NCBI GenBank assembly: GCA_025934635.1
Contig: JAICWX010000010.1
Coordinates: 1 to 58,369 of the forward strand
DNA length: 58,369 bases
Origin: Streptosporangiaceae bacterium
Lineage (GTDB): Bacteria > Actinomycetota > Actinomycetes > Streptosporangiales > Streptosporangiaceae
Direction of reading: 5' to 3'
The notes beneath the pieces were generated by a model. That model was not told the DNA's origin. It searched no databases and worked only from the letters and a program-made list of their open reading frames with translations. Of the stretch, positions 1 through 58,369 are shown piece by piece. Position 1 is the stretch's first letter; every line of letters begins with the position of its first letter. The position numbers and the translations under genes were made by a program.

Positions 1-74
1 GCACCGGAATACCGCGCATCCCACTGCTGCCTGTCCACCTGGTCACTGTCCCGCTGAGCGGCTCACGGGGCAAC

Positions 75-1271
75 TCAGGAGGCGGGCTTGCGAGTGTCTG
101 GGCGGCCGCCGCCGCGGGCAAGCACCTCACGCAGCCGGACCCGGGAGCCGGTGCGCAGGATGGACCGGGCGTAGATCGTCGCCGCGGTCCGCGCCATCCA
201 CACCGTACCCACCGCGACCAGGACGGCCGAGACCGCCGCCTGCCAGGCGGGCACGTCGCCCGCCGCGTACAGCACGGGCATGGCGATCGGGGCGGTCGGC
301 GGCAGGAAACCGAGCACGTGGTAGAAGGTGCTGGCGCCGTTGGCGTAGATCACCGTGTAGGACAGCGCGTAGGCGATGATGAGCGGGAGCTGCACCGGCA
401 AGACCACCGTGCCCACATCGGATTGCCTGCTGACCAGGGATCCGGCCGCGGCGAAGGCGGTGCAGTAGAAGGCGTAGCCGAGCACCAGGAACACCGCGCC
501 GACGATCACGATCCCGGCCGCCGCGCCGTGCACCAGGCTGGACCCGACGGCGGCGCCCAGGCCGAGGACGACGGCCACCATCGCCACGGCCTGGGCCAGG
601 GCGAGCAGGCCGACGCCGAATACCTTCCCGACCAGCAGCTGGATCGGCCGGACCGAGGCGAGGATCACCTCGACGATCCGGTTCTGCTTCTCCTCGCCGA
701 CGCCCATCGCGATCTGCGAGCCGTAAGCGCTGATCAGGATCCACACCAGCACCACGGTGAACAGCCCGGTGAGCCGCCGGGACAGGCTGGCCGACGGCGG
801 GGCCAGGCCCCGGACCGGCAGGGTCACACCGCGGTCGGCAGCGCCCGGCGGCAGCTGGCCGAGCAGCTTGCTCAGGCCGGCGACGTCGGCGATGCTGGCC
901 GGCAGCCCGCCGCCGGCCAGCTGGACCTGCTTCACGACGACTTCGCTGTCGTTCACCAGGGCCACGTCCAGCTGGCCGCCGCGCAAGGCGGTCTCGGCTG
1001 CCGCCAGGCTGGGCTCCCGTACCACGGTGACGGCCGTGTCGGTGAGCCGCCCGGCCTCGCGCACGACGCCGGTCATCGCCGCCACCGGAGTACCCACCAG
1101 GCCGACGCGCTGCGGCTTGGCGTTTTTCGCCACGATGGCCGGGATGGCCACCCCGGCCGCGACCACGAGCAGCAGCACGATCGTGCTGACGGCGAAGGCG
1201 CGGGAGCGGCCCCGCTGCCGGATCTCCCGCTGCGCGACGATCGCCGTCAGCCGGAACCAGCGCCGGTTCAC
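75..1271 (-). CDS. ABC-2 type exporter permease (NatB-like)
   Basis: Integral membrane subunit of an ABC-2 family exporter that pairs with the ATPase encoded just upstream. From the GTG at 1271 it is 398 aa. It has one N-terminal membrane helix (about residues 22-45), a long extracytoplasmic segment of about 150 residues, then about five hydrophobic helices. This is the NatB/YhaP-like layout. I chose GTG 1271 because it lies 19 bp after the ATPase stop with AGGGG upstream; the longer open frame to 1454 only reads the ATPase gene out of frame. The exported substrate is unknown. The family includes sodium and drug or peptide exporters. It is last in a same-strand run beginning at purU. Confidence 0.85.
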   Translation of the reverse strand: MNRRWFRLTAIVAQREIRQRGRSRAFAVSTIVLLLVVAAGVAIPAIVAKNAKPQRVGLVGTPVAAMTGVVREAGRLTDTAVTVVREPSLAAAETALRGGQLDVALVNDSEVVVKQVQLAGGGLPASIADVAGLSKLLGQLPPGAADRGVTLPVRGLAPPSASLSRRLTGLFTVVLVWILISAYGSQIAMGVGEEKQNRIVEVILASVRPIQLLVGKVFGVGLLALAQAVAMVAVVLGLGAAVGSSLVHGAAAGIVIVGAVFLVLGYAFYCTAFAAAGSLVSRQSDVGTVVLPVQLPLIIAYALSYTVIYANGASTFYHVLGFLPPTAPIAMPVLYAAGDVPAWQAAVSAVLVAVGTVWMARTAATIYARSILRTGSRVRLREVLARGGGRPDTRKPAS

Positions 1272-1290
1272 GCCGTTGCCCCTGCTCGCA

Positions 1291-2223
1291 TCAGACGTCC
1301 TCCCCGGTAACCTCGCGGAACACCTCGGACAGGCGGCGGGTGGCGGAGGTGAAGTGCTCGACCGGGCCGGCTGCCCGGGCCGTGTCGAGGACCCGCTGGG
1401 AATCGGCGCCCGCGGCCAGCGCGAGCAGCACCGTGCCGCCGGCCGGGCCGGCACCGGCGTCCACCCGCTCGACGGTAGCGACCTCGGGTTCCAGCGGCCG
1501 GGCCCAGTCTCCGGCCGGGTCGCCGGCCACCCGGACCTCCAGCCGCGCCCGGTCGCCGCGCTCGAGGTCGGCCACCGAGCCCTGGGCCACGGCCCGGCCG
1601 CGGTAGATGATCGCGACCGACTCGCAGATGTCCTCGACCAGGTCGAGCTGGTGGCTGGAGAACACCACGGTGACCCCGGCGCGGGCCCGTTCGGCCAGGA
1701 TCTCGGTCATGTCGTCGACGCCGCCCGGGTCCAGGCCGGCGAACGGCTCGTCGAGCACGAGCAGCTCCGGGTCGTGCATCAGCGCGGCGGCCAGCTGCAC
1801 CCGCTGCTGGTTGCCGTGCGACAGTGCCTCGAGCTTGGCCGATTCCCGGCCCGCCAGGCCCAGCCGCCCGATCCAGTTCCGCGCCGCGGTGCGGGCCGCG
1901 GACGCGGTCATGTCGTGCAGGCGGCCCAGGTACTCCAGCTGCTCCAGTATCTGCATGCCCGGGTAGAGGCCGCGTTCCTCGGGCATGTAGCCGAACCGGT
2001 GCCTGGCCTGCTCGGTCACCGGCTCGCCGCGCCAGCGCACCTGGCCGGCCTCCAGCGCCACCACGCCGAAGATCGCGCGCATCGTGGTGGTCTTGCCGGC
2101 CCCGTTCGGGCCCAGGAAGCCGAAGACCTGGCCGGGCGGGACGCTGAAGGTCAGCCCGTCCAGCGCCACGACGGAGCCGAACTGGCGCTTCAGGTCGATC
2201 AGCTCCAGGGACGGCTCGGTCAC
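1291..2223 (-). CDS. ABC transporter ATP-binding protein
   Basis: Cytoplasmic ATPase driving the adjacent ABC-2 permease. It is 310 aa from a GTG start preceded by GAGGCGG. Visible motifs are Walker A GPNGAGKTTT (about residue 38), an ABC signature written LSHGNQQR instead of LSGGQ, Walker B LLVLDEP, a D-loop GLDP and an H-loop SSHQ. A C-terminal domain of about 90 residues follows, as in NatA-type and other exporter ATPases. It starts 33 bp after the DNA methyltransferase stop, so it may share its transcript. Family assignment is secure; substrate is not deducible. Confidence 0.9.
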   Translation of the reverse strand: MTEPSLELIDLKRQFGSVVALDGLTFSVPPGQVFGFLGPNGAGKTTTMRAIFGVVALEAGQVRWRGEPVTEQARHRFGYMPEERGLYPGMQILEQLEYLGRLHDMTASAARTAARNWIGRLGLAGRESAKLEALSHGNQQRVQLAAALMHDPELLVLDEPFAGLDPGGVDDMTEILAERARAGVTVVFSSHQLDLVEDICESVAIIYRGRAVAQGSVADLERGDRARLEVRVAGDPAGDWARPLEPEVATVERVDAGAGPAGGTVLLALAAGADSQRVLDTARAAGPVEHFTSATRRLSEVFREVTGEDV

Positions 2224-2256
2224 CGTGCCGCCTCGGTCATTGGGCCACCCGGGTCA

Positions 2257-3261
2257 TCATGCCGCCCCGGCCCCGTGCAGTCGCTCGGCGGCGAGGTCCG
2301 CGAAGGCCGGGTCGGTTTCCGCGGTGAACGCGCGGCGGCCCAGCCCGACCGCCGCCACCGAGGCCGAGCACAGCCCGCCGAACGGCTCCCACACCACGTC
2401 ACCGGGCTGGGTGACCGCCGCGATCAGGCGTTCCATGAACTCGAGCGGCTTCTGGTTCAGGTGCGCCGAGCTGGCCGCGGTCGGGCTGTACACCCGCGGC
2501 GCGGCCCGGCGCAGGGTGCCCTTCAGCCGCTCGGTATCGTGCAGCGGCCGGCGGGACCAGACGTTGGTGACCCCGTGCGCGTGCTGCCAGCGGTACCGGA
2601 GCGCGTCCCAGGCGGCGGCGGTGACCGGCCGCTCGCCGTCGAGCGAGTAGTAGGGCCACATCGCCGGCTGGCCGTGCGCGTTGGCGTAGGCGGCCAGCCG
2701 CTGGGTCATTTCCCCCGGCGGCCAGTACCACAGCGAGTCCTTGGTCAGGTACTTGCGGGTGGCCGCGTTCTTCACCCCGCACGCCTCGTTGGCCCGCTGC
2801 AGCGACAGCCCGGACCGGGCCCATTCGTGCCGGACCCACTGCTTGGGCGGCATCGGCCCGTCCGGGCCGGTGATGGTGAAGGCCCGCTGGTAGAACGCGC
2901 ACACCTCGGTCACGACGGGGAACTGCCTGATGGTCTGGCCGTTCACGTTGCCCGCGATGTGAGCCAGGCCCTTGTCCCAGACGATGAGCTGGATGTAGTC
3001 CCAGCCGTGTTCGGCGAGCACCGGGTGAACGTTAGCCCAGCCAAGCTCGGTATTCCAGAACCACAGCGTGGTCGCCGGGCCGGCCGCCGCCGACCAGGCC
3101 GCGATGTGCGGCCGGTACCAGTGCGGGAGGGTGCCGGGGCCGATGGTGTCGCCATGGAACCCGCGGACGCCGTAGGCGCCGTCGCTGATGATCGTCGCGG
3201 GGGCCGGCCAGTCCGGGTAGGCATCGAGCACATCACCACGGAACAGGTCAAACCCTCTCAT
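2257..3261 (-). CDS. Site-specific DNA methyltransferase, N4/N6 beta-type, solo
   Basis: Predicted amino-methyltransferase acting on DNA adenine or cytosine with S-adenosylmethionine. At 334 aa the motif order is that of the beta class. The catalytic motif comes early and is written SDGAYG (about residues 26-31) where the canonical form is [16 protein letters not shown] follows near residue 270, and the AdoMet-binding VWEPFGG...GLGRRA motif near the C terminus. No endonuclease, specificity subunit or Vsr is nearby, so it looks like an orphan enzyme. The ATG lies 3 bp after the sdaA stop, so translation is probably coupled to sdaA, an unusual partner. Target sequence and activity cannot be read from sequence. 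Confidence 0.8.
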
Positions 3262-3264
3262 GGG

Positions 3265-4662
3265 CTAGCACTCTATGACGTTGACGGCGAGTCCGCCGCG
3301 CGAAGTCTCCTTGTATTTGTCCAGCATGTCGCGTCCGGTCATGCGCATGGTGTCGATGGCCTTGTCGAGCGAGACGAAGTGCCGCCCGTCGCCGCGCAGG
3401 GCCATCCGGGCCGCGTTGATGGCGGTGACGGAGGCGACCGCGTTCCGCTCGATGCACGGCACCTGGACCAGGCCGCCGATCGGGTCACAGGTCAGCCCCA
3501 GGTTGTGCTCGATGCCGATCTCGGCCGCGTTCTCCACCTGCTCCGGCGTGCCGCCGAGCAGCTCGGCCAGCGCGCCGGCCGCCATCGAGCAGGCCGACCC
3601 CACCTCGCCCTGGCAGCCGACCTCGGCGCCGGAGATGGACGCGTTCTCCTTGAACAAGGTCCCGATGGCGGTCGCGGTCAGCAGGAAGCGGGCGATGCCG
3701 TCGGCGGACGCGCCGGGCACGAACCGGTCGTAGTAGTGCAGGACGGCGGGGACGATGCCGGCCGCGCCGTTGGTGGGCGCGGTGACGACGCGGCCGCCCG
3801 CGGCGTTCTCCTCGTTGACCGCGAGCGCGTACAGCGTCACCCAGTCCATCGCCCGCAGCGGGTCGTCGCCGTCGCGCTCGCAGGTGAGCTGGCGGAACAG
3901 CCGCGGCGCGCGGCGCGGCACCTTCAGGCCGCCGGGCAGCATGCCGTCGGTGCGGCAGCCGCGCTCCACGCAGGCCTGCATGACCTGCCACAGCTCGGTC
4001 AGGCCGGCCCGGACCTCGGCGGCCGTACGGCCGAGGGCCTGCTCGTTGGCCAGCATGATGCCGGAGATCGGCAGCCCGCTCGACCGGGCGTGCGCGAGCA
4101 GCTCCTCGCCGGTGGTGAACGGGTAGGGCACGGCTGGCCCCGGGGCCGTGGCATCGGCCGGCCCGGCCTCGTCCTCGGCCGCCCGGGCCTGCGCCTCGTC
4201 GGTGACGAAGCCGCCGCCGACCGAGAAGTACTCCCGCTCGCGCAGGGCCGCGCCGCCGGGGCCGCAGGCGGTGAACCGCATCCCGTTCGGGTGGTAGCCG
4301 AGCTTCTTCCGGCGGTTGAACTCCAGGTTCTTGCCGAGGGTGAAGGGGATCTCGTGCTCGCCGAGCAGCCGGATCGTGCCGTGCTCCTTGATGGCCTCCA
4401 GCCGGGCCGGTATCGCGTCGACGTCGACGGTGGCGGGCTCCTCGCCTTCCAGCCCGAGCAGGACGGCCTTGTCGCTGCCGTGCCCGGGTCCGGTCAGGCC
4501 CAGCGAGCCGTACAGGGCGACCCGGACCGTCTCGACCTCGGGCAGCAGGCCGTCGTCGCGCAGGCCCCGGACGAACATCCCGGCCGCCTTCATCGGCCCG
4601 ACGGTATGCGAGCTGGACGGGCCGATGCCCACCTTGAACAGGTCAAAGACGCTGATCGCCAT
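3265..4662 (-). CDS. sdaA: L-serine ammonia-lyase, iron-sulfur dependent, single chain
   Basis: Deaminates L-serine to pyruvate and ammonia with a [4Fe-4S] cluster. At 465 aa it has the usual single-chain length (N-terminal beta domain beginning [20 protein letters not shown], then the alpha catalytic domain). Cysteines at 350 ([10 protein letters not shown]), 392 (LTCDPI), 403 (VPCIERN) and 465 (the last residue) have spacings of 42, 11 and 62. From memory these match the cluster ligands of the Legionella enzyme, where the C-terminal cysteine bends back to cap the cluster, so the tail-in-mouth inhibition seen there is expected. It sits 28 bp after purU, which places serine breakdown beside folate one-carbon disposal. 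Confidence 0.95.
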
Positions 4663-4690
4663 TGATGCGCCCTTATTTCCTTTAGGGGTA

Positions 4691-5581
4691 TCAGTGAAAG
4701 ACTACGGTCCGGTCGCCGTTGAGCAAGACCCGGTGCTCCGCGTGCCAGGTCACCGCGCGCGCCAGGACCTGCGCCTCCACGTCCCGGCCGGCCTCGGTCA
4801 GGCGCTCGGGCGAGAGCGTGTGGTTGACCCGGATCACGTCCTGCTCGATGATCGGGCCCTCGTCCAGGTCCGGCGTCACGTAGTGCGCGGTAGCGCCGAT
4901 CAGCTTGACGCCGCGCGCGTGGGCCTGATGGTAGGGCTTGGCGCCCTTGAAGCTCGGCAGGAAGGAATGGTGGATGTTGATCATCCGGCCCTCCATCCGC
5001 TTGCACACCTCGCCGGACAGGATCTGCATGTAGCGGGCGAGCACGATGAGCTCGGTCCCGGTACCGTCGATGACCTCGAGCAGCTGGCTCTCGGCGGCCG
5101 CCTTGTCCTCAGGCGCCACCGGGATGTGGTGAAACGGGATCCGGTACGACGCGGCCAGCTCGGCGAAGTCGTCGTGGTTGGACACCACGCCGGCCACGTC
5201 CACCGGCAGCGAGCCGGTTTTCCACCGGAACAGCAGGTCGTTCAGGCAGTGGCCGAGCCGGGAGACCATGATCAGGGTGCGGATCCGGGTGGCATCGTCG
5301 TGCAGCTGCCAGGACATCTGGAACGACTCGGCCACCCAGGAGAAGCCGCGCTCGAGCCCGGCGAGCGACTCGCCGGGCGACTGGGCGGACGGCGGCACCC
5401 GGAAGTGCACCCGCATGAAGAAGCGCCCGTCCGGGCGCTCTGCCTCCGGCTGGCCGTACTGCTGGCTGGCCAGGATGTTCGCCGAGTGCTGGACGAGGAA
5501 ACTGGATACCGCGTACACGATCCCCGGCTTGTCCGGGCAGGACAGCGTCAGCACGTAATCCCGGCCTGGCACAGCGCTCAT
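4691..5581 (-). CDS. purU: Formyltetrahydrofolate deformylase
   Basis: Hydrolyses 10-formyl-THF to formate and THF. It is 296 aa from ATG 5581. A GTG two codons upstream is possible, but GAGGTGA fits the ATG. An N-terminal ACT domain (about residues 5-85, beginning [13 protein letters not shown]) is followed by a formyltransferase-fold catalytic domain with NIHHSFLP and the acidic [10 protein letters not shown] segment, which carry the Asn-His-Asp triad of the PurN/PurU fold. It is the first gene of a (-) run with sdaA and is divergent from an IclR gene. purU accompanies corrinoid methyl-transfer pathways such as aerobic chloromethane use, so its proximity to the 7-18 kb island is meaningful. 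Confidence 0.95.
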
Positions 5582-5594
5582 TCTCACCTCAGCT

Positions 5595-5611
5595 GTTGCT
5601 TACTATGCAAC
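5595..5611. promoter_or_regulatory. Candidate IclR operator 1 (upstream of purU)
   Basis: GTTGC-N7-GCAAC, which becomes perfect 6-bp arms TGTTGC/GCAACA if 5594 and 5612 are included. It lies 14 bp upstream of the purU start codon. The half-site TATGCAACAA recurs as TACGCAACAA 19 bp downstream (5623-5632). The identical arrangement recurs over the iclR start at 5807-5823, so this is probably the site where that regulator controls purU-sdaA. Binding is inferred. Confidence 0.55.
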
Positions 5612-5806
5612 AAAATTCTCTATACGCAACAATGGTGCATCATCTGATCATCGACGGTCAAGGCCGCGGGGTGCTCCGGGGTGATCGCACGGGGTCCGTG
5701 TACCCCTGGCCACGCTCTTACGTGGGCTATGTGCCACAGGCCACATTGCGTGCCGGTGCGGGAGCGTTCCTAGCACGCTGGTGCGGGGGGCAGCTAGGCG
5801 CGTAGT

Positions 5807-5823
5807 GTTGCGCTATGGGCAAC
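5807..5823. promoter_or_regulatory. Candidate IclR operator 2 over the iclR start
   Basis: A second TGTTGC-N7-GCAACA (arms 5806-5811 and 5819-5824), with the same spacing and arms as the site at 5595-5611. It spans the iclR ATG at 5815 and part of a TAGTGT hexamer (5803-5808) that could be the -10 box of a leaderless transcript. This suggests autorepression. Confidence 0.55.
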
Positions 5824-6588
5824 AGTCAGGTCGTGTCGGCGGTGCAATCGGTGGACCGGGCGATGCGGATCCTGGAGATCCTGGCCCGGGACGGGGAGGC
5901 CGGGGTCACCGAGGTCGCGGGTGAGCTCGGCGTGCACAAGTCGACGGCGTCCCGGCTGCTGTCCGCGCTGGATTCGCGGGAGCTGGTCACCCAGGACGCC
6001 GCGCGGGGGAAGTTCCGGCTCGGGGTGGGCATCGTGCGGCTGGCCGGGGCGGCCAGCGCGCGGCTCGACGTGCTCCAGGAGAGCCGGGCGGTCTGCCGGA
6101 TGCTGGCCCACGAGGTAGGCGAGACCGTCAACCTGGCCATCATGTCCGGCCGCGACGCGCTGTACCTGGACCAGGCGGCGGGCCCGGCCGCGCTCTCCCC
6201 GCACAACTGGGCCGGGCAGCGCATCCCGCTGCACGCGACCTCGGACGGCAAGGTCCTGCTGGCCTGGCGGCCCGAGGCCGAGCTCGGCCAGTGCCTGACG
6301 CCGCCGCTGGCCCGCTTCACCGAGCGCACCATCACCAGCGCGGCCGAGTTCCCGGCGCTGCTGGCCGAGGTGCGGCGGCGCGGCTACGCCACCGCGGTGG
6401 ACGAGCTCGAGGCCGGGCTGACCGCGATCGCGGCGCCGGTCCGCGACGCCGCGGGCACCGTGATCGCCTCGATCAGCGCCTCCGGCCCGAGCTTCCGCAT
6501 CCCCGCCGCCCGCGTCGAGGTGCTGGCCGCCGCCGTTCGCCGCGCCGCCGGCGAAGCCTCCCGCCGCCTCGGCTGGCTCGCCCGCTGA
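5815..6588 (+). CDS. IclR-family transcriptional regulator (one-carbon/serine locus)
   Basis: DNA-binding regulator, 257 aa. The N-terminal winged helix-turn-helix (about residues 8-70) contains TEVAGELGVHKSTASRLLSAL. The C-terminal IclR ligand-binding domain includes GETVNLAIMSG, IPLHATSDGKVLLA and GYATAVDELEAGLTAIAAPV. It is divergent from purU-sdaA, and two identical inverted repeats flank the shared 230-bp region, so it probably regulates purU-sdaA and itself. The start has no Shine-Dalgarno but has TAGTGT six bases upstream, consistent with a leaderless mRNA. The ligand is unknown. Confidence 0.93.
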   Translation: MGNSQVVSAVQSVDRAMRILEILARDGEAGVTEVAGELGVHKSTASRLLSALDSRELVTQDAARGKFRLGVGIVRLAGAASARLDVLQESRAVCRMLAHEVGETVNLAIMSGRDALYLDQAAGPAALSPHNWAGQRIPLHATSDGKVLLAWRPEAELGQCLTPPLARFTERTITSAAEFPALLAEVRRRGYATAVDELEAGLTAIAAPVRDAAGTVIASISASGPSFRIPAARVEVLAAAVRRAAGEASRRLGWLAR

Positions 6589-6640
6589 AGCGGGACGATG
6601 GTCCGCTAAGACCCGGCGATCGCCTGCTGGAGCTCCGGGG

Positions 6641-7147
6641 TCAGTGCCATCTCGGGGCCGGGATCCGGGCGGGCTCGGCCGGTACGGGCTGGCGGGCGAG
6701 GATGTTCCTGAGCTCGATGGTGTCGCCGTCGGGGTAGCGGTCGAGGATCGCGTCGAGGTCGCGACGCTGGGCCGGGGTGGAGTACGAGGCCAGCTCACGC
6801 TCCAGGGCCCGGCGCTGCGGGCTGGCCTCCGCCGGGCCGACCGGGGCCAGCAGGGCGGCCGTCAGGAACAGCATCCCGGGGATCATGATGACGCCGGGCA
6901 TGCCGGTGCGCATCAGGTAGCCGGCCACGGTGAGCACCGTCCCGACCGCCAGCGGCCGCCAGCGGGGACGTATGGCGGCGGCGACCCGGAGCAATCCGAC
7001 GGCTACCAGCAGGCCGCCGATCCGGCTCCACCGGCGGATCCGCCCGGAGCGCCCGGCCTGGCTGAACCACAGGCCACGGCCCCGGTACTCCGGCGACCGC
7101 GACGATTTCCAGATCACCACGTTCCGGCGATGCCGTCGCAACGTCAT
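6641..7147 (-). CDS. Hypothetical membrane protein
   Basis: Protein of 168 aa with a basic N terminus (MTLRRHRRN), two hydrophobic segments (about residues 44-58 and 68-102) and a soluble C-terminal tail rich in Leu, Glu and Arg (LERELASYSTPAQRRDLDAILDRYPD) that is probably helical and cytoplasmic. The start is supported by AGGAGG five to six bases upstream of the ATG at 7147. It is convergent with the iclR gene and downstream of mttB behind a strong hairpin. No family recognised. Confidence 0.65.
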   Translation of the reverse strand: MTLRRHRRNVVIWKSSRSPEYRGRGLWFSQAGRSGRIRRWSRIGGLLVAVGLLRVAAAIRPRWRPLAVGTVLTVAGYLMRTGMPGVIMIPGMLFLTAALLAPVGPAEASPQRRALERELASYSTPAQRRDLDAILDRYPDGDTIELRNILARQPVPAEPARIPAPRWH

Positions 7148-7207
7148 CGCAGCCTCCTACATTCCGCTGCCCCTGCGTGTCCCCATGCTCACTCGCGCCC
7201 GGGGGCT

Positions 7208-7250
7208 TTGTCTACGGTTCCGGGTGCTATAACCCCGGAACCGCCGACAA
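7208..7250 (-). terminator. Strong hairpin terminator after the mttB-type gene
   Basis: Two-part stem: TTGTC (7208-7212) pairs with GACAA (7246-7250), and CGGTTCCGGG (7215-7224) pairs with CCCGGAACCG (7234-7243), around a 9-nt loop. It lies 16 bp past the methyltransferase stop at 7266. There is no U-tract, as is common in high-GC actinomycetes. Confidence 0.7.
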
Positions 7251-7265
7251 GAAGGGGCAGGGACG

Positions 7266-8720
7266 CTAGTCGCCGAGTTCGCGGCGGCGGCGGGTGACGT
7301 AGTCGTCGAGCTCGGCGCGGATCGCGTCGTCCAGGGGCGGCGGCTCGAATTCCGCCAGCTTCTTGCGCCAGATCTCGCCGGCCCGGGCCGCGGTGTCCTT
7401 GGCGCCCTGCTTGAGCCAGCGCTCGAAGTTCGAGGTGGAGGAGAGCCACGGGCGCTGGAAGCAGTCGCGGAAGCGCTCCATCGTGTGCTCGGCGCCGAGG
7501 AAGTGGCCGCCGTGGCCGATCTCTTCGTGCGCGCCGAACGCCAGCGATTCCTCGGTGATCTCCAGCGGGGTGAACTCGGCCCGCAGCTCGCGCAGCAGCT
7601 CGATGTCGATGATGAACTTCTCGTAGCAGCTGACCAGGCCGCCTTCCAGCCAGCCGGCCGCGTGCATGACGAAGTTGGTGCCAGCCAGGAAGGTCGGCAG
7701 CAGCGTCATCAGCGCCTCGTAGGCGGCCTGGGCGTCGGGCGTCTGCGACGAGTTCAGGCCGCCGCCGGTCCGGAACGGCAGCCCGTAGTGCCGGGCCAGC
7801 TGGCCGGTGCACAGCAGGCCGGTGGCCGACTCGGGGGTGCCGAACGACGGCGACCCGGACTGCATGTCGATGTTGGACAGGAACGAGCCGAAGATCACCG
7901 GGGTGCCGGGCCGGATCAGCTGGGCCAGCGCGATGCCGCTGAGCGCCTCGGCCAGCTGCTGGGCCAGCGCGGCCGGGATGGTGACCGGCGACATCGCGCC
8001 CATCAGCAGGAACGGGGTCAGCACCACCGGCTGGCCCGCGGCGCAGTACTCGAACTGGGCGTCCAGCATGCGGTCGTCCCAGCGCAGCGGCGAGTTGCAG
8101 TTGATCAGCGAGATGGTGGCCGGGGTCTGCTCGATCGAGGCCCGGCCCTTGCCGCCGAGCCCGCCGAACAAGATCTCGGACATCTTGATGGTGTCGGCCG
8201 CGTTCGGCCCGGAGACCACGTTGCCCATGTAGATCTTGTCGGTCAGCGTCTGCAGCGCGTAGGTCATGTCCAGGTGCCGCGAGTCCAGCGGGGTGTCGTT
8301 CGGCTCGCAGATGATGCCGCCGGCCGAGTCGAGCTCGGGGTAGGCCTGGGCCAGGCTGGCCAGCTGGCGGAAGTCCTGCATGGTGGCATCGCGGCGGACG
8401 TCGCCCGCGCGCACGAACGGGCACCCGTACACCGCGCCGAAGGCCATGTGGTCGCCGCCGATGTGCACGTTGTTCGCGGGGTTGCGGGCCTGCACGTCGA
8501 ACTCGCGCGGCGCCTTGGCCACCTGTTCCAGGACGAAGTCCGGGTCGAGCTTGACCACGTCGCCGTCCACCTGCTGCCCGGCCTTGGCGAACAGCTCGAC
8601 CGCCTCGGGCTTGGCGAACTGGATCCCGATCTCGGAGACGATCCGCCGCCAGCCGCGTTCCAGCACCGCGACCGAGTCGGCGGAAAGGATCTCGTACCGC
8701 GGCATCTTGTTCACGAACAT
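7266..8720 (-). CDS. MttB-family corrinoid-dependent methyltransferase, non-pyrrolysine
   Basis: Predicted to move a methyl group from a quaternary or tertiary amine to the cobalt of the partner corrinoid protein. It is 484 aa and co-linear with the trimethylamine methyltransferase family (TIM barrel). Segments include GSPSFGTPESATG and the C-terminal HEEIGHGGHFLGAEHTMERF. The frame is continuous with no in-frame TAG, so it belongs to the non-pyrrolysine group that includes MtgB (glycine betaine), MtpB (proline betaine) and MtcB (carnitine). Substrate cannot be chosen among these. The ATG at 8720 has GGTGA nine bases upstream. It is divergent from an operon encoding the corrinoid protein and the rest of the pathway. 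Confidence 0.92.
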   Translation of the reverse strand: MFVNKMPRYEILSADSVAVLERGWRRIVSEIGIQFAKPEAVELFAKAGQQVDGDVVKLDPDFVLEQVAKAPREFDVQARNPANNVHIGGDHMAFGAVYGCPFVRAGDVRRDATMQDFRQLASLAQAYPELDSAGGIICEPNDTPLDSRHLDMTYALQTLTDKIYMGNVVSGPNAADTIKMSEILFGGLGGKGRASIEQTPATISLINCNSPLRWDDRMLDAQFEYCAAGQPVVLTPFLLMGAMSPVTIPAALAQQLAEALSGIALAQLIRPGTPVIFGSFLSNIDMQSGSPSFGTPESATGLLCTGQLARHYGLPFRTGGGLNSSQTPDAQAAYEALMTLLPTFLAGTNFVMHAAGWLEGGLVSCYEKFIIDIELLRELRAEFTPLEITEESLAFGAHEEIGHGGHFLGAEHTMERFRDCFQRPWLSSTSNFERWLKQGAKDTAARAGEIWRKKLAEFEPPPLDDAIRAELDDYVTRRRRELGD

Positions 8721-8807
8721 TTTTCGACGTCACCAAGCCTTTGCGGACGGAACAGCAGCAACTTGACCGATCTTAGACCCGGACCCTACGATCACATAGT
8801 AGAACTC

Positions 8808-8826
8808 GGTCCCATAAAGTGGAACC
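8808..8826. promoter_or_regulatory. Candidate IclR operator between mttB-type gene and iclR
   Basis: Imperfect inverted repeat GGTCCCA-N5-TGGAACC (6 of 7 positions pair), ending one base before the ATG at 8828. A TAAAGT hexamer (8815-8820) inside it, seven bases before the ATG, resembles a leaderless -10 box. Its position in the only shared upstream region of the island suggests control of both arms. Confidence 0.4.
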
Positions 8827-8827
8827 T

Positions 8828-9630
8828 ATGAAAGAACGGACACCCCCACCGCCGATGAGCAACCAGAGCGGCACCCAGGCTGTCGACCGGGCGGCGCGGC
8901 TGCTGGCGGAGGTCGTGCACTCAAGTGACCCGATGACGTTCACCGGGCTGAGCGCGGCCACCGGCCTGGCCAAGTCGACCACCTCGCGGCTGCTGCTGGC
9001 GCTGGAGCGCAACGGCCTGGTCCGGCGGGACGACCACGGCCGGTTCCTGCCCGGCGAGATGTTCGTCAGCTTCGCCTGGCGCGGCGGCGCCGAGGCCGGC
9101 CTGGTCGCGGTGGCCCAGCCGTTCCTCGAGCGGCTCGGCAAGGCGACCGGCGAGACGATCAACCTGGGCGTGGCCAGCAACGGCCAGGTCGAGCAGATCG
9201 CCCAGGTCGACAGCACCTTCCTGATCGGCGGCACCAACTGGATCGGCATGTCGGTCCCGCTGCACTGCTCCGCGCTGGGCAAGGTGCTGCTGGCCTTCGG
9301 CGCGGCCCAGCTGCCCGGCGGCCCGCTCGAGCGGCGCACCGACAAGACCGTCACCAGCGACGTGGCGCTGCGGGCCGAGCTGGTCACGGTGCGGACCCGC
9401 GGCTACGCGGTGACCGACGAGGAACTCGAGCCCGGGCTGATCGCGGTGGCCACCCCGATCCGCGGCTACGACGGCGCCGTGGTCGCGGCGCTGTCGGTGT
9501 CGGCCCCCACGAACAGGATGAGCCGGGATAACGTGCCGGCCATCGCCGGGTACTGCGCGGAGGAGGCGGCCGGGCTGTCCGCCGTCCTCGGCTACCGGCA
9601 GCGAGGTGCCAAGCAGACCAGGAAGGCGGG

Positions 9631-9634
<4 letters not shown>
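8828..9634 (+). CDS. IclR-family regulator of the demethylation island
   Basis: Regulator of 268 aa from ATG 8828. An in-frame GTG lies three codons upstream and an ATG nine codons downstream. The N-terminal winged HTH reads FTGLSAATGLAKSTTSRLLLALERNGLV. The effector domain has GETINLGVASNGQ, SVPLHCSALGKVLLAFG and GYAVTDEELEPGLIAVATPI. Its stop overlaps the corrinoid-protein ATG as ATGA, so it is the first gene of the catabolic operon and its level is coupled to the pathway. The likely ligand is the methylated substrate or a demethylation product (inference). Confidence 0.93.
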
Positions 9635-10302
<668 letters not shown>

Positions 10303-10330
10303 ACACAACCGGCCGAAGGGGAACCAGCCC

Positions 10331-11194
10331 GTGCACACCATCTTGTCCTCGGCGACCACGACGGTCCGGATCGGCGACGACCAGCCGTTCGCGATCATCG
10401 GCGAGCGGATCAACCCGACCGGCCGGAAGATCTTCCAGCAGCAGCTGCGGGCCGGCGACCTGTCCCGGGTGGAGATCGACGTCAAGGAGCAGGTGGCCGG
10501 CGGGGCCATGCTGCTCGACGTGAACATGGGCACGCCGCTGGCCGACGAGGCCGAGCTGATGCGGCAGGTCGTCCCGCTGATCCAGGGGCTGACCGACCTG
10601 CCGCTGGTCATCGACTCCTCGATCATCGAGGTGCTCGACGCCGGGCTGGCCGTCTACCAGGGCAAGGCCCTGGTCAACTCGGTCACGGCCGAGGACGAGC
10701 GGATGGACGCCATCCTCCCGATCGTGAAGAAGTACGGCGCCGCCGTCATCGGCCTGCCGAACGACGAGGAGGAGATCCCCGAGGATCCGGCCCGGCGGCT
10801 CGAACTGGTCCGCAAGCTCATCGGCACGGCCACCGGGAAGTACCAGATCCCGGTCGAGGACATCGTGATCGACCCGCTGGCCATGCCGGTCGGCGCCGAC
10901 ACCCTGCACCCGGGCCGGACGATCGAGACCATCGCCCTGATCAAGGCCGAGTTCGGGGTGAACATGACGCTGGGCGCCTCCAACGTGAGCTTCGGCATGC
11001 CGGACCGGCACACGATCGCGTCCGCGTTCCTGCCGATCGCGATCAGCGCCGGGCTGACCAGCGCGATCATGGACGCCCGGTCGCCGCAGATCGTCCGCGC
11101 GGTCAAGGCCGCCGACCTGGTGCTCAACCGCGACGAGTGGGGCGCGAACTGGATCGCCGCGCACCGCGCCGCCCAGAAGGCCGCGGCCACGTGA
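10331..11194 (+). CDS. Methylcorrinoid:tetrahydrofolate methyltransferase
   Basis: Pterin-binding TIM-barrel enzyme, 287 aa, of the MtgA/MtvA/CmuB/AcsE type. It moves the methyl group from the corrinoid protein to THF, giving 5-methyl-THF. Signature segments are GERINPTG (residue 24 on), LLDVNMGTP, LVIDSS, LVNSVTAED, IDPLAMPVGAD and LGASNVSFGMP. The start is GTG 10331 with AAGGGGA upstream. The stop overlaps the GTG of the next gene. The full-length methionine synthase domains are absent, so it is a dedicated C1-transfer module. Confidence 0.93.
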   Translation: MHTILSSATTTVRIGDDQPFAIIGERINPTGRKIFQQQLRAGDLSRVEIDVKEQVAGGAMLLDVNMGTPLADEAELMRQVVPLIQGLTDLPLVIDSSIIEVLDAGLAVYQGKALVNSVTAEDERMDAILPIVKKYGAAVIGLPNDEEEIPEDPARRLELVRKLIGTATGKYQIPVEDIVIDPLAMPVGADTLHPGRTIETIALIKAEFGVNMTLGASNVSFGMPDRHTIASAFLPIAISAGLTSAIMDARSPQIVRAVKAADLVLNRDEWGANWIAAHRAAQKAAAT

Positions 11195-13047
11195 CGGCGG
11201 TCGAGGAAGGTACCACCCAGCCCGTTCGGGTCAATTTGCTCTTTAATGACAAACCGGTGCGGGTTCCGTACGGCGTGACCCTGTTCGACGCGGCCAGCTG
11301 GAACGGCATCGCGATCGATTCCACCTGCGGTGGCCACGGCACCTGCAAGAAGTGCCGGGTCAGGATCGCCGACGACCCGCCCGCGCCGTCCAGCCTCGAC
11401 ATCCGGGCCTACAGTCCGCAGGAGATCAGGGACGGCTGGCGGCTGGCCTGCCGGACCACCGCCGTCCAGGACACCGCGGTCGAGGTGCCGCCGCTGACCA
11501 CCCGCCCCAAGGCGGCCACGGTGGGCGTCGGCCGGCAGGTCATCCTGCGCCCGGCGGTGCAGAAGCGGTACCTGGAGCTGACCGAGCCGCACCTGGCCGA
11601 CCAGGCCACCGACCTGGAGCGGGTGCTGGCCCAGCTCGAGGACCTGGAGCCGCGGGCCGACCTGGCGGTGCTGCGGACCCTGGGCCGGACCCTGCGGGAG
11701 GCCGACTACAAGGTCACCGCGGTGGTGGTGGACGACATACTGATCGCGGTCGAGCCGGGCGACACCACCGCGCGGCGGTTCGGCATCGCCTTCGACCTGG
11801 GCACCACCACGGTGGTGGCCACCCTGCTCGACCTGTCCACCGGGACCCCGGCCGGGGTGGAGTCCGCGCTGAACTCCCAGCAGCCGTTCGGCGCCGACGT
11901 GATCACCCGGATCAGCGCCACCATGATGGACCCCGGCAACCTGGACAAGCTGCAGAACCTGGCCCACCAGACGCTGGTCGAGCTGGCCCGGGCGGTCTGC
12001 GCCCAGGGCGGCGTCGAGCCGGACGAGGTGTACGAGGTGGCGCTGGCCGGCAACGCCACCATGACCCACCTGGTGCTCGGCATCGACCCCGAGCCGCTCG
12101 GCATGGCCCCGTTCATCATGGCGACCCGGCTGTACCCGGAGGTGCTCGCGGCCGACCTGGGGCTGGCCGGGATCACGCACCCGCGGGCGCGGGCGGTGGT
12201 GTTCCCCGCGTTCGGCGCCTACGTGGGCGGTGACATCACCTCGGGGCTGCTGGCCAGCGGGATGGACCGGGACGCCCGGGTCCGGCTGTTCGTGGACATC
12301 GGCACCAACTGCGAGATCGTGCTCGGCAACCGGGACTGGCTGCTGGCCACGGCCGCGCCGGCCGGGCCGGCGTTCGAGGGCGCCGCGATCCGGTGCGGGA
12401 TGCGGGCCGCCGACGGCGCCATCGAGGTGGTCACCATGACCCCCGAGGACGTGACCCTGAAGGTGATCGGCGACGCCGAGCCGCAGGGCCTGTGCGGCTC
12501 CGGCCTGGTGGACGCGGTGACCGGCCTGGTCAAGGTGGGGCTGCTCGACTCCTCGGGCCGGTTCGTCCCGGAGGAGCAGGCCGCGGTGCTCACGCCGGGG
12601 CTGGCGCCGCGGCTGACCACGATCGGCCAGGAGCGGGTGTTCGTGCTGCACTGGCGGGGCGCGGCCGCGGACAGCATCTACCTGTCCCAGCGCGACGTCC
12701 GCGAGCTGCAGTTCGCCAAGGCGGCGATCGCCACCGGCTGGCAGATCCTGCTCGAGGAGGCCGGGCTGACCGCGGCCGACGTCAAGCAGGTGCTGCTGGC
12801 CGGCTCGTTCGGCAGCTACCTGTCAGCCGCCAGCGCGATCCGGATCGGCCTGGTTCCCAAGGTTCCCGTGATGCGCGTGGTGTCCGCGGGCAACGTCGCC
12901 GGCGAGGGGGCGAAGATGGCGCTGCTCAGCCTGCGCGAGCGGGCCGGCGGCCTGGCACTGCTCGAGGAGGTGAGGTATGTCGAGCTCTCCGACCGCACCG
13001 ACTTCAACGACCGCTTCGTCGAACAGCTGTCCTTCCCCGCACCCTGA
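11191..13047 (+). CDS. ASKHA-domain corrinoid reactivation protein with N-terminal [2Fe-2S] ferredoxin domain (RACo/RamA-like role)
   Basis: Predicted ATP-dependent reductive activator that returns inactive Co(II) corrinoid to Co(I). It is 618 aa from GTG 11191 (GTGA overlap with the preceding stop). The N-terminal ferredoxin domain has C46-x5-C52-x2-C55-x31-C87, the plant-type [2Fe-2S] pattern. The C-terminal ASKHA/DUF4445 domain has phosphate and adenosine motifs FDLGTTTVVATLLDL, GNATMTHLVLGI, FVDIGTNCEIVLG and LLAGSFGSYL. This matches RACo, not the [4Fe-4S] RamA of methanogens. Its presence argues that the corrinoid pathway is active and needs repair, as expected in an aerobe. Confidence 0.92.
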   Translation: MTAVEEGTTQPVRVNLLFNDKPVRVPYGVTLFDAASWNGIAIDSTCGGHGTCKKCRVRIADDPPAPSSLDIRAYSPQEIRDGWRLACRTTAVQDTAVEVPPLTTRPKAATVGVGRQVILRPAVQKRYLELTEPHLADQATDLERVLAQLEDLEPRADLAVLRTLGRTLREADYKVTAVVVDDILIAVEPGDTTARRFGIAFDLGTTTVVATLLDLSTGTPAGVESALNSQQPFGADVITRISATMMDPGNLDKLQNLAHQTLVELARAVCAQGGVEPDEVYEVALAGNATMTHLVLGIDPEPLGMAPFIMATRLYPEVLAADLGLAGITHPRARAVVFPAFGAYVGGDITSGLLASGMDRDARVRLFVDIGTNCEIVLGNRDWLLATAAPAGPAFEGAAIRCGMRAADGAIEVVTMTPEDVTLKVIGDAEPQGLCGSGLVDAVTGLVKVGLLDSSGRFVPEEQAAVLTPGLAPRLTTIGQERVFVLHWRGAAADSIYLSQRDVRELQFAKAAIATGWQILLEEAGLTAADVKQVLLAGSFGSYLSAASAIRIGLVPKVPVMRVVSAGNVAGEGAKMALLSLRERAGGLALLEEVRYVELSDRTDFNDRFVEQLSFPAP

Positions 13048-13056
13048 GGATTCCTC

Positions 13057-13908
13057 GTGACTGGCCTGGACGCGCTGCTGCGGAATCCTCGGTTCGAGGT
13101 GATCCCGGCCAAGGCGACCGAGCAGGCCGTCATCGACTGCGTTCCGGCCGCGATGACCGTGACCATCACCGCATCGCCGGTCAAGGGCCTGGAGCCGACG
13201 GTCGACCTGGCGGAGCGGCTGGCCGCCCGGGGCTACCGGGTAGTGCCGCACCTGGCCGCCCGTTCGGTGGAGAGCCAGCAGCACCTGGAGGCCATCGCGG
13301 CCCGGCTGACGGCCTGCGGGGTGGACGACGTGTTCGTCCCCGGCGGTGACGCGTCGCCGCCGGCCGGGCCGTTCGACGGCGCGCTGCCGCTGCTCGAGCG
13401 GCTGACCGAGATGGGCCGGCCGTTCGTCAAGGTCGGCATCACCGGGTACCCGGAGAGCCACCCGAAGATCGGTGACGACGTCACCGTCCAGGCCATGTGG
13501 GACAAGCGCAAGCACGCCACCTACCTGGTGAGCAACGTGTGCTTCGACCCGGCCGGGCTGAGCCGCTGGATTCACCGGATCCGGGCCCGCGGCGTCACCC
13601 TGCCGCTGTACGTGGGGCTGGCCGGGCCGGCCGAGCGGGGCAAGCTGCTGAAGATGGCGGCGGTGGCCGGGGCGGCCGAGTCGGCCCGGTTCATCACCCG
13701 GCACCCCGGCTGGATCCTGCGGTTCTGGGCGCCCGGCGGCTACAGCCCGGACCGGTTCCTGAACCGCGCCGCGCCCGTGCTCACCTCGGCCACCGCGGGC
13801 GTGGCCGGCCTGCACCTGTTCACCTTCAACCAGCTCCAGCCGGCCGAGCAGTGGCGCACGGCCGCGCTGGCGCGCACCGCAACCGACAAGCGACTAATGG
13901 CGGGATGA
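13057..13908 (+). CDS. Methylenetetrahydrofolate reductase-like (MetF family)
   Basis: TIM-barrel flavoenzyme of the MetF family, 283 aa, start GTG 13057 with GAGGA upstream. An N-terminal FEVIPAKA corresponds to the FEFFPPK region holding the catalytic glutamate. VTITASP, VPGGDA, VGITGYPESHP and a basic WDKRKHATYLVSNVCFD segment follow. In this setting it probably runs oxidatively, converting 5-methyl-THF to methylene-THF, as proposed for MetF2 of chloromethane utilisation. It is divergent enough from housekeeping MetF that electron acceptor and direction are uncertain. The stop overlaps the next ATG (ATGA). Confidence 0.82.
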   Translation: MTGLDALLRNPRFEVIPAKATEQAVIDCVPAAMTVTITASPVKGLEPTVDLAERLAARGYRVVPHLAARSVESQQHLEAIAARLTACGVDDVFVPGGDASPPAGPFDGALPLLERLTEMGRPFVKVGITGYPESHPKIGDDVTVQAMWDKRKHATYLVSNVCFDPAGLSRWIHRIRARGVTLPLYVGLAGPAERGKLLKMAAVAGAAESARFITRHPGWILRFWAPGGYSPDRFLNRAAPVLTSATAGVAGLHLFTFNQLQPAEQWRTAALARTATDKRLMAG

Positions 13909-16442
13909 CGACCATGACTGATACTCCGGCGCAGGCCAGTTTTCCTAACCGGGCGAGCGCTGTCATCATCGGGGCCGGCATCGTCGGCAACAGCCTGGTG
14001 CACCACCTGGCCCTGCTCGGCTGGAAGGACCTGGTCCTGGTGGACAAGGGCCCGATGCCGAACCCGGGCGGCTCGACCGGCCACGCGTCCAACTTCATCT
14101 TCCCCATCGAGTACTCGAAGATGATGTTCGAGCTGACCGAGGACAGCACCGCGCAGTACTCCGAGCTCGGGGTGTTCACCGAGAGCGGCGGGATCGAGGT
14201 GGCCCGCACGCCCGAGCGGATGATCGAGCTGAAGCGGCGCTGCAGCCAGGCCAAGGCCTGGGGCATCCCGGCCGAGATCCTCACCCCCGGTGAGGTGCGC
14301 AAGCTGGTGCCCTACCTGGACGAGTCGGTCATCCTGGGCGGCGGGCACTTCCCCACCGTGGGCGTGGTCGACTCGCTGCGGGCCGGCACGCTGATGCGCG
14401 AGGCGGCGCAGAAAGCCGGGGCGCTCACCGTGCTGGCCGGCACCGAGGTGCACGACATCTCGGTGGAAGGCGGCCGGGTGCGGTCCGTGACCACCAGCGC
14501 GGGCGAGATTCTGACCGACAACGTGGTCATCTGCTGCGGGGTCTGGTCGCCGCGGATCGCCCGGATGGCCGGGGCCCGGATGGCGCTCACCCCGTGCGTG
14601 CACCAGATGATCAGCGTCGGCCCGATCGCGCTGTTCGCCGACACGCCGGGCGAGATCTCCTACCCGATCGTCCGCGACGTGGACACCAACATGTACGAGC
14701 GCCAGCACGGCGGCGACATGGAGGTCGGCTCGTACGCGCACCGCCCGATCATCGTCGCGCCGGACGAGATCCCGTCCATCGAGGAGTCGGTGCTCTCGCC
14801 GACCGAGATGCCGTTCACCCAGGAGGACTTCGACCCGCAGCTGGAGCAGGCGCTCGAGCTGATGCCCGAACTGCTGGGCGACGAGAAGGCCGGCATCAGG
14901 TACGCGATCAACGGGCTGATCTCGATGACCCCCGACGGGCACCCCCTGCTGGGCGAGATGCCCGAGGCCAGGGGCCTGTGGTCGGCGGCGGCGTCGTGGA
15001 TCAAGGAAGGCCCGGGCTGCGGCCGGGCGGTCGCCGAGCTGATGTCGGGCCAGGTCACCACGGTCGACGTGCACCACGCCGACGCGGCCCGGTTCTACCC
15101 GTTCCAGCAGACCACCGAGCACGTCCGCGGCCGGGCCCGCGAGGCCTTTAACAAGATGTACGGCATCGTGCACCCCGCCGAGCAGTGGGCCTCCGGGCGC
15201 CCGGTCCGGGTCGGCCCGGCCTACGAGCGGGAGCGCGCGCTCGACGCGGTGTTCTACGAGACCGCGGGCTGGGAGCGGCCGTTCTGGTACGCGTCCAACG
15301 AGGCGCTGCTGGAGAAGTACGCCGGGCGCCTCATGGAACGTTCGGCGGAGTGGGAGTCGCGCTGGTGGTCGCCGGTCATCAACGCCGAGCACCTGGCCAT
15401 GCGGGATGCCTGCGCCATGATCGACCTGTCCGCGTTCGCCGTGCTTGAGGTCTCGGGTCCGGCCGCGCTGGACGCGGTGCAGAACCTGTCGGTGGCGCAG
15501 CTGGACGTGCCGGCCGGCCGGGTGGTCTACACCTCGTGGCTGGACGCCAACGGCGGCTTCCGGGCCGACCTCACCGTGATGCGGCTGGCCGCGGACCGGT
15601 TCCGGGTGGTGACCGGCGGCGCCGACGGGATGTCCGACGCCCAGTGGATCCGCGACCACCTGCCGCCGGGCGCGTTCCTGGCCGACCTCACCTCGGCCTG
15701 GACCACGATCGGGCTGTGGGGCCCGAAGGCCCGCGACGTGCTGGCCTCGGTAACTCAGGATGATGTCTCGCACGAGGGGTTCGCGTTCGGCACCTGCCGG
15801 GAGATCGAGATCGCCGGGACCGTGGTGCTGGCGTCGCGGATCTCCTACGTGGGCGAGCTCGGCTGGGAGCTGTACGTGCCGATCGAGCAGGGCCTGCGGG
15901 TATGGGACGCGCTGTACCAGGCCGGGCAGCCGCACGGCCTGGTGCCGGCCGGCATCGGGGTGTACGGCACCACCGGGCGGCTGGAGAAGGGATACCGCGC
16001 GTTCGGCGCCGAGCTGTCCCCGGACTACACCCTGGTCGAGGCGGGCATGACCCGGCCCAAGGTCAAGTCGCAGTCGTTCATCGGCAAGGACGCGTACCTG
16101 AAGCAGCGGGCCGAGCCGCCGTGCGCGGTGCTGTGCACGCTGACGGTGGACTCGCATGAGTCGGCCGACGGGTCGCTGCGGTACATGATGGGCGGCGAGC
16201 CGATCCTGTCTGCCGCTGGCGAGCGGCTCGTAGACGCCAAGGGCCGGCCGTCGTACGTGACCAGCGCGGGCTCGGGCCCGTCGGTCGGCAAGCACCTGCT
16301 GATGGCGTACCTGCCCGCCGCCGAGGCGGTCGAGGGCAACGCGCTGCTGGTGGAGTACATGGGCGAGCAGTACCCGGTCACGGTCGCGCGGGCCACCGCG
16401 ACTCCGCTGTTCGACCCGTCCAACTCACGGGTCAGGAGCTAG
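13905..16442 (+). CDS. FAD-dependent dimethylglycine/sarcosine oxidoreductase-like protein with GcvT domain
   Basis: Protein of 845 aa: an N-terminal DAO-type FAD domain (GAGIVG at 23-28) fused to a C-terminal GcvT folate-binding aminomethyltransferase domain (from about residue 420). This is the plan of dimethylglycine dehydrogenase/oxidase. H60 in STGHAS sits where family members attach FAD covalently (by family analogy). It would oxidise an N-methyl group of a tertiary or secondary amine and capture it as methylene-THF, with electrons going to the EtfAB encoded next. Start ATG 13905 overlaps the metF-like stop; the in-frame extension to 13497 only reads that gene. Substrate (dimethylglycine, sarcosine or analogue) is inferred. 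Confidence 0.9.
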   Translation: MTTMTDTPAQASFPNRASAVIIGAGIVGNSLVHHLALLGWKDLVLVDKGPMPNPGGSTGHASNFIFPIEYSKMMFELTEDSTAQYSELGVFTESGGIEVARTPERMIELKRRCSQAKAWGIPAEILTPGEVRKLVPYLDESVILGGGHFPTVGVVDSLRAGTLMREAAQKAGALTVLAGTEVHDISVEGGRVRSVTTSAGEILTDNVVICCGVWSPRIARMAGARMALTPCVHQMISVGPIALFADTPGEISYPIVRDVDTNMYERQHGGDMEVGSYAHRPIIVAPDEIPSIEESVLSPTEMPFTQEDFDPQLEQALELMPELLGDEKAGIRYAINGLISMTPDGHPLLGEMPEARGLWSAAASWIKEGPGCGRAVAELMSGQVTTVDVHHADAARFYPFQQTTEHVRGRAREAFNKMYGIVHPAEQWASGRPVRVGPAYERERALDAVFYETAGWERPFWYASNEALLEKYAGRLMERSAEWESRWWSPVINAEHLAMRDACAMIDLSAFAVLEVSGPAALDAVQNLSVAQLDVPAGRVVYTSWLDANGGFRADLTVMRLAADRFRVVTGGADGMSDAQWIRDHLPPGAFLADLTSAWTTIGLWGPKARDVLASVTQDDVSHEGFAFGTCREIEIAGTVVLASRISYVGELGWELYVPIEQGLRVWDALYQAGQPHGLVPAGIGVYGTTGRLEKGYRAFGAELSPDYTLVEAGMTRPKVKSQSFIGKDAYLKQRAEPPCAVLCTLTVDSHESADGSLRYMMGGEPILSAAGERLVDAKGRPSYVTSAGSGPSVGKHLLMAYLPAAEAVEGNALLVEYMGEQYPVTVARATATPLFDPSNSRVRS

Positions 16443-16444
16443 GT

Positions 16445-17197
16445 ATGGAGATCCTGGTCTGCATCAAGCGGGTTCCCACCGTGGGCGGCAAGATCGCGGT
16501 CACCCCGGACGGGCAGGAGGTGGACACGCGGGCCTCCGGCTTCTCCATCAGCCCGCACGAGGAGTGCGCGGTCGAAGAAGCAGTGCAGATTACCGAACGG
16601 GCGGGCGGTTCCGTATCGGTACTGACCCTCGGCCCCGCCGAGGCGGTCGAGCAGCTGCGCGGCGCGCTCGCGCTCGGCGCGCACCGCGCGGTGCTGCTGG
16701 AGACCGACGGCCGGGAGTTCGGCCCGATCGCGACCGCCGCCGCCATCGCCGCCGAAGTCCGGTCGGGGAGCTACGACCTGGTCCTGCTGGGCAACGAGGC
16801 GGCCGACACCGGTGACTACCAGGTCGGCGTGCGGCTCGCGCACGAGCTCGGCTGGCCGGTGGCCACCGGGATCAAGAGCCTTTCGGTGTCCTCCGATGGC
16901 TTCGTGGCCCGCCGGGAGTACCGGGGGACCGAGGAGGCCTACACCTTGCCGGTGCCGGCCGTGGTCACCGTCAAGGAGGGCATCAACCTGCCCCGCTACC
17001 CGTCGCTGCCGGGCCGGCTGCGGGCCAAGCGCGCCGCGGTCGACACGTCCGCGCCGGTCCACGTGCCCGAAGGGCTGCGCAAGGAGGCGCTGCGGGTGCC
17101 CGAGGGCAGTCACCACCAGGCTGCGGTGCTGGGTGAGGGGGTGGACGCGGTGCCCGCGCTGGTCCGCGTCCTCGAAGAGTGGGGAGTGCTGTCATGA
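16445..17197 (+). CDS. etfB: Electron transfer flavoprotein beta subunit
   Basis: Beta subunit of ETF, 250 aa, which with EtfA carries electrons from flavin dehydrogenases to the quinone pool via ETF-quinone oxidoreductase. Typical features are the N-terminal MEILVCIKRVPTV, ISPHEECAVEEAVQI, LLGNEAADTGDYQVG and VPAVVTVKEGINLPRYPSLPGRLRAKR. It starts 3 bp after the FAD/GcvT gene and overlaps etfA by 4 bp, so it is probably the dedicated electron acceptor of that dehydrogenase. Confidence 0.95.
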   Translation: MEILVCIKRVPTVGGKIAVTPDGQEVDTRASGFSISPHEECAVEEAVQITERAGGSVSVLTLGPAEAVEQLRGALALGAHRAVLLETDGREFGPIATAAAIAAEVRSGSYDLVLLGNEAADTGDYQVGVRLAHELGWPVATGIKSLSVSSDGFVARREYRGTEEAYTLPVPAVVTVKEGINLPRYPSLPGRLRAKRAAVDTSAPVHVPEGLRKEALRVPEGSHHQAAVLGEGVDAVPALVRVLEEWGVLS

Positions 17198-18144
17198 CGG
17201 CCCTGGTACTGGTCGAGCTGGACGGCGATGCGCCCGCCGACGCCTCGCTGCGGGCGATCAGCATGGCCCGGTCGCTCGGCGCGGTCGGCGCGGTCGTCTT
17301 CGCCGATGCCGCGCCGGCCGATGCGCTGGCCGCCTACGGCGTCACCGACGTGTACCTGATCGAGTCTTCGTCGCTGGACGGGTACGCCCCGCAGGCCTGG
17401 GCGCGGACGCTATCCGGGCTGGCTTCGGAAACCGGTGCCACCGCGGTGCTGGCGGCCGGGACCGACCGCGGCAACGAGGTGCTGGCTCATCTGGGCGCGA
17501 TCACCGGCCTGCCGATGGCGGCGAACTGCACGCTGGTCACGCCGGACGAGGGCCGTACGCACCGGCTGGTCCGGCACCGCTGGGCCGGGCTGCTGCTCGA
17601 GGACGCGGTGATGGAGGCGCCGGTCGCGCTGTTCACGGTGGCCACGGACTCGGTGGCCGCGGTTGCGGCTGAGGTGCCTTCTTCTGTTCAGGTGCATGTG
17701 CACAAGCCGGAACTGGCCGAGGCTGACCTGCTGGTGCGGGCGGTGGAGTCGCCGGCCGGGGCGGGCGGCGCGTCGCTGGCCACCGCGCGGGTCGTGGTCG
17801 GCGGCGGCCGGGGCGTCGGCGGCGCCGACGGGTTCGCCCCGCTGGAGGAACTGGCCGGGCTGCTCGGCGGCGTGGTCGGGGTGTCCCGGGTGGTCACCTC
17901 CGAGGGCTGGCGCCCGCACAAGCAGCAGGTCGGCCAGACCGGCACCAAGATCACCCCGGAGCTCTACCTGGCCTGCGGCATCAGCGGCGCCATCCAGCAC
18001 ATCGCCGGCTGCGCCGGCGCCAAGCACATCATCGCCATCAACACCGACCCGGGCGCCCCCATCCTGGCCCACGCCGACTACGCGGTGATCGGCGACCTGC
18101 ATAAAGTCATTCCCGCCCTGGTGCAGGCATTGCGCTCTCGCTAG
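17194..18144 (+). CDS. etfA: Electron transfer flavoprotein alpha subunit
   Basis: Alpha subunit of ETF, 316 aa from ATG 17194 (ATGA overlap with etfB). The C-terminal FAD-binding domain is well conserved: VVGGGRGVGG, SRVVTSEGWRPHKQQVGQTGTKITPELYLACGISGAIQH, then INTDPGAPILAHADYAVIGD. It is the last gene of the island. Downstream the base composition falls sharply and the strand changes. Confidence 0.95.
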   Translation: MTALVLVELDGDAPADASLRAISMARSLGAVGAVVFADAAPADALAAYGVTDVYLIESSSLDGYAPQAWARTLSGLASETGATAVLAAGTDRGNEVLAHLGAITGLPMAANCTLVTPDEGRTHRLVRHRWAGLLLEDAVMEAPVALFTVATDSVAAVAAEVPSSVQVHVHKPELAEADLLVRAVESPAGAGGASLATARVVVGGGRGVGGADGFAPLEELAGLLGGVVGVSRVVTSEGWRPHKQQVGQTGTKITPELYLACGISGAIQHIAGCAGAKHIIAINTDPGAPILAHADYAVIGDLHKVIPALVQALRSR

Positions 18145-18225
18145 AGAAGTCCTTGCGCGCAGGCGACATCAGGGCACGCCGGGGCAGGTCGTGCCGAGAT
18201 TCATCGATCAGGCCAGGTCACTGGA

Positions 18226-18855
18226 TTATGCGGCCGTCGGAATATGAATCCATCCTCGGCGCTGCCGGTTGCCCACCCGTACTCGGACCAGCGGTTGATA
18301 CGGACCTTCATCGAAGTAGCCGTGCTGGATGATCCCATTGAAAATCTCGTCGGAAACCACCAGGGCTAGCGGGGATACGGCCTCATCCCTCAGTGCCTTC
18401 TTCAACGCGGGTGAATCCAGCATTCGGAAGGCAGCATCCAGGTCGTCCCCGTAGAAGCCGTTACCGTCTCGATGAATTTCGCCAGCGTGGACCACGGCTC
18501 GGAGCCGCAGCCTCAGCTCAGGGGACGTGGCCGAGGCATTGTGGTCGGCGAGGAGCGTGGTCAGTATCGGTATCAGCCGACCGAGTACCACGGTCTTGGG
18601 GACGTCATCGTGTGGCCGGATAAGGATCAGGACCCCGTCGCCACGATCCGCTAGAGGTTCCAGGTCCTTGGCGCCTATCCCGGCTTTTTCGAGCGCCTGA
18701 TCCAGTAGTGCGTAGAGAGTGCCCCGGATCTTACCTTTTACAGGGTTGGTGCGGAGAGTAGAATCTTCGAGATCTAGTGCGACGATCGAGCGGTGGACCG
18801 GACCAGGTGTCGGTCGTGCATTCGGGAATCCCGCTGTCGGGAGCAACATGCTCAT
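18226..18855 (-). CDS. Class III nucleotidyl cyclase-like small protein
   Basis: Protein of 209 aa from ATG 18855 (or 207 aa from ATG 18849; GGGGAGGA lies upstream of both). The fold signature of a class III cyclase domain is visible: SIVALDLEDST with D28 at the first metal position, LADRGDGVLI with D73 at the second, and RLRAVVHAGEI...GFYGDDLDAAFRML, where D140 replaces the usual catalytic Asn and R144 matches the usual Arg. No membrane segment or sensor domain is present. It is divergent from a STAND protein in a low-GC islet. It may make an unusual cyclic nucleotide, or be a nucleotide-binding regulator without turnover. Confidence 0.65.
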   Translation of the reverse strand: MSMLLPTAGFPNARPTPGPVHRSIVALDLEDSTLRTNPVKGKIRGTLYALLDQALEKAGIGAKDLEPLADRGDGVLILIRPHDDVPKTVVLGRLIPILTTLLADHNASATSPELRLRLRAVVHAGEIHRDGNGFYGDDLDAAFRMLDSPALKKALRDEAVSPLALVVSDEIFNGIIQHGYFDEGPYQPLVRVRVGNRQRRGWIHIPTAA

Positions 18856-18931
18856 CCGTCCTCCCCTGTGCGAGAGCCGTACACGGCTAGTGTATAACTT
18901 TTGACAGTTATGGACATCCCTGGACTGTGGA

Positions 18932-18943
18932 TAGGATCGAGTT
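18932..18943 (+). promoter_or_regulatory. Putative leaderless promoter of the STAND gene
   Basis: TAGGAT (18932-18937) is followed by six bases and then the GTG start at 18944, the spacing expected if transcription begins at the start codon. No Shine-Dalgarno is present. A TGGACA at 18911-18916 could be a poor -35 (15-bp spacer). TTGACA at 18901 is too far (25 bp) for this -10. Confidence 0.45.
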
Positions 18944-21835
18944 GTGGCACCGTCTAGCCGGGGTTCCGTTCCGCCCGGACCGATCACCGATCTCTTCGAC
19001 CGTCTCGACCAGTTGCATCTGGCGGCGGGGCGTCCCTCGATGCGGGAAATCGCGACCAGGGCTGGCCGGGACAAGATCAGTTCCTCGACGGTGCACAACG
19101 TATTCCGCGCTACCCGCGTGCCTCGCTGGAACTTCCTTCAGGAGATCGTGACAGCACTGGGCGGAGATACCGATGTGTTCCTGCCCCTGTGGCAGGCGGC
19201 GTGGCAAGCAGAAAACGAGATCGAGTCGCCCCTGACGGTGCCATCCAGTAGAACGTCAACGCTCCTCGGCCAGCCGATGTCCGGCGCTCCGGAGGGGCTG
19301 TCAAAGCGGATCTGGTCCCCCGAGATCCCCCCTCGCAACCCGAACTTCACTGGCCGGGCCGCGGAGTTGGAAACGCTGCGTACCAATCTCACCGACCGCC
19401 GTCGACCGCAAGCAGCCGCCCAAGTCGTGTCCGGGGTGGCTGGTATCGGCAAGACGGAGATAGTCACGGAGTACGTTCACCGGTACCTGGACCAGTACGA
19501 GATCATCTGCTGGATCAGGGCTGAGCGTCCTGATCAGGTCAGAGACGCGCTAGTCAGGCTGGGTCAGCGACTGGAAGTGCACTCATCGGCACTGGGAAGC
19601 GATCGCGACAGGATGATCAGTGCGGTCTTGCGCGGCCTTGAGACAGGAGTAAGGCTGAACTGGCTGCTTGTCTACGACAACGCTGGCCAGCCCCGTGACC
19701 TATCGAGGTACATGCCTGCCGCTGCGCCGAATGGCCACGTGATAATCACCTCGCGGCTAAGTAACTGGCCTGGCTATATCTCGGTAGATGAGATAGAAAT
19801 CTTGCCCTTCACTAAGTCGGAGGCAACTAGCTTCTTGCGTCAAAGGGTCCCCGAGCTCGGCGCGGATCGAGAGCTTGCTGAGACAGAAAATCACCAGACA
19901 AACAGCAAGGTGGAGCGCCTGGCTGAACTGCTCGGTCACCTGCCTGTCGCTATCGAACTCGCCGCTGCCGACTTGACCGAGACCGGACAGAGCATCGACG
20001 ACTACATAGCCCGTTACAAGAAAGGCATACAACAAGTTCCGAACGAGTTGCGCTCAGACTTCTCGCTTCCCGTCATGGCGACATGGGCGAAATCTACATC
20101 TCTACTTACCGCCGATGCCGAAAATTTGCTCAATCTCTGCGCCTTCTTCTCGCCAGAGCCGATCGCAGTGGAATTGCTCCTGCAGAACGCACATGCCGTA
20201 AGTCAACCGTCAGAGCTCAGTGATCTACTATCCTCACGCTATCGTTTTCGGCGGGCCCTCCGGCTGCTGAGCCGATTGTCCTTGATCAAGGTTGACTGGG
20301 CACGAGACGAAGTTCAGGTACAGCGGGTAGTCCGGGAGGCTGCCAGGGGTCGGCTCAGAACAACCGATCAGGCTATGTTCGCGAACTACCAGAGAGTCGT
20401 CGGCAGCGTGCTAGCCGCGTCCAACCCCGGCAATCCAGATCGCCGCGCCAATGACGCGATCTATGACCTGTCGCTGCCGCATCTCGAATTTGATGACGAT
20501 CTCTACAAGGCGGCAAGCCCGGAACTACGCCAGCTCACTATCGACCAAGTGAGACGACTAGAGCTTCGCGGCCGGCATATCGAGGCGGTCCGGTTCGGAC
20601 AGGACGTACTGCAGGCATGGAAGACTCGGCTTGGTCCGACAGACTTGCAGGTGCTCAGGTTGGCAGTGGAAGTGGCGATCGCGATGCGGCTAGCCGCCCA
20701 AGCCGCGGACGCCCGGCAGCTAACCCGGGAAACACTCGCCACGCTGCGCGCGAATTACGGCGAGGAGAACGAGGTTGCCTTGCTGTGCGCGAACGTCTAC
20801 GGCGCCGATCTGCGTGCACAGGCCCAGTATGAGGCGGCGCTTGAGTGGGACCAGGATTTGCTGCCGAAGTTCGAGCGCGTCTTCGGCCCCGCCCACGAGC
20901 GGACGCTGAACGTCGGCCACAACATAGCGTCCGACTTCCGGTGGCTCGGCCGCTTGGCAGATGCCCTCCGGGCCGATCAGCGGACCTTTGAAGGCCGCCG
21001 GAGCGCCTTGGGTGAAAACGATATGCGGACCCTTGTTTCTCGTGACGCGGTCGCGGTCGATCTGCGATTCCTCGGCCGCTACGAGGAATCATTGGACATC
21101 GCTCGCGAGGTAGCCCGATCGTTTGCCGCGATGGGTGGCCGCGACACCTCTGACTGGCTACACGCGCGCAAGGGATTCGCCGCATCGCTGCGCAAGGCCG
21201 GACATCACTGGGATGCTCTCCAGGAGAGCGAGGATGTAGTTCGGCGCTACACCGACCACCTCGGTCCGGATCATGTCTACACGCTGAGGGCAGCCAACAA
21301 CCTCGTCAATGACCGCCGGGCGGTGGGAGATCTTGCTCACGCCGAGGAACTTGGCCGAGAAATCCATGAACGGTGCCGGAAACCGGGCGTACCTCTCGAC
21401 GCTGGTTACGCGGTGCTCGTCAGCCTCGCGTCCGTGCTCCGCGCTGGGGGACACTCGGAGGAAGCACGCCAGTATGACGCGCAGGCCAGGGACGGGCTCA
21501 TCGGAACCTTCGGCGCCCTGCACCTGTTCAGTTTGGTAGCAGGCGTCAACTACGCCACCGACCTGGCTGCTTGCGGCGATATAGCCGAAGCGGCCGGGAT
21601 CGGCCAGGAAACCCTGGATAAGTGTCGGCAGGCTCTTGGCGAGGATCATCCGGTCACGCTGATGGCGGCAGCCAACCTAGCCCTCGATGAGGCCACTGCA
21701 GGAGAAAGGGCCGTGGCGGAGGAGTTGCTGGCTGACACCCTACGCCGATATGAGGAAACGCTGACCGCCGAACATCCTGAGGCTCGGGCAGCTGCACAGC
21801 AGATCAGGCTCACTGCGGAGATCGAACCCTACTGA
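18944..21835 (+). CDS. STAND-type regulator/NTPase: HTH, NB-ARC and TPR domains
   Basis: Protein of 963 aa. The N-terminal helix-turn-helix-like domain is at about residues 12-80 (SMREIATRAG, SSSTVHNVFRA). The NB-ARC NTPase (about 133-430) has Walker A GVAGIGKT at 164-171, Walker B LLVYDN, the sensor HVIITSR and a GLPLA-like GHLPVAIELAA. The rest is a TPR array in which an approximately 42-residue unit repeats (FGPAHERTLNVGHNIASDFRWLGRLADA and related). Such proteins are switches that oligomerise on sensing a ligand and act in regulation, secondary metabolism or phage defence. No separate effector domain is fused. Codon use is noticeably less GC-biased than the flanks, suggesting transfer. 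Confidence 0.85.
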   Translation: MAPSSRGSVPPGPITDLFDRLDQLHLAAGRPSMREIATRAGRDKISSSTVHNVFRATRVPRWNFLQEIVTALGGDTDVFLPLWQAAWQAENEIESPLTVPSSRTSTLLGQPMSGAPEGLSKRIWSPEIPPRNPNFTGRAAELETLRTNLTDRRRPQAAAQVVSGVAGIGKTEIVTEYVHRYLDQYEIICWIRAERPDQVRDALVRLGQRLEVHSSALGSDRDRMISAVLRGLETGVRLNWLLVYDNAGQPRDLSRYMPAAAPNGHVIITSRLSNWPGYISVDEIEILPFTKSEATSFLRQRVPELGADRELAETENHQTNSKVERLAELLGHLPVAIELAAADLTETGQSIDDYIARYKKGIQQVPNELRSDFSLPVMATWAKSTSLLTADAENLLNLCAFFSPEPIAVELLLQNAHAVSQPSELSDLLSSRYRFRRALRLLSRLSLIKVDWARDEVQVQRVVREAARGRLRTTDQAMFANYQRVVGSVLAASNPGNPDRRANDAIYDLSLPHLEFDDDLYKAASPELRQLTIDQVRRLELRGRHIEAVRFGQDVLQAWKTRLGPTDLQVLRLAVEVAIAMRLAAQAADARQLTRETLATLRANYGEENEVALLCANVYGADLRAQAQYEAALEWDQDLLPKFERVFGPAHERTLNVGHNIASDFRWLGRLADALRADQRTFEGRRSALGENDMRTLVSRDAVAVDLRFLGRYEESLDIAREVARSFAAMGGRDTSDWLHARKGFAASLRKAGHHWDALQESEDVVRRYTDHLGPDHVYTLRAANNLVNDRRAVGDLAHAEELGREIHERCRKPGVPLDAGYAVLVSLASVLRAGGHSEEARQYDAQARDGLIGTFGALHLFSLVAGVNYATDLAACGDIAEAAGIGQETLDKCRQALGEDHPVTLMAAANLALDEATAGERAVAEELLADTLRRYEETLTAEHPEARAAAQQIRLTAEIEPY

Positions 21836-22366
21836 TCACCATCGACCCGATTTGGTAAGATCGGCGGCTTCGCGAACCGCATGATGCCATCTTCTAGATC
21901 AGCCCGGCTCGCTCATGTGATCCGTGATCACATGCGGTACTAACTCATGGAGTGCCGCGAGAGTTTTTAATAAGGAGAAAATGCCCCATAAAATTCTAAT
22001 ACGTTGCTATTAAAGATGTCTTCTGATTTGACAAGATTGAATCGCACAAGATTTTGAGAGGACCCAATCAGCGGCGGCAATTAAGCGTAAGCCGACTCCG
22101 GCTGGGCCGATCACCGAACTCTTCAACCGTCTGTATGAAATTCACCTCCACGCCGGCCAGGCGGCTACCTGTCAGTGAGACGAATCGAGAGTAAAAATGC
22201 TGCTTGCCGGTAGGTTGGGCGGTCAACTCATCCGTACCGCCGTAACTAGACGCATGCGCCTGTCCAGTTTCTAGGCCGCCGACCAGGGTTGATCCCGTGT
22301 GATCAGCGCCGCGATGGGAAGGTGTGTGATGATCGGAGCGCATGTTCAGCGAGAGATGGAGAACAC
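21836..22366. other. AT-rich gap of about 530 bp with decayed sequence
   Basis: Strikingly AT-rich for this genome (line 21961-22020 is about 30% GC). It holds a perfect 9-bp hairpin with a 3-nt loop (CATGTGATC/GATCACATG, 21914-21934), a tiny ORF of 10 codons after TAAGGAG (ATG 21981, stop 22011-22013), and the decayed STAND N-terminus listed separately. From about 22195 to 22366 no gene is recognised apart from the upstream region of glgX. Confidence 0.6.
22028..22195 (+). pseudogene. Decayed second copy of the STAND gene promoter and N-terminus
   Basis: Translation from 22071 gives ...RKPTPAGPITELFNRLYEIHLHAG, matching VPPGPITDLFDRLDQLHLAAG of the intact gene at 18944. At the exact position of the intact GTG start this copy has GCG. 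TTGACA lies 82 bp upstream of the ATC codon of GPIT in both copies (22028 to 22110, and 18901 to 18983). The -10 hexamer is lost. A stop follows at about 22176, but shifting frame restores LSVRRIE against PSMREIA, so a frameshift is present too. Beyond about 22195 nothing recognisable remains. Confidence 0.7.
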
Positions 22367-24485
<2,119 letters not shown>

Positions 24486-24493
<8 letters not shown>

Positions 24494-27020
24494 GTTCGGT
24501 ACCGGACCCGGGCCGCGGTCCGGGCGCCGCCAGCCGGTATCCACCTACCGGCTGCAGCTCCGGGACAGCTTCGGGTTCGGCCACGCCGCCGCGCAGGCCG
24601 GCTACCTGGCCGCGCTGGGCGTCACGCACGTCTACCTGTCGCCGATCCTGCAGGCCAACCCGGGCTCGCCGCACGGCTACGACGTGATCGACCATTCCCG
24701 GATCTCGGCCGACCTCGGCGGTGAGCCCGCGTTCCGCGACATGGTGGCCGAGTTCCGCCGGCACGGCCTGGGCGTGGTCGTCGACGTGGTGCCCAACCAC
24801 ATGGCCCGGCCGGTTCCCGAGACGCTCAACCGGCAGCTGTGGTCGGTGCTCTACCGCGGGCGGGCCTCGGAGTTCGCGTCCTGGTTCGACGTCGACTGGG
24901 ACGCGCAGGAGGGCAAGCTGCTGCTGCCGATCCTGGCCGGGCCGCTGGAAGAGTGCCTGCGCGAGCTGATCATCGACACGGCCCCGCGCGACCCGGCGAA
25001 CCCCGGTCACCGCGGGCCGGTGCTGCGCTACTACGACCACATCCTGCCGCTCCGCGACGGGGTCGCCGACCTGCCCCTCGGGGTCCTGCTGGCCCAGCAG
25101 CACTACCGGCTCACCGACTGGCACGACGCGGCCACCCAGCTCAACTACCGGCGCTTCTTCGACATCGACTCGCTGATCGCGGTCCGGGTCGAGGATCCCG
25201 ACGTGTTCGCCGCCACCCACGAGGTGCTGCTGCGGCTGGTGCGCGAGGGCCTGATCGACGGCCTGCGGGTCGACCATCCCGACGGGCTGGCCGACCCGGA
25301 GGGCTACCTGGCCCGGCTGGCGGCCGAGACCAACGGCGCCTGGGTGGTGGTGGAGAAGATCCTGGCGCACGGTGAGGAACTGCCCGGCTGGCCCTGCGCC
25401 GGCACCACCGGATACGACACTCTCGGCCTGGTCGGCGGCCTGTTCACCGACCCCGCGGGGGACGTCCCGATGGCGGATGAGTACGTCCGCTTCACCGGCG
25501 GCAAGCAGAGCTTCGCCGAGGTGGAGCGGGACGCCAAGCGCGACATCGCCGACGGCACCTTCGCCGCCGAGCTGGCCCGGCTGACCCGGCTCTTCGTGGC
25601 GGCCGGTTACCCGGCCCTGGACAACTTCACCGCCGCTGACCTGCACGACGTGCTGGTCGCGGTGCTGGCCGGGTTCGGCGTCTACCGGGCCTACGTGACC
25701 CCCGGCGAGCCGCCGTCGCCCGCCGCGGCGGCGGCGGTGACCGCGGCGGCCACGACCGCCCGGGATCACCTGGAGGAGCACCTGTACCCTGCCCTGGACG
25801 CGGTGGCGACGGCCGTCCTCGGCCTGGGCGAGCTGACCGGCGATCCGGACCAGCAGGCCGCGCGGGACGAACTGATCGTGCGGTTCGGCCAGACCACGGG
25901 ACCGGTGCTGGCCAAGGGGGTCGAGGACACCGCGTTCTACCGCTGGTCGCGGCTGGCCGCGCTGAACGAGGTGGGCGGCGACCCGGACGTGTTCGGCATC
26001 AGCCCGGCCGAGTTCCACGCCGCGGCCGGGCGCCTCGCCCGGCGCTGGCCGGCCACCATGACCACGCTGTCCACGCACGACACCAAGCGGCAGGAAGACG
26101 TCCGGGCCCGGCTGGCCGTGCTGGCCGAGTATCCGCACGACTGGGGGCACCAGGCGGCCGAGTGGCACGGCCTGGCCCGCTGGCTCACCGACGGGGCCGC
26201 CGCCGAGGCCGCCGAGCGGGCCCCCGAGCCCGACCTCGAGTACCTGATGTGGCAGACCCTGGTGGGCGCGTGGCTGATCGGGCCCGAGCGGCTGGGTGAG
26301 TACCTGGACAAGGCGATGCACGAGGCCAAGACGCGGACGTCCTGGACGGTGCGCCGCCCGGGCTACGAGTCGGCGGTGCTCGGCCTGGCCAGCGCCGTGC
26401 TCGGCGACCCGGAGCTGACCGCGGGCATTTCCAGCTTCGTGGCCCGGATCGCGCCAGACGCGCGGGTCAACACCCTCGGCGCGAAGCTGGTCCAGCTCAC
26501 CATGCCCGGGGTGGCGGACGTCTACCAGGGCTGCGAGCTGACCGGCCTGTCCCTGGTCGACCCGGACAACCGCCGGCCAGTCGACTACCAGCGGCGCCGC
26601 CGGCTGCTGGCCGCGCTCGAGGCCGGCCCGGACCACGCGACCGGCCTGGACGCGGAGAAGCTGCTGGTGACCTCGCGGGCGCTGTGGCTGCGGCGCGATC
26701 ACCCGGAGTGGTTCGGCGGCAGCTACACCCCGCTGGCGGCCGAGGGGCCCGCCGCCGAGCATGCGGTCGCGTTCGCCCGCGGCGGCCACGCGGTCACCGT
26801 CGTCACCCGGCTGCCGGGCGGGCTGCGGCGGCGCGGCGGCTGGGCGGACACCGCCCTGCCGCTGCCCGAGCTGCACTGGCGCGACGTGCTCACCGGGGTC
26901 AGGCACGCCGGGCTGCGGCCGCCGCTGGACGAGCTGACCAGGCGGTTCCCGGTGGCACTGCTGATCCCGGACCGGGTCTGGGAAATGGAGCAGGAGTACG
27001 CCGACGGCAGCCAGCGGTGA
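24486..27020 (+). CDS. treY: Malto-oligosyltrehalose synthase
   Basis: GH13 enzyme, 844 aa, converting the reducing-end alpha-1,4 bond of maltodextrins to the alpha,alpha-1,1 linkage of trehalose. Features are the N-terminal STYRLQLRDSFGF, YLSPILQANPGSPHGYDVIDH, DVVPNHMA, DGLRVDHPDGL (nucleophile region), VVEKILAHGEELP and VYQGCELTGLSLVDPDNRRPVDY. The start GTG 24486 overlaps the glgX stop, and the stop overlaps treZ, so the three genes are translationally coupled. Confidence 0.95.
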
Positions 27021-28804
27021 CCGCGTTCAGCGTCTGGGCCCCGGCCGCGGGCCGGGCCGAGGTGGAGGTCGCCGGCCAGCGTTACCCGATGAGCCGGGAG
27101 AACGCGCCGGAGGGGCGCAAGGGCGCCGGCTGGTGGGTGGCCGACGTCCCGGACGTGACGGCCGGGATCGACTACGGGTTCCGGCTGGACGACGGCGAGC
27201 TGCTGCCCGACCCGCGCTCGCTGCGCCAGCCGTTCGGCATCAAGGGCGCCAGCCGCACGTACGACCATGCCGCGTTCCGCTGGACCGACGAACGGTGGCG
27301 CGGCGGCGCGCTGCACGGGTCGGTGATCTACGAGCTGCATGTCGGCACGTTCACCGCCGAGGGCACCTTCGACGCGGCCATCGGGCACCTGGATCACCTG
27401 ACTGACCTGGGCGTGCACGCGGTGGAGCTGATGCCGGTGGCGGCGTTCCCCGGCCAGCACGGCTGGGGCTACGACGGGATCAACCTGTGGGCGGTACACG
27501 AGCCGTACGGCGGCCCGGACGGGCTCAAGCGGTTCGTCGACGCCTGTCACGCCCGCGGCCTGGCCGTGCTGCTCGACGTGGTGTACAACCACGTCGGCAT
27601 CGGCAACCGGCTGGACGCCTTCGGCCCCTACTTCACCGAGGCGCACGTGACGCCGTGGGGTCCCGCGGTCAACCTGGACCAGCCCGGCTCGGACGAGGTG
27701 CGGGCGTTCCTCATCGGCAACGCGCTGATGTGGCTGCGCGACTACCACCTGGACGGGCTGCGGCTCGACGCGGTGCACGCGCTCGAGGACCACCGGGCCC
27801 TGCACTTCCTGGAGGAGCTCGCGACCGAGGCGGGCGCCCTCGCCGCCCTGCTGAACCGCGAGCTGATCCTGATCGCCGAGTCCGACACCAACGACCCCCG
27901 GCTGGTCACCTCGCGGGAGGCGGGCGGCTACGGGCTGGCCGCGCAGTGGAGCGACGACTTCCACCACGCGGTGCACGCGGCGATCACCGGCGAGCGGCAG
28001 GGCTACTACTGTGACTTCGGCTCGCTCGCGGCGCTGGCCAAGACCTATACCCGGGTGTTCTTCCACGACGGCATCTGGTCCGCCTTCCGGCACCGCACCC
28101 ACGGCCGGCAGGTCGACGTGTTCCGCGTGCCCGCCCACCGCTTCCTCGGCTACCTGCAGGACCACGACCAGATCGGCAACCGGGCCGCCGGCGACCGGAT
28201 CGCCGCCGCGCTCTCACCGGAGCTGGTCAAGGTCGGCGCCGGCCTGGTGCTGACCTCGCCCTTCACCCCGATGCTGTTCATGGGCGAGGAGTGGGGCGCG
28301 GCCACCCCGTGGCAGTACTTCACCGACCACATCGAGCCGTGGCTGGCCACGGCGGTCGCGGAGGGGCGCAAGGCCGAGTTCGCCCAGCACGGCTGGGACG
28401 CGGCCGAGGTGCCCGACCCCCAGGACAAGGCGACCTTCCGGCGGTCCAAGCTGGACTGGTCCGAGCAGGACCACGACCCGCACCTCGGCCTGCTGGCCTG
28501 GTACCGGGAGCTGATCACGCTGCGCCGGTCCCGGCCCGAGCTGGTCGACCCGCGGCTGAACCGGGTGCAGGCCGACTTCGACGAGGACGCGCGCTGGCTG
28601 CTGGTCCGGCGGGGACGGCTGCGGATCGTGGCGAACCTCGGCTCGCAGCCGGCCCGGCTGTCCCTCGGGCAGCGCGGCACCGGGGTGCTGGCCGCGTCCA
28701 GTCCCGGGGTGGCGATCACCCAGGACACCGTGACCATGCCGCCCGCCACCTTCGCCGTCATCGAGACCAGGGCGCTCAACGGGGCCTGCGGCTTACGGCC
28801 GTAG
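27017..28804 (+). CDS. treZ: Malto-oligosyltrehalose trehalohydrolase
   Basis: GH13 enzyme, 595 aa, releasing trehalose from maltooligosyl trehalose, the last step of the TreY-TreZ pathway. An N-terminal CBM48-like domain (TAFSVWAPAAGRAEVEV) precedes catalytic segments HVGTFTAEGTFDAAI, LDVVYNHVGIGNRL, DGLRLDAVHAL, IAESDTNDPRL and LQDHDQIGNRA. GTG 27017 forms a GTGA overlap with the treY stop. The longer frame from 26684 only reads treY out of frame. Trehalose made this way serves desiccation and osmotic stress. Confidence 0.95.
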   Translation: MTAFSVWAPAAGRAEVEVAGQRYPMSRENAPEGRKGAGWWVADVPDVTAGIDYGFRLDDGELLPDPRSLRQPFGIKGASRTYDHAAFRWTDERWRGGALHGSVIYELHVGTFTAEGTFDAAIGHLDHLTDLGVHAVELMPVAAFPGQHGWGYDGINLWAVHEPYGGPDGLKRFVDACHARGLAVLLDVVYNHVGIGNRLDAFGPYFTEAHVTPWGPAVNLDQPGSDEVRAFLIGNALMWLRDYHLDGLRLDAVHALEDHRALHFLEELATEAGALAALLNRELILIAESDTNDPRLVTSREAGGYGLAAQWSDDFHHAVHAAITGERQGYYCDFGSLAALAKTYTRVFFHDGIWSAFRHRTHGRQVDVFRVPAHRFLGYLQDHDQIGNRAAGDRIAAALSPELVKVGAGLVLTSPFTPMLFMGEEWGAATPWQYFTDHIEPWLATAVAEGRKAEFAQHGWDAAEVPDPQDKATFRRSKLDWSEQDHDPHLGLLAWYRELITLRRSRPELVDPRLNRVQADFDEDARWLLVRRGRLRIVANLGSQPARLSLGQRGTGVLAASSPGVAITQDTVTMPPATFAVIETRALNGACGLRP

Positions 28805-28852
28805 CCCGCGGCTCGGCCGCAGGATGCGGCCATTGTCTGGCAGTTCGGTATG

Positions 28853-29041
28853 TCATGAGCCTTGCGTGGCGAGCCGGTGCCGCCCGGCGGCCCGGAGGTG
28901 AAGCCGCCCGTGCACCAGGGGCTTGCGGAGCCGCGGCTCAGCCTGGGCCGCGCGGGCTACGCGCGCGCGCCGGGCCTGGTGACGCAGGTCGGTGATCCTG
29001 GCCTGGGCCAGCTCGTGGCTGATGGCGGTGCTGGGGTTCAT
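28853..29041 (-). CDS. Small basic hypothetical protein
   Basis: Protein of 62 aa beginning MNPSTAISHELAQARITDLRHQARRARVARA, Arg/Ala-rich and probably helical, with no membrane segment. An AAGGAGG precedes the ATG by five to six bases, which is the main support. Short basic proteins with a similar N terminus occur in many actinomycetes, but I know no function. It lies downstream of the LAL regulator on the same strand, beyond a hairpin terminator, and is convergent with treZ. Confidence 0.5.
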   Translation of the reverse strand: MNPSTAISHELAQARITDLRHQARRARVARAAQAEPRLRKPLVHGRLHLRAAGRHRLATQGS

Positions 29042-29162
29042 CGCGGCCTCCTTGGGGCGTTTATCGCTCTCTTACGAGAATGCCGCTAAGGCGGTGGGTC
29101 GCGAATCGGGCATGTTACCGATTTCGCAGGCCAGAAGGGCCTTAGCTGGCGGTAAGCCGGGA

Positions 29163-29192
29163 GTCCGGGGCGGCCGGACGGGCCTAAGGCCC
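29163..29192 (-). terminator. Tandem hairpins ending the LAL regulator transcript
   Basis: GGGCC-TAA-GGCCC (29180-29192) abuts the regulator stop codon at 29194, and GTCCGG-N5-CCGGAC (29163-29179) follows directly. GGGCCTTAG at 29137-29145 could also pair with CTAAGGCCC. No U-tract. Confidence 0.55.
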
Positions 29193-29193
29193 C

Positions 29194-32142
29194 CTACGAC
29201 TCCGTGTCCGGGAAGGAGTCGAACAGGCGCAGCCGGTGGGCCGCCGCCGCGGCCTCGCCGCGGCTGGTCACGCCGAGCTTGCCGAGGATGTTGGACACGT
29301 GCACGCTGGCGGTCTTGGCCGAGATGAACAGCTCGGCCGCGATCTCGCGGTTGCTGCGCCCGGCCGCGACCAGCCGGAGCACCTCGAACTCCCGCGTGGT
29401 CAGCCCGAGCCGGTCCGGCCCGGGGCCCGGCGTGCCCCCCTCGGTGTCCGGGTCGAGCGAGATGCGGGCCCGCCGGGCGAGCAGGGTGATGTCGTCGCTC
29501 AGCGGCCGGGCGCCGAGCGGCTGGGCCAGCGCGGCGGCGCGGCGCAGCCGGGCGGTGGCGCCGTCGCGGTCGCCCGCACTCAGCGCGGCCTCGGCCGACC
29601 GCAGCAGGGCCGCCGCCAGCGGATAGGGCTGGCCGGCCAGCTCCCACGCCCGCGCCGCCTCGTCCCAGGCGCCGTCACCGGCCCGGTCCGCCTCGGCGGC
29701 GAAGGTCAGCCGGCAGGCCTGCTGGAACAGCCCGTCCGCGGTGAACGCGGCCGCCTCGGCGGCCAGGCGGCCGTGCAGCACCGCCGCTCGCGCGGCCAGC
29801 GTGCCCTCGCGGGCGGCCACCGCGCACGCCCGGGCGCCGGCCACCAGGATCGGCCAGGCGTAACGAGGGCTTTCCGGCAGGGGATAGCGATCGAGGGCGT
29901 CCTCGACCAGGGACAGGGCCTCGGCCGGCCGCTGCTGCGCCAGCCGCAGCGTGGTCTCCAGCCGGACCAGCGGCAGGTGGTACTGAGGGTCGTACCGGGC
30001 GCCGTCGGTCACGGACCGGATCGAGGCGGCGAACCCGGCCGCGGCGGTCAGGTCTCCCCGGGCCAGCGCGATGTCGCCGGCCAGCCGCCACATGCAGGCG
30101 CGGTTCAGCCGGGGCGGGAAGAGCCGCAGCGCGCGCTCGATGACCTCCCCGGCCTCGTCCCACCGGCCCAGCGACGCCAGCGGCTCGGCCACGTTGTTGG
30201 CCAGGATCGCGCCGTAGGTCCGGGCGACCCCGTATTCGCGGGCGCCCGCGAGTCCCTCGTGCGCCACCGCGGCGGACTGCTCGTGCAGGCCCGCGCCTTC
30301 CAGCATGTCCGATTCCGTGATGGCGGCGCTCAGCAGCGGGCGGAAGGCCCTCGCCCGGGTGGCGATCGCCCGGGCCTGGGCCAGCAGTTCCCGGCTCCGC
30401 TCCCCGTTCTCGCCGACCGGCTCGGCGCAGGCCAGGGTGACCAGGGCCGCCGCCTCGGTAGCGGCGTCGCCGGCTCGCCGGGCGGCGGTTACCGCTTCTT
30501 CCGCGGCCGTCCGGAGCTCGGGGTTATCCCAGCCGTTGTGCACCTTCAGGGTGTAGTGGGCCAGCGCCTCGAGTACCCGGGCCCGCGCCGGGCTCGGCGG
30601 TTCCGCCGGGACCAGGCGGACCGCTTCTTCCAGGTCCCCGGCGTAATCCTTCCGGCCCAGGTGGTGCTTCAGGTAGCCGCGGGTCCGGAGCAGGAGCGCG
30701 GCCCGGACTGGCTCCGCGGCGGCGTCGACCTCCCGCAGCGCGGCCTTGGTGAGCAGGATTCCCCGGTCGTTCTCGCCGGCCAGTTCGGCGGCCCTGATCG
30801 CCTCCTCCAGCACGGCCACGTGATCGGCGCCGATCCGCTCCGCGGCGTCCGGCACCTGCTCCCACAGGTCGAGCACCCGCGACAGCATGGCCAGTTGCTC
30901 CGTGTAGGCCAGCGCGCGGCCCGCCTGACCCGCCGCCTGCCAGGCGCTGACCAGCGCCCGGGGCATGTCGTGGGCCGCCTGCCAGTGCCGGGCCTGCTCG
31001 CCGGGAGCCCGGCCCGGCATCACCAGCGCCGGGTCGGCCGCGATGACCTCGGCGAACCGGCTGTGCACCTGGCCCCGTTCGCCGGGCAGCAGCTCGTCGT
31101 GGACGGCCTCGCGGATCAGCGCGTGCCGGAACACGTAGCCGTCGGACTCGGCCCGCAGCACGTTGGCCGCCACGGCCGGGCGCAGCGCCCGGCCCAGCGC
31201 GGCGCCGTCCAGGCCGGTGACCGCGGTCAGCAGGCCGTGACCGATCCGTTCGCCGCCCGCGCTCGCGACCCGCACTACCTCCTGGGTCTCTTCCGGCAGG
31301 CGCCGCAGCCCGGCCATCAGCAGGTCGTGCAGGGACTCGGGCAGCCCGGAGTCCGACTCGCCGTTTCCCACCAGGGCCTCGGTGAACAGCGGGTTGCCCT
31401 CGGCGCGGCGGTACACGGCCGCAACCAGGTCATCATCCGGTTCGCGGCCGGTGAGCTGGGCCACCAGCTGGCCGGTGTCCTGGCGGCTGAGCCGGCCGAG
31501 ATCCATCCGGGTAACCCGCTCGATCCGGTCGAGCTCGGCCAGCAGCGGGCGCAGCGGGTGCGTGCGGTGCAGGTCGTCGGAGCGGTAGGTCACGACGATC
31601 AGCACCCCGTCCAGCGATCCCTGGTTGCGGATCAGGAAGGCCAGCAGGTCCCGGGTGGACTGGTCGGCCCAGTGCATGTCCTCGATGACCAGCACCACCG
31701 GGCCGGCCTCGGCCAGGTGCTCCAGCATCTGGAGCATCTGCTCGAACAGCCGGGCCCGCGCCTCGCCCGCCTCGTCCGGCCCGGCCGCGGTACCGAACTC
31801 GGGCAGCAGCCGGGCCAGTTCCCGGCCGCTGCCGCCGGGCAGCAGCGCCGCCACGCCGGCCGCGCCGAGATCACGCACCAGCTCGCGCAGCACGGCGGTG
31901 AAGGGGGCGAACGGCAGGCTCTCGGCGCCGAGTTCCAGGCAGCCGCCGGTCAGCACCCGCGTCCCCGCGCCGCGCGACCGGTCGGCGAACTCGCCGACCA
32001 GCCGCGACTTTCCCACCCCGGCCTCGCCGGCCACGATAACGGTCGACGGCCGGCCCTTGGCCGCCTCGGCCAGCGCGGTTTCCAGCGTCGCTAGCGGCCC
32101 CGAACGCCCCACCAGCACCGGACTGGATACCTGCACTGCCAC
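29194..32142 (-). CDS. LAL-type LuxR-family regulator with AAA ATPase domain
   Basis: Large ATP-binding LuxR regulator, 982 aa from GTG 32142 (GTG 32136 equally possible). The N-terminal ATPase has LVGRSGPLATLE, Walker A GEAGVGKS and Walker B VVLVIEDMHWAD. A long helical TPR-like middle follows, and a C-terminal LuxR HTH LTTREFEVLRLVAAGRSNREIAAELFISAKTASVHVSNIL. MalT-like regulators sense a small molecule and activate nearby or distant operons. It is convergent with glgX-treYZ, so control of maltodextrin use is possible but not shown. The frame upstream of 32142 translates the 104-bp repeat and is not coding. Confidence 0.9.
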   Translation of the reverse strand: MAVQVSSPVLVGRSGPLATLETALAEAAKGRPSTVIVAGEAGVGKSRLVGEFADRSRGAGTRVLTGGCLELGAESLPFAPFTAVLRELVRDLGAAGVAALLPGGSGRELARLLPEFGTAAGPDEAGEARARLFEQMLQMLEHLAEAGPVVLVIEDMHWADQSTRDLLAFLIRNQGSLDGVLIVVTYRSDDLHRTHPLRPLLAELDRIERVTRMDLGRLSRQDTGQLVAQLTGREPDDDLVAAVYRRAEGNPLFTEALVGNGESDSGLPESLHDLLMAGLRRLPEETQEVVRVASAGGERIGHGLLTAVTGLDGAALGRALRPAVAANVLRAESDGYVFRHALIREAVHDELLPGERGQVHSRFAEVIAADPALVMPGRAPGEQARHWQAAHDMPRALVSAWQAAGQAGRALAYTEQLAMLSRVLDLWEQVPDAAERIGADHVAVLEEAIRAAELAGENDRGILLTKAALREVDAAAEPVRAALLLRTRGYLKHHLGRKDYAGDLEEAVRLVPAEPPSPARARVLEALAHYTLKVHNGWDNPELRTAAEEAVTAARRAGDAATEAAALVTLACAEPVGENGERSRELLAQARAIATRARAFRPLLSAAITESDMLEGAGLHEQSAAVAHEGLAGAREYGVARTYGAILANNVAEPLASLGRWDEAGEVIERALRLFPPRLNRACMWRLAGDIALARGDLTAAAGFAASIRSVTDGARYDPQYHLPLVRLETTLRLAQQRPAEALSLVEDALDRYPLPESPRYAWPILVAGARACAVAAREGTLAARAAVLHGRLAAEAAAFTADGLFQQACRLTFAAEADRAGDGAWDEAARAWELAGQPYPLAAALLRSAEAALSAGDRDGATARLRRAAALAQPLGARPLSDDITLLARRARISLDPDTEGGTPGPGPDRLGLTTREFEVLRLVAAGRSNREIAAELFISAKTASVHVSNILGKLGVTSRGEAAAAAHRLRLFDSFPDTES

Positions 32143-32167
32143 CCAGCCAGCATAAGAGCTAGCCCCT

Positions 32168-32271
32168 CCCGCGAGCCAAAGGGCGCCGTCGCTGCCTGGA
32201 CTGAGGAGCGAGGAGCTTGCGACGAGCGACGAGGGAAGGCAGTGACTCAAGGGCGCCCGGAGGCGAGCGGG
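32168..32271. repeat. Structured 104-bp repeat, copy 1
   Basis: Nested stems: CCCGC-GA-GCC (32168-32177) with GGC-GA-GCGGG (32262-32271); GGGCGCC (32181-32187) with GGCGCCC (32252-32258); CTGCCT (32192-32197) with AGGCAG (32237-32242). These enclose a 39-nt core beginning GGACTGAG and containing GAGCGAGGAGCTTGCGACG. The second copy (37291-37394) has the same length and nearly the same core but different, still complementary stems. It overlaps the last codons of the FAD monooxygenase gene and lies upstream of the LAL gene. Confidence 0.85.
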
Positions 32272-33464
32272 AAAACAGAGTAGTGCGGCAGCTTGATGGC
32301 GGTGGCGGTGCGGGTGGAGAGGTGCTTGACCAGGGCCCGGGCCGGGGGGAGGTAGGGGAGCAGGCGGAAGAAGCGGTTGCGCTGGGCGATCTTCTTCTCG
32401 GTGGGCGGGGCGAGGAAGTCGGCGCCGCCGCGGGCCTGCTTCTGGCCGCGGGCCACGTAGGGCCGGAGCAGCCGCTCGTAGCGGTCGTAGGCGACGCGGT
32501 AGTCGCCGTTCGCCGCGGCCAGTTCCCCGGCCAGGACGTAGGCCGCGACCACGGCGGTGCCGGTGCCGTTGCCGCCAGGGCCGGCGGCGTAGCCGGCGTC
32601 GCCGGTGAGCGCGACCCGGCCGGCCGACCAGCGGTCCAGCCGCACCTGGCTCACCGAGTCGAAGTAGAAGTCGTCCGCCGCGGGCAGCTGGCTCAGCAGG
32701 TCCGGTACGTGCCAGCCCACGTCGGCGAACACGTCGGCCAGGATCTTGCGCTGCTGGGCGGAGTCGCGGTGGTCGAACGCGAGGGGCCGCCCGCCGGGGG
32801 CGGCGAAGAAGAACGTCGCCACCGCCTGCCCGGTCCGCGGTGCGCTGAACACGGCCGCGGTCTTGCCCGGCACGCTGTACAGCAAGCCCTCGTGGTCCAG
32901 GCCGTACCGGTCGGGCACGCCGAAGATGGCGACGTACAGGCCGAGATCGGCGACCGGGTCCGGCTGGCCGCCGAAGGCCAGCGCGCGTACCCCCGAGTGC
33001 AGCCCGTCGGCCCCGATGACCAGGTCGAAGGTGCGCGGCGCGGACCGGGCGAAGGTGACGTGCACGCCGCCGGCGTCCTGCCGCAAGGCGGTCACCGAAT
33101 CGCCGAACAGGTACTCGGTGCCGTCCCTGGTCGCCTCGTAAAGGATCTGGCCGAGGTCGCCGCGGAGGATCTCCACGTCACCCGCGAAGATGCCGGGCGG
33201 CATGCTCGCCACCGGCCGGCCGTCGCCGTCCACGTAGGTAGTGGCGGACAGCTGGGTCTGGCACTCCCTGACCTGGTCCAGGATGCCCATCTGGGCCAGC
33301 ACGGACCGGTGGGCGGCGCCGCGGAAGTCGACCGCGTAGCCGCCGCCGCGCAGTTGCGGCGCGCGTTCCACCACGGTCGGGCGGAATCCGTGCCTGCTCA
33401 GCCACCAGGCCAGGGCGGGGCCGGCCACGCTCGCCCCCGAGATCAGGATGTTCTGGTTCTCCAT
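32247..33464 (-). CDS. FAD-dependent aromatic monooxygenase
   Basis: Class A flavoprotein monooxygenase, 405 aa, that would hydroxylate an aromatic or polyketide-like substrate using NAD(P)H and O2. Motifs are the N-terminal Rossmann motif ISGASVAGPALAWWL, the DG motif LVIGADGLHSGVR and the GD motif ALTGDAGYAAGPGGNGTG. The family includes TetX-like and rifampicin monooxygenases, so drug modification is one option. It is divergent from a TetR gene with shared operators, the usual layout of an inducible detoxification pair. The start has no clear Shine-Dalgarno but TATAGT lies seven bases upstream, suggesting a leaderless transcript. Confidence 0.88.
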   Translation of the reverse strand: MENQNILISGASVAGPALAWWLSRHGFRPTVVERAPQLRGGGYAVDFRGAAHRSVLAQMGILDQVRECQTQLSATTYVDGDGRPVASMPPGIFAGDVEILRGDLGQILYEATRDGTEYLFGDSVTALRQDAGGVHVTFARSAPRTFDLVIGADGLHSGVRALAFGGQPDPVADLGLYVAIFGVPDRYGLDHEGLLYSVPGKTAAVFSAPRTGQAVATFFFAAPGGRPLAFDHRDSAQQRKILADVFADVGWHVPDLLSQLPAADDFYFDSVSQVRLDRWSAGRVALTGDAGYAAGPGGNGTGTAVVAAYVLAGELAAANGDYRVAYDRYERLLRPYVARGQKQARGGADFLAPPTEKKIAQRNRFFRLLPYLPPARALVKHLSTRTATAIKLPHYSVFPLASGRP

Positions 33465-33473
33465 GGCCAGAAC

Positions 33474-33513
33474 TATACAAACGTGTAAGACATTTGTATA
33501 GGACGTTTGTATA
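33474..33513. promoter_or_regulatory. TetR operators in the divergent promoter
   Basis: Three copies of one half-site: TATACAAACGT (33474-33484), ACATTTGTATA (33490-33500) and ACGTTTGTATA (33503-33513). The first and third are exact inverted repeats. The first and second form a 27-bp near-palindrome with one mismatch. They cover the probable -10 of the monooxygenase and lie just before the TAGGAT -10 (33523-33528) of the tetR gene. Confidence 0.75.
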
Positions 33514-33534
33514 AATCTTCGCTAGGATGGCGCC

Positions 33535-34113
33535 ATGAGCCATCGTGAGGATCTGCTCGCCGGCGCCGTCCAGTGCCTGCGGGAGAAGGGCTACGCGCAC
33601 ACCACCGCCCGCGACATCGTCGCGGCCTCGGGCACCAACCTCGCCTCGATCGGCTACCACTACGGCTCGACCAAGGCGCTGCTCAACGCGGCCGTGATCG
33701 CGGCCATGGAGGACTTCGGCGCCGAGATGGCCAAGGCCATCGGCGACCCGAACCCCGGCCAGGGCGCGCTGCAGCGCTTCGAGCAGTTCTGGACCCGGGT
33801 CATCGACTCGTTCCGGGCCAGCAGCCAGGTGTGGCTCGCCACGTTCGACATCTTCACCGTGGCGCAGCGCGACCCGGAGGTGCGCGCCGCCGTGGCCGAC
33901 GGCCTCGAGGACGGCCGGAGGCTGTGGGCCCGGCTCCTCTACGGCGTGGACGACGCCGACCAAGACACGGTGCGGGCGATCGGCTCACTGCACCAGGCGC
34001 TGGTCAGCGGCGTCCTGGTGCAGTGGCTGATCGACCCGGAGCGGGCCCCCTCGCCCGCCCAGCTGGCCCTGGGCCTGCGGGCGATCGCGGATCAGGTCGC
34101 CGCGGCCAGCTAG
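33535..34113 (+). CDS. TetR-family transcriptional regulator
   Basis: Repressor of 192 aa. The N-terminal HTH (HREDLLAGAVQCLREKGYAHTTARDIVAASGTNLASIGYHYGSTKALL, about residues 3-48) is canonical for TetR. The C-terminal helical domain would bind the inducer. It is divergent from the FAD monooxygenase and probably controls it and itself through the repeats at 33474-33513. TAGGAT ends six bases before the ATG and there is no ribosome site, so the mRNA is probably leaderless. Confidence 0.93.
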   Translation: MSHREDLLAGAVQCLREKGYAHTTARDIVAASGTNLASIGYHYGSTKALLNAAVIAAMEDFGAEMAKAIGDPNPGQGALQRFEQFWTRVIDSFRASSQVWLATFDIFTVAQRDPEVRAAVADGLEDGRRLWARLLYGVDDADQDTVRAIGSLHQALVSGVLVQWLIDPERAPSPAQLALGLRAIADQVAAAS

Positions 34114-34128
34114 CCGGCCCGGCTAGCT
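34108..34128. terminator. Bidirectional terminator between tetR and lipoprotein gene
   Basis: Perfect palindrome with 10-bp arms AGCTAGCCGG and CCGGCTAGCT around one base, between two convergent stop codons (34113 and 34131). Confidence 0.6.
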
Positions 34129-34130
34129 AC

Positions 34131-34712
34131 CTAGCTGGCGCAGCTCTGCTTGGCCGCCGTGACCACCGAGGTGAACACCCACGGGTTCAGCGGGGCGCCC
34201 TCGCCCTGCAGGGCCCTGGGCAGGCCGTCCGGGAACCGGAAGGTGGCCCGGGTCCAGAACCAGCGGGTACCCGCGGATGAGCAGGCCTTCACCGGGTTGC
34301 TCAGCGTGACCACCGCGGGCACGTGGTAGAGCGGCCCGGCCGCGCAGTTCGGGTTGCAGCCGTCCAGCTCATAGGTGCCCGTCCCGACCGCGTCGGCGGC
34401 CGACCAGGTGTTCCACGTCATCTTGGCCAGGATCGCGGTGGAGTCACCGGACAGGACGCAACCCGACGAGCACCGCGGCGCGTGCAGCACGGTCCCGTTG
34501 ATGTCCTGTCCCTCGGCCAGGAAGGTGCTGTTCGCCGTCGGTCCGGTAGCGGGCGCCGTGGCCGGTGCAGTGCCCGGCGGCGTGGTCGGCCCGGTGACGG
34601 GCCCAGTGGCAACCGAGCCGTTTCCGTTACAAGCGGTCGCCAGCAGCGCGGCGCAAACAACCCCGGCCCAGCCCGCCAGCCGGCGGGCCCTGCCTGCATT
34701 AGTCGTCAACAT
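34131..34712 (-). CDS. Putative secreted lipoprotein
   Basis: Protein of 193 aa from ATG 34712 (AAAGGG about ten bases upstream; the TTG three codons earlier is less likely). The signal peptide ends in the lipobox LATAC, so the cysteine is probably lipidated and the protein anchored outside the membrane. A Thr/Pro/Ala-rich linker (about residues 34-60) precedes a globular domain with six more cysteines (RCSSGC, DGCNPNC, KACSS, KQSCAS), which may form disulfides. No domain family recognised. Confidence 0.7.
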   Translation of the reverse strand: MLTTNAGRARRLAGWAGVVCAALLATACNGNGSVATGPVTGPTTPPGTAPATAPATGPTANSTFLAEGQDINGTVLHAPRCSSGCVLSGDSTAILAKMTWNTWSAADAVGTGTYELDGCNPNCAAGPLYHVPAVVTLSNPVKACSSAGTRWFWTRATFRFPDGLPRALQGEGAPLNPWVFTSVVTAAKQSCAS

Positions 34713-34965
34713 CGATTCCAACCCTTTCAGCTCTCAAGGCTTCTCAACTTCGAGGGGAGGAGGCTGAATGAGGGGTGGTGATACACCCGTTCGGGACCAA
34801 AGTTCGCGCCGAACCGGCTACGGCGGTCTAGCGGCCGAACGGGGTTGGCTCTTCGCCTAGCCGAAGCACCCGGATGGGATGGCCAGCGGCGCGGCGGCGA
34901 TCCTGGTCGACGGACATGCTCCGCACAGTAGACCAGGGCTGGGGTTATATGAATACTCTCCAGTC

Positions 34966-36315
34966 ATGAAGGCTGTCCCTGAGCACCGCGTCTGGCGGAA
35001 CTGGGCCGGGACCGCGACGGCGGCCCCGGTCCGCTGGTGTCGTCCCCGCAGCGAGGCCGAGATGGCGGCCGCGGTCAAGGACGCCGCGGCGGCCGGGCTG
35101 ACGGTGCGCGCGCTCGGCAGCGGGCACTCGTTCACCGCGGTGGCGGCGACCTCCGGGGTGGCGCTCGACCTGTCCGGCTGGACCGGGATCACCGCCGCCG
35201 ACACCCGGACGGGCCTGGTCACCGTGCGGTCCGGGACGCCGCTGCGGGCCCTCAACGCCGAGCTGTGCGGCCTCGGCCTGGCCATGGCCAACCTGGGCGA
35301 CATCGACGTGCAGACGGTGGCCGGGGCGCTGGCCACCGGCACGCACGGCACCGGGGCGCGGCTCGGCGGGCTGGCCACCCAGGTCGAGGCGCTCGAGCTG
35401 GTGCTGGCGGACGGCTCGGTGGTCACGTGTTCGGCCTCGTCCCGGCCCGAGCTCTTCGCCGCGGCGCGGATCGGTCTGGGCGCCCTCGGCGTGGTCACCA
35501 CCGTGACGCTGCGCTGCGTGCCGGCGTTCACGCTGCTGGCGGACGAGCGGCCGATGCCGGTCGAGGAAGTCCTCGAGCAGTTCGACGCGCTGGCCGAGGC
35601 CAACGACCACTTCGAGTTCTACTGGTTCCCTTACGGGAGCAATGCCCTGGTCAAGCGGAACAACCGGGTTCCCGGGGGCGCCGCGGCGGCGGGGGCTGCC
35701 GGGATCGGAGCCGTGCCGCCGCCGTTGCCGGCCTGGCGGCGGTTCTGGGAGTTCGAGGTGATGGAGAACGCCGGCTTCGGGGCGCTGTGCCGCCTGGGCC
35801 GGGCCCGGCCCCGGCTCATCCCCGCGCTGAACCGGTTCTCCTCGTCCGCGCTGTCCGCCCGGACCTACACCGAGCGGTCGGACCGGGTGTTCGTCACCCC
35901 GCGCCGGGTGCGCTTCACCGAGTCCGAGTACGCGGTTCCACGTGAATCACTGGGGCACGTGATTTCCGAGTTGCGCCGGGCCGTGCCCCGGCTGCCCGAC
36001 CCCGTCATGTTCCCGGTCGAGGTCCGGGTGGCGGCCGCCGACGACATCTGGCTCTCCACCGCCTACGGCCGGGAGTCCGCCTACGTCGCCATCCACCAGT
36101 ACGCCGGGTTGCCCTACCAGGACTGGTTCGACCGGTTCGAGTCCATCGTGGCCGAGGTGGCGGGACGTCCGCACTGGGGCAAGATGCACTCGCTGGACGC
36201 CGCGCGCCTCGATGCCCTGTACCCCCGGTTCGGTGATTTCCGCCGCGTCCGGGCCGAGGCCGACCCCGAACGGCGATTCGGCAATGCCTACCTGACCCGC
36301 GTCCTGGGGGACTGA
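34966..36315 (+). CDS. FAD-linked aldonolactone/alditol-type oxidase
   Basis: VAO/PCMH-fold flavoenzyme, 449 aa from ATG 34966. The N-terminal FAD domain contains RALGSGHSF and GTHGTG. The C-terminal D-arabinono-1,4-lactone oxidase domain ends in the typical LDALYPRFGDFRRVRAEADPERRFGNAYL. Relatives oxidise L-gulono-1,4-lactone, D-arabinonolactone or alditols with oxygen as acceptor. The substrate cannot be fixed here. TACTCT lies six bases upstream of the ATG and there is no ribosome site, suggesting a leaderless mRNA. The frame upstream to 34879 is not needed. Confidence 0.88.
   Translation: MKAVPEHRVWRNWAGTATAAPVRWCRPRSEAEMAAAVKDAAAAGLTVRALGSGHSFTAVAATSGVALDLSGWTGITAADTRTGLVTVRSGTPLRALNAELCGLGLAMANLGDIDVQTVAGALATGTHGTGARLGGLATQVEALELVLADGSVVTCSASSRPELFAAARIGLGALGVVTTVTLRCVPAFTLLADERPMPVEEVLEQFDALAEANDHFEFYWFPYGSNALVKRNNRVPGGAAAAGAAGIGAVPPPLPAWRRFWEFEVMENAGFGALCRLGRARPRLIPALNRFSSSALSARTYTERSDRVFVTPRRVRFTESEYAVPRESLGHVISELRRAVPRLPDPVMFPVEVRVAAADDIWLSTAYGRESAYVAIHQYAGLPYQDWFDRFESIVAEVAGRPHWGKMHSLDAARLDALYPRFGDFRRVRAEADPERRFGNAYLTRVLGD
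35934..35949. other. Degenerate parS-like site inside the oxidase gene
   Basis: GGTTCCACGTGAATCA matches the bacterial parS consensus (TGTTTCACGTGAAACA) at 13 of 16 positions with an intact CCACGTGA centre. parS sites cluster near oriC, where this window appears to lie. A chance match in coding sequence is quite possible. Confidence 0.25.
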
Positions 36316-36328
36316 CCCCGGCCGGGTG

Positions 36329-36431
36329 CCGCACCGGCCGCGGAAACCGCACCGGCCGCGAAACCGCACTCGCCGCGGAAAACTCACCTGGCCGCGGAAA
36401 ACTCACCGGCCGCGGAAGCCGCACCCGCCGC
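36329..36431. repeat. Tandem repeat, about six units of 17-19 bp
   Basis: Units begin at 36329, 36347, 36364, 36383, 36402 and 36419. Each contains GCCGCG(G)AAA, or a truncated form in the last, preceded by CCGCACC or CTCACC. CCGCGG is itself palindromic. It starts 13 bp after the oxidase stop codon. Confidence 0.8.
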
Positions 36432-36584
36432 TCTTCTGTGGCGGGCGGCCGGCTCACGCGGCGGGTGATGTCCGTGGTGCGGTGGCTCCCTGCCGCTGGT
36501 GTCCCGGGTGGCGCGCTTAACAGCATCGATGGAGCATCGATGCTGCTGGCACGACATTGATGGGTCATCGATGCCGTTACCGGG
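36428..36584. repeat. Dispersed CATCGATG repeat, copy A
   Basis: Shares with 58152-58276 the blocks CCGCTCTTCTG, GGCGG-TGATG-CCGTGGTG, CATCGATGGAGCATC and CCGTTACC-GG in the same order. This copy has a perfect inverted repeat with 11-bp arms (CAGCATCGATG) and a 3-nt loop at 36521-36545, then a second CATTGATG...CATCGATG pair. Confidence 0.75.
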
Positions 36585-36938
36585 ACCCTTGTGAGGGCCG
36601 GGATGGGTGACGGGAGGAACCTGTGGTGCGGATGCGGATGCTGAGGGCGGAACCCGGGCCGCAGGCAAGCCGCCGGACCTCTGATTTTCAAATGAGCCAC
36701 ACCCGACCCGGCGCGCGCCGGCGACTTGTTACCAGCTGCTTACGCGAGCCAGCGGGGCCGAACTCGGCTCGGCGGCTCCTCGTAGTCCAGGTTGAGTGGC
36801 CAGTGTCCGCGGCCGCCTGACCACCGCCTTCTATCACGAAGGCGGCCGCGGCACCGGTCACGCCGATGGTCGTGCCCTGCCGGAGTGGAGACCAGAGGTT
36901 CGTGCTGATCCCATTCGACAGAGAGGCCGGGGAGCCAG

Positions 36939-37286
36939 ATGGTAACGACGTGGTCGGCGGCAGGGGACATGGAGGGAAGCGGTTCGGCTGTGGGCCGGAT
37001 CGCGTTGGTCGTGATCGCGATCCTCGCCGTCCTGGCGTACGCGATACTGCAGCTCAAGGCGCGATCGCGCCGGGCCGCCGGGACGCGCCGGTACGACCCC
37101 TGGGACTGGCGGACGTACCCAGAAGACGGCGGCCCGGCCGACCAGGCGCTGTCCGGTCCCGAGGAAGGCCGCCGTCCCGAGTGGCGGTACGGCTACCCGC
37201 CCGGCTACGAGCCGTACCCGCTGTACGAATCGGCCGAGCTTCCCTGGACCGACCGCACCAAAGCCGCCCGCGACCAAACCTCCTGA
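36939..37286 (+). CDS. Small single-pass membrane protein
   Basis: Protein of 115 aa with one membrane helix (about residues 18-38, GRIALVVIAILAVLAYAILQL) followed by a basic stretch (KARSRRAAGTRR) and a Tyr/Pro-rich cytoplasmic tail (YGYPPGYEPYPLYESAELPW). GGAG lies four bases before the ATG. It is followed after 4 bp by the structured repeat copy 2 and then by the HerA-like gene on the same strand. Function unknown. Confidence 0.6.
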   Translation: MVTTWSAAGDMEGSGSAVGRIALVVIAILAVLAYAILQLKARSRRAAGTRRYDPWDWRTYPEDGGPADQALSGPEEGRRPEWRYGYPPGYEPYPLYESAELPWTDRTKAARDQTS

Positions 37287-37290
37287 ATCT

Positions 37291-37394
37291 CCCGCGCGCC
37301 AAAGGGCCGCGCTCCCGTCTGGACTGACGAGCGAGGAGCTTGCGACGAGCGAGGAGGGAAGACGGGAGCTAAAGGCGGCCCGGAGGCGAGCGGG
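37291..37394. repeat. Structured 104-bp repeat, copy 2
   Basis: Same architecture and length as 32168-32271: CCCGC..GCC with GGC..GCGGG (37291-37300 and 37385-37394), GGGCCGC (37304-37310) with GCGGCCC (37375-37381), and TCCCGTCT (37313-37320) with AGACGGGA (37360-37367). The core differs from copy 1 at two positions, which exchange G...C for C...G (37328 and 37353). It lies between the small membrane protein and the HerA-like gene. Confidence 0.85.
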
Positions 37395-37399
37395 ATAGA

Positions 37400-40300
37400 A
37401 TGCACCGGTACAAGGCAAACGTGCGGATTGGCCGCGTTCGGGCGGTCCTCGCGGAGACGGTGCGGAGCGTCGTGACTTTAGCGTGGAGCGCACTGAACGA
37501 GCTCGGCGCGTACCGGATCACCGAGATCCCGCGGCGGGCCGGATCCGGCACGAGACGGTACCGGCCGGATGAGCCGGGTGACACGGCCCGGACGCAGCGG
37601 GTCGCCGCGCTGACCGCGGCGTATCACGCCGGTGCGGAAGCCAAGGGGAACGGTGCGGGCGCCCTGGCGGTCGGCTGGGTGCGGCACCATGCGGGCGGCC
37701 CGGTTCAGGTCCTCGCCGCGGGCGCGGCGCTGGTCGGCAGCGAGGACGACGAGGGCGCCTACCTGACGCTGCCCGCTGGGGCGCGCGCCGAGCCGCTGCC
37801 GGGTGGCGCGCTGGCCGGCCTGCTGGCGCAGCTGCCCGCCTGGCGCGCGATCGCCGGGATCAGCGATGGCCTGCTCGCCAGCGGCCTGCTGGCCGACGGC
37901 CTGCCGGGCGGCGGTGCGCTGCGGATGTCCGGCCAGCTGCCGCCCACGCTGGAGGAGTGCCTGCTGGCGGTGTGGCCGGGTCCCTTCGGCTGGCTGCTCG
38001 TCGCGGAACCGCTGAGCCCGGCCGAGACCGGCGAGATGGCGGGCGAACTGGCCCGGCTCGGGCGGTACGCCGCGGATGACCGGGACCGCTTCCCCGAACG
38101 GGCCGTGGCGGACCGGCGGCTGAGCCTGCGTCACGCCGAGGTCCGGGCGGGCCTGTCGGCCGGATGGTGGCGGGTCCGGCTGCTGGCGGGCGGTGCCGAC
38201 ACCGGGGCCGCGTCGCGGGTGGCCGGGCTGGTGTGCGCCTCGGCCGACCTGGACGGGCTGCCGTACGCCCTGGTCCCGGCCGGCGGCGATCCGGCCGGGC
38301 GCGGGCTCCGGGAGATCCTGGACGACCAGGCGCCGGTCACGTCCGGGGGCGACGCGGTGCCGGCGCACCCGTTCTACGCCAGCACCGGGCTGCTCGCCGC
38401 GCTGACCCGGCCGCCCGGGCACGAGGTGCCCGGGATCCGGCTGACGGTGCGGTCCGAGTTCGACGTCACCCAGGAGAGCGGGCCCGGCGCCGGGGCGATC
38501 ACCGTCGGCGCCATCCTCGACCGGTACCGCCGGCCGGCCGGCCCGCTCGCGCTGCCGCTCGGCTCCCTGCACCGGCATGTGCTAGTCAGCGGTGCGGCCG
38601 GCTCCGGTAAGTCGCAGACCGTCCGGGCCATGCTTGAGGCCGCGGCCAGGGCCGGGATCCCGTGGCTGGTGGTGGAGCCGGCCAAGGCGGAGTACCGGCT
38701 GATGGCCGCGCGGCTGGCCGGGGCCCCGGGCCCAGCCGGCCCGCTCGCGCGGGTGGTGCGGATCCGGCCGGGTGAGTCGGACTCGATCGCGGCCGGCCTC
38801 AACCCGCTCGAGCCCGCGCTGGACGCCGACGGCCGCCGGTTTCCGCTGCGGGCCCACGCCGACCTGGTCAAGGCGCTGTTTCTCGCGTCCTTCCGGACCG
38901 AGGATCCGTTCCCCCAGGTGCTCAGCGCGGCGCTGACCCGGGTGTACGAGGAAGCGGGCTGGGACCTGGCGCTGGGCGAGACGGCGGTAGCCGACCCGAA
39001 CCCCGGCTATCCCAGCCTCACCGACCTGCACCGGGCCGCGGTCCGGATCGTCGCCGAAATCGGCTACAGCCAGCAAGTCGCCGACGACGTGCTCGGCTTC
39101 GTCCGGGTGCGGCTGTCGAGCCTGCGGCTCGGCACGTCCGGCCGGTTCCTCGAAGGCGGCCACCAGCTCGACTTCGGCCGGCTGCTCGGCACCAACGCCG
39201 TGATCGAGATCGAGGACGTGGACGACGACGGCGACAAGGCCTTCCTGACCGGGACCGTGCTGATCAGGCTGGCCGAGCACCTCCGGATGGCGCACCGGGC
39301 GGAGCCCGCGGGTCCGGGGCTGCGTCACCTGACCGTCCTGGAGGAAGCACACCGGCTGCTCCGCCGACCGGAAACCGGCGCTCCGGCCGGGGCGGCGACC
39401 CAGGCGGCCGAGATGTTCGCCGGGCTGCTGGCCGAGATCCGGGCCTACGGCGAGGGGGTCGTCCTCACCGAGCGGATCCCGGAACGCCTGCTCGGCGACG
39501 TCATCAGGAACACCGCGGTGAAGATCACCCACCGGCTGCCCGCGGCCGGGGACCGCGACACGGTAGGCGCGACGATGAACATGACGCCGGCCCAGAACCG
39601 GTTCCTGGTCACGCTCGGGCCCGGCGAGGCGGCGGTGTTCACCGACGGCATGGACTTTCCGCTGCTGGCACGGATGCCGGCGGAGGGGCCAGCGAAGGGA
39701 GCGGCGGGGGAGGGAGCGACGACCGCCAGCCCGGCCGGGGTGGTCCGGCCGCGCAGCATCACCTGCGGCGCCGAATGCTCCGCCCGGCCGTGCACGCTGC
39801 GGGACATGCGGGTCGCCCAGCGTGCCCTCGAGGAGTACCCGGCGATCCGGCTGTGGGCGGAACTGTCCGTCCTCGCCCACCTGACCGGCTGGCCCATGCC
39901 GGTGCCACGCACGACGCTGCTCTCGCTGCTGCAGGTGATGCCGGACCGGCTGCGGGACTGCGCCATCTCGCACGGCGTCGACACAGCGGTCGGCGTCCGG
40001 ATACCGGTGATCGCCGGGCGGATCAGCCCGGTCGGCCTCGCCTCCCACGTCAGCACCGCGATCAGGTCCCGGATAGCGCGCGGCAGCTGGCTGTGCCAGC
40101 GGGAGGAGCCGAAGTGGCTCGCCCCGGCCTACAAGTGGACGCTGGTCCTGGACGCGCTCAAGTCGGCCGACCGGAAGCAGCCGGGAGCCGGCCCGCACCC
40201 GCGCAGCGCGGAATGGGAGCGGACGTACGGGCAGGCGATCACCGGTGACACCTGCGCGCGCCAGGTGGGGACGGTGCAGCGCTGGTACGACGCCGCGCAG

Positions 40301-40498
40301 CGGGACGGCTGGGAGGTACGGGCGGTGGCGTTCGGCGTGGACCCGTTCTCCGGCGCGGAACGGGCCGTCGGAGCCCGCTCCGAGGATGACGATTTCGACG
40401 AGCGCCTGTCCGGCTACCTCGACCAGTTCGTCGACTGCCAGTGGCCGCGGCTGTACCTGGCCGCCGACCCGCTCGGAGATCCTCCCGAGCGGCGCTAG
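37400..40498 (+). CDS. Large HerA/DUF87-type ATPase
   Basis: P-loop ATPase of up to 1032 aa. Walker A LVSGAAGSGKSQTV is near residue 400. Walker B HLTVLEEAHRLL is near 650. A HerA-like region follows (GVVLTERIPERLLGDVIRNTAVKITHRL, then LVTLGPGEAAVFTDGMDFPLL). N-terminal to the motor are about 390 residues of unrecognised sequence. After it comes a cysteine cluster C-x3-C-x4-C (ITCGAECSARPC) and a further 230-residue C-terminal domain. HerA ATPases are hexameric DNA translocases paired with NurA or, in defence systems, with SIR2 or DUF4297. No such partner is adjacent. The start is uncertain because no strong ribosome site is visible. Confidence 0.75.
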   Translation: MHRYKANVRIGRVRAVLAETVRSVVTLAWSALNELGAYRITEIPRRAGSGTRRYRPDEPGDTARTQRVAALTAAYHAGAEAKGNGAGALAVGWVRHHAGGPVQVLAAGAALVGSEDDEGAYLTLPAGARAEPLPGGALAGLLAQLPAWRAIAGISDGLLASGLLADGLPGGGALRMSGQLPPTLEECLLAVWPGPFGWLLVAEPLSPAETGEMAGELARLGRYAADDRDRFPERAVADRRLSLRHAEVRAGLSAGWWRVRLLAGGADTGAASRVAGLVCASADLDGLPYALVPAGGDPAGRGLREILDDQAPVTSGGDAVPAHPFYASTGLLAALTRPPGHEVPGIRLTVRSEFDVTQESGPGAGAITVGAILDRYRRPAGPLALPLGSLHRHVLVSGAAGSGKSQTVRAMLEAAARAGIPWLVVEPAKAEYRLMAARLAGAPGPAGPLARVVRIRPGESDSIAAGLNPLEPALDADGRRFPLRAHADLVKALFLASFRTEDPFPQVLSAALTRVYEEAGWDLALGETAVADPNPGYPSLTDLHRAAVRIVAEIGYSQQVADDVLGFVRVRLSSLRLGTSGRFLEGGHQLDFGRLLGTNAVIEIEDVDDDGDKAFLTGTVLIRLAEHLRMAHRAEPAGPGLRHLTVLEEAHRLLRRPETGAPAGAATQAAEMFAGLLAEIRAYGEGVVLTERIPERLLGDVIRNTAVKITHRLPAAGDRDTVGATMNMTPAQNRFLVTLGPGEAAVFTDGMDFPLLARMPAEGPAKGAAGEGATTASPAGVVRPRSITCGAECSARPCTLRDMRVAQRALEEYPAIRLWAELSVLAHLTGWPMPVPRTTLLSLLQVMPDRLRDCAISHGVDTAVGVRIPVIAGRISPVGLASHVSTAIRSRIARGSWLCQREEPKWLAPAYKWTLVLDALKSADRKQPGAGPHPRSAEWERTYGQAITGDTCARQVGTVQRWYDAAQRDGWEVRAVAFGVDPFSGAERAVGARSEDDDFDERLSGYLDQFVDCQWPRLYLAADPLGDPPERR

Positions 40499-40553
40499 CT
40501 CTGCTCAGGTGACCAGCTCAGGTTGTGAGAACCGGCTCGCCTGGCCGCCTGTG

Positions 40554-40656
40554 TTGTCCACAGGTGAATCCACATAACTGTGCATTGGGTTGCCGTCAGT
40601 GTGTGCACGCAGGGCCGTTACGTAAGGAGTTATCCACAGGACGTGCTTGTGGATAA
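40554..40656. other. Cluster of DnaA boxes in a convergent gap
   Basis: TTGTCCACA (40554-40562, the favoured actinomycete box), a weak GAATCCACA (40566-40574), TTATCCACA (40630-40638) and its inverse TGTGGATAA (40648-40656). The last two form GTTATCCACA-N9-TGTGGATAAC with perfect 10-bp arms. Both flanking genes end here, so this is not a promoter. It may be a DnaA-titrating site, or an outlying part of the origin region. Confidence 0.6.
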
Positions 40657-40662
40657 CGTAGC

Positions 40663-42327
40663 TCAGTTCGTCGGCAGCAATTCGGGGAGCCGCCCGGAGG
40701 CCGGCGTCGACCGGGACCGCCAGCCCCGCCGGCCGGATACGCAGAACCACACCAGCGCCACGGCGGCCAGCAGGCGGACGGCCGGCGTCAGCCACATGCC
40801 GTCGAACTGGGTGATGTCGTAGAGCCAGTGCGGCTCGGCCGGGCCCTGGATGGCCTGAGCGTAAACGGTCGCCCCCGCCAGCAGGCGGAGCAGTACCACC
40901 CAGTCCAGCCAGGACGCCGAGTACAGGGCGAGCAGGGCGATGGCCATCACGTCGTACCAGGGCCGCTGGAAGCCCGTGACGAAGAGCCACGCCAGGCTCA
41001 CCGCCAAGGCGGGGGTGACGGCCGGCCGGCCGGGGACCCGGTCCGGGAAGCGCGCGAGCGCCAGCAGCGCCACCGCCGCGAAGAGCAGGTAGGAGATCAG
41101 CACCAGGTGCGGCGGGACGCTGGACACGCTGAAATGCCGGTAACCGAGCACCGGCCGCCAGAAGAGCTGGTACATGGTGTCCCAGGTGATCCCGCCGCTG
41201 CGGGTGACGAGCACCTTGATCGCGGGAATGCCCGCGGCTAGATAGGCCGGGACGGCCACTACCGCGAAGCCGGCCGCGGCGGCGGCCAGCGCCCGGACCG
41301 ACCGGCGGCCGGCCCAGGCCACGGCCAGGCCGAACAGCGCGTATTCCGCCTTGATGCCGGTTGATACCCCGATCAGCAGCCCGGCCAGGAAGGCACCCGT
41401 CGCCGGGATGATGCTGGCGTGCCCGGGCCCGGCCCGGGAGCCGTCCGCTGCGGGCACGGGACGCGACCGGAGGGCGGCGACGCCGGCCAGGCCGAACGCG
41501 ATGGCCAGCCCGTCAATGTGGCCGCCCGCGACGATCTCCCACAGCAGCAGCGGGTTCACCGACCACAGCAGGTGGGCCCGCAGCCGCATCCCGGGGTCGG
41601 CCCGGAGCAGCCGGTCCAGGGTCAGGATCACGGCGCCGAAGGCGAGCGCTTCCTCCAGCTTCAGCCAGAACGTGATGCGGGCCAGCGAGGTCCCGCCGAG
41701 CTCGGCGGCGCCCCACTCGGCCGCGGTCGCCACCGGCCCGTACACCGACACCGCGTTCATCCAGCTGGACGGGATCTGGGCGGACGGTATCTGCCGGCCG
41801 ACGGGGTCGCCGGACTGCTGCAGCTGACGCGGGGTCATGACGTACGGGCTGTGCCCGGTTGCCGCCGTCCGGCCGCTGGCGGCGTACGAGATGGAGTCCG
41901 TGGAGCCGGCCGACGGGAGCACCGTCAGCACGGTCACGGCCAGGAACGCGACGGCCAGCACCGGCCGCACCGGCGGGCGCGCGCCGCGGGCGACGGCGGC
42001 CAGGCCGGCCAGCACGCCCGCGCCGCCCAGCGCCATCGCGGCCCACAGCGAGACCGTGACGACCGTCGTGGTCAGGTGCAGCGCATGCCACCAGGGCAGC
42101 CGGCCCGCCCGGGGCATGGCGGGCACCGTGGCGTTCGGGCCTGCGGCCGACAGGATGATCATGATCAGGATCGCGGCCGCGATGGCGGCTACCGCGAACC
42201 AGCCGGCCATGCGGGTCGCGGGCGTCAGGGTGGCAGGCCCGGGCGAGGAAGGCCCGGAGGCCGGCGAGGCCGGCGACGAGGGGGCGCCGGGCTGAGCCTC
42301 CGCTCCGGCCTCGTCCTTGTCGCTCAC
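40663..42327 (-). CDS. Polytopic mannosyltransferase, MptB/GT87-like
   Basis: GT-C fold membrane glycosyltransferase, 554 aa. A Pro/Ser/Ala-rich cytoplasmic N terminus (about 35 residues) precedes about 12 hydrophobic helices. The acidic loop GSTDSISYAASGRTA after the third to fourth helix matches the catalytic D-x-YxYAxxG region of polyprenyl-phosphomannose-dependent alpha-1,6-mannosyltransferases, and SVNPLLLWEIVAGGHIDGLAIAFGLAG is the typical central motif. It probably elongates a cell-envelope mannan or lipoglycan outside the membrane. It ends convergently with the HerA-like gene. Confidence 0.75.
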   Translation of the reverse strand: MSDKDEAGAEAQPGAPSSPASPASGPSSPGPATLTPATRMAGWFAVAAIAAAILIMIILSAAGPNATVPAMPRAGRLPWWHALHLTTTVVTVSLWAAMALGGAGVLAGLAAVARGARPPVRPVLAVAFLAVTVLTVLPSAGSTDSISYAASGRTAATGHSPYVMTPRQLQQSGDPVGRQIPSAQIPSSWMNAVSVYGPVATAAEWGAAELGGTSLARITFWLKLEEALAFGAVILTLDRLLRADPGMRLRAHLLWSVNPLLLWEIVAGGHIDGLAIAFGLAGVAALRSRPVPAADGSRAGPGHASIIPATGAFLAGLLIGVSTGIKAEYALFGLAVAWAGRRSVRALAAAAAGFAVVAVPAYLAAGIPAIKVLVTRSGGITWDTMYQLFWRPVLGYRHFSVSSVPPHLVLISYLLFAAVALLALARFPDRVPGRPAVTPALAVSLAWLFVTGFQRPWYDVMAIALLALYSASWLDWVVLLRLLAGATVYAQAIQGPAEPHWLYDITQFDGMWLTPAVRLLAAVALVWFCVSGRRGWRSRSTPASGRLPELLPTN

Positions 42328-42456
42328 TGAATCGCCCGCCTGCTGGTCATCGTGGATCCGTGACTAGACGGTACCGGATCACCCGGCCGCTGGCCGGGGA
42401 CCGGCGGCAAAACCGGGCAGGCTGCCAGTTGGCGGGGCACATGCGGCGGAAACGCC

Positions 42457-42522
42457 GGGCGCCCGCGGCGACCCGTCACCGGGGCGCCGCGGGCGTCCGG
42501 AACTAGCCGGCTGGCCCGGCTA
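42457..42522 (-). terminator. Double hairpin after the repeat-containing membrane protein
   Basis: A 14-bp stem with one mismatch (42457-42470 with 42485-42498, core GCCCGCGGCG/CGCCGCGGGC) and, nearer the gene, TAGCCGG-N5-CCGGCTA (42504-42522), 17 bp past the stop at 42540. Confidence 0.6.
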
Positions 42523-42539
42523 TCCGCTCGCTGGCCGGA

Positions 42540-43172
42540 CTACGCGTCCGGCGTCGTGACCCTCCCGTTGACCTCTGAGCGCCGGGCCTCATCGGTTACG
42601 GGCTCGCCCGTCTCCGGTGACTCGGTGGCGTTCTTGGCCTCGGTCGTGGCGCTGGTGTAGCGCCGCCGCATGGCGACGGCGGCTCCAGCGCCCGCGGCGG
42701 CGGCTACGGCGCCCGCGCCGAGCAGCCAGCGCCAGCTCAGCAGCCGCCGGATGCCGGTCCGCTTCGGGCCCGGCTTGACCTGGTCGGCCGCCGACATCAG
42801 GGCCGACGAGACCTTGGGCGCCACGGTGCTGGTGACAGCCTCCGCGGCGTCCTCGAGCTTGGGCGCGATCCATTCCCTGGCTCCGTGCACGGCGTCTTCG
42901 AGCTTGGGTGTAGCCCACTCCCTGGCACCCTGCACAGCGTCTTCGAGCTTGGGCGCGGTCCACTCCTTAGCGCCCTGCACGGCGTCATCGAGCCGCGGCG
43001 CGGCCCATTCCCTGGCACCCTGAACGCCCTGTCGGACTCCCTGGACCGCTGTCGTTCCCGCGCGCTTACCGGCTGGAATGGCCTGCGCGGCGACGTCCGC
43101 GGCGCGATCCTTCGCGCGGGCGCCGATCGCAGCCACCCCATCGGTGGTGCGGTTGGTCTTGATAAGGGACAC
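42540..43172 (-). CDS. Amphipathic-repeat protein with C-terminal membrane helix
   Basis: Protein of 210 aa (GTG 43172, GGGAGG eight bases upstream). Residues 48-108 hold four copies of a 15-residue unit of the form GA(R/K)EW-x-x-P(R/K)L(E/D)DAV-x, predicted to form a long amphipathic helix, followed by a related EAVTSTVAPKVSSAL segment. A single membrane helix (about residues 148-168, WRWLLGAGAVAAAAGAGAAVA) and a charged tail follow. The pattern resembles LEA- or apolipoprotein-like helices that lie along membranes. It is divergent from ppiA. Specific function unknown. Confidence 0.75.
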   Translation of the reverse strand: MSLIKTNRTTDGVAAIGARAKDRAADVAAQAIPAGKRAGTTAVQGVRQGVQGAREWAAPRLDDAVQGAKEWTAPKLEDAVQGAREWATPKLEDAVHGAREWIAPKLEDAAEAVTSTVAPKVSSALMSAADQVKPGPKRTGIRRLLSWRWLLGAGAVAAAAGAGAAVAMRRRYTSATTEAKNATESPETGEPVTDEARRSEVNGRVTTPDA

Positions 43173-43323
43173 AGTAAAAACCTCCCGAGCGTGATCCCGT
43201 TACCTCAGGCTTCCCGGGTTTGCTGGGTTCAATCATGCTGTGCTGCCGGTACGGTGAGGACTGGAGGAGTTTTACACCGGCGAAATGTCCGGGCACCAGG
43301 TGGCCGGATGAGGAGTCAACCGC

Positions 43324-43848
43324 ATGACAGAGACGCTGACCGCGACGCTGCGCACCAATCAGGGGACGATCGTCATCCGTCTTTTCCCTGATCACGCGCC
43401 GAAGACGGTACGCAACTTCGTGGAACTGGCCGAGGGCGGCCGGGAATGGACGGACCCGACCACCGGGCAGGTCACCACGAGCAAGCTGTACGACGGGACC
43501 ATCTTTCACCGGGTTATCCCCGACTTCATGATCCAGGGCGGCGACCCGCTCGGATCCGGCCGCGGCGGGCCCGGTTACAAGTTCGCCGACGAGATCCACC
43601 CGGACCTGCGCTTCGACCGGCCGTACCTGCTGGCCATGGCCAACGCCGGGCCCGGCACCAACGGCTCGCAGTTCTTCGTCACGGTGGCGGCGACGCCCTG
43701 GCTGAACGGCAAGCACACCATCTTCGGCGAGGTCATCCAGGGCGCGGACGTGGTCGACACGATCAGCCGGCTCAAGACGGGCAGCCAGGACCGGCCGGTA
43801 GAGGACGTGACCGTCGACTCGGTCACGATCGAGCGCAGCACCTCTTAG
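43324..43848 (+). CDS. ppiA: Cyclophilin-type peptidyl-prolyl isomerase
   Basis: Cytoplasmic cyclophilin of 174 aa catalysing cis-trans isomerisation of X-Pro bonds. The active-site run FHRVIPDFMIQGGDP contains the catalytic Arg. MANAGPGTNGSQFFVTVAATPWLNGKHTIFGEV is equally canonical. GAGGAG precedes the ATG. ppiA next to a rhomboid gene and crgA is the usual order close to the actinobacterial origin. Confidence 0.95.
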   Translation: MTETLTATLRTNQGTIVIRLFPDHAPKTVRNFVELAEGGREWTDPTTGQVTTSKLYDGTIFHRVIPDFMIQGGDPLGSGRGGPGYKFADEIHPDLRFDRPYLLAMANAGPGTNGSQFFVTVAATPWLNGKHTIFGEVIQGADVVDTISRLKTGSQDRPVEDVTVDSVTIERSTS

Positions 43849-43864
43849 CTGATTGGACCAAGCC

Positions 43865-44809
43865 GTGAGCACGCCCAGCGACCCCGGTTCGGCCGGACAG
43901 GTCCGGCCGGACGGGGGCGCTCCCGGGACCGGCGGTGACCAGGACTTCCCGACCTGCTACCGCCATCCCGGCCGGGAGACATATGTCTCCTGTGTCCGGT
44001 GCGGACGGCACGCATGCCCGGACTGCATGCGCTCGGCCTCAGTCGGCCAGCAGTGCGTGGAGTGCGTGGGCGAGGGCGCCCGCAGTACCCGCCAGGCCAG
44101 GACCGCCTTCGGCGGCCGTCCGACGGCGGGCTCCGTCGTCACCTGGACACTGCTGGGCATCAACGTCGCGCTATTCCTGGTGGCCTGGGTCCGGCCTGGC
44201 ATCGTCAACGACCTGGTGATGCTCGGCTACGCCTACTACGGCGATACAAGCTCCCTGCACGGCGTGGCGGCGGGCGAATGGTACCGGCTGATCACGTCCG
44301 CGTTCATTGTCCCGGGGGCCGGCCTGAACGGCCTGGGGCTCATGGACATCCTGTTCAACATGTGGGCGCTGGTAGTCGTGGGGCCATCGCTGGAAGGTCT
44401 TCTCGGCCGGGTCCGCTTCCTCGGGGTCTACCTGGTCAGCGCCGTCGGCGGCGGGGTGATGTACTACTACCTCGTACCGGGCAACAACGCCGCGGCGGGC
44501 GCCTCGGGTGCCATCTTCGGGCTGTTCGGGGCGTGGTTCGTGGTGTCCAGGCGGCTGCGCCTCGACACCCGGGGAATCGTCGGCCTCATCGTCATCAACC
44601 TGGCGCTCGGCTTTTTCTTCCACAGCTTCATCGCCTGGCAGGACCACATCGGCGGCCTGCTGACCGGCGTGCTGCTCACCGGCGCCTACGTGTACGCGCC
44701 GCGGAAGAACCGCGCCCTCATCCAGGTGGCCGCCACGGTCGCGGTCGTGGCCCTGATCGTGGTCGCGGTCGTGGTCAGGAGCCACCAGCTCACCAGCGGC
44801 GCGGCCTGA
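43865..44809 (+). CDS. Rhomboid intramembrane serine protease with N-terminal zinc finger
   Basis: Protein of 314 aa from GTG 43865 (TTG 43853 also possible). A B-box-like zinc finger spans residues 31-67 (C31-x2-H34, C43-x2-C46, C51-x2-C54, C64-x2-C67). Six or more membrane helices follow. The catalytic Ser214 is in GASGAIFG and His261 in QDHIGG. The oxyanion-hole motif usually H-x3-N is written D161-x3-N165 (LMDILFNM), an unusual change. It follows ppiA by 16 bp. Substrates are unknown. Confidence 0.9.
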   Translation: MSTPSDPGSAGQVRPDGGAPGTGGDQDFPTCYRHPGRETYVSCVRCGRHACPDCMRSASVGQQCVECVGEGARSTRQARTAFGGRPTAGSVVTWTLLGINVALFLVAWVRPGIVNDLVMLGYAYYGDTSSLHGVAAGEWYRLITSAFIVPGAGLNGLGLMDILFNMWALVVVGPSLEGLLGRVRFLGVYLVSAVGGGVMYYYLVPGNNAAAGASGAIFGLFGAWFVVSRRLRLDTRGIVGLIVINLALGFFFHSFIAWQDHIGGLLTGVLLTGAYVYAPRKNRALIQVAATVAVVALIVVAVVVRSHQLTSGAA

Positions 44810-44878
44810 GCCCGGCGGGCTGAGCGCCGCCCGTGGCACTCGGGGCCGTATGGTCTCGGGACCGTGGTCTAACCGACC

Positions 44879-44899
44879 GGTGGCGCGGTCAGCGCCACC
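44879..44899. terminator. Hairpin at the crgA stop, between convergent genes
   Basis: GGTGGCGC (44879-44886), five-base loop, GCGCCACC (44892-44899). The crgA stop codon (44889-44891) lies within the loop. It may serve both the rhomboid and crgA transcripts. Confidence 0.55.
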
Positions 44900-45140
44900 T
44901 GGTGGCGAGCGTGACGCCCACGATGATGAACGCGAACCCGATCACGAGGTTCCAGGCGCCCAGGGTGGACATGCCGGGGATCGCTCCCTGCGACAGGTAA
45001 TACACCACGATCCAGGCGAGGCCGAGGACGAGGAAGATCACGATGGCCGGGCCGACCCAGCCGGCGCTGACCTTTCGCGCCGCCGTCTTCGGCGGCGGAG
45101 GGGTGTAGACCGTCCGCTTGCGGACGCGCGACTTGGGCAC
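44889..45140 (-). CDS. crgA: Cell division protein CrgA
   Basis: Small inner-membrane protein of 83 aa that in Streptomyces and mycobacteria interacts with FtsZ-ring and peptidoglycan enzymes and tempers septation. It has the conserved start PKSRVRKR, a TPPPP linker and two membrane helices (VGPAIVIFLVLGLAWIVVYYL and NLVIGFAFIIVGVTLATRW). GTG 45140 with AGGAGG upstream is the true start; the frame further upstream is not conserved. Confidence 0.93.
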   Translation of the reverse strand: MPKSRVRKRTVYTPPPPKTAARKVSAGWVGPAIVIFLVLGLAWIVVYYLSQGAIPGMSTLGAWNLVIGFAFIIVGVTLATRWR

Positions 45141-45256
45141 TACGGCCTCCTGCGTAGCAACATGGCGAAGCAACCGCGATCAAACCCCGCGATGCCGACC
45201 CCAGCGTAGCCGCTCCGCGCGGCAGTCGGCACGATCCACGTTTACCCGGCACTGAT

Positions 45257-45294
45257 GGTAACTAATAGATATCATTCAGTTTCTCTTAGTCACC
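45257..45294. promoter_or_regulatory. AT-rich inverted repeat upstream of the sortase gene
   Basis: GGTAACTAA (45257-45265) and TTAGTCACC (45286-45294) pair at 8 of 9 positions across 20 bp of AT-rich sequence, 22 bp before the sortase ATG. Possible operator or promoter. Confidence 0.3.
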
Positions 45295-45316
45295 ATGCTC
45301 CGCCGCCGATATCGCG

Positions 45317-45973
45317 ATGAATGGATGGGTCGTGCGACAGGTTATCCGTGCCGCTGGGGAGATCCTGCTGACCGCCGGAATGATCGGCCTGCTCTTCCTG
45401 GGCTACCTCGTCTGGGGTACCGGGCTGCGGGCGGCGGCCGCCCAGCGGTCGCTGGGCAGCGAACTGAACACCGAATGGCGGCAGGCGCCGGCCCGCGGCG
45501 ACGCCGTCGGCGCTAGCCCGGAACGATTCGACGTCGCCACCGGGCAGCCCTTCGCCTTCATCCGGATCCCGGCCTTCGGACCGCAGTGGCGGTTCACCCT
45601 GATCCAGGGCACCGCGCTCGCCCAGCTCAATATGAGCCCCGGTCACGTCCCCGGCACCCAGTGGCCCGGGCAGACCGGCAACTTCGCCGTCGCCGGTCAC
45701 CGGGTGACGGCGGGCAACCCGTTCTGGTCGCTGCCGTCGATGAAGGACGGTGACCTGGTCTACATCCAGACGCGGCTCAACAACTACACCTACCGGGTTA
45801 CCGGCAAGAAGATGGTGGCGCCGACCGACACGGCCGTGCTCGACCCGGTACCCGGCCATCCGCGCCAGCGGCCGACCCAGCGGATGATCACGCTGATTAC
45901 CTGCGACCCGGCCTGGACCGGTACCCACCGGGTGATCGTCACTGGTGTCCTGGTCGCCGCGAAGCCCCGTTAG
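45317..45973 (+). CDS. Class E sortase
   Basis: Membrane-anchored transpeptidase of 218 aa that attaches secreted proteins with an LAxTG-type signal to the cell wall. One N-terminal membrane helix (about residues 15-33) is followed by the sortase beta barrel with catalytic His128 (AVAGHRV), Cys196 in the TLITC motif and Arg205 (THRVIV). The short TLxTC region and actinobacterial context indicate class E. It is followed 20 bp downstream by a 52-residue membrane protein. Confidence 0.92.
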   Translation: MNGWVVRQVIRAAGEILLTAGMIGLLFLGYLVWGTGLRAAAAQRSLGSELNTEWRQAPARGDAVGASPERFDVATGQPFAFIRIPAFGPQWRFTLIQGTALAQLNMSPGHVPGTQWPGQTGNFAVAGHRVTAGNPFWSLPSMKDGDLVYIQTRLNNYTYRVTGKKMVAPTDTAVLDPVPGHPRQRPTQRMITLITCDPAWTGTHRVIVTGVLVAAKPR

Positions 45974-45993
45974 ACGACCGTCAAGGAGCCTGC

Positions 45994-46152
45994 ATGTACG
46001 CCTGGATCTGGCACCGGCTGCCCGGCCGCATCCCCGCCCGGGCGGGGATGCTGGCCGTGATCATCGTGGCCGTGGCGGCGGCCTTGTGGTTCTACGTCTT
46101 CCCCTGGGCCGCGCTCCACCTGCCCATCGACGCCACCGGCTTCGGCGGCTAG
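45994..46152 (+). CDS. Small membrane protein downstream of sortase
   Basis: Protein of 52 aa (ATG 45994, TAG 46150-46152) with AAGGAG six bases upstream. The N terminus is basic and aromatic (MYAWIWHRLPGRIPARAG), then one membrane helix (about residues 19-38, MLAVIIVAVAAALWFYVFPW), then a short tail ending GFGG. Its strong ribosome site and position right after the sortase gene suggest a co-transcribed partner. Function unknown. Confidence 0.7.
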   Translation: MYAWIWHRLPGRIPARAGMLAVIIVAVAAALWFYVFPWAALHLPIDATGFGG

Positions 46153-46168
46153 GCCGCCAAAAGCCGCC

Positions 46169-48001
46169 TCACCGCCCGGTGACCCATAAGAATCCCAGGC
46201 CCCCGCCGCCTTGGCCGCCATCCCCGCCTTGGCCGCCGCCGGCGGGCGGGCTGCCGCTGACGGTCGGGCTCCCCGGGGCCGTGGGCGATCCGGTCGGGGT
46301 GGCGGCGGGCTGGACCAGGATCGTCACCGTTGTCCCCTGCGGCGCAGTGGTCTGGGCCAGGGGAGTCTGCTTCCACACGTTGCCCGGGGTGGTGCCGTCC
46401 GGCCCGGGTACCGTTTCCACCACCACCTTGAAGCCCGAGCTCTGCAGCGAGGCTTGCGCGCTCGTCACGCTCAGGCCGACCACGCTCGGCACGCTCGCCG
46501 CGCCGGAGACGAAGATGGTGACCTTGGACCCGGGCGGCACCTGCGTGTTCGGCGCCGGGTCCTGGTTCACGACCGTCCCGGCAGGCTGAGTCGACGTCGT
46601 GTCCTGCTTGACGATGACGGTGAAGCCGTCGTTCTGCAAGGTCGTCTCGGCTTCGTTGCTCATCTTGCCCTGCACGTTGGGGACGGCCACGGGGGCTGCG
46701 CCGGTCGAGACGTACAGGGTCACCACGGTGTCGGCCGCGACGTTGTTGCCCTCCGCCGGGGCGGACCTGATGACCAGCCCCTTCTTGACACTGGAATTGG
46801 GCTGGTTGATGACCGTCGAGCGCAGGTGCGCGGCGGTGATCTGCGACTTGGCCACGGCCACGGGTTCACCGTTCACCAGCGGCACCGCGTAGGTCTTGCC
46901 GCCGCCGGCCAGCAGGTAGTACGACACGCCGACGACCACGCCGATCACCACGACCAGGCCGAGGATCCAGGGGATCCAGCGGCGGCTCGAGCCGCCCCCG
47001 CCGCCCCGGCCCGCGTAGTCGTAATCCCGGCCCTGGTAGTCGTAGTCCTCGACCGGGGGGATCTGCGACGTCGCCCCGGCCATCATCGTGCCCGTGCTGC
47101 CCATCCGCTGGGTGTTTTGCGGGTACATGTCGTACCTGGTCGGCGGCGCGGCCGCCACCGGCATGCCGGAAGCGGCGCGCTGCAGGTCGGCCCGCATGTC
47201 AGCAGCGGTCTGGTACCGGTCGGCCGGGGACTTGGCCATCGCCTTGAGCACGATCGCATCCGCCCACGGCGGTACGTCCGGATCCACCCGGGACGGCGGC
47301 ACCGGGTTCTCCCGCACGTGCTGGTAGGCGATCGCCACCGGCGAGTCGCCGGTGAACGGCGGGCGCCCGGTCAGCAGCTCATACAGCAGGCAGCCGGTCG
47401 AGTACAGGTCACTGCGGGAGTCGACCCGCTCGCCGCGGGCCTGCTCCGGCGACAGGTACTGCGCGGTGCCGATCACCTGCGCGGTCTGGGTCATGGTGGC
47501 CTGGGCGTCGCTCATCGCCCGGGCGATGCCGAAGTCCATCACCTTGACGTCGCCGTTGCGGGTCACCATCACGTTGCCCGGCTTGATGTCCCGGTGCACG
47601 ATGCCGGCCTGGTGGCTGTAGTCCAGGGCGCGCAGCACCCCGTCGATGATCTCCAGCGACCGCTCGGGGAGCAGCCGGTGCCCCTCCTGCAGCAGGTCCC
47701 GCACCGTGCGGCCGTCCACGTACTCCATGACGATGTACGGGATCGGCATCCCGGAGGCCATGTCCTCGCCGGTGTCGTAGACGGCCACGATCGACGGGTG
47801 GTTCAGGGACGCCGCCGACTGTGCCTCCCGGCGGAACCTCGCCTGGAAGATCTGGTCCCTGGCCAGGTCGGCGCGGAGCGTCTTGATCGCGACGATCCGG
47901 TCGAGCCGGATATCACGCGCCCGGTACACCTCGGCCATGCCGCCGCGGCCCACTACGCCGTCGAGCTCGTAGCGGCCGCCGAGTAGACGGGGCTGAGTCA
48001 T
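46169..48001 (-). CDS. pknB: Serine/threonine protein kinase with PASTA domains
   Basis: Transmembrane kinase of 610 aa sensing peptidoglycan fragments and controlling growth and division. The cytoplasmic kinase domain has GRGGMAEVY, the VAIKTL lysine, HRDIKPGNVM and DFGIARA. A membrane helix (WIPWILGLVVVIGVVVGVSYYLL) is followed by three extracellular PASTA repeats (mycobacterial PknB has four) and a Pro/Ser then Gly/Gln-rich tail. I took ATG 48001; GTG 48010 is an alternative. It is last in the fhaA-fhaB-pstP-rodA-pbpA-pknA-pknB series. Confidence 0.95.
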   Translation of the reverse strand: MTQPRLLGGRYELDGVVGRGGMAEVYRARDIRLDRIVAIKTLRADLARDQIFQARFRREAQSAASLNHPSIVAVYDTGEDMASGMPIPYIVMEYVDGRTVRDLLQEGHRLLPERSLEIIDGVLRALDYSHQAGIVHRDIKPGNVMVTRNGDVKVMDFGIARAMSDAQATMTQTAQVIGTAQYLSPEQARGERVDSRSDLYSTGCLLYELLTGRPPFTGDSPVAIAYQHVRENPVPPSRVDPDVPPWADAIVLKAMAKSPADRYQTAADMRADLQRAASGMPVAAAPPTRYDMYPQNTQRMGSTGTMMAGATSQIPPVEDYDYQGRDYDYAGRGGGGGSSRRWIPWILGLVVVIGVVVGVSYYLLAGGGKTYAVPLVNGEPVAVAKSQITAAHLRSTVINQPNSSVKKGLVIRSAPAEGNNVAADTVVTLYVSTGAAPVAVPNVQGKMSNEAETTLQNDGFTVIVKQDTTSTQPAGTVVNQDPAPNTQVPPGSKVTIFVSGAASVPSVVGLSVTSAQASLQSSGFKVVVETVPGPDGTTPGNVWKQTPLAQTTAPQGTTVTILVQPAATPTGSPTAPGSPTVSGSPPAGGGQGGDGGQGGGGLGFLWVTGR

Positions 48002-48041
48002 ATCTCGCACTGTGCCAAACCACCCTGCGTTTTTCTAGTTT

Positions 48042-49406
48042 CTAGGACGTCGGCGAAGAAGATGGGGACGACGACGGAGAGGTCGTCGGCGACGACGTAT
48101 CCGTCGGAGTCGGTGAACCGGTATCTGAGGCAGACGGGCTCGCCGTCGGCGAGGCCGTGGGCGACTTACTCGGTTTAACGGTCTTGGTCGGCTTAGGGTT
48201 GCCAGTGGGACGAGGGGCCTTGGTTGGCACCACCCGGGCCCGGGTGGGGCCCGAGGTCGGACTCGCGGACGTGCTGCTAGGCGACGCCGTAGGCGTGACC
48301 GGCGGCGAGCTGAGGTGCTGCGCCGTGTTGCTCTGCACGTTCTCGGTGCTCGGGGCGGCCTTATGGCTGGTCAGGTAGAACCCGGTCGCGATCGCGGCGG
48401 CGCACAGGGCCGCGGTCGAGCCGATCGCCACGAGCTGGCGGCGGCGCCCCGGGCGGCGCGAGCCGCCGGCTCCGCCCGGGCCGGGGCCTTCCCCGCCGGT
48501 CAGGACACCGGTCGGCGCGGCCGGGAGGTCCGCCCTGGTCGCCAGCGGATACGCGGCTGACTCCGCGGTCTCGCCGAGCGCGAGCGCGCCCCGCAGCACG
48601 TCGGCGCGGTCGGCGACCGCCCGCATGCTGGCCGGGCGCTCCTCCGGGGTCTTGGCCAGCATGTGGTAGACCAGGTCGCTGACCGGCGGCGGCACGTCCG
48701 GCGGGAGCGCCGGCACGGGCTCGTGCTTGTGCGCGAACGCGATCGCCAGTGGCTCGCTGGCGGTGAAGGGCGGGTGTCCGGCCAGGCATTCGTAGGCGAC
48801 CACGCCGAGCGAGTAGATGTCGGACGAGTCGGTCACCTTGGCCCCGGTGGCCTGCTCGGGCGAGACGTACATCGCCGTGCCCATGACCATGCCGGTCTCG
48901 GTCAGGTGGGACGCCTGGGCCGCCGCCACCGCCGTGGCGATGCCGAAATCGGTGATCTTCGTGGTACCGCCCGCGGCCACCAGCAGGTTGCCCGGCTTGA
49001 TGTCACGATGCACGATGCCGGCCTGGTGCGCGACGTCGAGCGCGCGCGCCGACTGGCTGATGATGTCCAGGGTGGCGTCGGGAGACAGGGCGCCCGCCCG
49101 GGCGAGGATGGCGGACAGCGGCTCGCCGTTGACCAGTTCCATGACCAGGTACGCCCCGCCGAACTCGGAGGACTCACCGTAGTCATAGACCCGGGCGATG
49201 CCCGAATGGGACAGGCTGGCCGCGTACCGTGCCTCGGCCCGGAACCGGGCCAGGAACGCATCGTCGCCTGCCCGCCCGGTGGGCAGCAGCTTGACGGCCA
49301 CGGCGCGGTTGAGCAAGCTGTCTTCCGCGCGCCAGACCTCCCCCATGCCGCCGGCCGCGATGCGGTCGGTCAGCCGGTAACGGCCGGCCAGCAGATATTC
49401 GCTCAC
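48042..49406 (-). CDS. pknA: Serine/threonine protein kinase PknA
   Basis: Protein of 454 aa with an N-terminal kinase domain (AAGGMGEVW, VAVKLL, HRDIKPGNLLV, DFGIATAV, GTAMYVSPEQ), a linker, a membrane helix (LVAIGSTAALCAAAIATGFYL) and a C-terminal Ser/Thr/Pro-rich extracellular tail without PASTA domains. In mycobacteria PknA acts with PknB on division and cell-shape proteins. The GTG start overlaps the pbpA stop (GTGA). Confidence 0.93.
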   Translation of the reverse strand: MSEYLLAGRYRLTDRIAAGGMGEVWRAEDSLLNRAVAVKLLPTGRAGDDAFLARFRAEARYAASLSHSGIARVYDYGESSEFGGAYLVMELVNGEPLSAILARAGALSPDATLDIISQSARALDVAHQAGIVHRDIKPGNLLVAAGGTTKITDFGIATAVAAAQASHLTETGMVMGTAMYVSPEQATGAKVTDSSDIYSLGVVAYECLAGHPPFTASEPLAIAFAHKHEPVPALPPDVPPPVSDLVYHMLAKTPEERPASMRAVADRADVLRGALALGETAESAAYPLATRADLPAAPTGVLTGGEGPGPGGAGGSRRPGRRRQLVAIGSTAALCAAAIATGFYLTSHKAAPSTENVQSNTAQHLSSPPVTPTASPSSTSASPTSGPTRARVVPTKAPRPTGNPKPTKTVKPSKSPTASPTASPSASDTGSPTPTDTSSPTTSPSSSPSSSPTS

Positions 49407-50887
49407 TGATTCCCCACGGCAGACTGGTAAGCCTTGATGACCTGCACAGCGATGGGTGCGGCCGCTGAGGCACCGTAACCGCCACCTTGAATTATGACGC
49501 CGACGGCGATGTCCGGGTTGGCGTACGGAGCGAATGAGGTGAAAGCGGCGTCGTTCAGGCTGACCGTGCCGGTCTCGGCCGTACCGGTCTTGCCGGCGAT
49601 CTGGATGCCGGTGACGCCCTGGTTGAAGGCGTAGGCGGTGCCCTCGGGCTGCTGCACCACGGCGAGCATCATCTGCTTGATGCCGTCGGCGACGGTGGCG
49701 GAGACCGGCTGATTAAGCACCGACTGCCCGGTGCTCTGCACCGTGCTCAGGTCGCTCGCCATCACCTGCTTGACCAGGTAGGGCTTCATCAGGGTGCCGT
49801 TGTTGGCGATGGCCGCGGCGAGCATGGCCTCCTGCATCGGGGTGACGGTGTCGCTGAACTGCCCGATCGCCGAGAAGGCGGTCAGCGCCTGGCTGGCCGG
49901 TATCACGTAGTTGCTCTTGGCCACCGGCAGCGGGATGTTCAGGTTGGCGTCGTTCATGCCGAACTTCTGCGCCATGTCGTTGAGCGCGTTGGCGCCGACC
50001 TGAATGCCGATCTTGCCGAAGGTGGTGTCGCAGGACTGGGCGAACGCGGTGATCAGCGGGGCCTGGCCGGAGCCGTCGCCGCAGACCTCGCCCTGGTCGT
50101 TGTGCAGCACGTGATTGGTCTGCGGCAGCGTGAGCTGGGTCGGCGAGTCGACCCGGGTGTTGATCGTCGAATTGGGGTTCTGCGTCAGGTACGCCGAGCT
50201 CGTCACGATCTTGAACGTGGAGCCAGGGGGGTAGGTGCCCAGCAGGGCCCGGTTGAGCAGCGGCTGCGCCTTGTCCGTGAGCAGCTCTTTATCCACCTTG
50301 TTGAGCTTGACACCGTCGTGGATGGCGAGGTCGTTCGGGTCGAAGCTGGGGTAGCTGGCCATGGCCAGGATCGCCCCCGTCTTCGGGTCGATCGCGACCG
50401 CCGCGCCCGGCTTGCCGAGGGCCCTGAGCGCGTTGTAGGCCGCCGTCTGCGCCTTGGAGTTGATGGTGAGCTCGACGGTGGCGCCCTTGGTGGTCTTCCC
50501 GGTGACCAGGTCGATGATCTTCCTGACGTCCAGCGCGGAGTCGTTGCCGGACAGCAGCGAGTTCTCCGATGCCTCGATGCCGCTGTTGCTGAAGATCGTC
50601 TCGGCCCCGGTGACCGCGGCGTACTCCGGTCCCCGCGGGTACTTGCGCTGGTACTTGATGGAGTCGTCGGCGCCGCTGCTCTTCACCGAGGTGGCGATGG
50701 TCACGCCGTCCGAGGTGACGATGTTGCCGCGCTGGTACTGATTCTGCGCCGCGTAGAACGCGCGGGAGTTACCCGGCTTGCTCGCCAGGCTGGCCGTCTG
50801 GAAGCCCTGCAGGTAGTTGACGTTGATGAGCAGCAACACGAACATCACGAGGACCGCGATGGAAATCCGGCGCAGGGCCCGGTTCAC
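49403..50887 (-). CDS. pbpA: Penicillin-binding protein (class B transpeptidase)
   Basis: Cell-wall transpeptidase of 494 aa. One N-terminal membrane helix (about residues 8-26), a dimerisation domain, then the transpeptidase domain with S223-T-F-K (SxxK), SCD in place of the SxN motif, and KTGTAETG. It partners the RodA/FtsW glycosyltransferase encoded just upstream. GTG 50887 overlaps the rodA stop by 4 bp. Confidence 0.95.
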   Translation of the reverse strand: MNRALRRISIAVLVMFVLLLINVNYLQGFQTASLASKPGNSRAFYAAQNQYQRGNIVTSDGVTIATSVKSSGADDSIKYQRKYPRGPEYAAVTGAETIFSNSGIEASENSLLSGNDSALDVRKIIDLVTGKTTKGATVELTINSKAQTAAYNALRALGKPGAAVAIDPKTGAILAMASYPSFDPNDLAIHDGVKLNKVDKELLTDKAQPLLNRALLGTYPPGSTFKIVTSSAYLTQNPNSTINTRVDSPTQLTLPQTNHVLHNDQGEVCGDGSGQAPLITAFAQSCDTTFGKIGIQVGANALNDMAQKFGMNDANLNIPLPVAKSNYVIPASQALTAFSAIGQFSDTVTPMQEAMLAAAIANNGTLMKPYLVKQVMASDLSTVQSTGQSVLNQPVSATVADGIKQMMLAVVQQPEGTAYAFNQGVTGIQIAGKTGTAETGTVSLNDAAFTSFAPYANPDIAVGVIIQGGGYGASAAAPIAVQVIKAYQSAVGNQ

Positions 50888-52314
50888 TTCAGCGTCACCA
50901 CCTGGGTCAGTCCCTCGTCCTGGATCGGCCGCGGCGGCGGACGGCGCGCGCTGTCGCTCACCCGGGCCAGCAAGGCGATGAGTATCCAGCTGCCCACCAG
51001 CGAGGATCCTCCCTGGGAGAGGAAGGGGGTGGTGATGCCGGTCAGCGGGATGAGCCGGGTGACGCCGCCGACGATGACGAACACCTGGAGGGCCAGCATG
51101 AAGGACAGCCCGCCCGCCAGCAGCTTGGAGAACGAGTCCTTGACCGACATCGCGGCCCGCAGCCCGCGCTGCACGATCAGCCCGTAGATCAGCAAGATGG
51201 CCATCACCCCGGCCAGCCCGATCTCCTCACCGAACGCGGTGAACACGAAGTCGCTTTGCACCAGCGGGGTGATGTACGGCTGGCCGCCGCCCAGGCCCTT
51301 GCCGAGCAGGCCGCCGTTGCCCATCCCGTACAGGCCCTGGACCAGCTGGAAGGAATGGTTCTGCTCGTTGGCAAGCGTGAACGGGTGCAGCCAGATGTCG
51401 AACCGCTCGCCGACGTGGCCAATGAGCTTGCTCGCGGCGAGCGCGCCGACCACGAACATGACGAAGCCGAGCAGCAGCCAGGAGGTCCGGGAGGTCGCGA
51501 TGTACAGCATGGCGACGAACAGGCCCATGAACACCGCGCTGGTGCCGATGTCGCTCTCGAAGACGAGCAGCAGCAGGCTCGCCGCCCAGGTCAGCAGGAT
51601 CGGGCCGAGATCGCGGGCCCGGGGCAGGTCGAGGCCGAGCACCCGGCGGCCGGCCAGCGCCAGCACGTCCCGCTTGGCCACCAGGTAGCCGGCGAACGCG
51701 ACGGCCAGCGCCAGCTTAGCGAACTCCTCCGGCTGGATGGTGGTGAGCGAGCCGAACTTGATCTGGATCTTGGCCCCGTTCACCTCGCTGATGGACGCGG
51801 GCAGCAGTGCTGGCAGCGCGAAAAGGAAGATCCCGACCGCGCCGAGCGTGTAGGTGTAGCGCTGCAGCACCCGGGGCTCGCGGATCAGGGCCAGCACCGC
51901 GACGAAGGCCCCGATGCCGATGGCCGAGAAGGCGATCTGCAGGTCGGCCTGCGAGGCAGTGATCACGGGCTGGCCCCTGGCCGGGTTGACCTGCGCCGAC
52001 AGGCGGTACATCATCACGATGCCGAGGCCGTTGAGCAGCGTCGCGAGCGGGAGCAGCAGCGGGTCCGCCCACGGGGCGAACTTCCGCATGGCCAGGTGAG
52101 CCCCCAAGATGATGATCAGGTAGGCGACCAGGTACTCGGCCACCCCCGAGGGCAGCTTGCCGTTGAGGCTGAAGCCCACGTTGGCCATGGCGAACACGAT
52201 CAGGGCAAAGGCGAAGACGAGCATGATCAGCTCGGTGCGCCGCCTGCTGCGGGCCACTGGGAGCAGCGGGCCCGTCGGGTCAACGGCCGGCGACGGGGCG
52301 GTTACGCTACTCAC
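50884..52314 (-). CDS. rodA: RodA/FtsW SEDS peptidoglycan glycosyltransferase
   Basis: Polytopic SEDS protein of 476 aa (about 10-12 helices) that polymerises lipid II. Conserved segments are VVAKRDVLALAGRRVLGLD, the acidic FESDIGTSAVFMGLF region, GKGLGGGQPYITPLVQSDFVFTAFGEEIGLAG and IPLTGITTPFLSQGG near the C terminus. GTG 52314 gives the usual GTGA overlap with pstP. The longer open frame to 52761 reads into pstP and is not coding. Confidence 0.94.
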   Translation of the reverse strand: MSSVTAPSPAVDPTGPLLPVARSRRRTELIMLVFAFALIVFAMANVGFSLNGKLPSGVAEYLVAYLIIILGAHLAMRKFAPWADPLLLPLATLLNGLGIVMMYRLSAQVNPARGQPVITASQADLQIAFSAIGIGAFVAVLALIREPRVLQRYTYTLGAVGIFLFALPALLPASISEVNGAKIQIKFGSLTTIQPEEFAKLALAVAFAGYLVAKRDVLALAGRRVLGLDLPRARDLGPILLTWAASLLLLVFESDIGTSAVFMGLFVAMLYIATSRTSWLLLGFVMFVVGALAASKLIGHVGERFDIWLHPFTLANEQNHSFQLVQGLYGMGNGGLLGKGLGGGQPYITPLVQSDFVFTAFGEEIGLAGVMAILLIYGLIVQRGLRAAMSVKDSFSKLLAGGLSFMLALQVFVIVGGVTRLIPLTGITTPFLSQGGSSLVGSWILIALLARVSDSARRPPPRPIQDEGLTQVVTLK

Positions 52315-53912
52315 GCGCTTCCCGCGGACGCCGGGACCAGGGCGCTGACCGGAATGCCGAAAGCGGTGGACGCCGGGCACATCGGCGCGGGCTTGGGCGG
52401 CTTGGCGGGCGGCGGCTTGGGCTTGTCCTTGGCCGGCTTCTTGTTCTTGTTGAACAGCGTCAGGGCGGTCTGGTAGGTGTTCTCCTGCGTCACCCAGTCC
52501 TGCAGGGCGGTGTACTCCTGATGGCAGGTGGTGACCGCGGAGCGCACGTTCGCGACGATCGCCTGGGCGTTGTGCAGGCTGCTGGCCGCGTCGGTGGCCT
52601 TGACCGTCTGCTGGTACGGCGCCGGCACCTGGGCGAGCTGGATCCCGGTCTGCTGGTAGGGATGAGACAGGCTGACCCCGACGATCCGCTCGTTGACACC
52701 GCGGTAGATGAGCACCTGGCCGTTGTTGTCGGCCCCGATGTAATACTGGTCCTGGCTCCATCGCCAGGCGATGTAGCCGCCGCCGCCGACGATGGCCAGC
52801 AGGACCACCAGTGAGGTAGCCACGATCGGCCAGCGCCGCCGGCCGGAGCGCCGGGCGCCGCGTTTGGGCCGGCCGCGGTGGCCGCCCCGGGCTCCGGCGG
52901 CCCGCACCGCGGTCAGGTCCATGTCGTTCTCGTTCGCCAGCGCGAGCGCCATGGCCGGATCGAGCGGATCCAGGTCATCAACCGTCAGCATCGGCTGCGG
53001 GGCGGTCAGCGGCGGGCGCCCATTCTGGTCGTAGACGCCGGTGAAGTTGCCGTCCGCGTGCTCGTCCAGGTCGTCGAACGAACCGCCCGGGCCGCTCAGG
53101 GCGGTGCCGTCGGTATTCAGCCGCGGGTCGCTGACGGCCGCCGCGGCGCCGGCCATGATCGGCGTCCCGGTCGGCGGCAGCCGGGAGGAGGCGGTGTCCA
53201 CGACATCCGCCACGATGCAGGTGATGTTGTCCGGGCCGCCGCCGCGCAGCGCGAGATCGATCAGCTGACGGGTGACCGCCTCGGGTTCGGGCAGGGTGGC
53301 CATCGTCTCGCGCAGCAACTCGTCGCTGACCACGCCGGACAGCCCGTCCGAGCAGAGCAGGTAGCGGTCGCCTTCCTGGCTGTCGTGCACGGACAGGTCG
53401 GGCTCCGCGACCGACCGGCCGTCGAGCGCCCGGAGCAGCAGCGAGCGCTGCGGGTGGCTCGAGACGTCGTCGACGCTGATCCTGCCCTCGTCGACCAGCG
53501 ACTGCACCAGCGTGTGGTCGTGGGTGATCTGGTAAAGCTCGCCCTCCCGCAGCAGGTACCCACGGGAATCGCCGATGTGGCACACGGCCGCGTGCCCGTC
53601 GGACCAGAAAAGGGCGGTCAGCGTGGTGCCCATGCCCTCGACCGCCGGGTTGGAGATGATCATCTCCTGCAGCCGGGTGTTGGCCGCCGCCACCGCGGAC
53701 GACAGTTCCGCCAGCATGTCACCGCCGGGCGGCTCGGAGTCGAGCTTCGCCATCGAGGCGATGGTCAGGGAACTGGCCACCTCGCCGGCGGCATGCCCCC
53801 CCATCCCGTCCGCCACCGCGAGCAGGCGCGGTCCCGCATACGCCGAGTCCTCGTTGCCTTCACGGAGGAGCCCGACGTCGGAACGTATCGCGTAGCGGAG
53901 TACCAGTGTCAT
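52311..53912 (-). CDS. pstP: PP2C-type protein phosphatase
   Basis: Mn2+-dependent Ser/Thr phosphatase reversing PknA/PknB phosphorylation, 533 aa. The catalytic domain (about residues 1-240) has RSDVGLLREGNEDSA, VADGMGGHAAGEVAS, IGDSRGYLL, LLCSDGLSGVV and GGPDNITCIVADV, which carry the metal-binding Asps. A membrane helix (WPIVATSLVVLLAIVGGGGYIAW) and an extracellular region with a Lys/Pro-rich segment follow. ATG 53912 overlaps the fhaB stop (ATGA). Confidence 0.95.
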   Translation of the reverse strand: MTLVLRYAIRSDVGLLREGNEDSAYAGPRLLAVADGMGGHAAGEVASSLTIASMAKLDSEPPGGDMLAELSSAVAAANTRLQEMIISNPAVEGMGTTLTALFWSDGHAAVCHIGDSRGYLLREGELYQITHDHTLVQSLVDEGRISVDDVSSHPQRSLLLRALDGRSVAEPDLSVHDSQEGDRYLLCSDGLSGVVSDELLRETMATLPEPEAVTRQLIDLALRGGGPDNITCIVADVVDTASSRLPPTGTPIMAGAAAAVSDPRLNTDGTALSGPGGSFDDLDEHADGNFTGVYDQNGRPPLTAPQPMLTVDDLDPLDPAMALALANENDMDLTAVRAAGARGGHRGRPKRGARRSGRRRWPIVATSLVVLLAIVGGGGYIAWRWSQDQYYIGADNNGQVLIYRGVNERIVGVSLSHPYQQTGIQLAQVPAPYQQTVKATDAASSLHNAQAIVANVRSAVTTCHQEYTALQDWVTQENTYQTALTLFNKNKKPAKDKPKPPPAKPPKPAPMCPASTAFGIPVSALVPASAGSA

Positions 53913-54394
53913 CTGCGCAGTTCCAGAACGGTCTTACCGATGCGGATCGGCACGCCCAATGGCACGGGCATCGGCCGCGTCACCTTCTGCCGGTCCAAAT
54001 AGGTGCCATTAGTCGAGCCGAGGTCCTCGACGATCCATTGACCGTCTTGCGGGAAAATCCGGGCATGTCGGCTTGAAGCGTAGTCGTCGTTGAGCACCAG
54101 CGTGGCATCATTGGCGCGCCCGAGCGTGATCTGCTGCTGGGCGAGATCGATGCTCGTGCCCTTGAGCCCCCCGGCCGTCACGACCAGGACGCGCGGCGAG
54201 CCGCGGCCCGGCCGCTGCGGCTTGGCCGGACGGCCCGGCCGGGGCGCCTGGGCCTGCCGGGCCTTTCCTCGCCGGGTCGTCGCGGACGGACCGCCGAGCA
54301 GGTCAGTGCGGACAACTCCGATGGCCGCTATGACGAAAAGCCACAGCACAGCCAGGAACGCCACCCTGATGATGGTGAGAGACAGCTGGTTCAT
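53909..54394 (-). CDS. fhaB: FHA-domain membrane protein FhaB (FipA)
   Basis: Protein of 161 aa with an N-terminal membrane helix (about residues 7-27), a basic Pro/Arg-rich linker and a C-terminal FHA domain (ITLGRANDATLVLNDDYASSRHARIF, DLGSTNGTYLD) that binds phosphothreonine. In mycobacteria FipA links PknA signalling to FtsZ and FtsQ. It lies 21 bp after fhaA. Confidence 0.93.
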   Translation of the reverse strand: MNQLSLTIIRVAFLAVLWLFVIAAIGVVRTDLLGGPSATTRRGKARQAQAPRPGRPAKPQRPGRGSPRVLVVTAGGLKGTSIDLAQQQITLGRANDATLVLNDDYASSRHARIFPQDGQWIVEDLGSTNGTYLDRQKVTRPMPVPLGVPIRIGKTVLELRR

Positions 54395-54415
54395 CTGCGG
54401 CCACGCCCCTGGACC

Positions 54416-55219
54416 CTAGTAGCTGGTGCGCGAGTAAGCAGCGCCCTGACCGTCGTCGCGGTCCGGGCCATCCTGGCGGAATACCAGGGTAGTCCGGCCG
54501 AGCGAGACCTGAGTCCCGTCGACGAGCGCCACCCTCCTGACCGGCTGACCATTAACGAAGGTGCCGTTGGTAGAGCTGAGATCGACCAGGACGACCTGGC
54601 CGTTTTCCACCCTTAGCTCCGCATGGTGCCGGGACACGCCCGGATCTACTAGTCGCAAGTCACAATCTGTGCCCCGGCCGAGCAGCGTCACCGGTGTCTG
54701 CAGCTCATAGGTGTGCTGTTCGCTGCCCTGGCCGCCCGGCGCTCCGGGGCCGGAGACCAGCAGCCGCGGGTGGCCGGGAAACCCGCGTCCCTGCGTTCGC
54801 GGCAGGTCGCTGGCCGGCATCCTGATCTCGCCGCCCTCGATGGTCGAGCCGCGGATGACCCCAGACCGGATCCGGAACGTGCCCGTGGTCATGTCGGGCA
54901 CTCCCTCGAACCGCATCCGCACCGGGCCGACGAACGAGTAGCCCTGTTCCTTGGCGTAATCCCGGGCCAGGTTAGCGAGTTCGACGCCGAGGCTCTCGGC
55001 GTACACGTCGAGACGCTCGTGGTCGCTCTCCGCCAGCTCGACGACGAAATCGTTCGGCACCAGCGTGCGGCCCTTGGCCACGATGGCGGCCCGGTCGTCC
55101 ATCTCGCGCTGGACGGCGCTCGCCACCTCGACCGGCTGCAGCTCGGACCTGAAGGCGCGCGCGAAGGCACCCTCGACCATGCCTTCAAGACGACGCTCGA
55201 AGCGCTGCAGAACTCCCAA
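54416..55219 (-). CDS. fhaA: FHA-domain protein FhaA with N-terminal DUF3662 domain
   Basis: Protein of 267 aa. The DUF3662 domain (about residues 1-125, GVLQRFERRLEGMVEGAFARAFRSELQPVEVASAVQREMDD) is followed by a C-terminal FHA domain (LLGRGTDCDLRLVDPGVSRHHAELR, DLSSTNGTFVNG). In mycobacteria FhaA binds the phosphorylated pseudokinase domain of MviN to limit peptidoglycan synthesis. The start is TTG 55219, chosen because GGAGGT lies six to seven bases upstream. It is the promoter-proximal gene of the block. Confidence 0.93.
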   Translation of the reverse strand: MGVLQRFERRLEGMVEGAFARAFRSELQPVEVASAVQREMDDRAAIVAKGRTLVPNDFVVELAESDHERLDVYAESLGVELANLARDYAKEQGYSFVGPVRMRFEGVPDMTTGTFRIRSGVIRGSTIEGGEIRMPASDLPRTQGRGFPGHPRLLVSGPGAPGGQGSEQHTYELQTPVTLLGRGTDCDLRLVDPGVSRHHAELRVENGQVVLVDLSSTNGTFVNGQPVRRVALVDGTQVSLGRTTLVFRQDGPDRDDGQGAAYSRTSY

Positions 55220-55307
55220 CGTGCCACCTCCCTTCGCGTCCCTTGCCCACGATCGTATCCGGGGCGCGGGAGCGCTCGCGGTCGTGCTAACCTATCCGTC
55301 GTTGCCC

Positions 55308-55393
55308 GGGCGGGTGGCGGAACGGCAGACGCGCACGGTTCAGGTCCGTGTGTCCGAAAGGACGTGAGGGTTCAAATCCCTCCTCGCCCACCA
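55308..55393 (+). tRNA. tRNA-Leu (anticodon CAG)
   Basis: 86 nt with genomically encoded CCA. Acceptor GGGCGGG pairs with CTCGCCC (one G-U). The anticodon stem CACGG/CCGTG encloses loop TTCAGGT, giving CAG. A long variable arm (class II) and T arm GAGGG-TTCAAAT-CCCTC are present. A leucine tRNA beside fhaA is the usual arrangement in actinobacteria. Confidence 0.96.
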
Positions 55394-55398
55394 AAAAC

Positions 55399-55995
55399 TT
55401 ACGGAACGACGATCACGGGACAGCGGGCATGGCGGGCCAGCCAGCCGGAAACAGAGCCCGCCACCCGATGCCAGATATGCTTCGGCGCCCCTATCACGAG
55501 CGCGTCCGCGCTGAATTCCTCGGCGGCCGCGGCCAGTTCCCTGGCCGGGCTGCCCCGCCTGGTGCGGACATGCACCTCCACCTCGGCGTCACCGGTGACC
55601 TGGTCGAGTTCGGCCAGCAGCCAGCGCTCTAGCGCCTCGACGTCCCGGGGGACGCCGACGACCTGCCCGGTCAGCGGCTCGCAGTAGACCCCGGATGAGC
55701 ACACGTAGACGACGAGAAGCGGCCGGCCCAGCCGCCGCGATACCCCCGCCGCGTACGCCAGTGCATTGCGACTAGATGCGGAGCCGTCGTAGCCGGCGAT
55801 CACGGGATGCTCGAGCCGGAGCGCGGACGCGTACGGCTCGCCGGACGAAGCCGGCCCGGGAACAACAGCGCCGGCTCCCGCCGCGACTTCGGGAGGCGGC
55901 GTGCGGGAAGGCCGCCCGGCTCGGTCCGGCTGGGCCGGCCCGGGCTGGCCCGGTCCTGATTGGCCCGGTGACGGGCCCGATTCTGCCTGGTCCAT
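55399..55995 (-). CDS. Universal stress protein (UspA family)
   Basis: Protein of 198 aa from ATG 55995 (AGGA eight bases upstream). A disordered Pro/Gly/Ala-rich N terminus of about 60 residues precedes one Usp domain (HPVIAGYDGSASSRNALAYAAGVSRRLG...RRGSPARELAAAAEEFSADALVIGAPKHIWHRVAGSVSGWLARHARCPVIVV). The nucleotide motif G-x2-G-x9-G-S is broken: GAPK has Lys where the second Gly is expected, so ATP binding may be weak. Cytoplasmic stress role inferred from the family. Confidence 0.88.
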   Translation of the reverse strand: MDQAESGPSPGQSGPGQPGPAQPDRAGRPSRTPPPEVAAGAGAVVPGPASSGEPYASALRLEHPVIAGYDGSASSRNALAYAAGVSRRLGRPLLVVYVCSSGVYCEPLTGQVVGVPRDVEALERWLLAELDQVTGDAEVEVHVRTRRGSPARELAAAAEEFSADALVIGAPKHIWHRVAGSVSGWLARHARCPVIVVP

Positions 55996-56123
55996 AATCC
56001 GCGTCCTAGCGGAAGACCGTTTCCTCAACAGTCATACGGTGATGATTGCCCCGGATGAACGGCCTTACTCGTATTTGAAAAGCACTATAGATCAGCGCGC
56101 GGCCATTTGGTGAGTCCTCGGGG

Positions 56124-58016
56124 GTGCCTGCATGGCACGATGTTCAGGTGACCGCAGAGCCAGCGGGGACGATCAGCGACCGCACCGACGCCACGGCCCG
56201 TGCCGTGATCGAATGCGCCGCCGACGCGATCGTCGCATTCAGTACCGATCGCACCGTGATGCTCTGGAATCCCGCGGCGGAGCGTATGTTCGGCTGGGCC
56301 GCGACCGAGGTCGTGGGCCTCGAGCCGCAGATCATCCCCGAGGAGCTGAAGGCCGAGCACAACGCGGTCCTGGAACGGGTCAGGAGCGGTGACCGGATCT
56401 CCATCGCCACCCGCCGCACCCGCAAGGACAGCACGGTCATCGACGTGCGGATCGACACCAGCGCGCTGACCGACGCCGCGGGTGAGGTGACCGGCTGGGT
56501 CAACGTCTGCCACCAGACCGGCGAGGACGACGTGGCCCGGCATTACATGGCCGAGCGAGCGCGGGTGGTACGCCGGCTCGGGGACGTGGTCGCGGACATG
56601 AACGCGCAGCGTGACCTGGAATCGGTGCTGGACCGTATCGCGGCCAGCCTGCGCGAGCTGACCAGCGCCGACGCGGGCGGCTTCGTGCTCATCGAGGACG
56701 ACTCGCTCCGGCTGGTCAGCACGGCCGGGCTGCCGGCCCGGCTGCGCGGGAAGACCGCGACCCTGGCCAGCAGCCTGGTCGGCGAGCTGATGAAGTCGGG
56801 CAAGACGGTCATGATGGCGACCGGGGAGTCGGGCGGCTTCGACGACCTGATCTGGTCGGCCCTGCCCGGCCTGCACACGATCGCGCTCAGCCTGTCGCAC
56901 GTGGCGGGCAAGCCCTACGGCGCCCTCTACGCGCTGTACAGCAGGCGCAAGCTCAGCCACGTCGAGCTGGAACTGCTCGAGCTGCTGGCCGGGCACGCCG
57001 GCGTGGCCCTGAGCAACGCGATGGCGTTCGAGGAAGTGGTCCGGCAGCGAGCGCACGAGCGGGCGGTCATCGACGGCAGCGCGGACGGCATCGCGGTGCT
57101 CGACGAAGACGGCCTGGTGCGGCAGTGGAACCCGGCTGCGCACCGGATTACCGGGACGCCGGCCCTGGATGCCATCGGCAAGCCGCCGTCGTTCCCGCTG
57201 CCCGAGTCGGGCTCGACGCTCACCCACAAGCTGCCGAACGGGCGCTGGCTCGATGTCCTGTGCACCTCCCTGGCCGGCGGTGAAGAGCTGGTCATCGACT
57301 TCCGTGACGTCACCGCGGCCAAGGAGCTCGAGGAGGCGAAGGACTTGTTCCTCGCCACCACCAGCCATGAACTGCGGACGCCCATCACGGTGGTGCAGGG
57401 TTTCGCCACCACCCTGGTTACCCGGTGGGACCAGCTCGGGGACGCCGAACGGCGCGCCGCGGTGCGGACCATCGCGGAGCGGGCCGGCTCGCTCGGCCGG
57501 CTGGTGGAGCAGCTGCTGCTCGGCTCGCGGGCCGGCGCCGACCAGCTGCCGGTGAGCAACGGCCCGTTCAACCTCGGCGCCGTGCTGCACGGGGCGGCCG
57601 CGGCGTTCCGGCCGCTGTCGGACAAGCACATCGTGCTGGCCGACATCCCCGCCGACCTCCCGCCCGCCAGCGGCGACACCATGGCCACCGACATCATCGT
57701 CGGGCAGCTGCTCGAGAATGCCTTCAAGTACTCGCCCAACGGCGGCACGGTCTGCGTCCGGGCCCGCGCGGCCGGGGACTGGATCGAGGTCATCGTGGAG
57801 GACGAGGGCGTCGGCATCGCCGCCGGCGATCACGAGCGCATCTTCGACCGGTTCTTCCAGGGCGAAGCCGGTGACCGCCGCCGGTTCGGCGGCGTCGGCA
57901 TCGGCCTGTTCATCGTCCGCCGCCTGGCCGAGGCCCAGCACGGCGAGGTCACCGCCAGCTCGCGCCCGCAGGGAGGCACCTCGATGTGCCTGCGCCTCCG
58001 GCCCGTGCAGGACTAG
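56124..58016 (+). CDS. PAS-GAF-PAS sensor histidine kinase, soluble
   Basis: Protein of 630 aa from GTG 56124 (GTG 56148 also plausible). PAS domain (about 20-130, WNPAAERMFGW), GAF (about 160-300), a second PAS (about 310-395, WNPAAHRITG), HisKA with His415 in TTSHELRTPI, and a HATPase domain with N box ENAFKYSP, G1 DEGVGI, F box DRFF and G2 GVGIGLFI. No membrane helix, so it senses a cytoplasmic cue such as redox state or a ligand. No response regulator gene is visible downstream in the window, so its partner is elsewhere. Confidence 0.93.
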   Translation: MPAWHDVQVTAEPAGTISDRTDATARAVIECAADAIVAFSTDRTVMLWNPAAERMFGWAATEVVGLEPQIIPEELKAEHNAVLERVRSGDRISIATRRTRKDSTVIDVRIDTSALTDAAGEVTGWVNVCHQTGEDDVARHYMAERARVVRRLGDVVADMNAQRDLESVLDRIAASLRELTSADAGGFVLIEDDSLRLVSTAGLPARLRGKTATLASSLVGELMKSGKTVMMATGESGGFDDLIWSALPGLHTIALSLSHVAGKPYGALYALYSRRKLSHVELELLELLAGHAGVALSNAMAFEEVVRQRAHERAVIDGSADGIAVLDEDGLVRQWNPAAHRITGTPALDAIGKPPSFPLPESGSTLTHKLPNGRWLDVLCTSLAGGEELVIDFRDVTAAKELEEAKDLFLATTSHELRTPITVVQGFATTLVTRWDQLGDAERRAAVRTIAERAGSLGRLVEQLLLGSRAGADQLPVSNGPFNLGAVLHGAAAAFRPLSDKHIVLADIPADLPPASGDTMATDIIVGQLLENAFKYSPNGGTVCVRARAAGDWIEVIVEDEGVGIAAGDHERIFDRFFQGEAGDRRRFGGVGIGLFIVRRLAEAQHGEVTASSRPQGGTSMCLRLRPVQD

Positions 58017-58027
58017 AGATCATCAGC

Positions 58028-58064
58028 TGAGGCTCCCCGGCCGCCGCCGGGACTCCGAGCCTCG
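58028..58064 (+). terminator. Terminator of the histidine kinase gene
   Basis: Outer stem GAGGCTC (58029-58035) with GAGCCTC (58057-58063) and inner stem CCCGGC-N4-GCCGGG (58036-58051), starting 13 bp after the stop codon. Confidence 0.65.
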
Positions 58065-58151
58065 GCTACCCGCTCGGCACCGCAGGCCCCATCACCTGGC
58101 CCGTCCAGGCCGGCGGGGCCGGGTTCAGGTCGGCGTGATGCGGCAAGGGGG

Positions 58152-58276
58152 CCGCTCTTCTGCGGTGAGCGTCCAGCTCGCGGGGCGGCTGATGCCCGTG
58201 GTGTGCCTGGTGCCAGCCCTCCGTACTCGGGTGATGCAGCCAACGACATCGATGGAGCATCAATGCCGTTACCAGG
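58152..58276. repeat. Dispersed CATCGATG repeat, copy B
   Basis: Shares ordered blocks with 36428-36584: CCGCTCTTCTG, GGGCGGCTGATGCCCGTGG, ACATCGATGGAGCATCAATG and CCGTTACCAGG. It is about 30 bp shorter, with one CATCGATG/CATCAATG pair instead of two. Confidence 0.7.
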
Positions 58277-58369
58277 AGCTGCTGGTCGCCGGCCTCGGCG
58301 CGGCCGGGGCCGCGGTGACCGCCGGGGAGCGCGGCGAGCTGCGGTCCCTGCTGGCCGCCATGGACCTGC

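What the first reader, a model, noticed from the sequence alone, without database searches (positions are those of the whole stretch)
32168..37394. 104-bp repeat with compensatory base changes: a structured element
The two copies (32168-32271 and 37291-37394) have the same length and a nearly identical 39-nt core, but their helices differ while staying paired: GGGCGCC/GGCGCCC against GGGCCGC/GCGGCCC, CTGCCT/AGGCAG against TCCCGTCT/AGACGGGA, and inside the core a G...C pair (32205, 32230) swapped to C...G (37328, 37353). Copy 1 also has a GA/GA internal loop in the outer stem, a motif common in structured RNA. Covariation implies selection for structure, as in an RNA element, a processing or termination signal, or a palindromic mobile repeat. 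Both copies sit right at a gene end and before another gene.
Basis: seen in the sequence. Interest (0 to 1): 0.78.

Follow-up and report, generated by a model that had tools for sequence, protein, structure and literature searches.

The report
Mobile hairpin RNA repeat between genes
The two look-alike stretches are copies of a family of small repeats in actinomycete bacteria that appear able to move; folded as RNA they form a long hairpin that evolution preserves while the letters change, and they settle mostly at the ends of genes, even between ribosomal protein genes.

Summary
The copies (83% identical over 107 nt) fold into one long hairpin; all 8 base pairs that differ between them are changed on both sides. 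A genome scan found the element again in a soil MAG labelled Nocardiopsis; a covariance model then found it in 46 of 149 related genomes, at least 24 copies in some. Among 87 distinct copies chosen by core sequence alone, flanking arms pair at 94.8% of positions (shuffled 67.6%). Window copy 2 and its ortholog differ at six pairs, five compensated. The rod carries stacked GA/GA internal loops around a near-invariant core, UGGACUGANGA / GANGAGGGAAG.

It also looks mobile: dispersed, tandem, nested in its own tip at one spot five times, absent from two of nine orthologous sites compared. Copies lie mostly sense, downstream of genes (63 against 16), including between ribosomal L11-L1 and L23-L2 genes. 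RAYT-type and reverse-transcriptase genes are missing from several genomes that carry it; no Rfam match; no paper found. Best reading: a non-autonomous, ERIC/NEMIS-like intergenic repeat whose transcript is a selected 3'-end or intercistronic hairpin. Its mover and its effect on mRNA are inferred, not shown. The RAYT idea is not supported.

The parts
32168..32271 (+). Copy 1 of the element (antisense to both neighbouring genes)
   Evidence: CM score 132.9 bits (one of the model's seven training sequences)
32196..32238 (+). Copy 1: near-invariant core CTGGACTGAGGA...CGACGAGGGAAG with stacked GA/GA internal loops
32216..32219 (+). Copy 1: CUUG apical loop (variable in the wider family)
   Evidence: fold; other tips
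32272..32282 (+). Copy 1: A-rich tail AAAACAGAGTA resembling the 3' tail (ACACAG/AACAGAG) of other copies
   Evidence: resemblance judged by eye
37291..37394 (+). Copy 2 of the element (sense, between two + strand genes); its ortholog is in G001
   Evidence: CM score 137.0 bits (training sequence)
37319..37361 (+). Copy 2: near-invariant core
37395..37402 (+). Copy 2: A-rich tail TAGAATGC
32247..33464 (-). ORF with FAD_binding_3 domain (PF01494) whose stop codon lies inside copy 1
29194..32142 (-). LuxR-type (GerE) regulator with AAA_16 domain, starting just beyond copy 1; start codon position approximate
36939..37286 (+). Small ORF without Pfam match ending 4 nt before copy 2
37400..40498 (+). 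1032-aa ORF with weak, below-cutoff ATPase matches, downstream of copy 2; listed start codon not conserved

Best explanation
The two stretches belong to a family of small (about 105 nt here, about 125 nt in G091, longer with leader and tail in some genomes), apparently non-autonomous, dispersed repeats of actinomycetes (G001, a MAG labelled Nocardiopsis, and its relatives). SHOWN: as a single strand the sense side folds into a long hairpin rod (outer stem, 5-nt bulge, inner stem, then GGA/GA, CU/GG and stacked GA/GA loops, variable tip); the pairing is kept while sequence changes; several genomes' copies also have a second small hairpin and a tail ending in ACACAG; copies are dispersed, tandem and nested; sites differ in occupancy between relatives, yet some are shared; among co-directional neighbours copies are mostly sense, downstream of genes. 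INFERRED: the element is transcribed with its host mRNA and acts as a 3'-end or intercistronic hairpin that shapes mRNA processing, stability or partial termination, with the GA-rich core as binding site of a host protein; the sense bias reflects that role, or insertion into transcribed 3' regions. It spreads by an enzyme supplied in trans that I could not identify.
For: Structure: 7-copy alignment 95.6% paired, covariation 0.343 against 0.155 shuffled; 49 distinct CM-aligned rows 94.6% paired, 27 of 33 pairs and 215 cells with double changes, 0 of 500 shuffles as high (that alignment leans to the model); a test not tied to the model, on 87 distinct arm pairs from copies picked by core only: 94.8% against 67.6%, highest of 1000 shuffles 71.1%. 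Copy 2 against its G001 ortholog (88% identical region): six of 33 pairs differ, five changed on both sides and kept, the outermost one lost in G001. Sense strand folds better than antisense in 4 of 4 elements. Core: 44 of 49 distinct CM-found rows keep both core halves exactly. Dispersion: 46 of 149 genomes by CM, 35 of 149 by core pattern, reversed-pattern control 0. Mobility: five insertions at the same spot in the tip of another copy; in four the halves rejoin to a recognisable element, in L139 the left half is partial. Of 13 G084 copies, 9 had an orthologous stretch of G035 among those fetched: 6 present (one with mutated core), 1 judged a remnant, 2 absent. Context of 130 copies: (+,+) 63, (+,-) 26, (-,-) 16, (-,+) 12, inside 7, edge 6; 63 v 16, p = 9e-8. 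Copies between ribosomal L11 and L1 genes (G091, G084) and L23 and L2 genes (G084), both shared with G035.
Against: No transcript data. Gene positions outside the window come from my own GC3-based caller, not validated. No enzyme found, no target-site duplication seen, so the moving step has no mechanism. Only two absences, both in one G035 region. Compensatory change in a palindrome can in part come from DNA-level template switching (though I would expect that to erase the GA mismatches). Copy 1 in this very window is antisense to its genes, and 16 of 79 co-directional cases are antisense. Orthologous copies are not always perfectly paired: 7 of 70 positions are unpaired in one partner, some of them in the bulge.
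Confidence: 0.74

Rival explanations
1. It is an ordinary but strong transcription terminator (U-lacking type) that has been multiplied by recombination; the conserved core is only a good hairpin.
For: Lies at gene ends, mostly sense; 26 of 117 classified copies stand between convergent genes. At one G035 site that lacks the element there is a G+C-rich terminator-like hairpin in its place. Streptomyces clavuligerus has many structured 3' ends without a U-tract (PMC8269248, passages seen).
Against: A terminator needs no near-invariant internal-loop sequence. Only 4 of 130 copies have four or more T in a row within 75 nt after the core. Copies sit between ribosomal protein genes expected to be co-transcribed, and 17 of 75 downstream + genes start 35-60 nt after the core. 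At one site a terminator-like hairpin stands beside the element (L158).
Confidence: 0.15
2. It is an RNA-mobile, SINE-like retroelement: its RNA is reverse transcribed from the 3' ACACAG tail into new sites by a group II intron-type reverse transcriptase acting in trans.
For: 30 of 130 copies are followed by a second piece of their own 3' part; by an automatic rule 19 of 30 junctions have ACA nearby against 0.112 of random positions. At least three of the 19 (L087, L141, L195) met the rule through an ACA outside the tail; the junctions of L087 and L195 do lie at the tail. Sense bias; no target-site duplication seen.
Against: RVT_1 is in 62 of 149 genomes but has no match in element-bearing G010, G013, G035, G040, G063, G083, G086 (draft genomes). 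Solitary 5'-truncated copies look rare: in G084 three of 25 listed BLAST places (40 of 120 candidates scored), two of them under 30 nt; the tail pattern found one match in 400 kb, on an element, but it also missed most known tails, so it tells little. 3'-truncated pieces in front of full copies occur too. Slippage can give the same junctions.
Confidence: 0.1
3. It is a REP/BIME-like element moved by a RAYT (Y1 HUH) transposase.
For: Palindromic, imperfect, mostly intergenic, many copies.
Against: Y1_Tnp in only 35 of 149 genomes, with no match in element-rich G013, G016, G035, G052, G063, G083, G084, G091. REPs are 20-40 bp (PMC3733652 abstract, listing); this is over 100.
Confidence: 0.03
4. 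It is an independently transcribed small RNA gene family.
For: Conserved structure, multi-copy.
Against: Position tied to gene ends and presence between ribosomal protein genes. Promoters were not searched for.
Confidence: 0.05

Closest known systems
ERIC / IRU / RU-1 (127-bp enterobacterial intergenic repeat)
   Same: Short non-autonomous intergenic repeat that folds as RNA; reported as co-transcribed and as lowering upstream mRNA stability in an orientation-dependent way (review PMC2229807, section 5 part 1 read).
   Different: Other phylum; sequence relation not tested. The GA/GA rod, the near-invariant core and nesting in its own tip are not described in the part I read.
NEMIS / Correia elements of Neisseria
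   Same: About 107 and 155 bp, repeated, RNA stem-loops in mRNAs proposed to be RNase III targets (PMC2229807).
   Different: Here the duplex is broken by GA loops and no target-site duplication was seen.
REP / REPIN elements with RAYT transposases
   Same: Dispersed, mostly intergenic palindromes.
   Different: Several times longer; no Y1_Tnp match in many genomes that carry it.
U-lacking (I-shaped) terminators of high-GC bacteria
   Same: G+C-rich hairpin at gene 3' ends without U-tract (PMC8269248 passages).
   Different: Sequence-conserved core, dispersal, presence between ribosomal protein genes.

Membership tests
Any Rfam 15 family | Match to a covariance model | tested here: not met
   Window at gathering: only a tRNA; 32000-37600 at E up to 10: three weak miRNA matches, none on the copies; 11 relative loci at E up to 1: none
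Small dispersed intergenic repeat (ERIC/NEMIS kind) | Many similar copies dispersed in one genome | tested here: met
Small dispersed intergenic repeat (ERIC/NEMIS kind) | Occupied and empty orthologous sites | tested here: met
   2 absent and 1 judged remnant of 9 sites, G084 v G035; G003 lacks copy 2 upstream of a 72% identical gene
Small dispersed intergenic repeat (ERIC/NEMIS kind) | Transcribed within mRNAs | not testable with these tools
   no transcriptome at hand
MITE | Terminal inverted repeats and target-site duplication | tested here: inconclusive
   Five nested insertions show no duplication. The outer stem is a short inverted repeat, but a tail lies outside it
REP/RAYT | Y1 transposase in the genome | tested here: not met
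   no match in many element-rich draft genomes
Group II intron-type retroelement | Reverse transcriptase in the genome | tested here: not met
   no match in G010, G013, G035, G040, G063, G083, G086, draft genomes
Autonomous transposon of this family | Element halves flanking a gene | tested here: inconclusive
   G091 28 left and 32 right half matches, G084 15 and 14, G010 14 and 14: no unpaired left and right half on one contig. G040: 35 left, 13 right, because many of its right halves read TGACGAGG, which the pattern misses
Hammerhead ribozyme | CUGANGA facing GAAA in the core | tested here: not met
   CUGANGA is there but faces GANGAGGG; no Rfam match on the copies; core motif recalled from memory
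Intrinsic terminator | Hairpin followed by U-tract | tested here: not met
   4 of 130 copies have T4 or longer within 75 nt after the core

The most novel reading that the evidence does not exclude
A bacterial SINE-like element: a short structured RNA, transcribed as part of host mRNAs, that copies itself through RNA from a fixed ACACAG tail into the tips of hairpins at gene ends, including its own, and often brings stop and start signals so that operons survive the insertion.
Probability: 0.1. Interest if true: 0.9.

Novelty: new variant of a known kind. Interest (0 to 1): 0.62.

Why it matters
It is a strongly covarying structured element, in dozens of actinomycete genomes, that Rfam 15 does not match and that my paper searches did not find. 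It joins two things that I know no earlier example of together: a near-invariant GA-rich core, which predicts a dedicated binding partner, and apparent mobility into operons as central as the ribosomal protein genes. If the RNA role is confirmed it is a case of a mobile repeat spreading ready-made mRNA-level signals; and its unknown mover is a concrete open question.

Tried and rejected
RAYT and reverse transcriptase as in-genome movers: no match in several element-bearing genomes. A cargo-bearing version: none seen in three genomes, inconclusive in G040. Rfam: nothing. Plasmids and phages: short weak matches or none. Viral contigs: first pattern none, second 2 contigs; L093 carries a copy that looks real beside an SNF2-helicase gene with an intein, L092 lacks the rest of the element. 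Of the 11 loci five are the element in one MAG; the Frankia, Roseivirga and four other loci lack its stems (by eye). Abundant solitary 5'-truncated copies: not seen (insensitive). Genomes outside the class were not searched; other movers than RT and Y1 were not tested; no covariance model was built from the wider family.

Rows dropped: loci without a regex core (L045, L059, L153, L154, L194, L205, L209) left the context count (one search took its loci's list and gave the same table); copies within 60 nt of a locus end left, which held 133 copies reduced to 87 distinct arm pairs; 'inside' (7) and 'edge' (6) copies stand outside the four-way table. The copies counted come from regions fetched because a match was there, from about a dozen genomes plus single loci, not a random sample. 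CM counts per genome are lower bounds, as only 24 candidates each were scored.
Full report
OBSERVATION. The window holds two copies of one repeat, 32166-32272 and 37289-37395, 83% identical over 107 nt. The 24-nt heart of the core is present twice and nowhere else in the window at up to 3 mismatches; 100 shuffles gave none. Folded as RNA, both + strands give the same rod: z -5.3 and -6.6. Of 33 pairs the copies share 25; the other 8 are changed on both sides and all still pair. The rod contains a series of GA/GA internal loops, not just one.

THE FAMILY. A genome-contig scan with a covariance-tolerant pattern returned 11 loci, five of them clear copies in one MAG labelled Nocardiopsis (G001; that genus belongs to Streptosporangiales); the other six lack the stems. 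One of the five is the ortholog of window copy 2: same neighbouring sequence on both sides, 88% identical. A model from 7 copies found matches in 46 of 149 genomes, relatives of G001 and itself, at E up to 0.01. A pattern for the core alone found 35 of 149, up to 26 copies in one genome, with 0 matches for the reversed pattern. In an even draw from the class, 15 of 394 genomes had it, so it looks lineage-restricted.

STRUCTURE IS SELECTED. On the seven copies 95.6% of cells are paired, covariation score 0.343 against 0.155 in shuffles and at most 0.063 in slid versions. On 49 distinct CM-aligned rows 27 of 33 pairs have changes on both sides, 215 such cells against 61 in shuffles; this alignment was fitted to the model. 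The cleaner test takes copies chosen by the core sequence only and asks whether the eight positions on either side pair: 94.8% over 87 distinct arm pairs, against 67.6% (highest 71.1% in 1000) when arms are dealt out anew. Window copy 2 and its G001 ortholog differ at six of 33 pairs: five are changed on both sides and kept, the outermost one is lost in G001. A count of ten positions beside the core in seven orthologous comparisons gave 54 same, 4 one-sided, 5 both sides, 7 unpaired in one partner; in some copies the last positions of that count fall in the bulge, and there are true single mismatches too. The antisense strand folds less well in the four elements tested, as expected if the strand with GA rather than TC loops is the selected form. 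For L145 the sense z-score is modest (-2.3), and for L164 the antisense strand (z -5.7) is almost as far from its shuffles as the sense strand (-6.0).

ANATOMY ELSEWHERE. Among 49 distinct rows found by the CM, not by pattern, 44 keep both core halves, GGACYGANGA and GANGAGGGAA, exactly (the seven training copies are among the rows). The tip varies. Copies in several genomes add a second small hairpin and a tail of the type CAATnnACACAG. Nested copies fix the ends of the G091 type: about 20 nt before the core to about 50 nt after it.

MOBILITY. Copies are dispersed, tandem (periods 110-149) and nested. In G091 five copies sit in the tip of another copy at the same position, between GGAGC (GTGC in L141) and (GAG)GAACGAGC or a close variant; rejoined, the host halves give a recognisable element in four, with a few host letters missing or ambiguous at the joint, while the left half of L139 is partial. 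I see no target duplication. Of 13 G084 copies, nine had an orthologous stretch of G035 among those fetched: six present (one with a mutated core), one reduced to what I judge a remnant, two absent, both in one region. At one absent site G035 has a terminator-like hairpin instead. 30 of 130 copies are followed by another piece of their own 3' part; junctions gather at the ACA of the tail (19 of 30 against 0.112 random), with the caveat that at least L087, L141 and L195 met the rule through another ACA. Template jumping from a fixed RNA 3' end would give that pattern, but slippage can mimic it, and solitary truncated copies look rare. RVT_1 and Y1_Tnp have no match in some element-bearing genomes; G013, G035, G063, G083 and G086 lack both at E up to 0.001 (draft genomes). 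No version with a gene inside was seen in G091, G084 and G010; G040 is undecided, since the right-half pattern misses many of its copies.

CONTEXT. With my own gene caller, 130 copies: (+,+) 63, (+,-) 26, (-,-) 16, (-,+) 12, inside 7, edge 6. Among co-directional neighbours sense outnumbers antisense 63 to 16, p = 9e-8; tandem copies count separately. In 31 of 89 cases the upstream stop codon lies within 36 nt of the core, so inside or against the element; 17 of 75 downstream genes start 35-60 nt after the core, 14 with ATG, some of them in the tail by eye. Copies stand between L11 and L1 genes in G091 and G084 and between L23 and L2 genes in G084; G035 has both G084 copies too. In the window, copy 2 fits the rule; copy 1 is antisense. 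At the G001 ortholog of its FAD-binding neighbour (91-92% identical) the element is absent and similarity ends there, so it is not a clean empty site.

MECHANISM. Shown: a selected single-strand fold, dispersal, differing occupancy, sense bias at gene ends. Inferred: the element is part of mRNAs and marks their 3' ends or intercistronic gaps, protecting or cutting them or limiting read-through, through a partner that reads the GA core. A plain terminator is hard to square with ribosomal operons and with the conserved core.

KNOWN OR NEW. No Rfam match. Paper searches gave no description of it in what I saw: listings; a find in PMC3733652 (none of the six actinobacterial terms asked occurs in it) and in PMC2267715 (passages); passages of PMC8269248; outline and section 5 part 1 of PMC2229807. 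Only open-licence papers are held. It works like ERIC or NEMIS elements in outline, but fails the RAYT and reverse-transcriptase tests that I could run, and its MITE status is open. I file it as a new variant of small dispersed intergenic repeats.

Noticed in passing
L164 about 2640-3150 (G084) and L221 about 18920-19270 (G035): The stretch between two inverted element copies in G084 has only a 72% identical counterpart at the same place in G035, while the outer flanks are about 95% identical; it may have been exchanged.
   Followed up: partly
L093 (IMGVR_UViG_3300044710_000133) 3859-3904: A copy that looks real lies on a contig filed as viral, downstream of an SNF2 helicase gene that carries an intein with a LAGLIDADG domain.
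   Followed up: partly
window 42833-43057: Repeat with 45-nt spacing, four overlapping 90-nt copies 60-78% alike to the reference.
   Followed up: no
window 36427-36554 and 58151-58277: Another two-copy repeat (68 + 50 nt, 76% and 72%) with an inner palindrome around GCATCGATGGAGCATCGATGC, different in sequence from the one studied.
   Followed up: no
G001:C313:8822-8877 (L022): A half element, cut off in the tip, directly in front of a full copy.
   Followed up: partly
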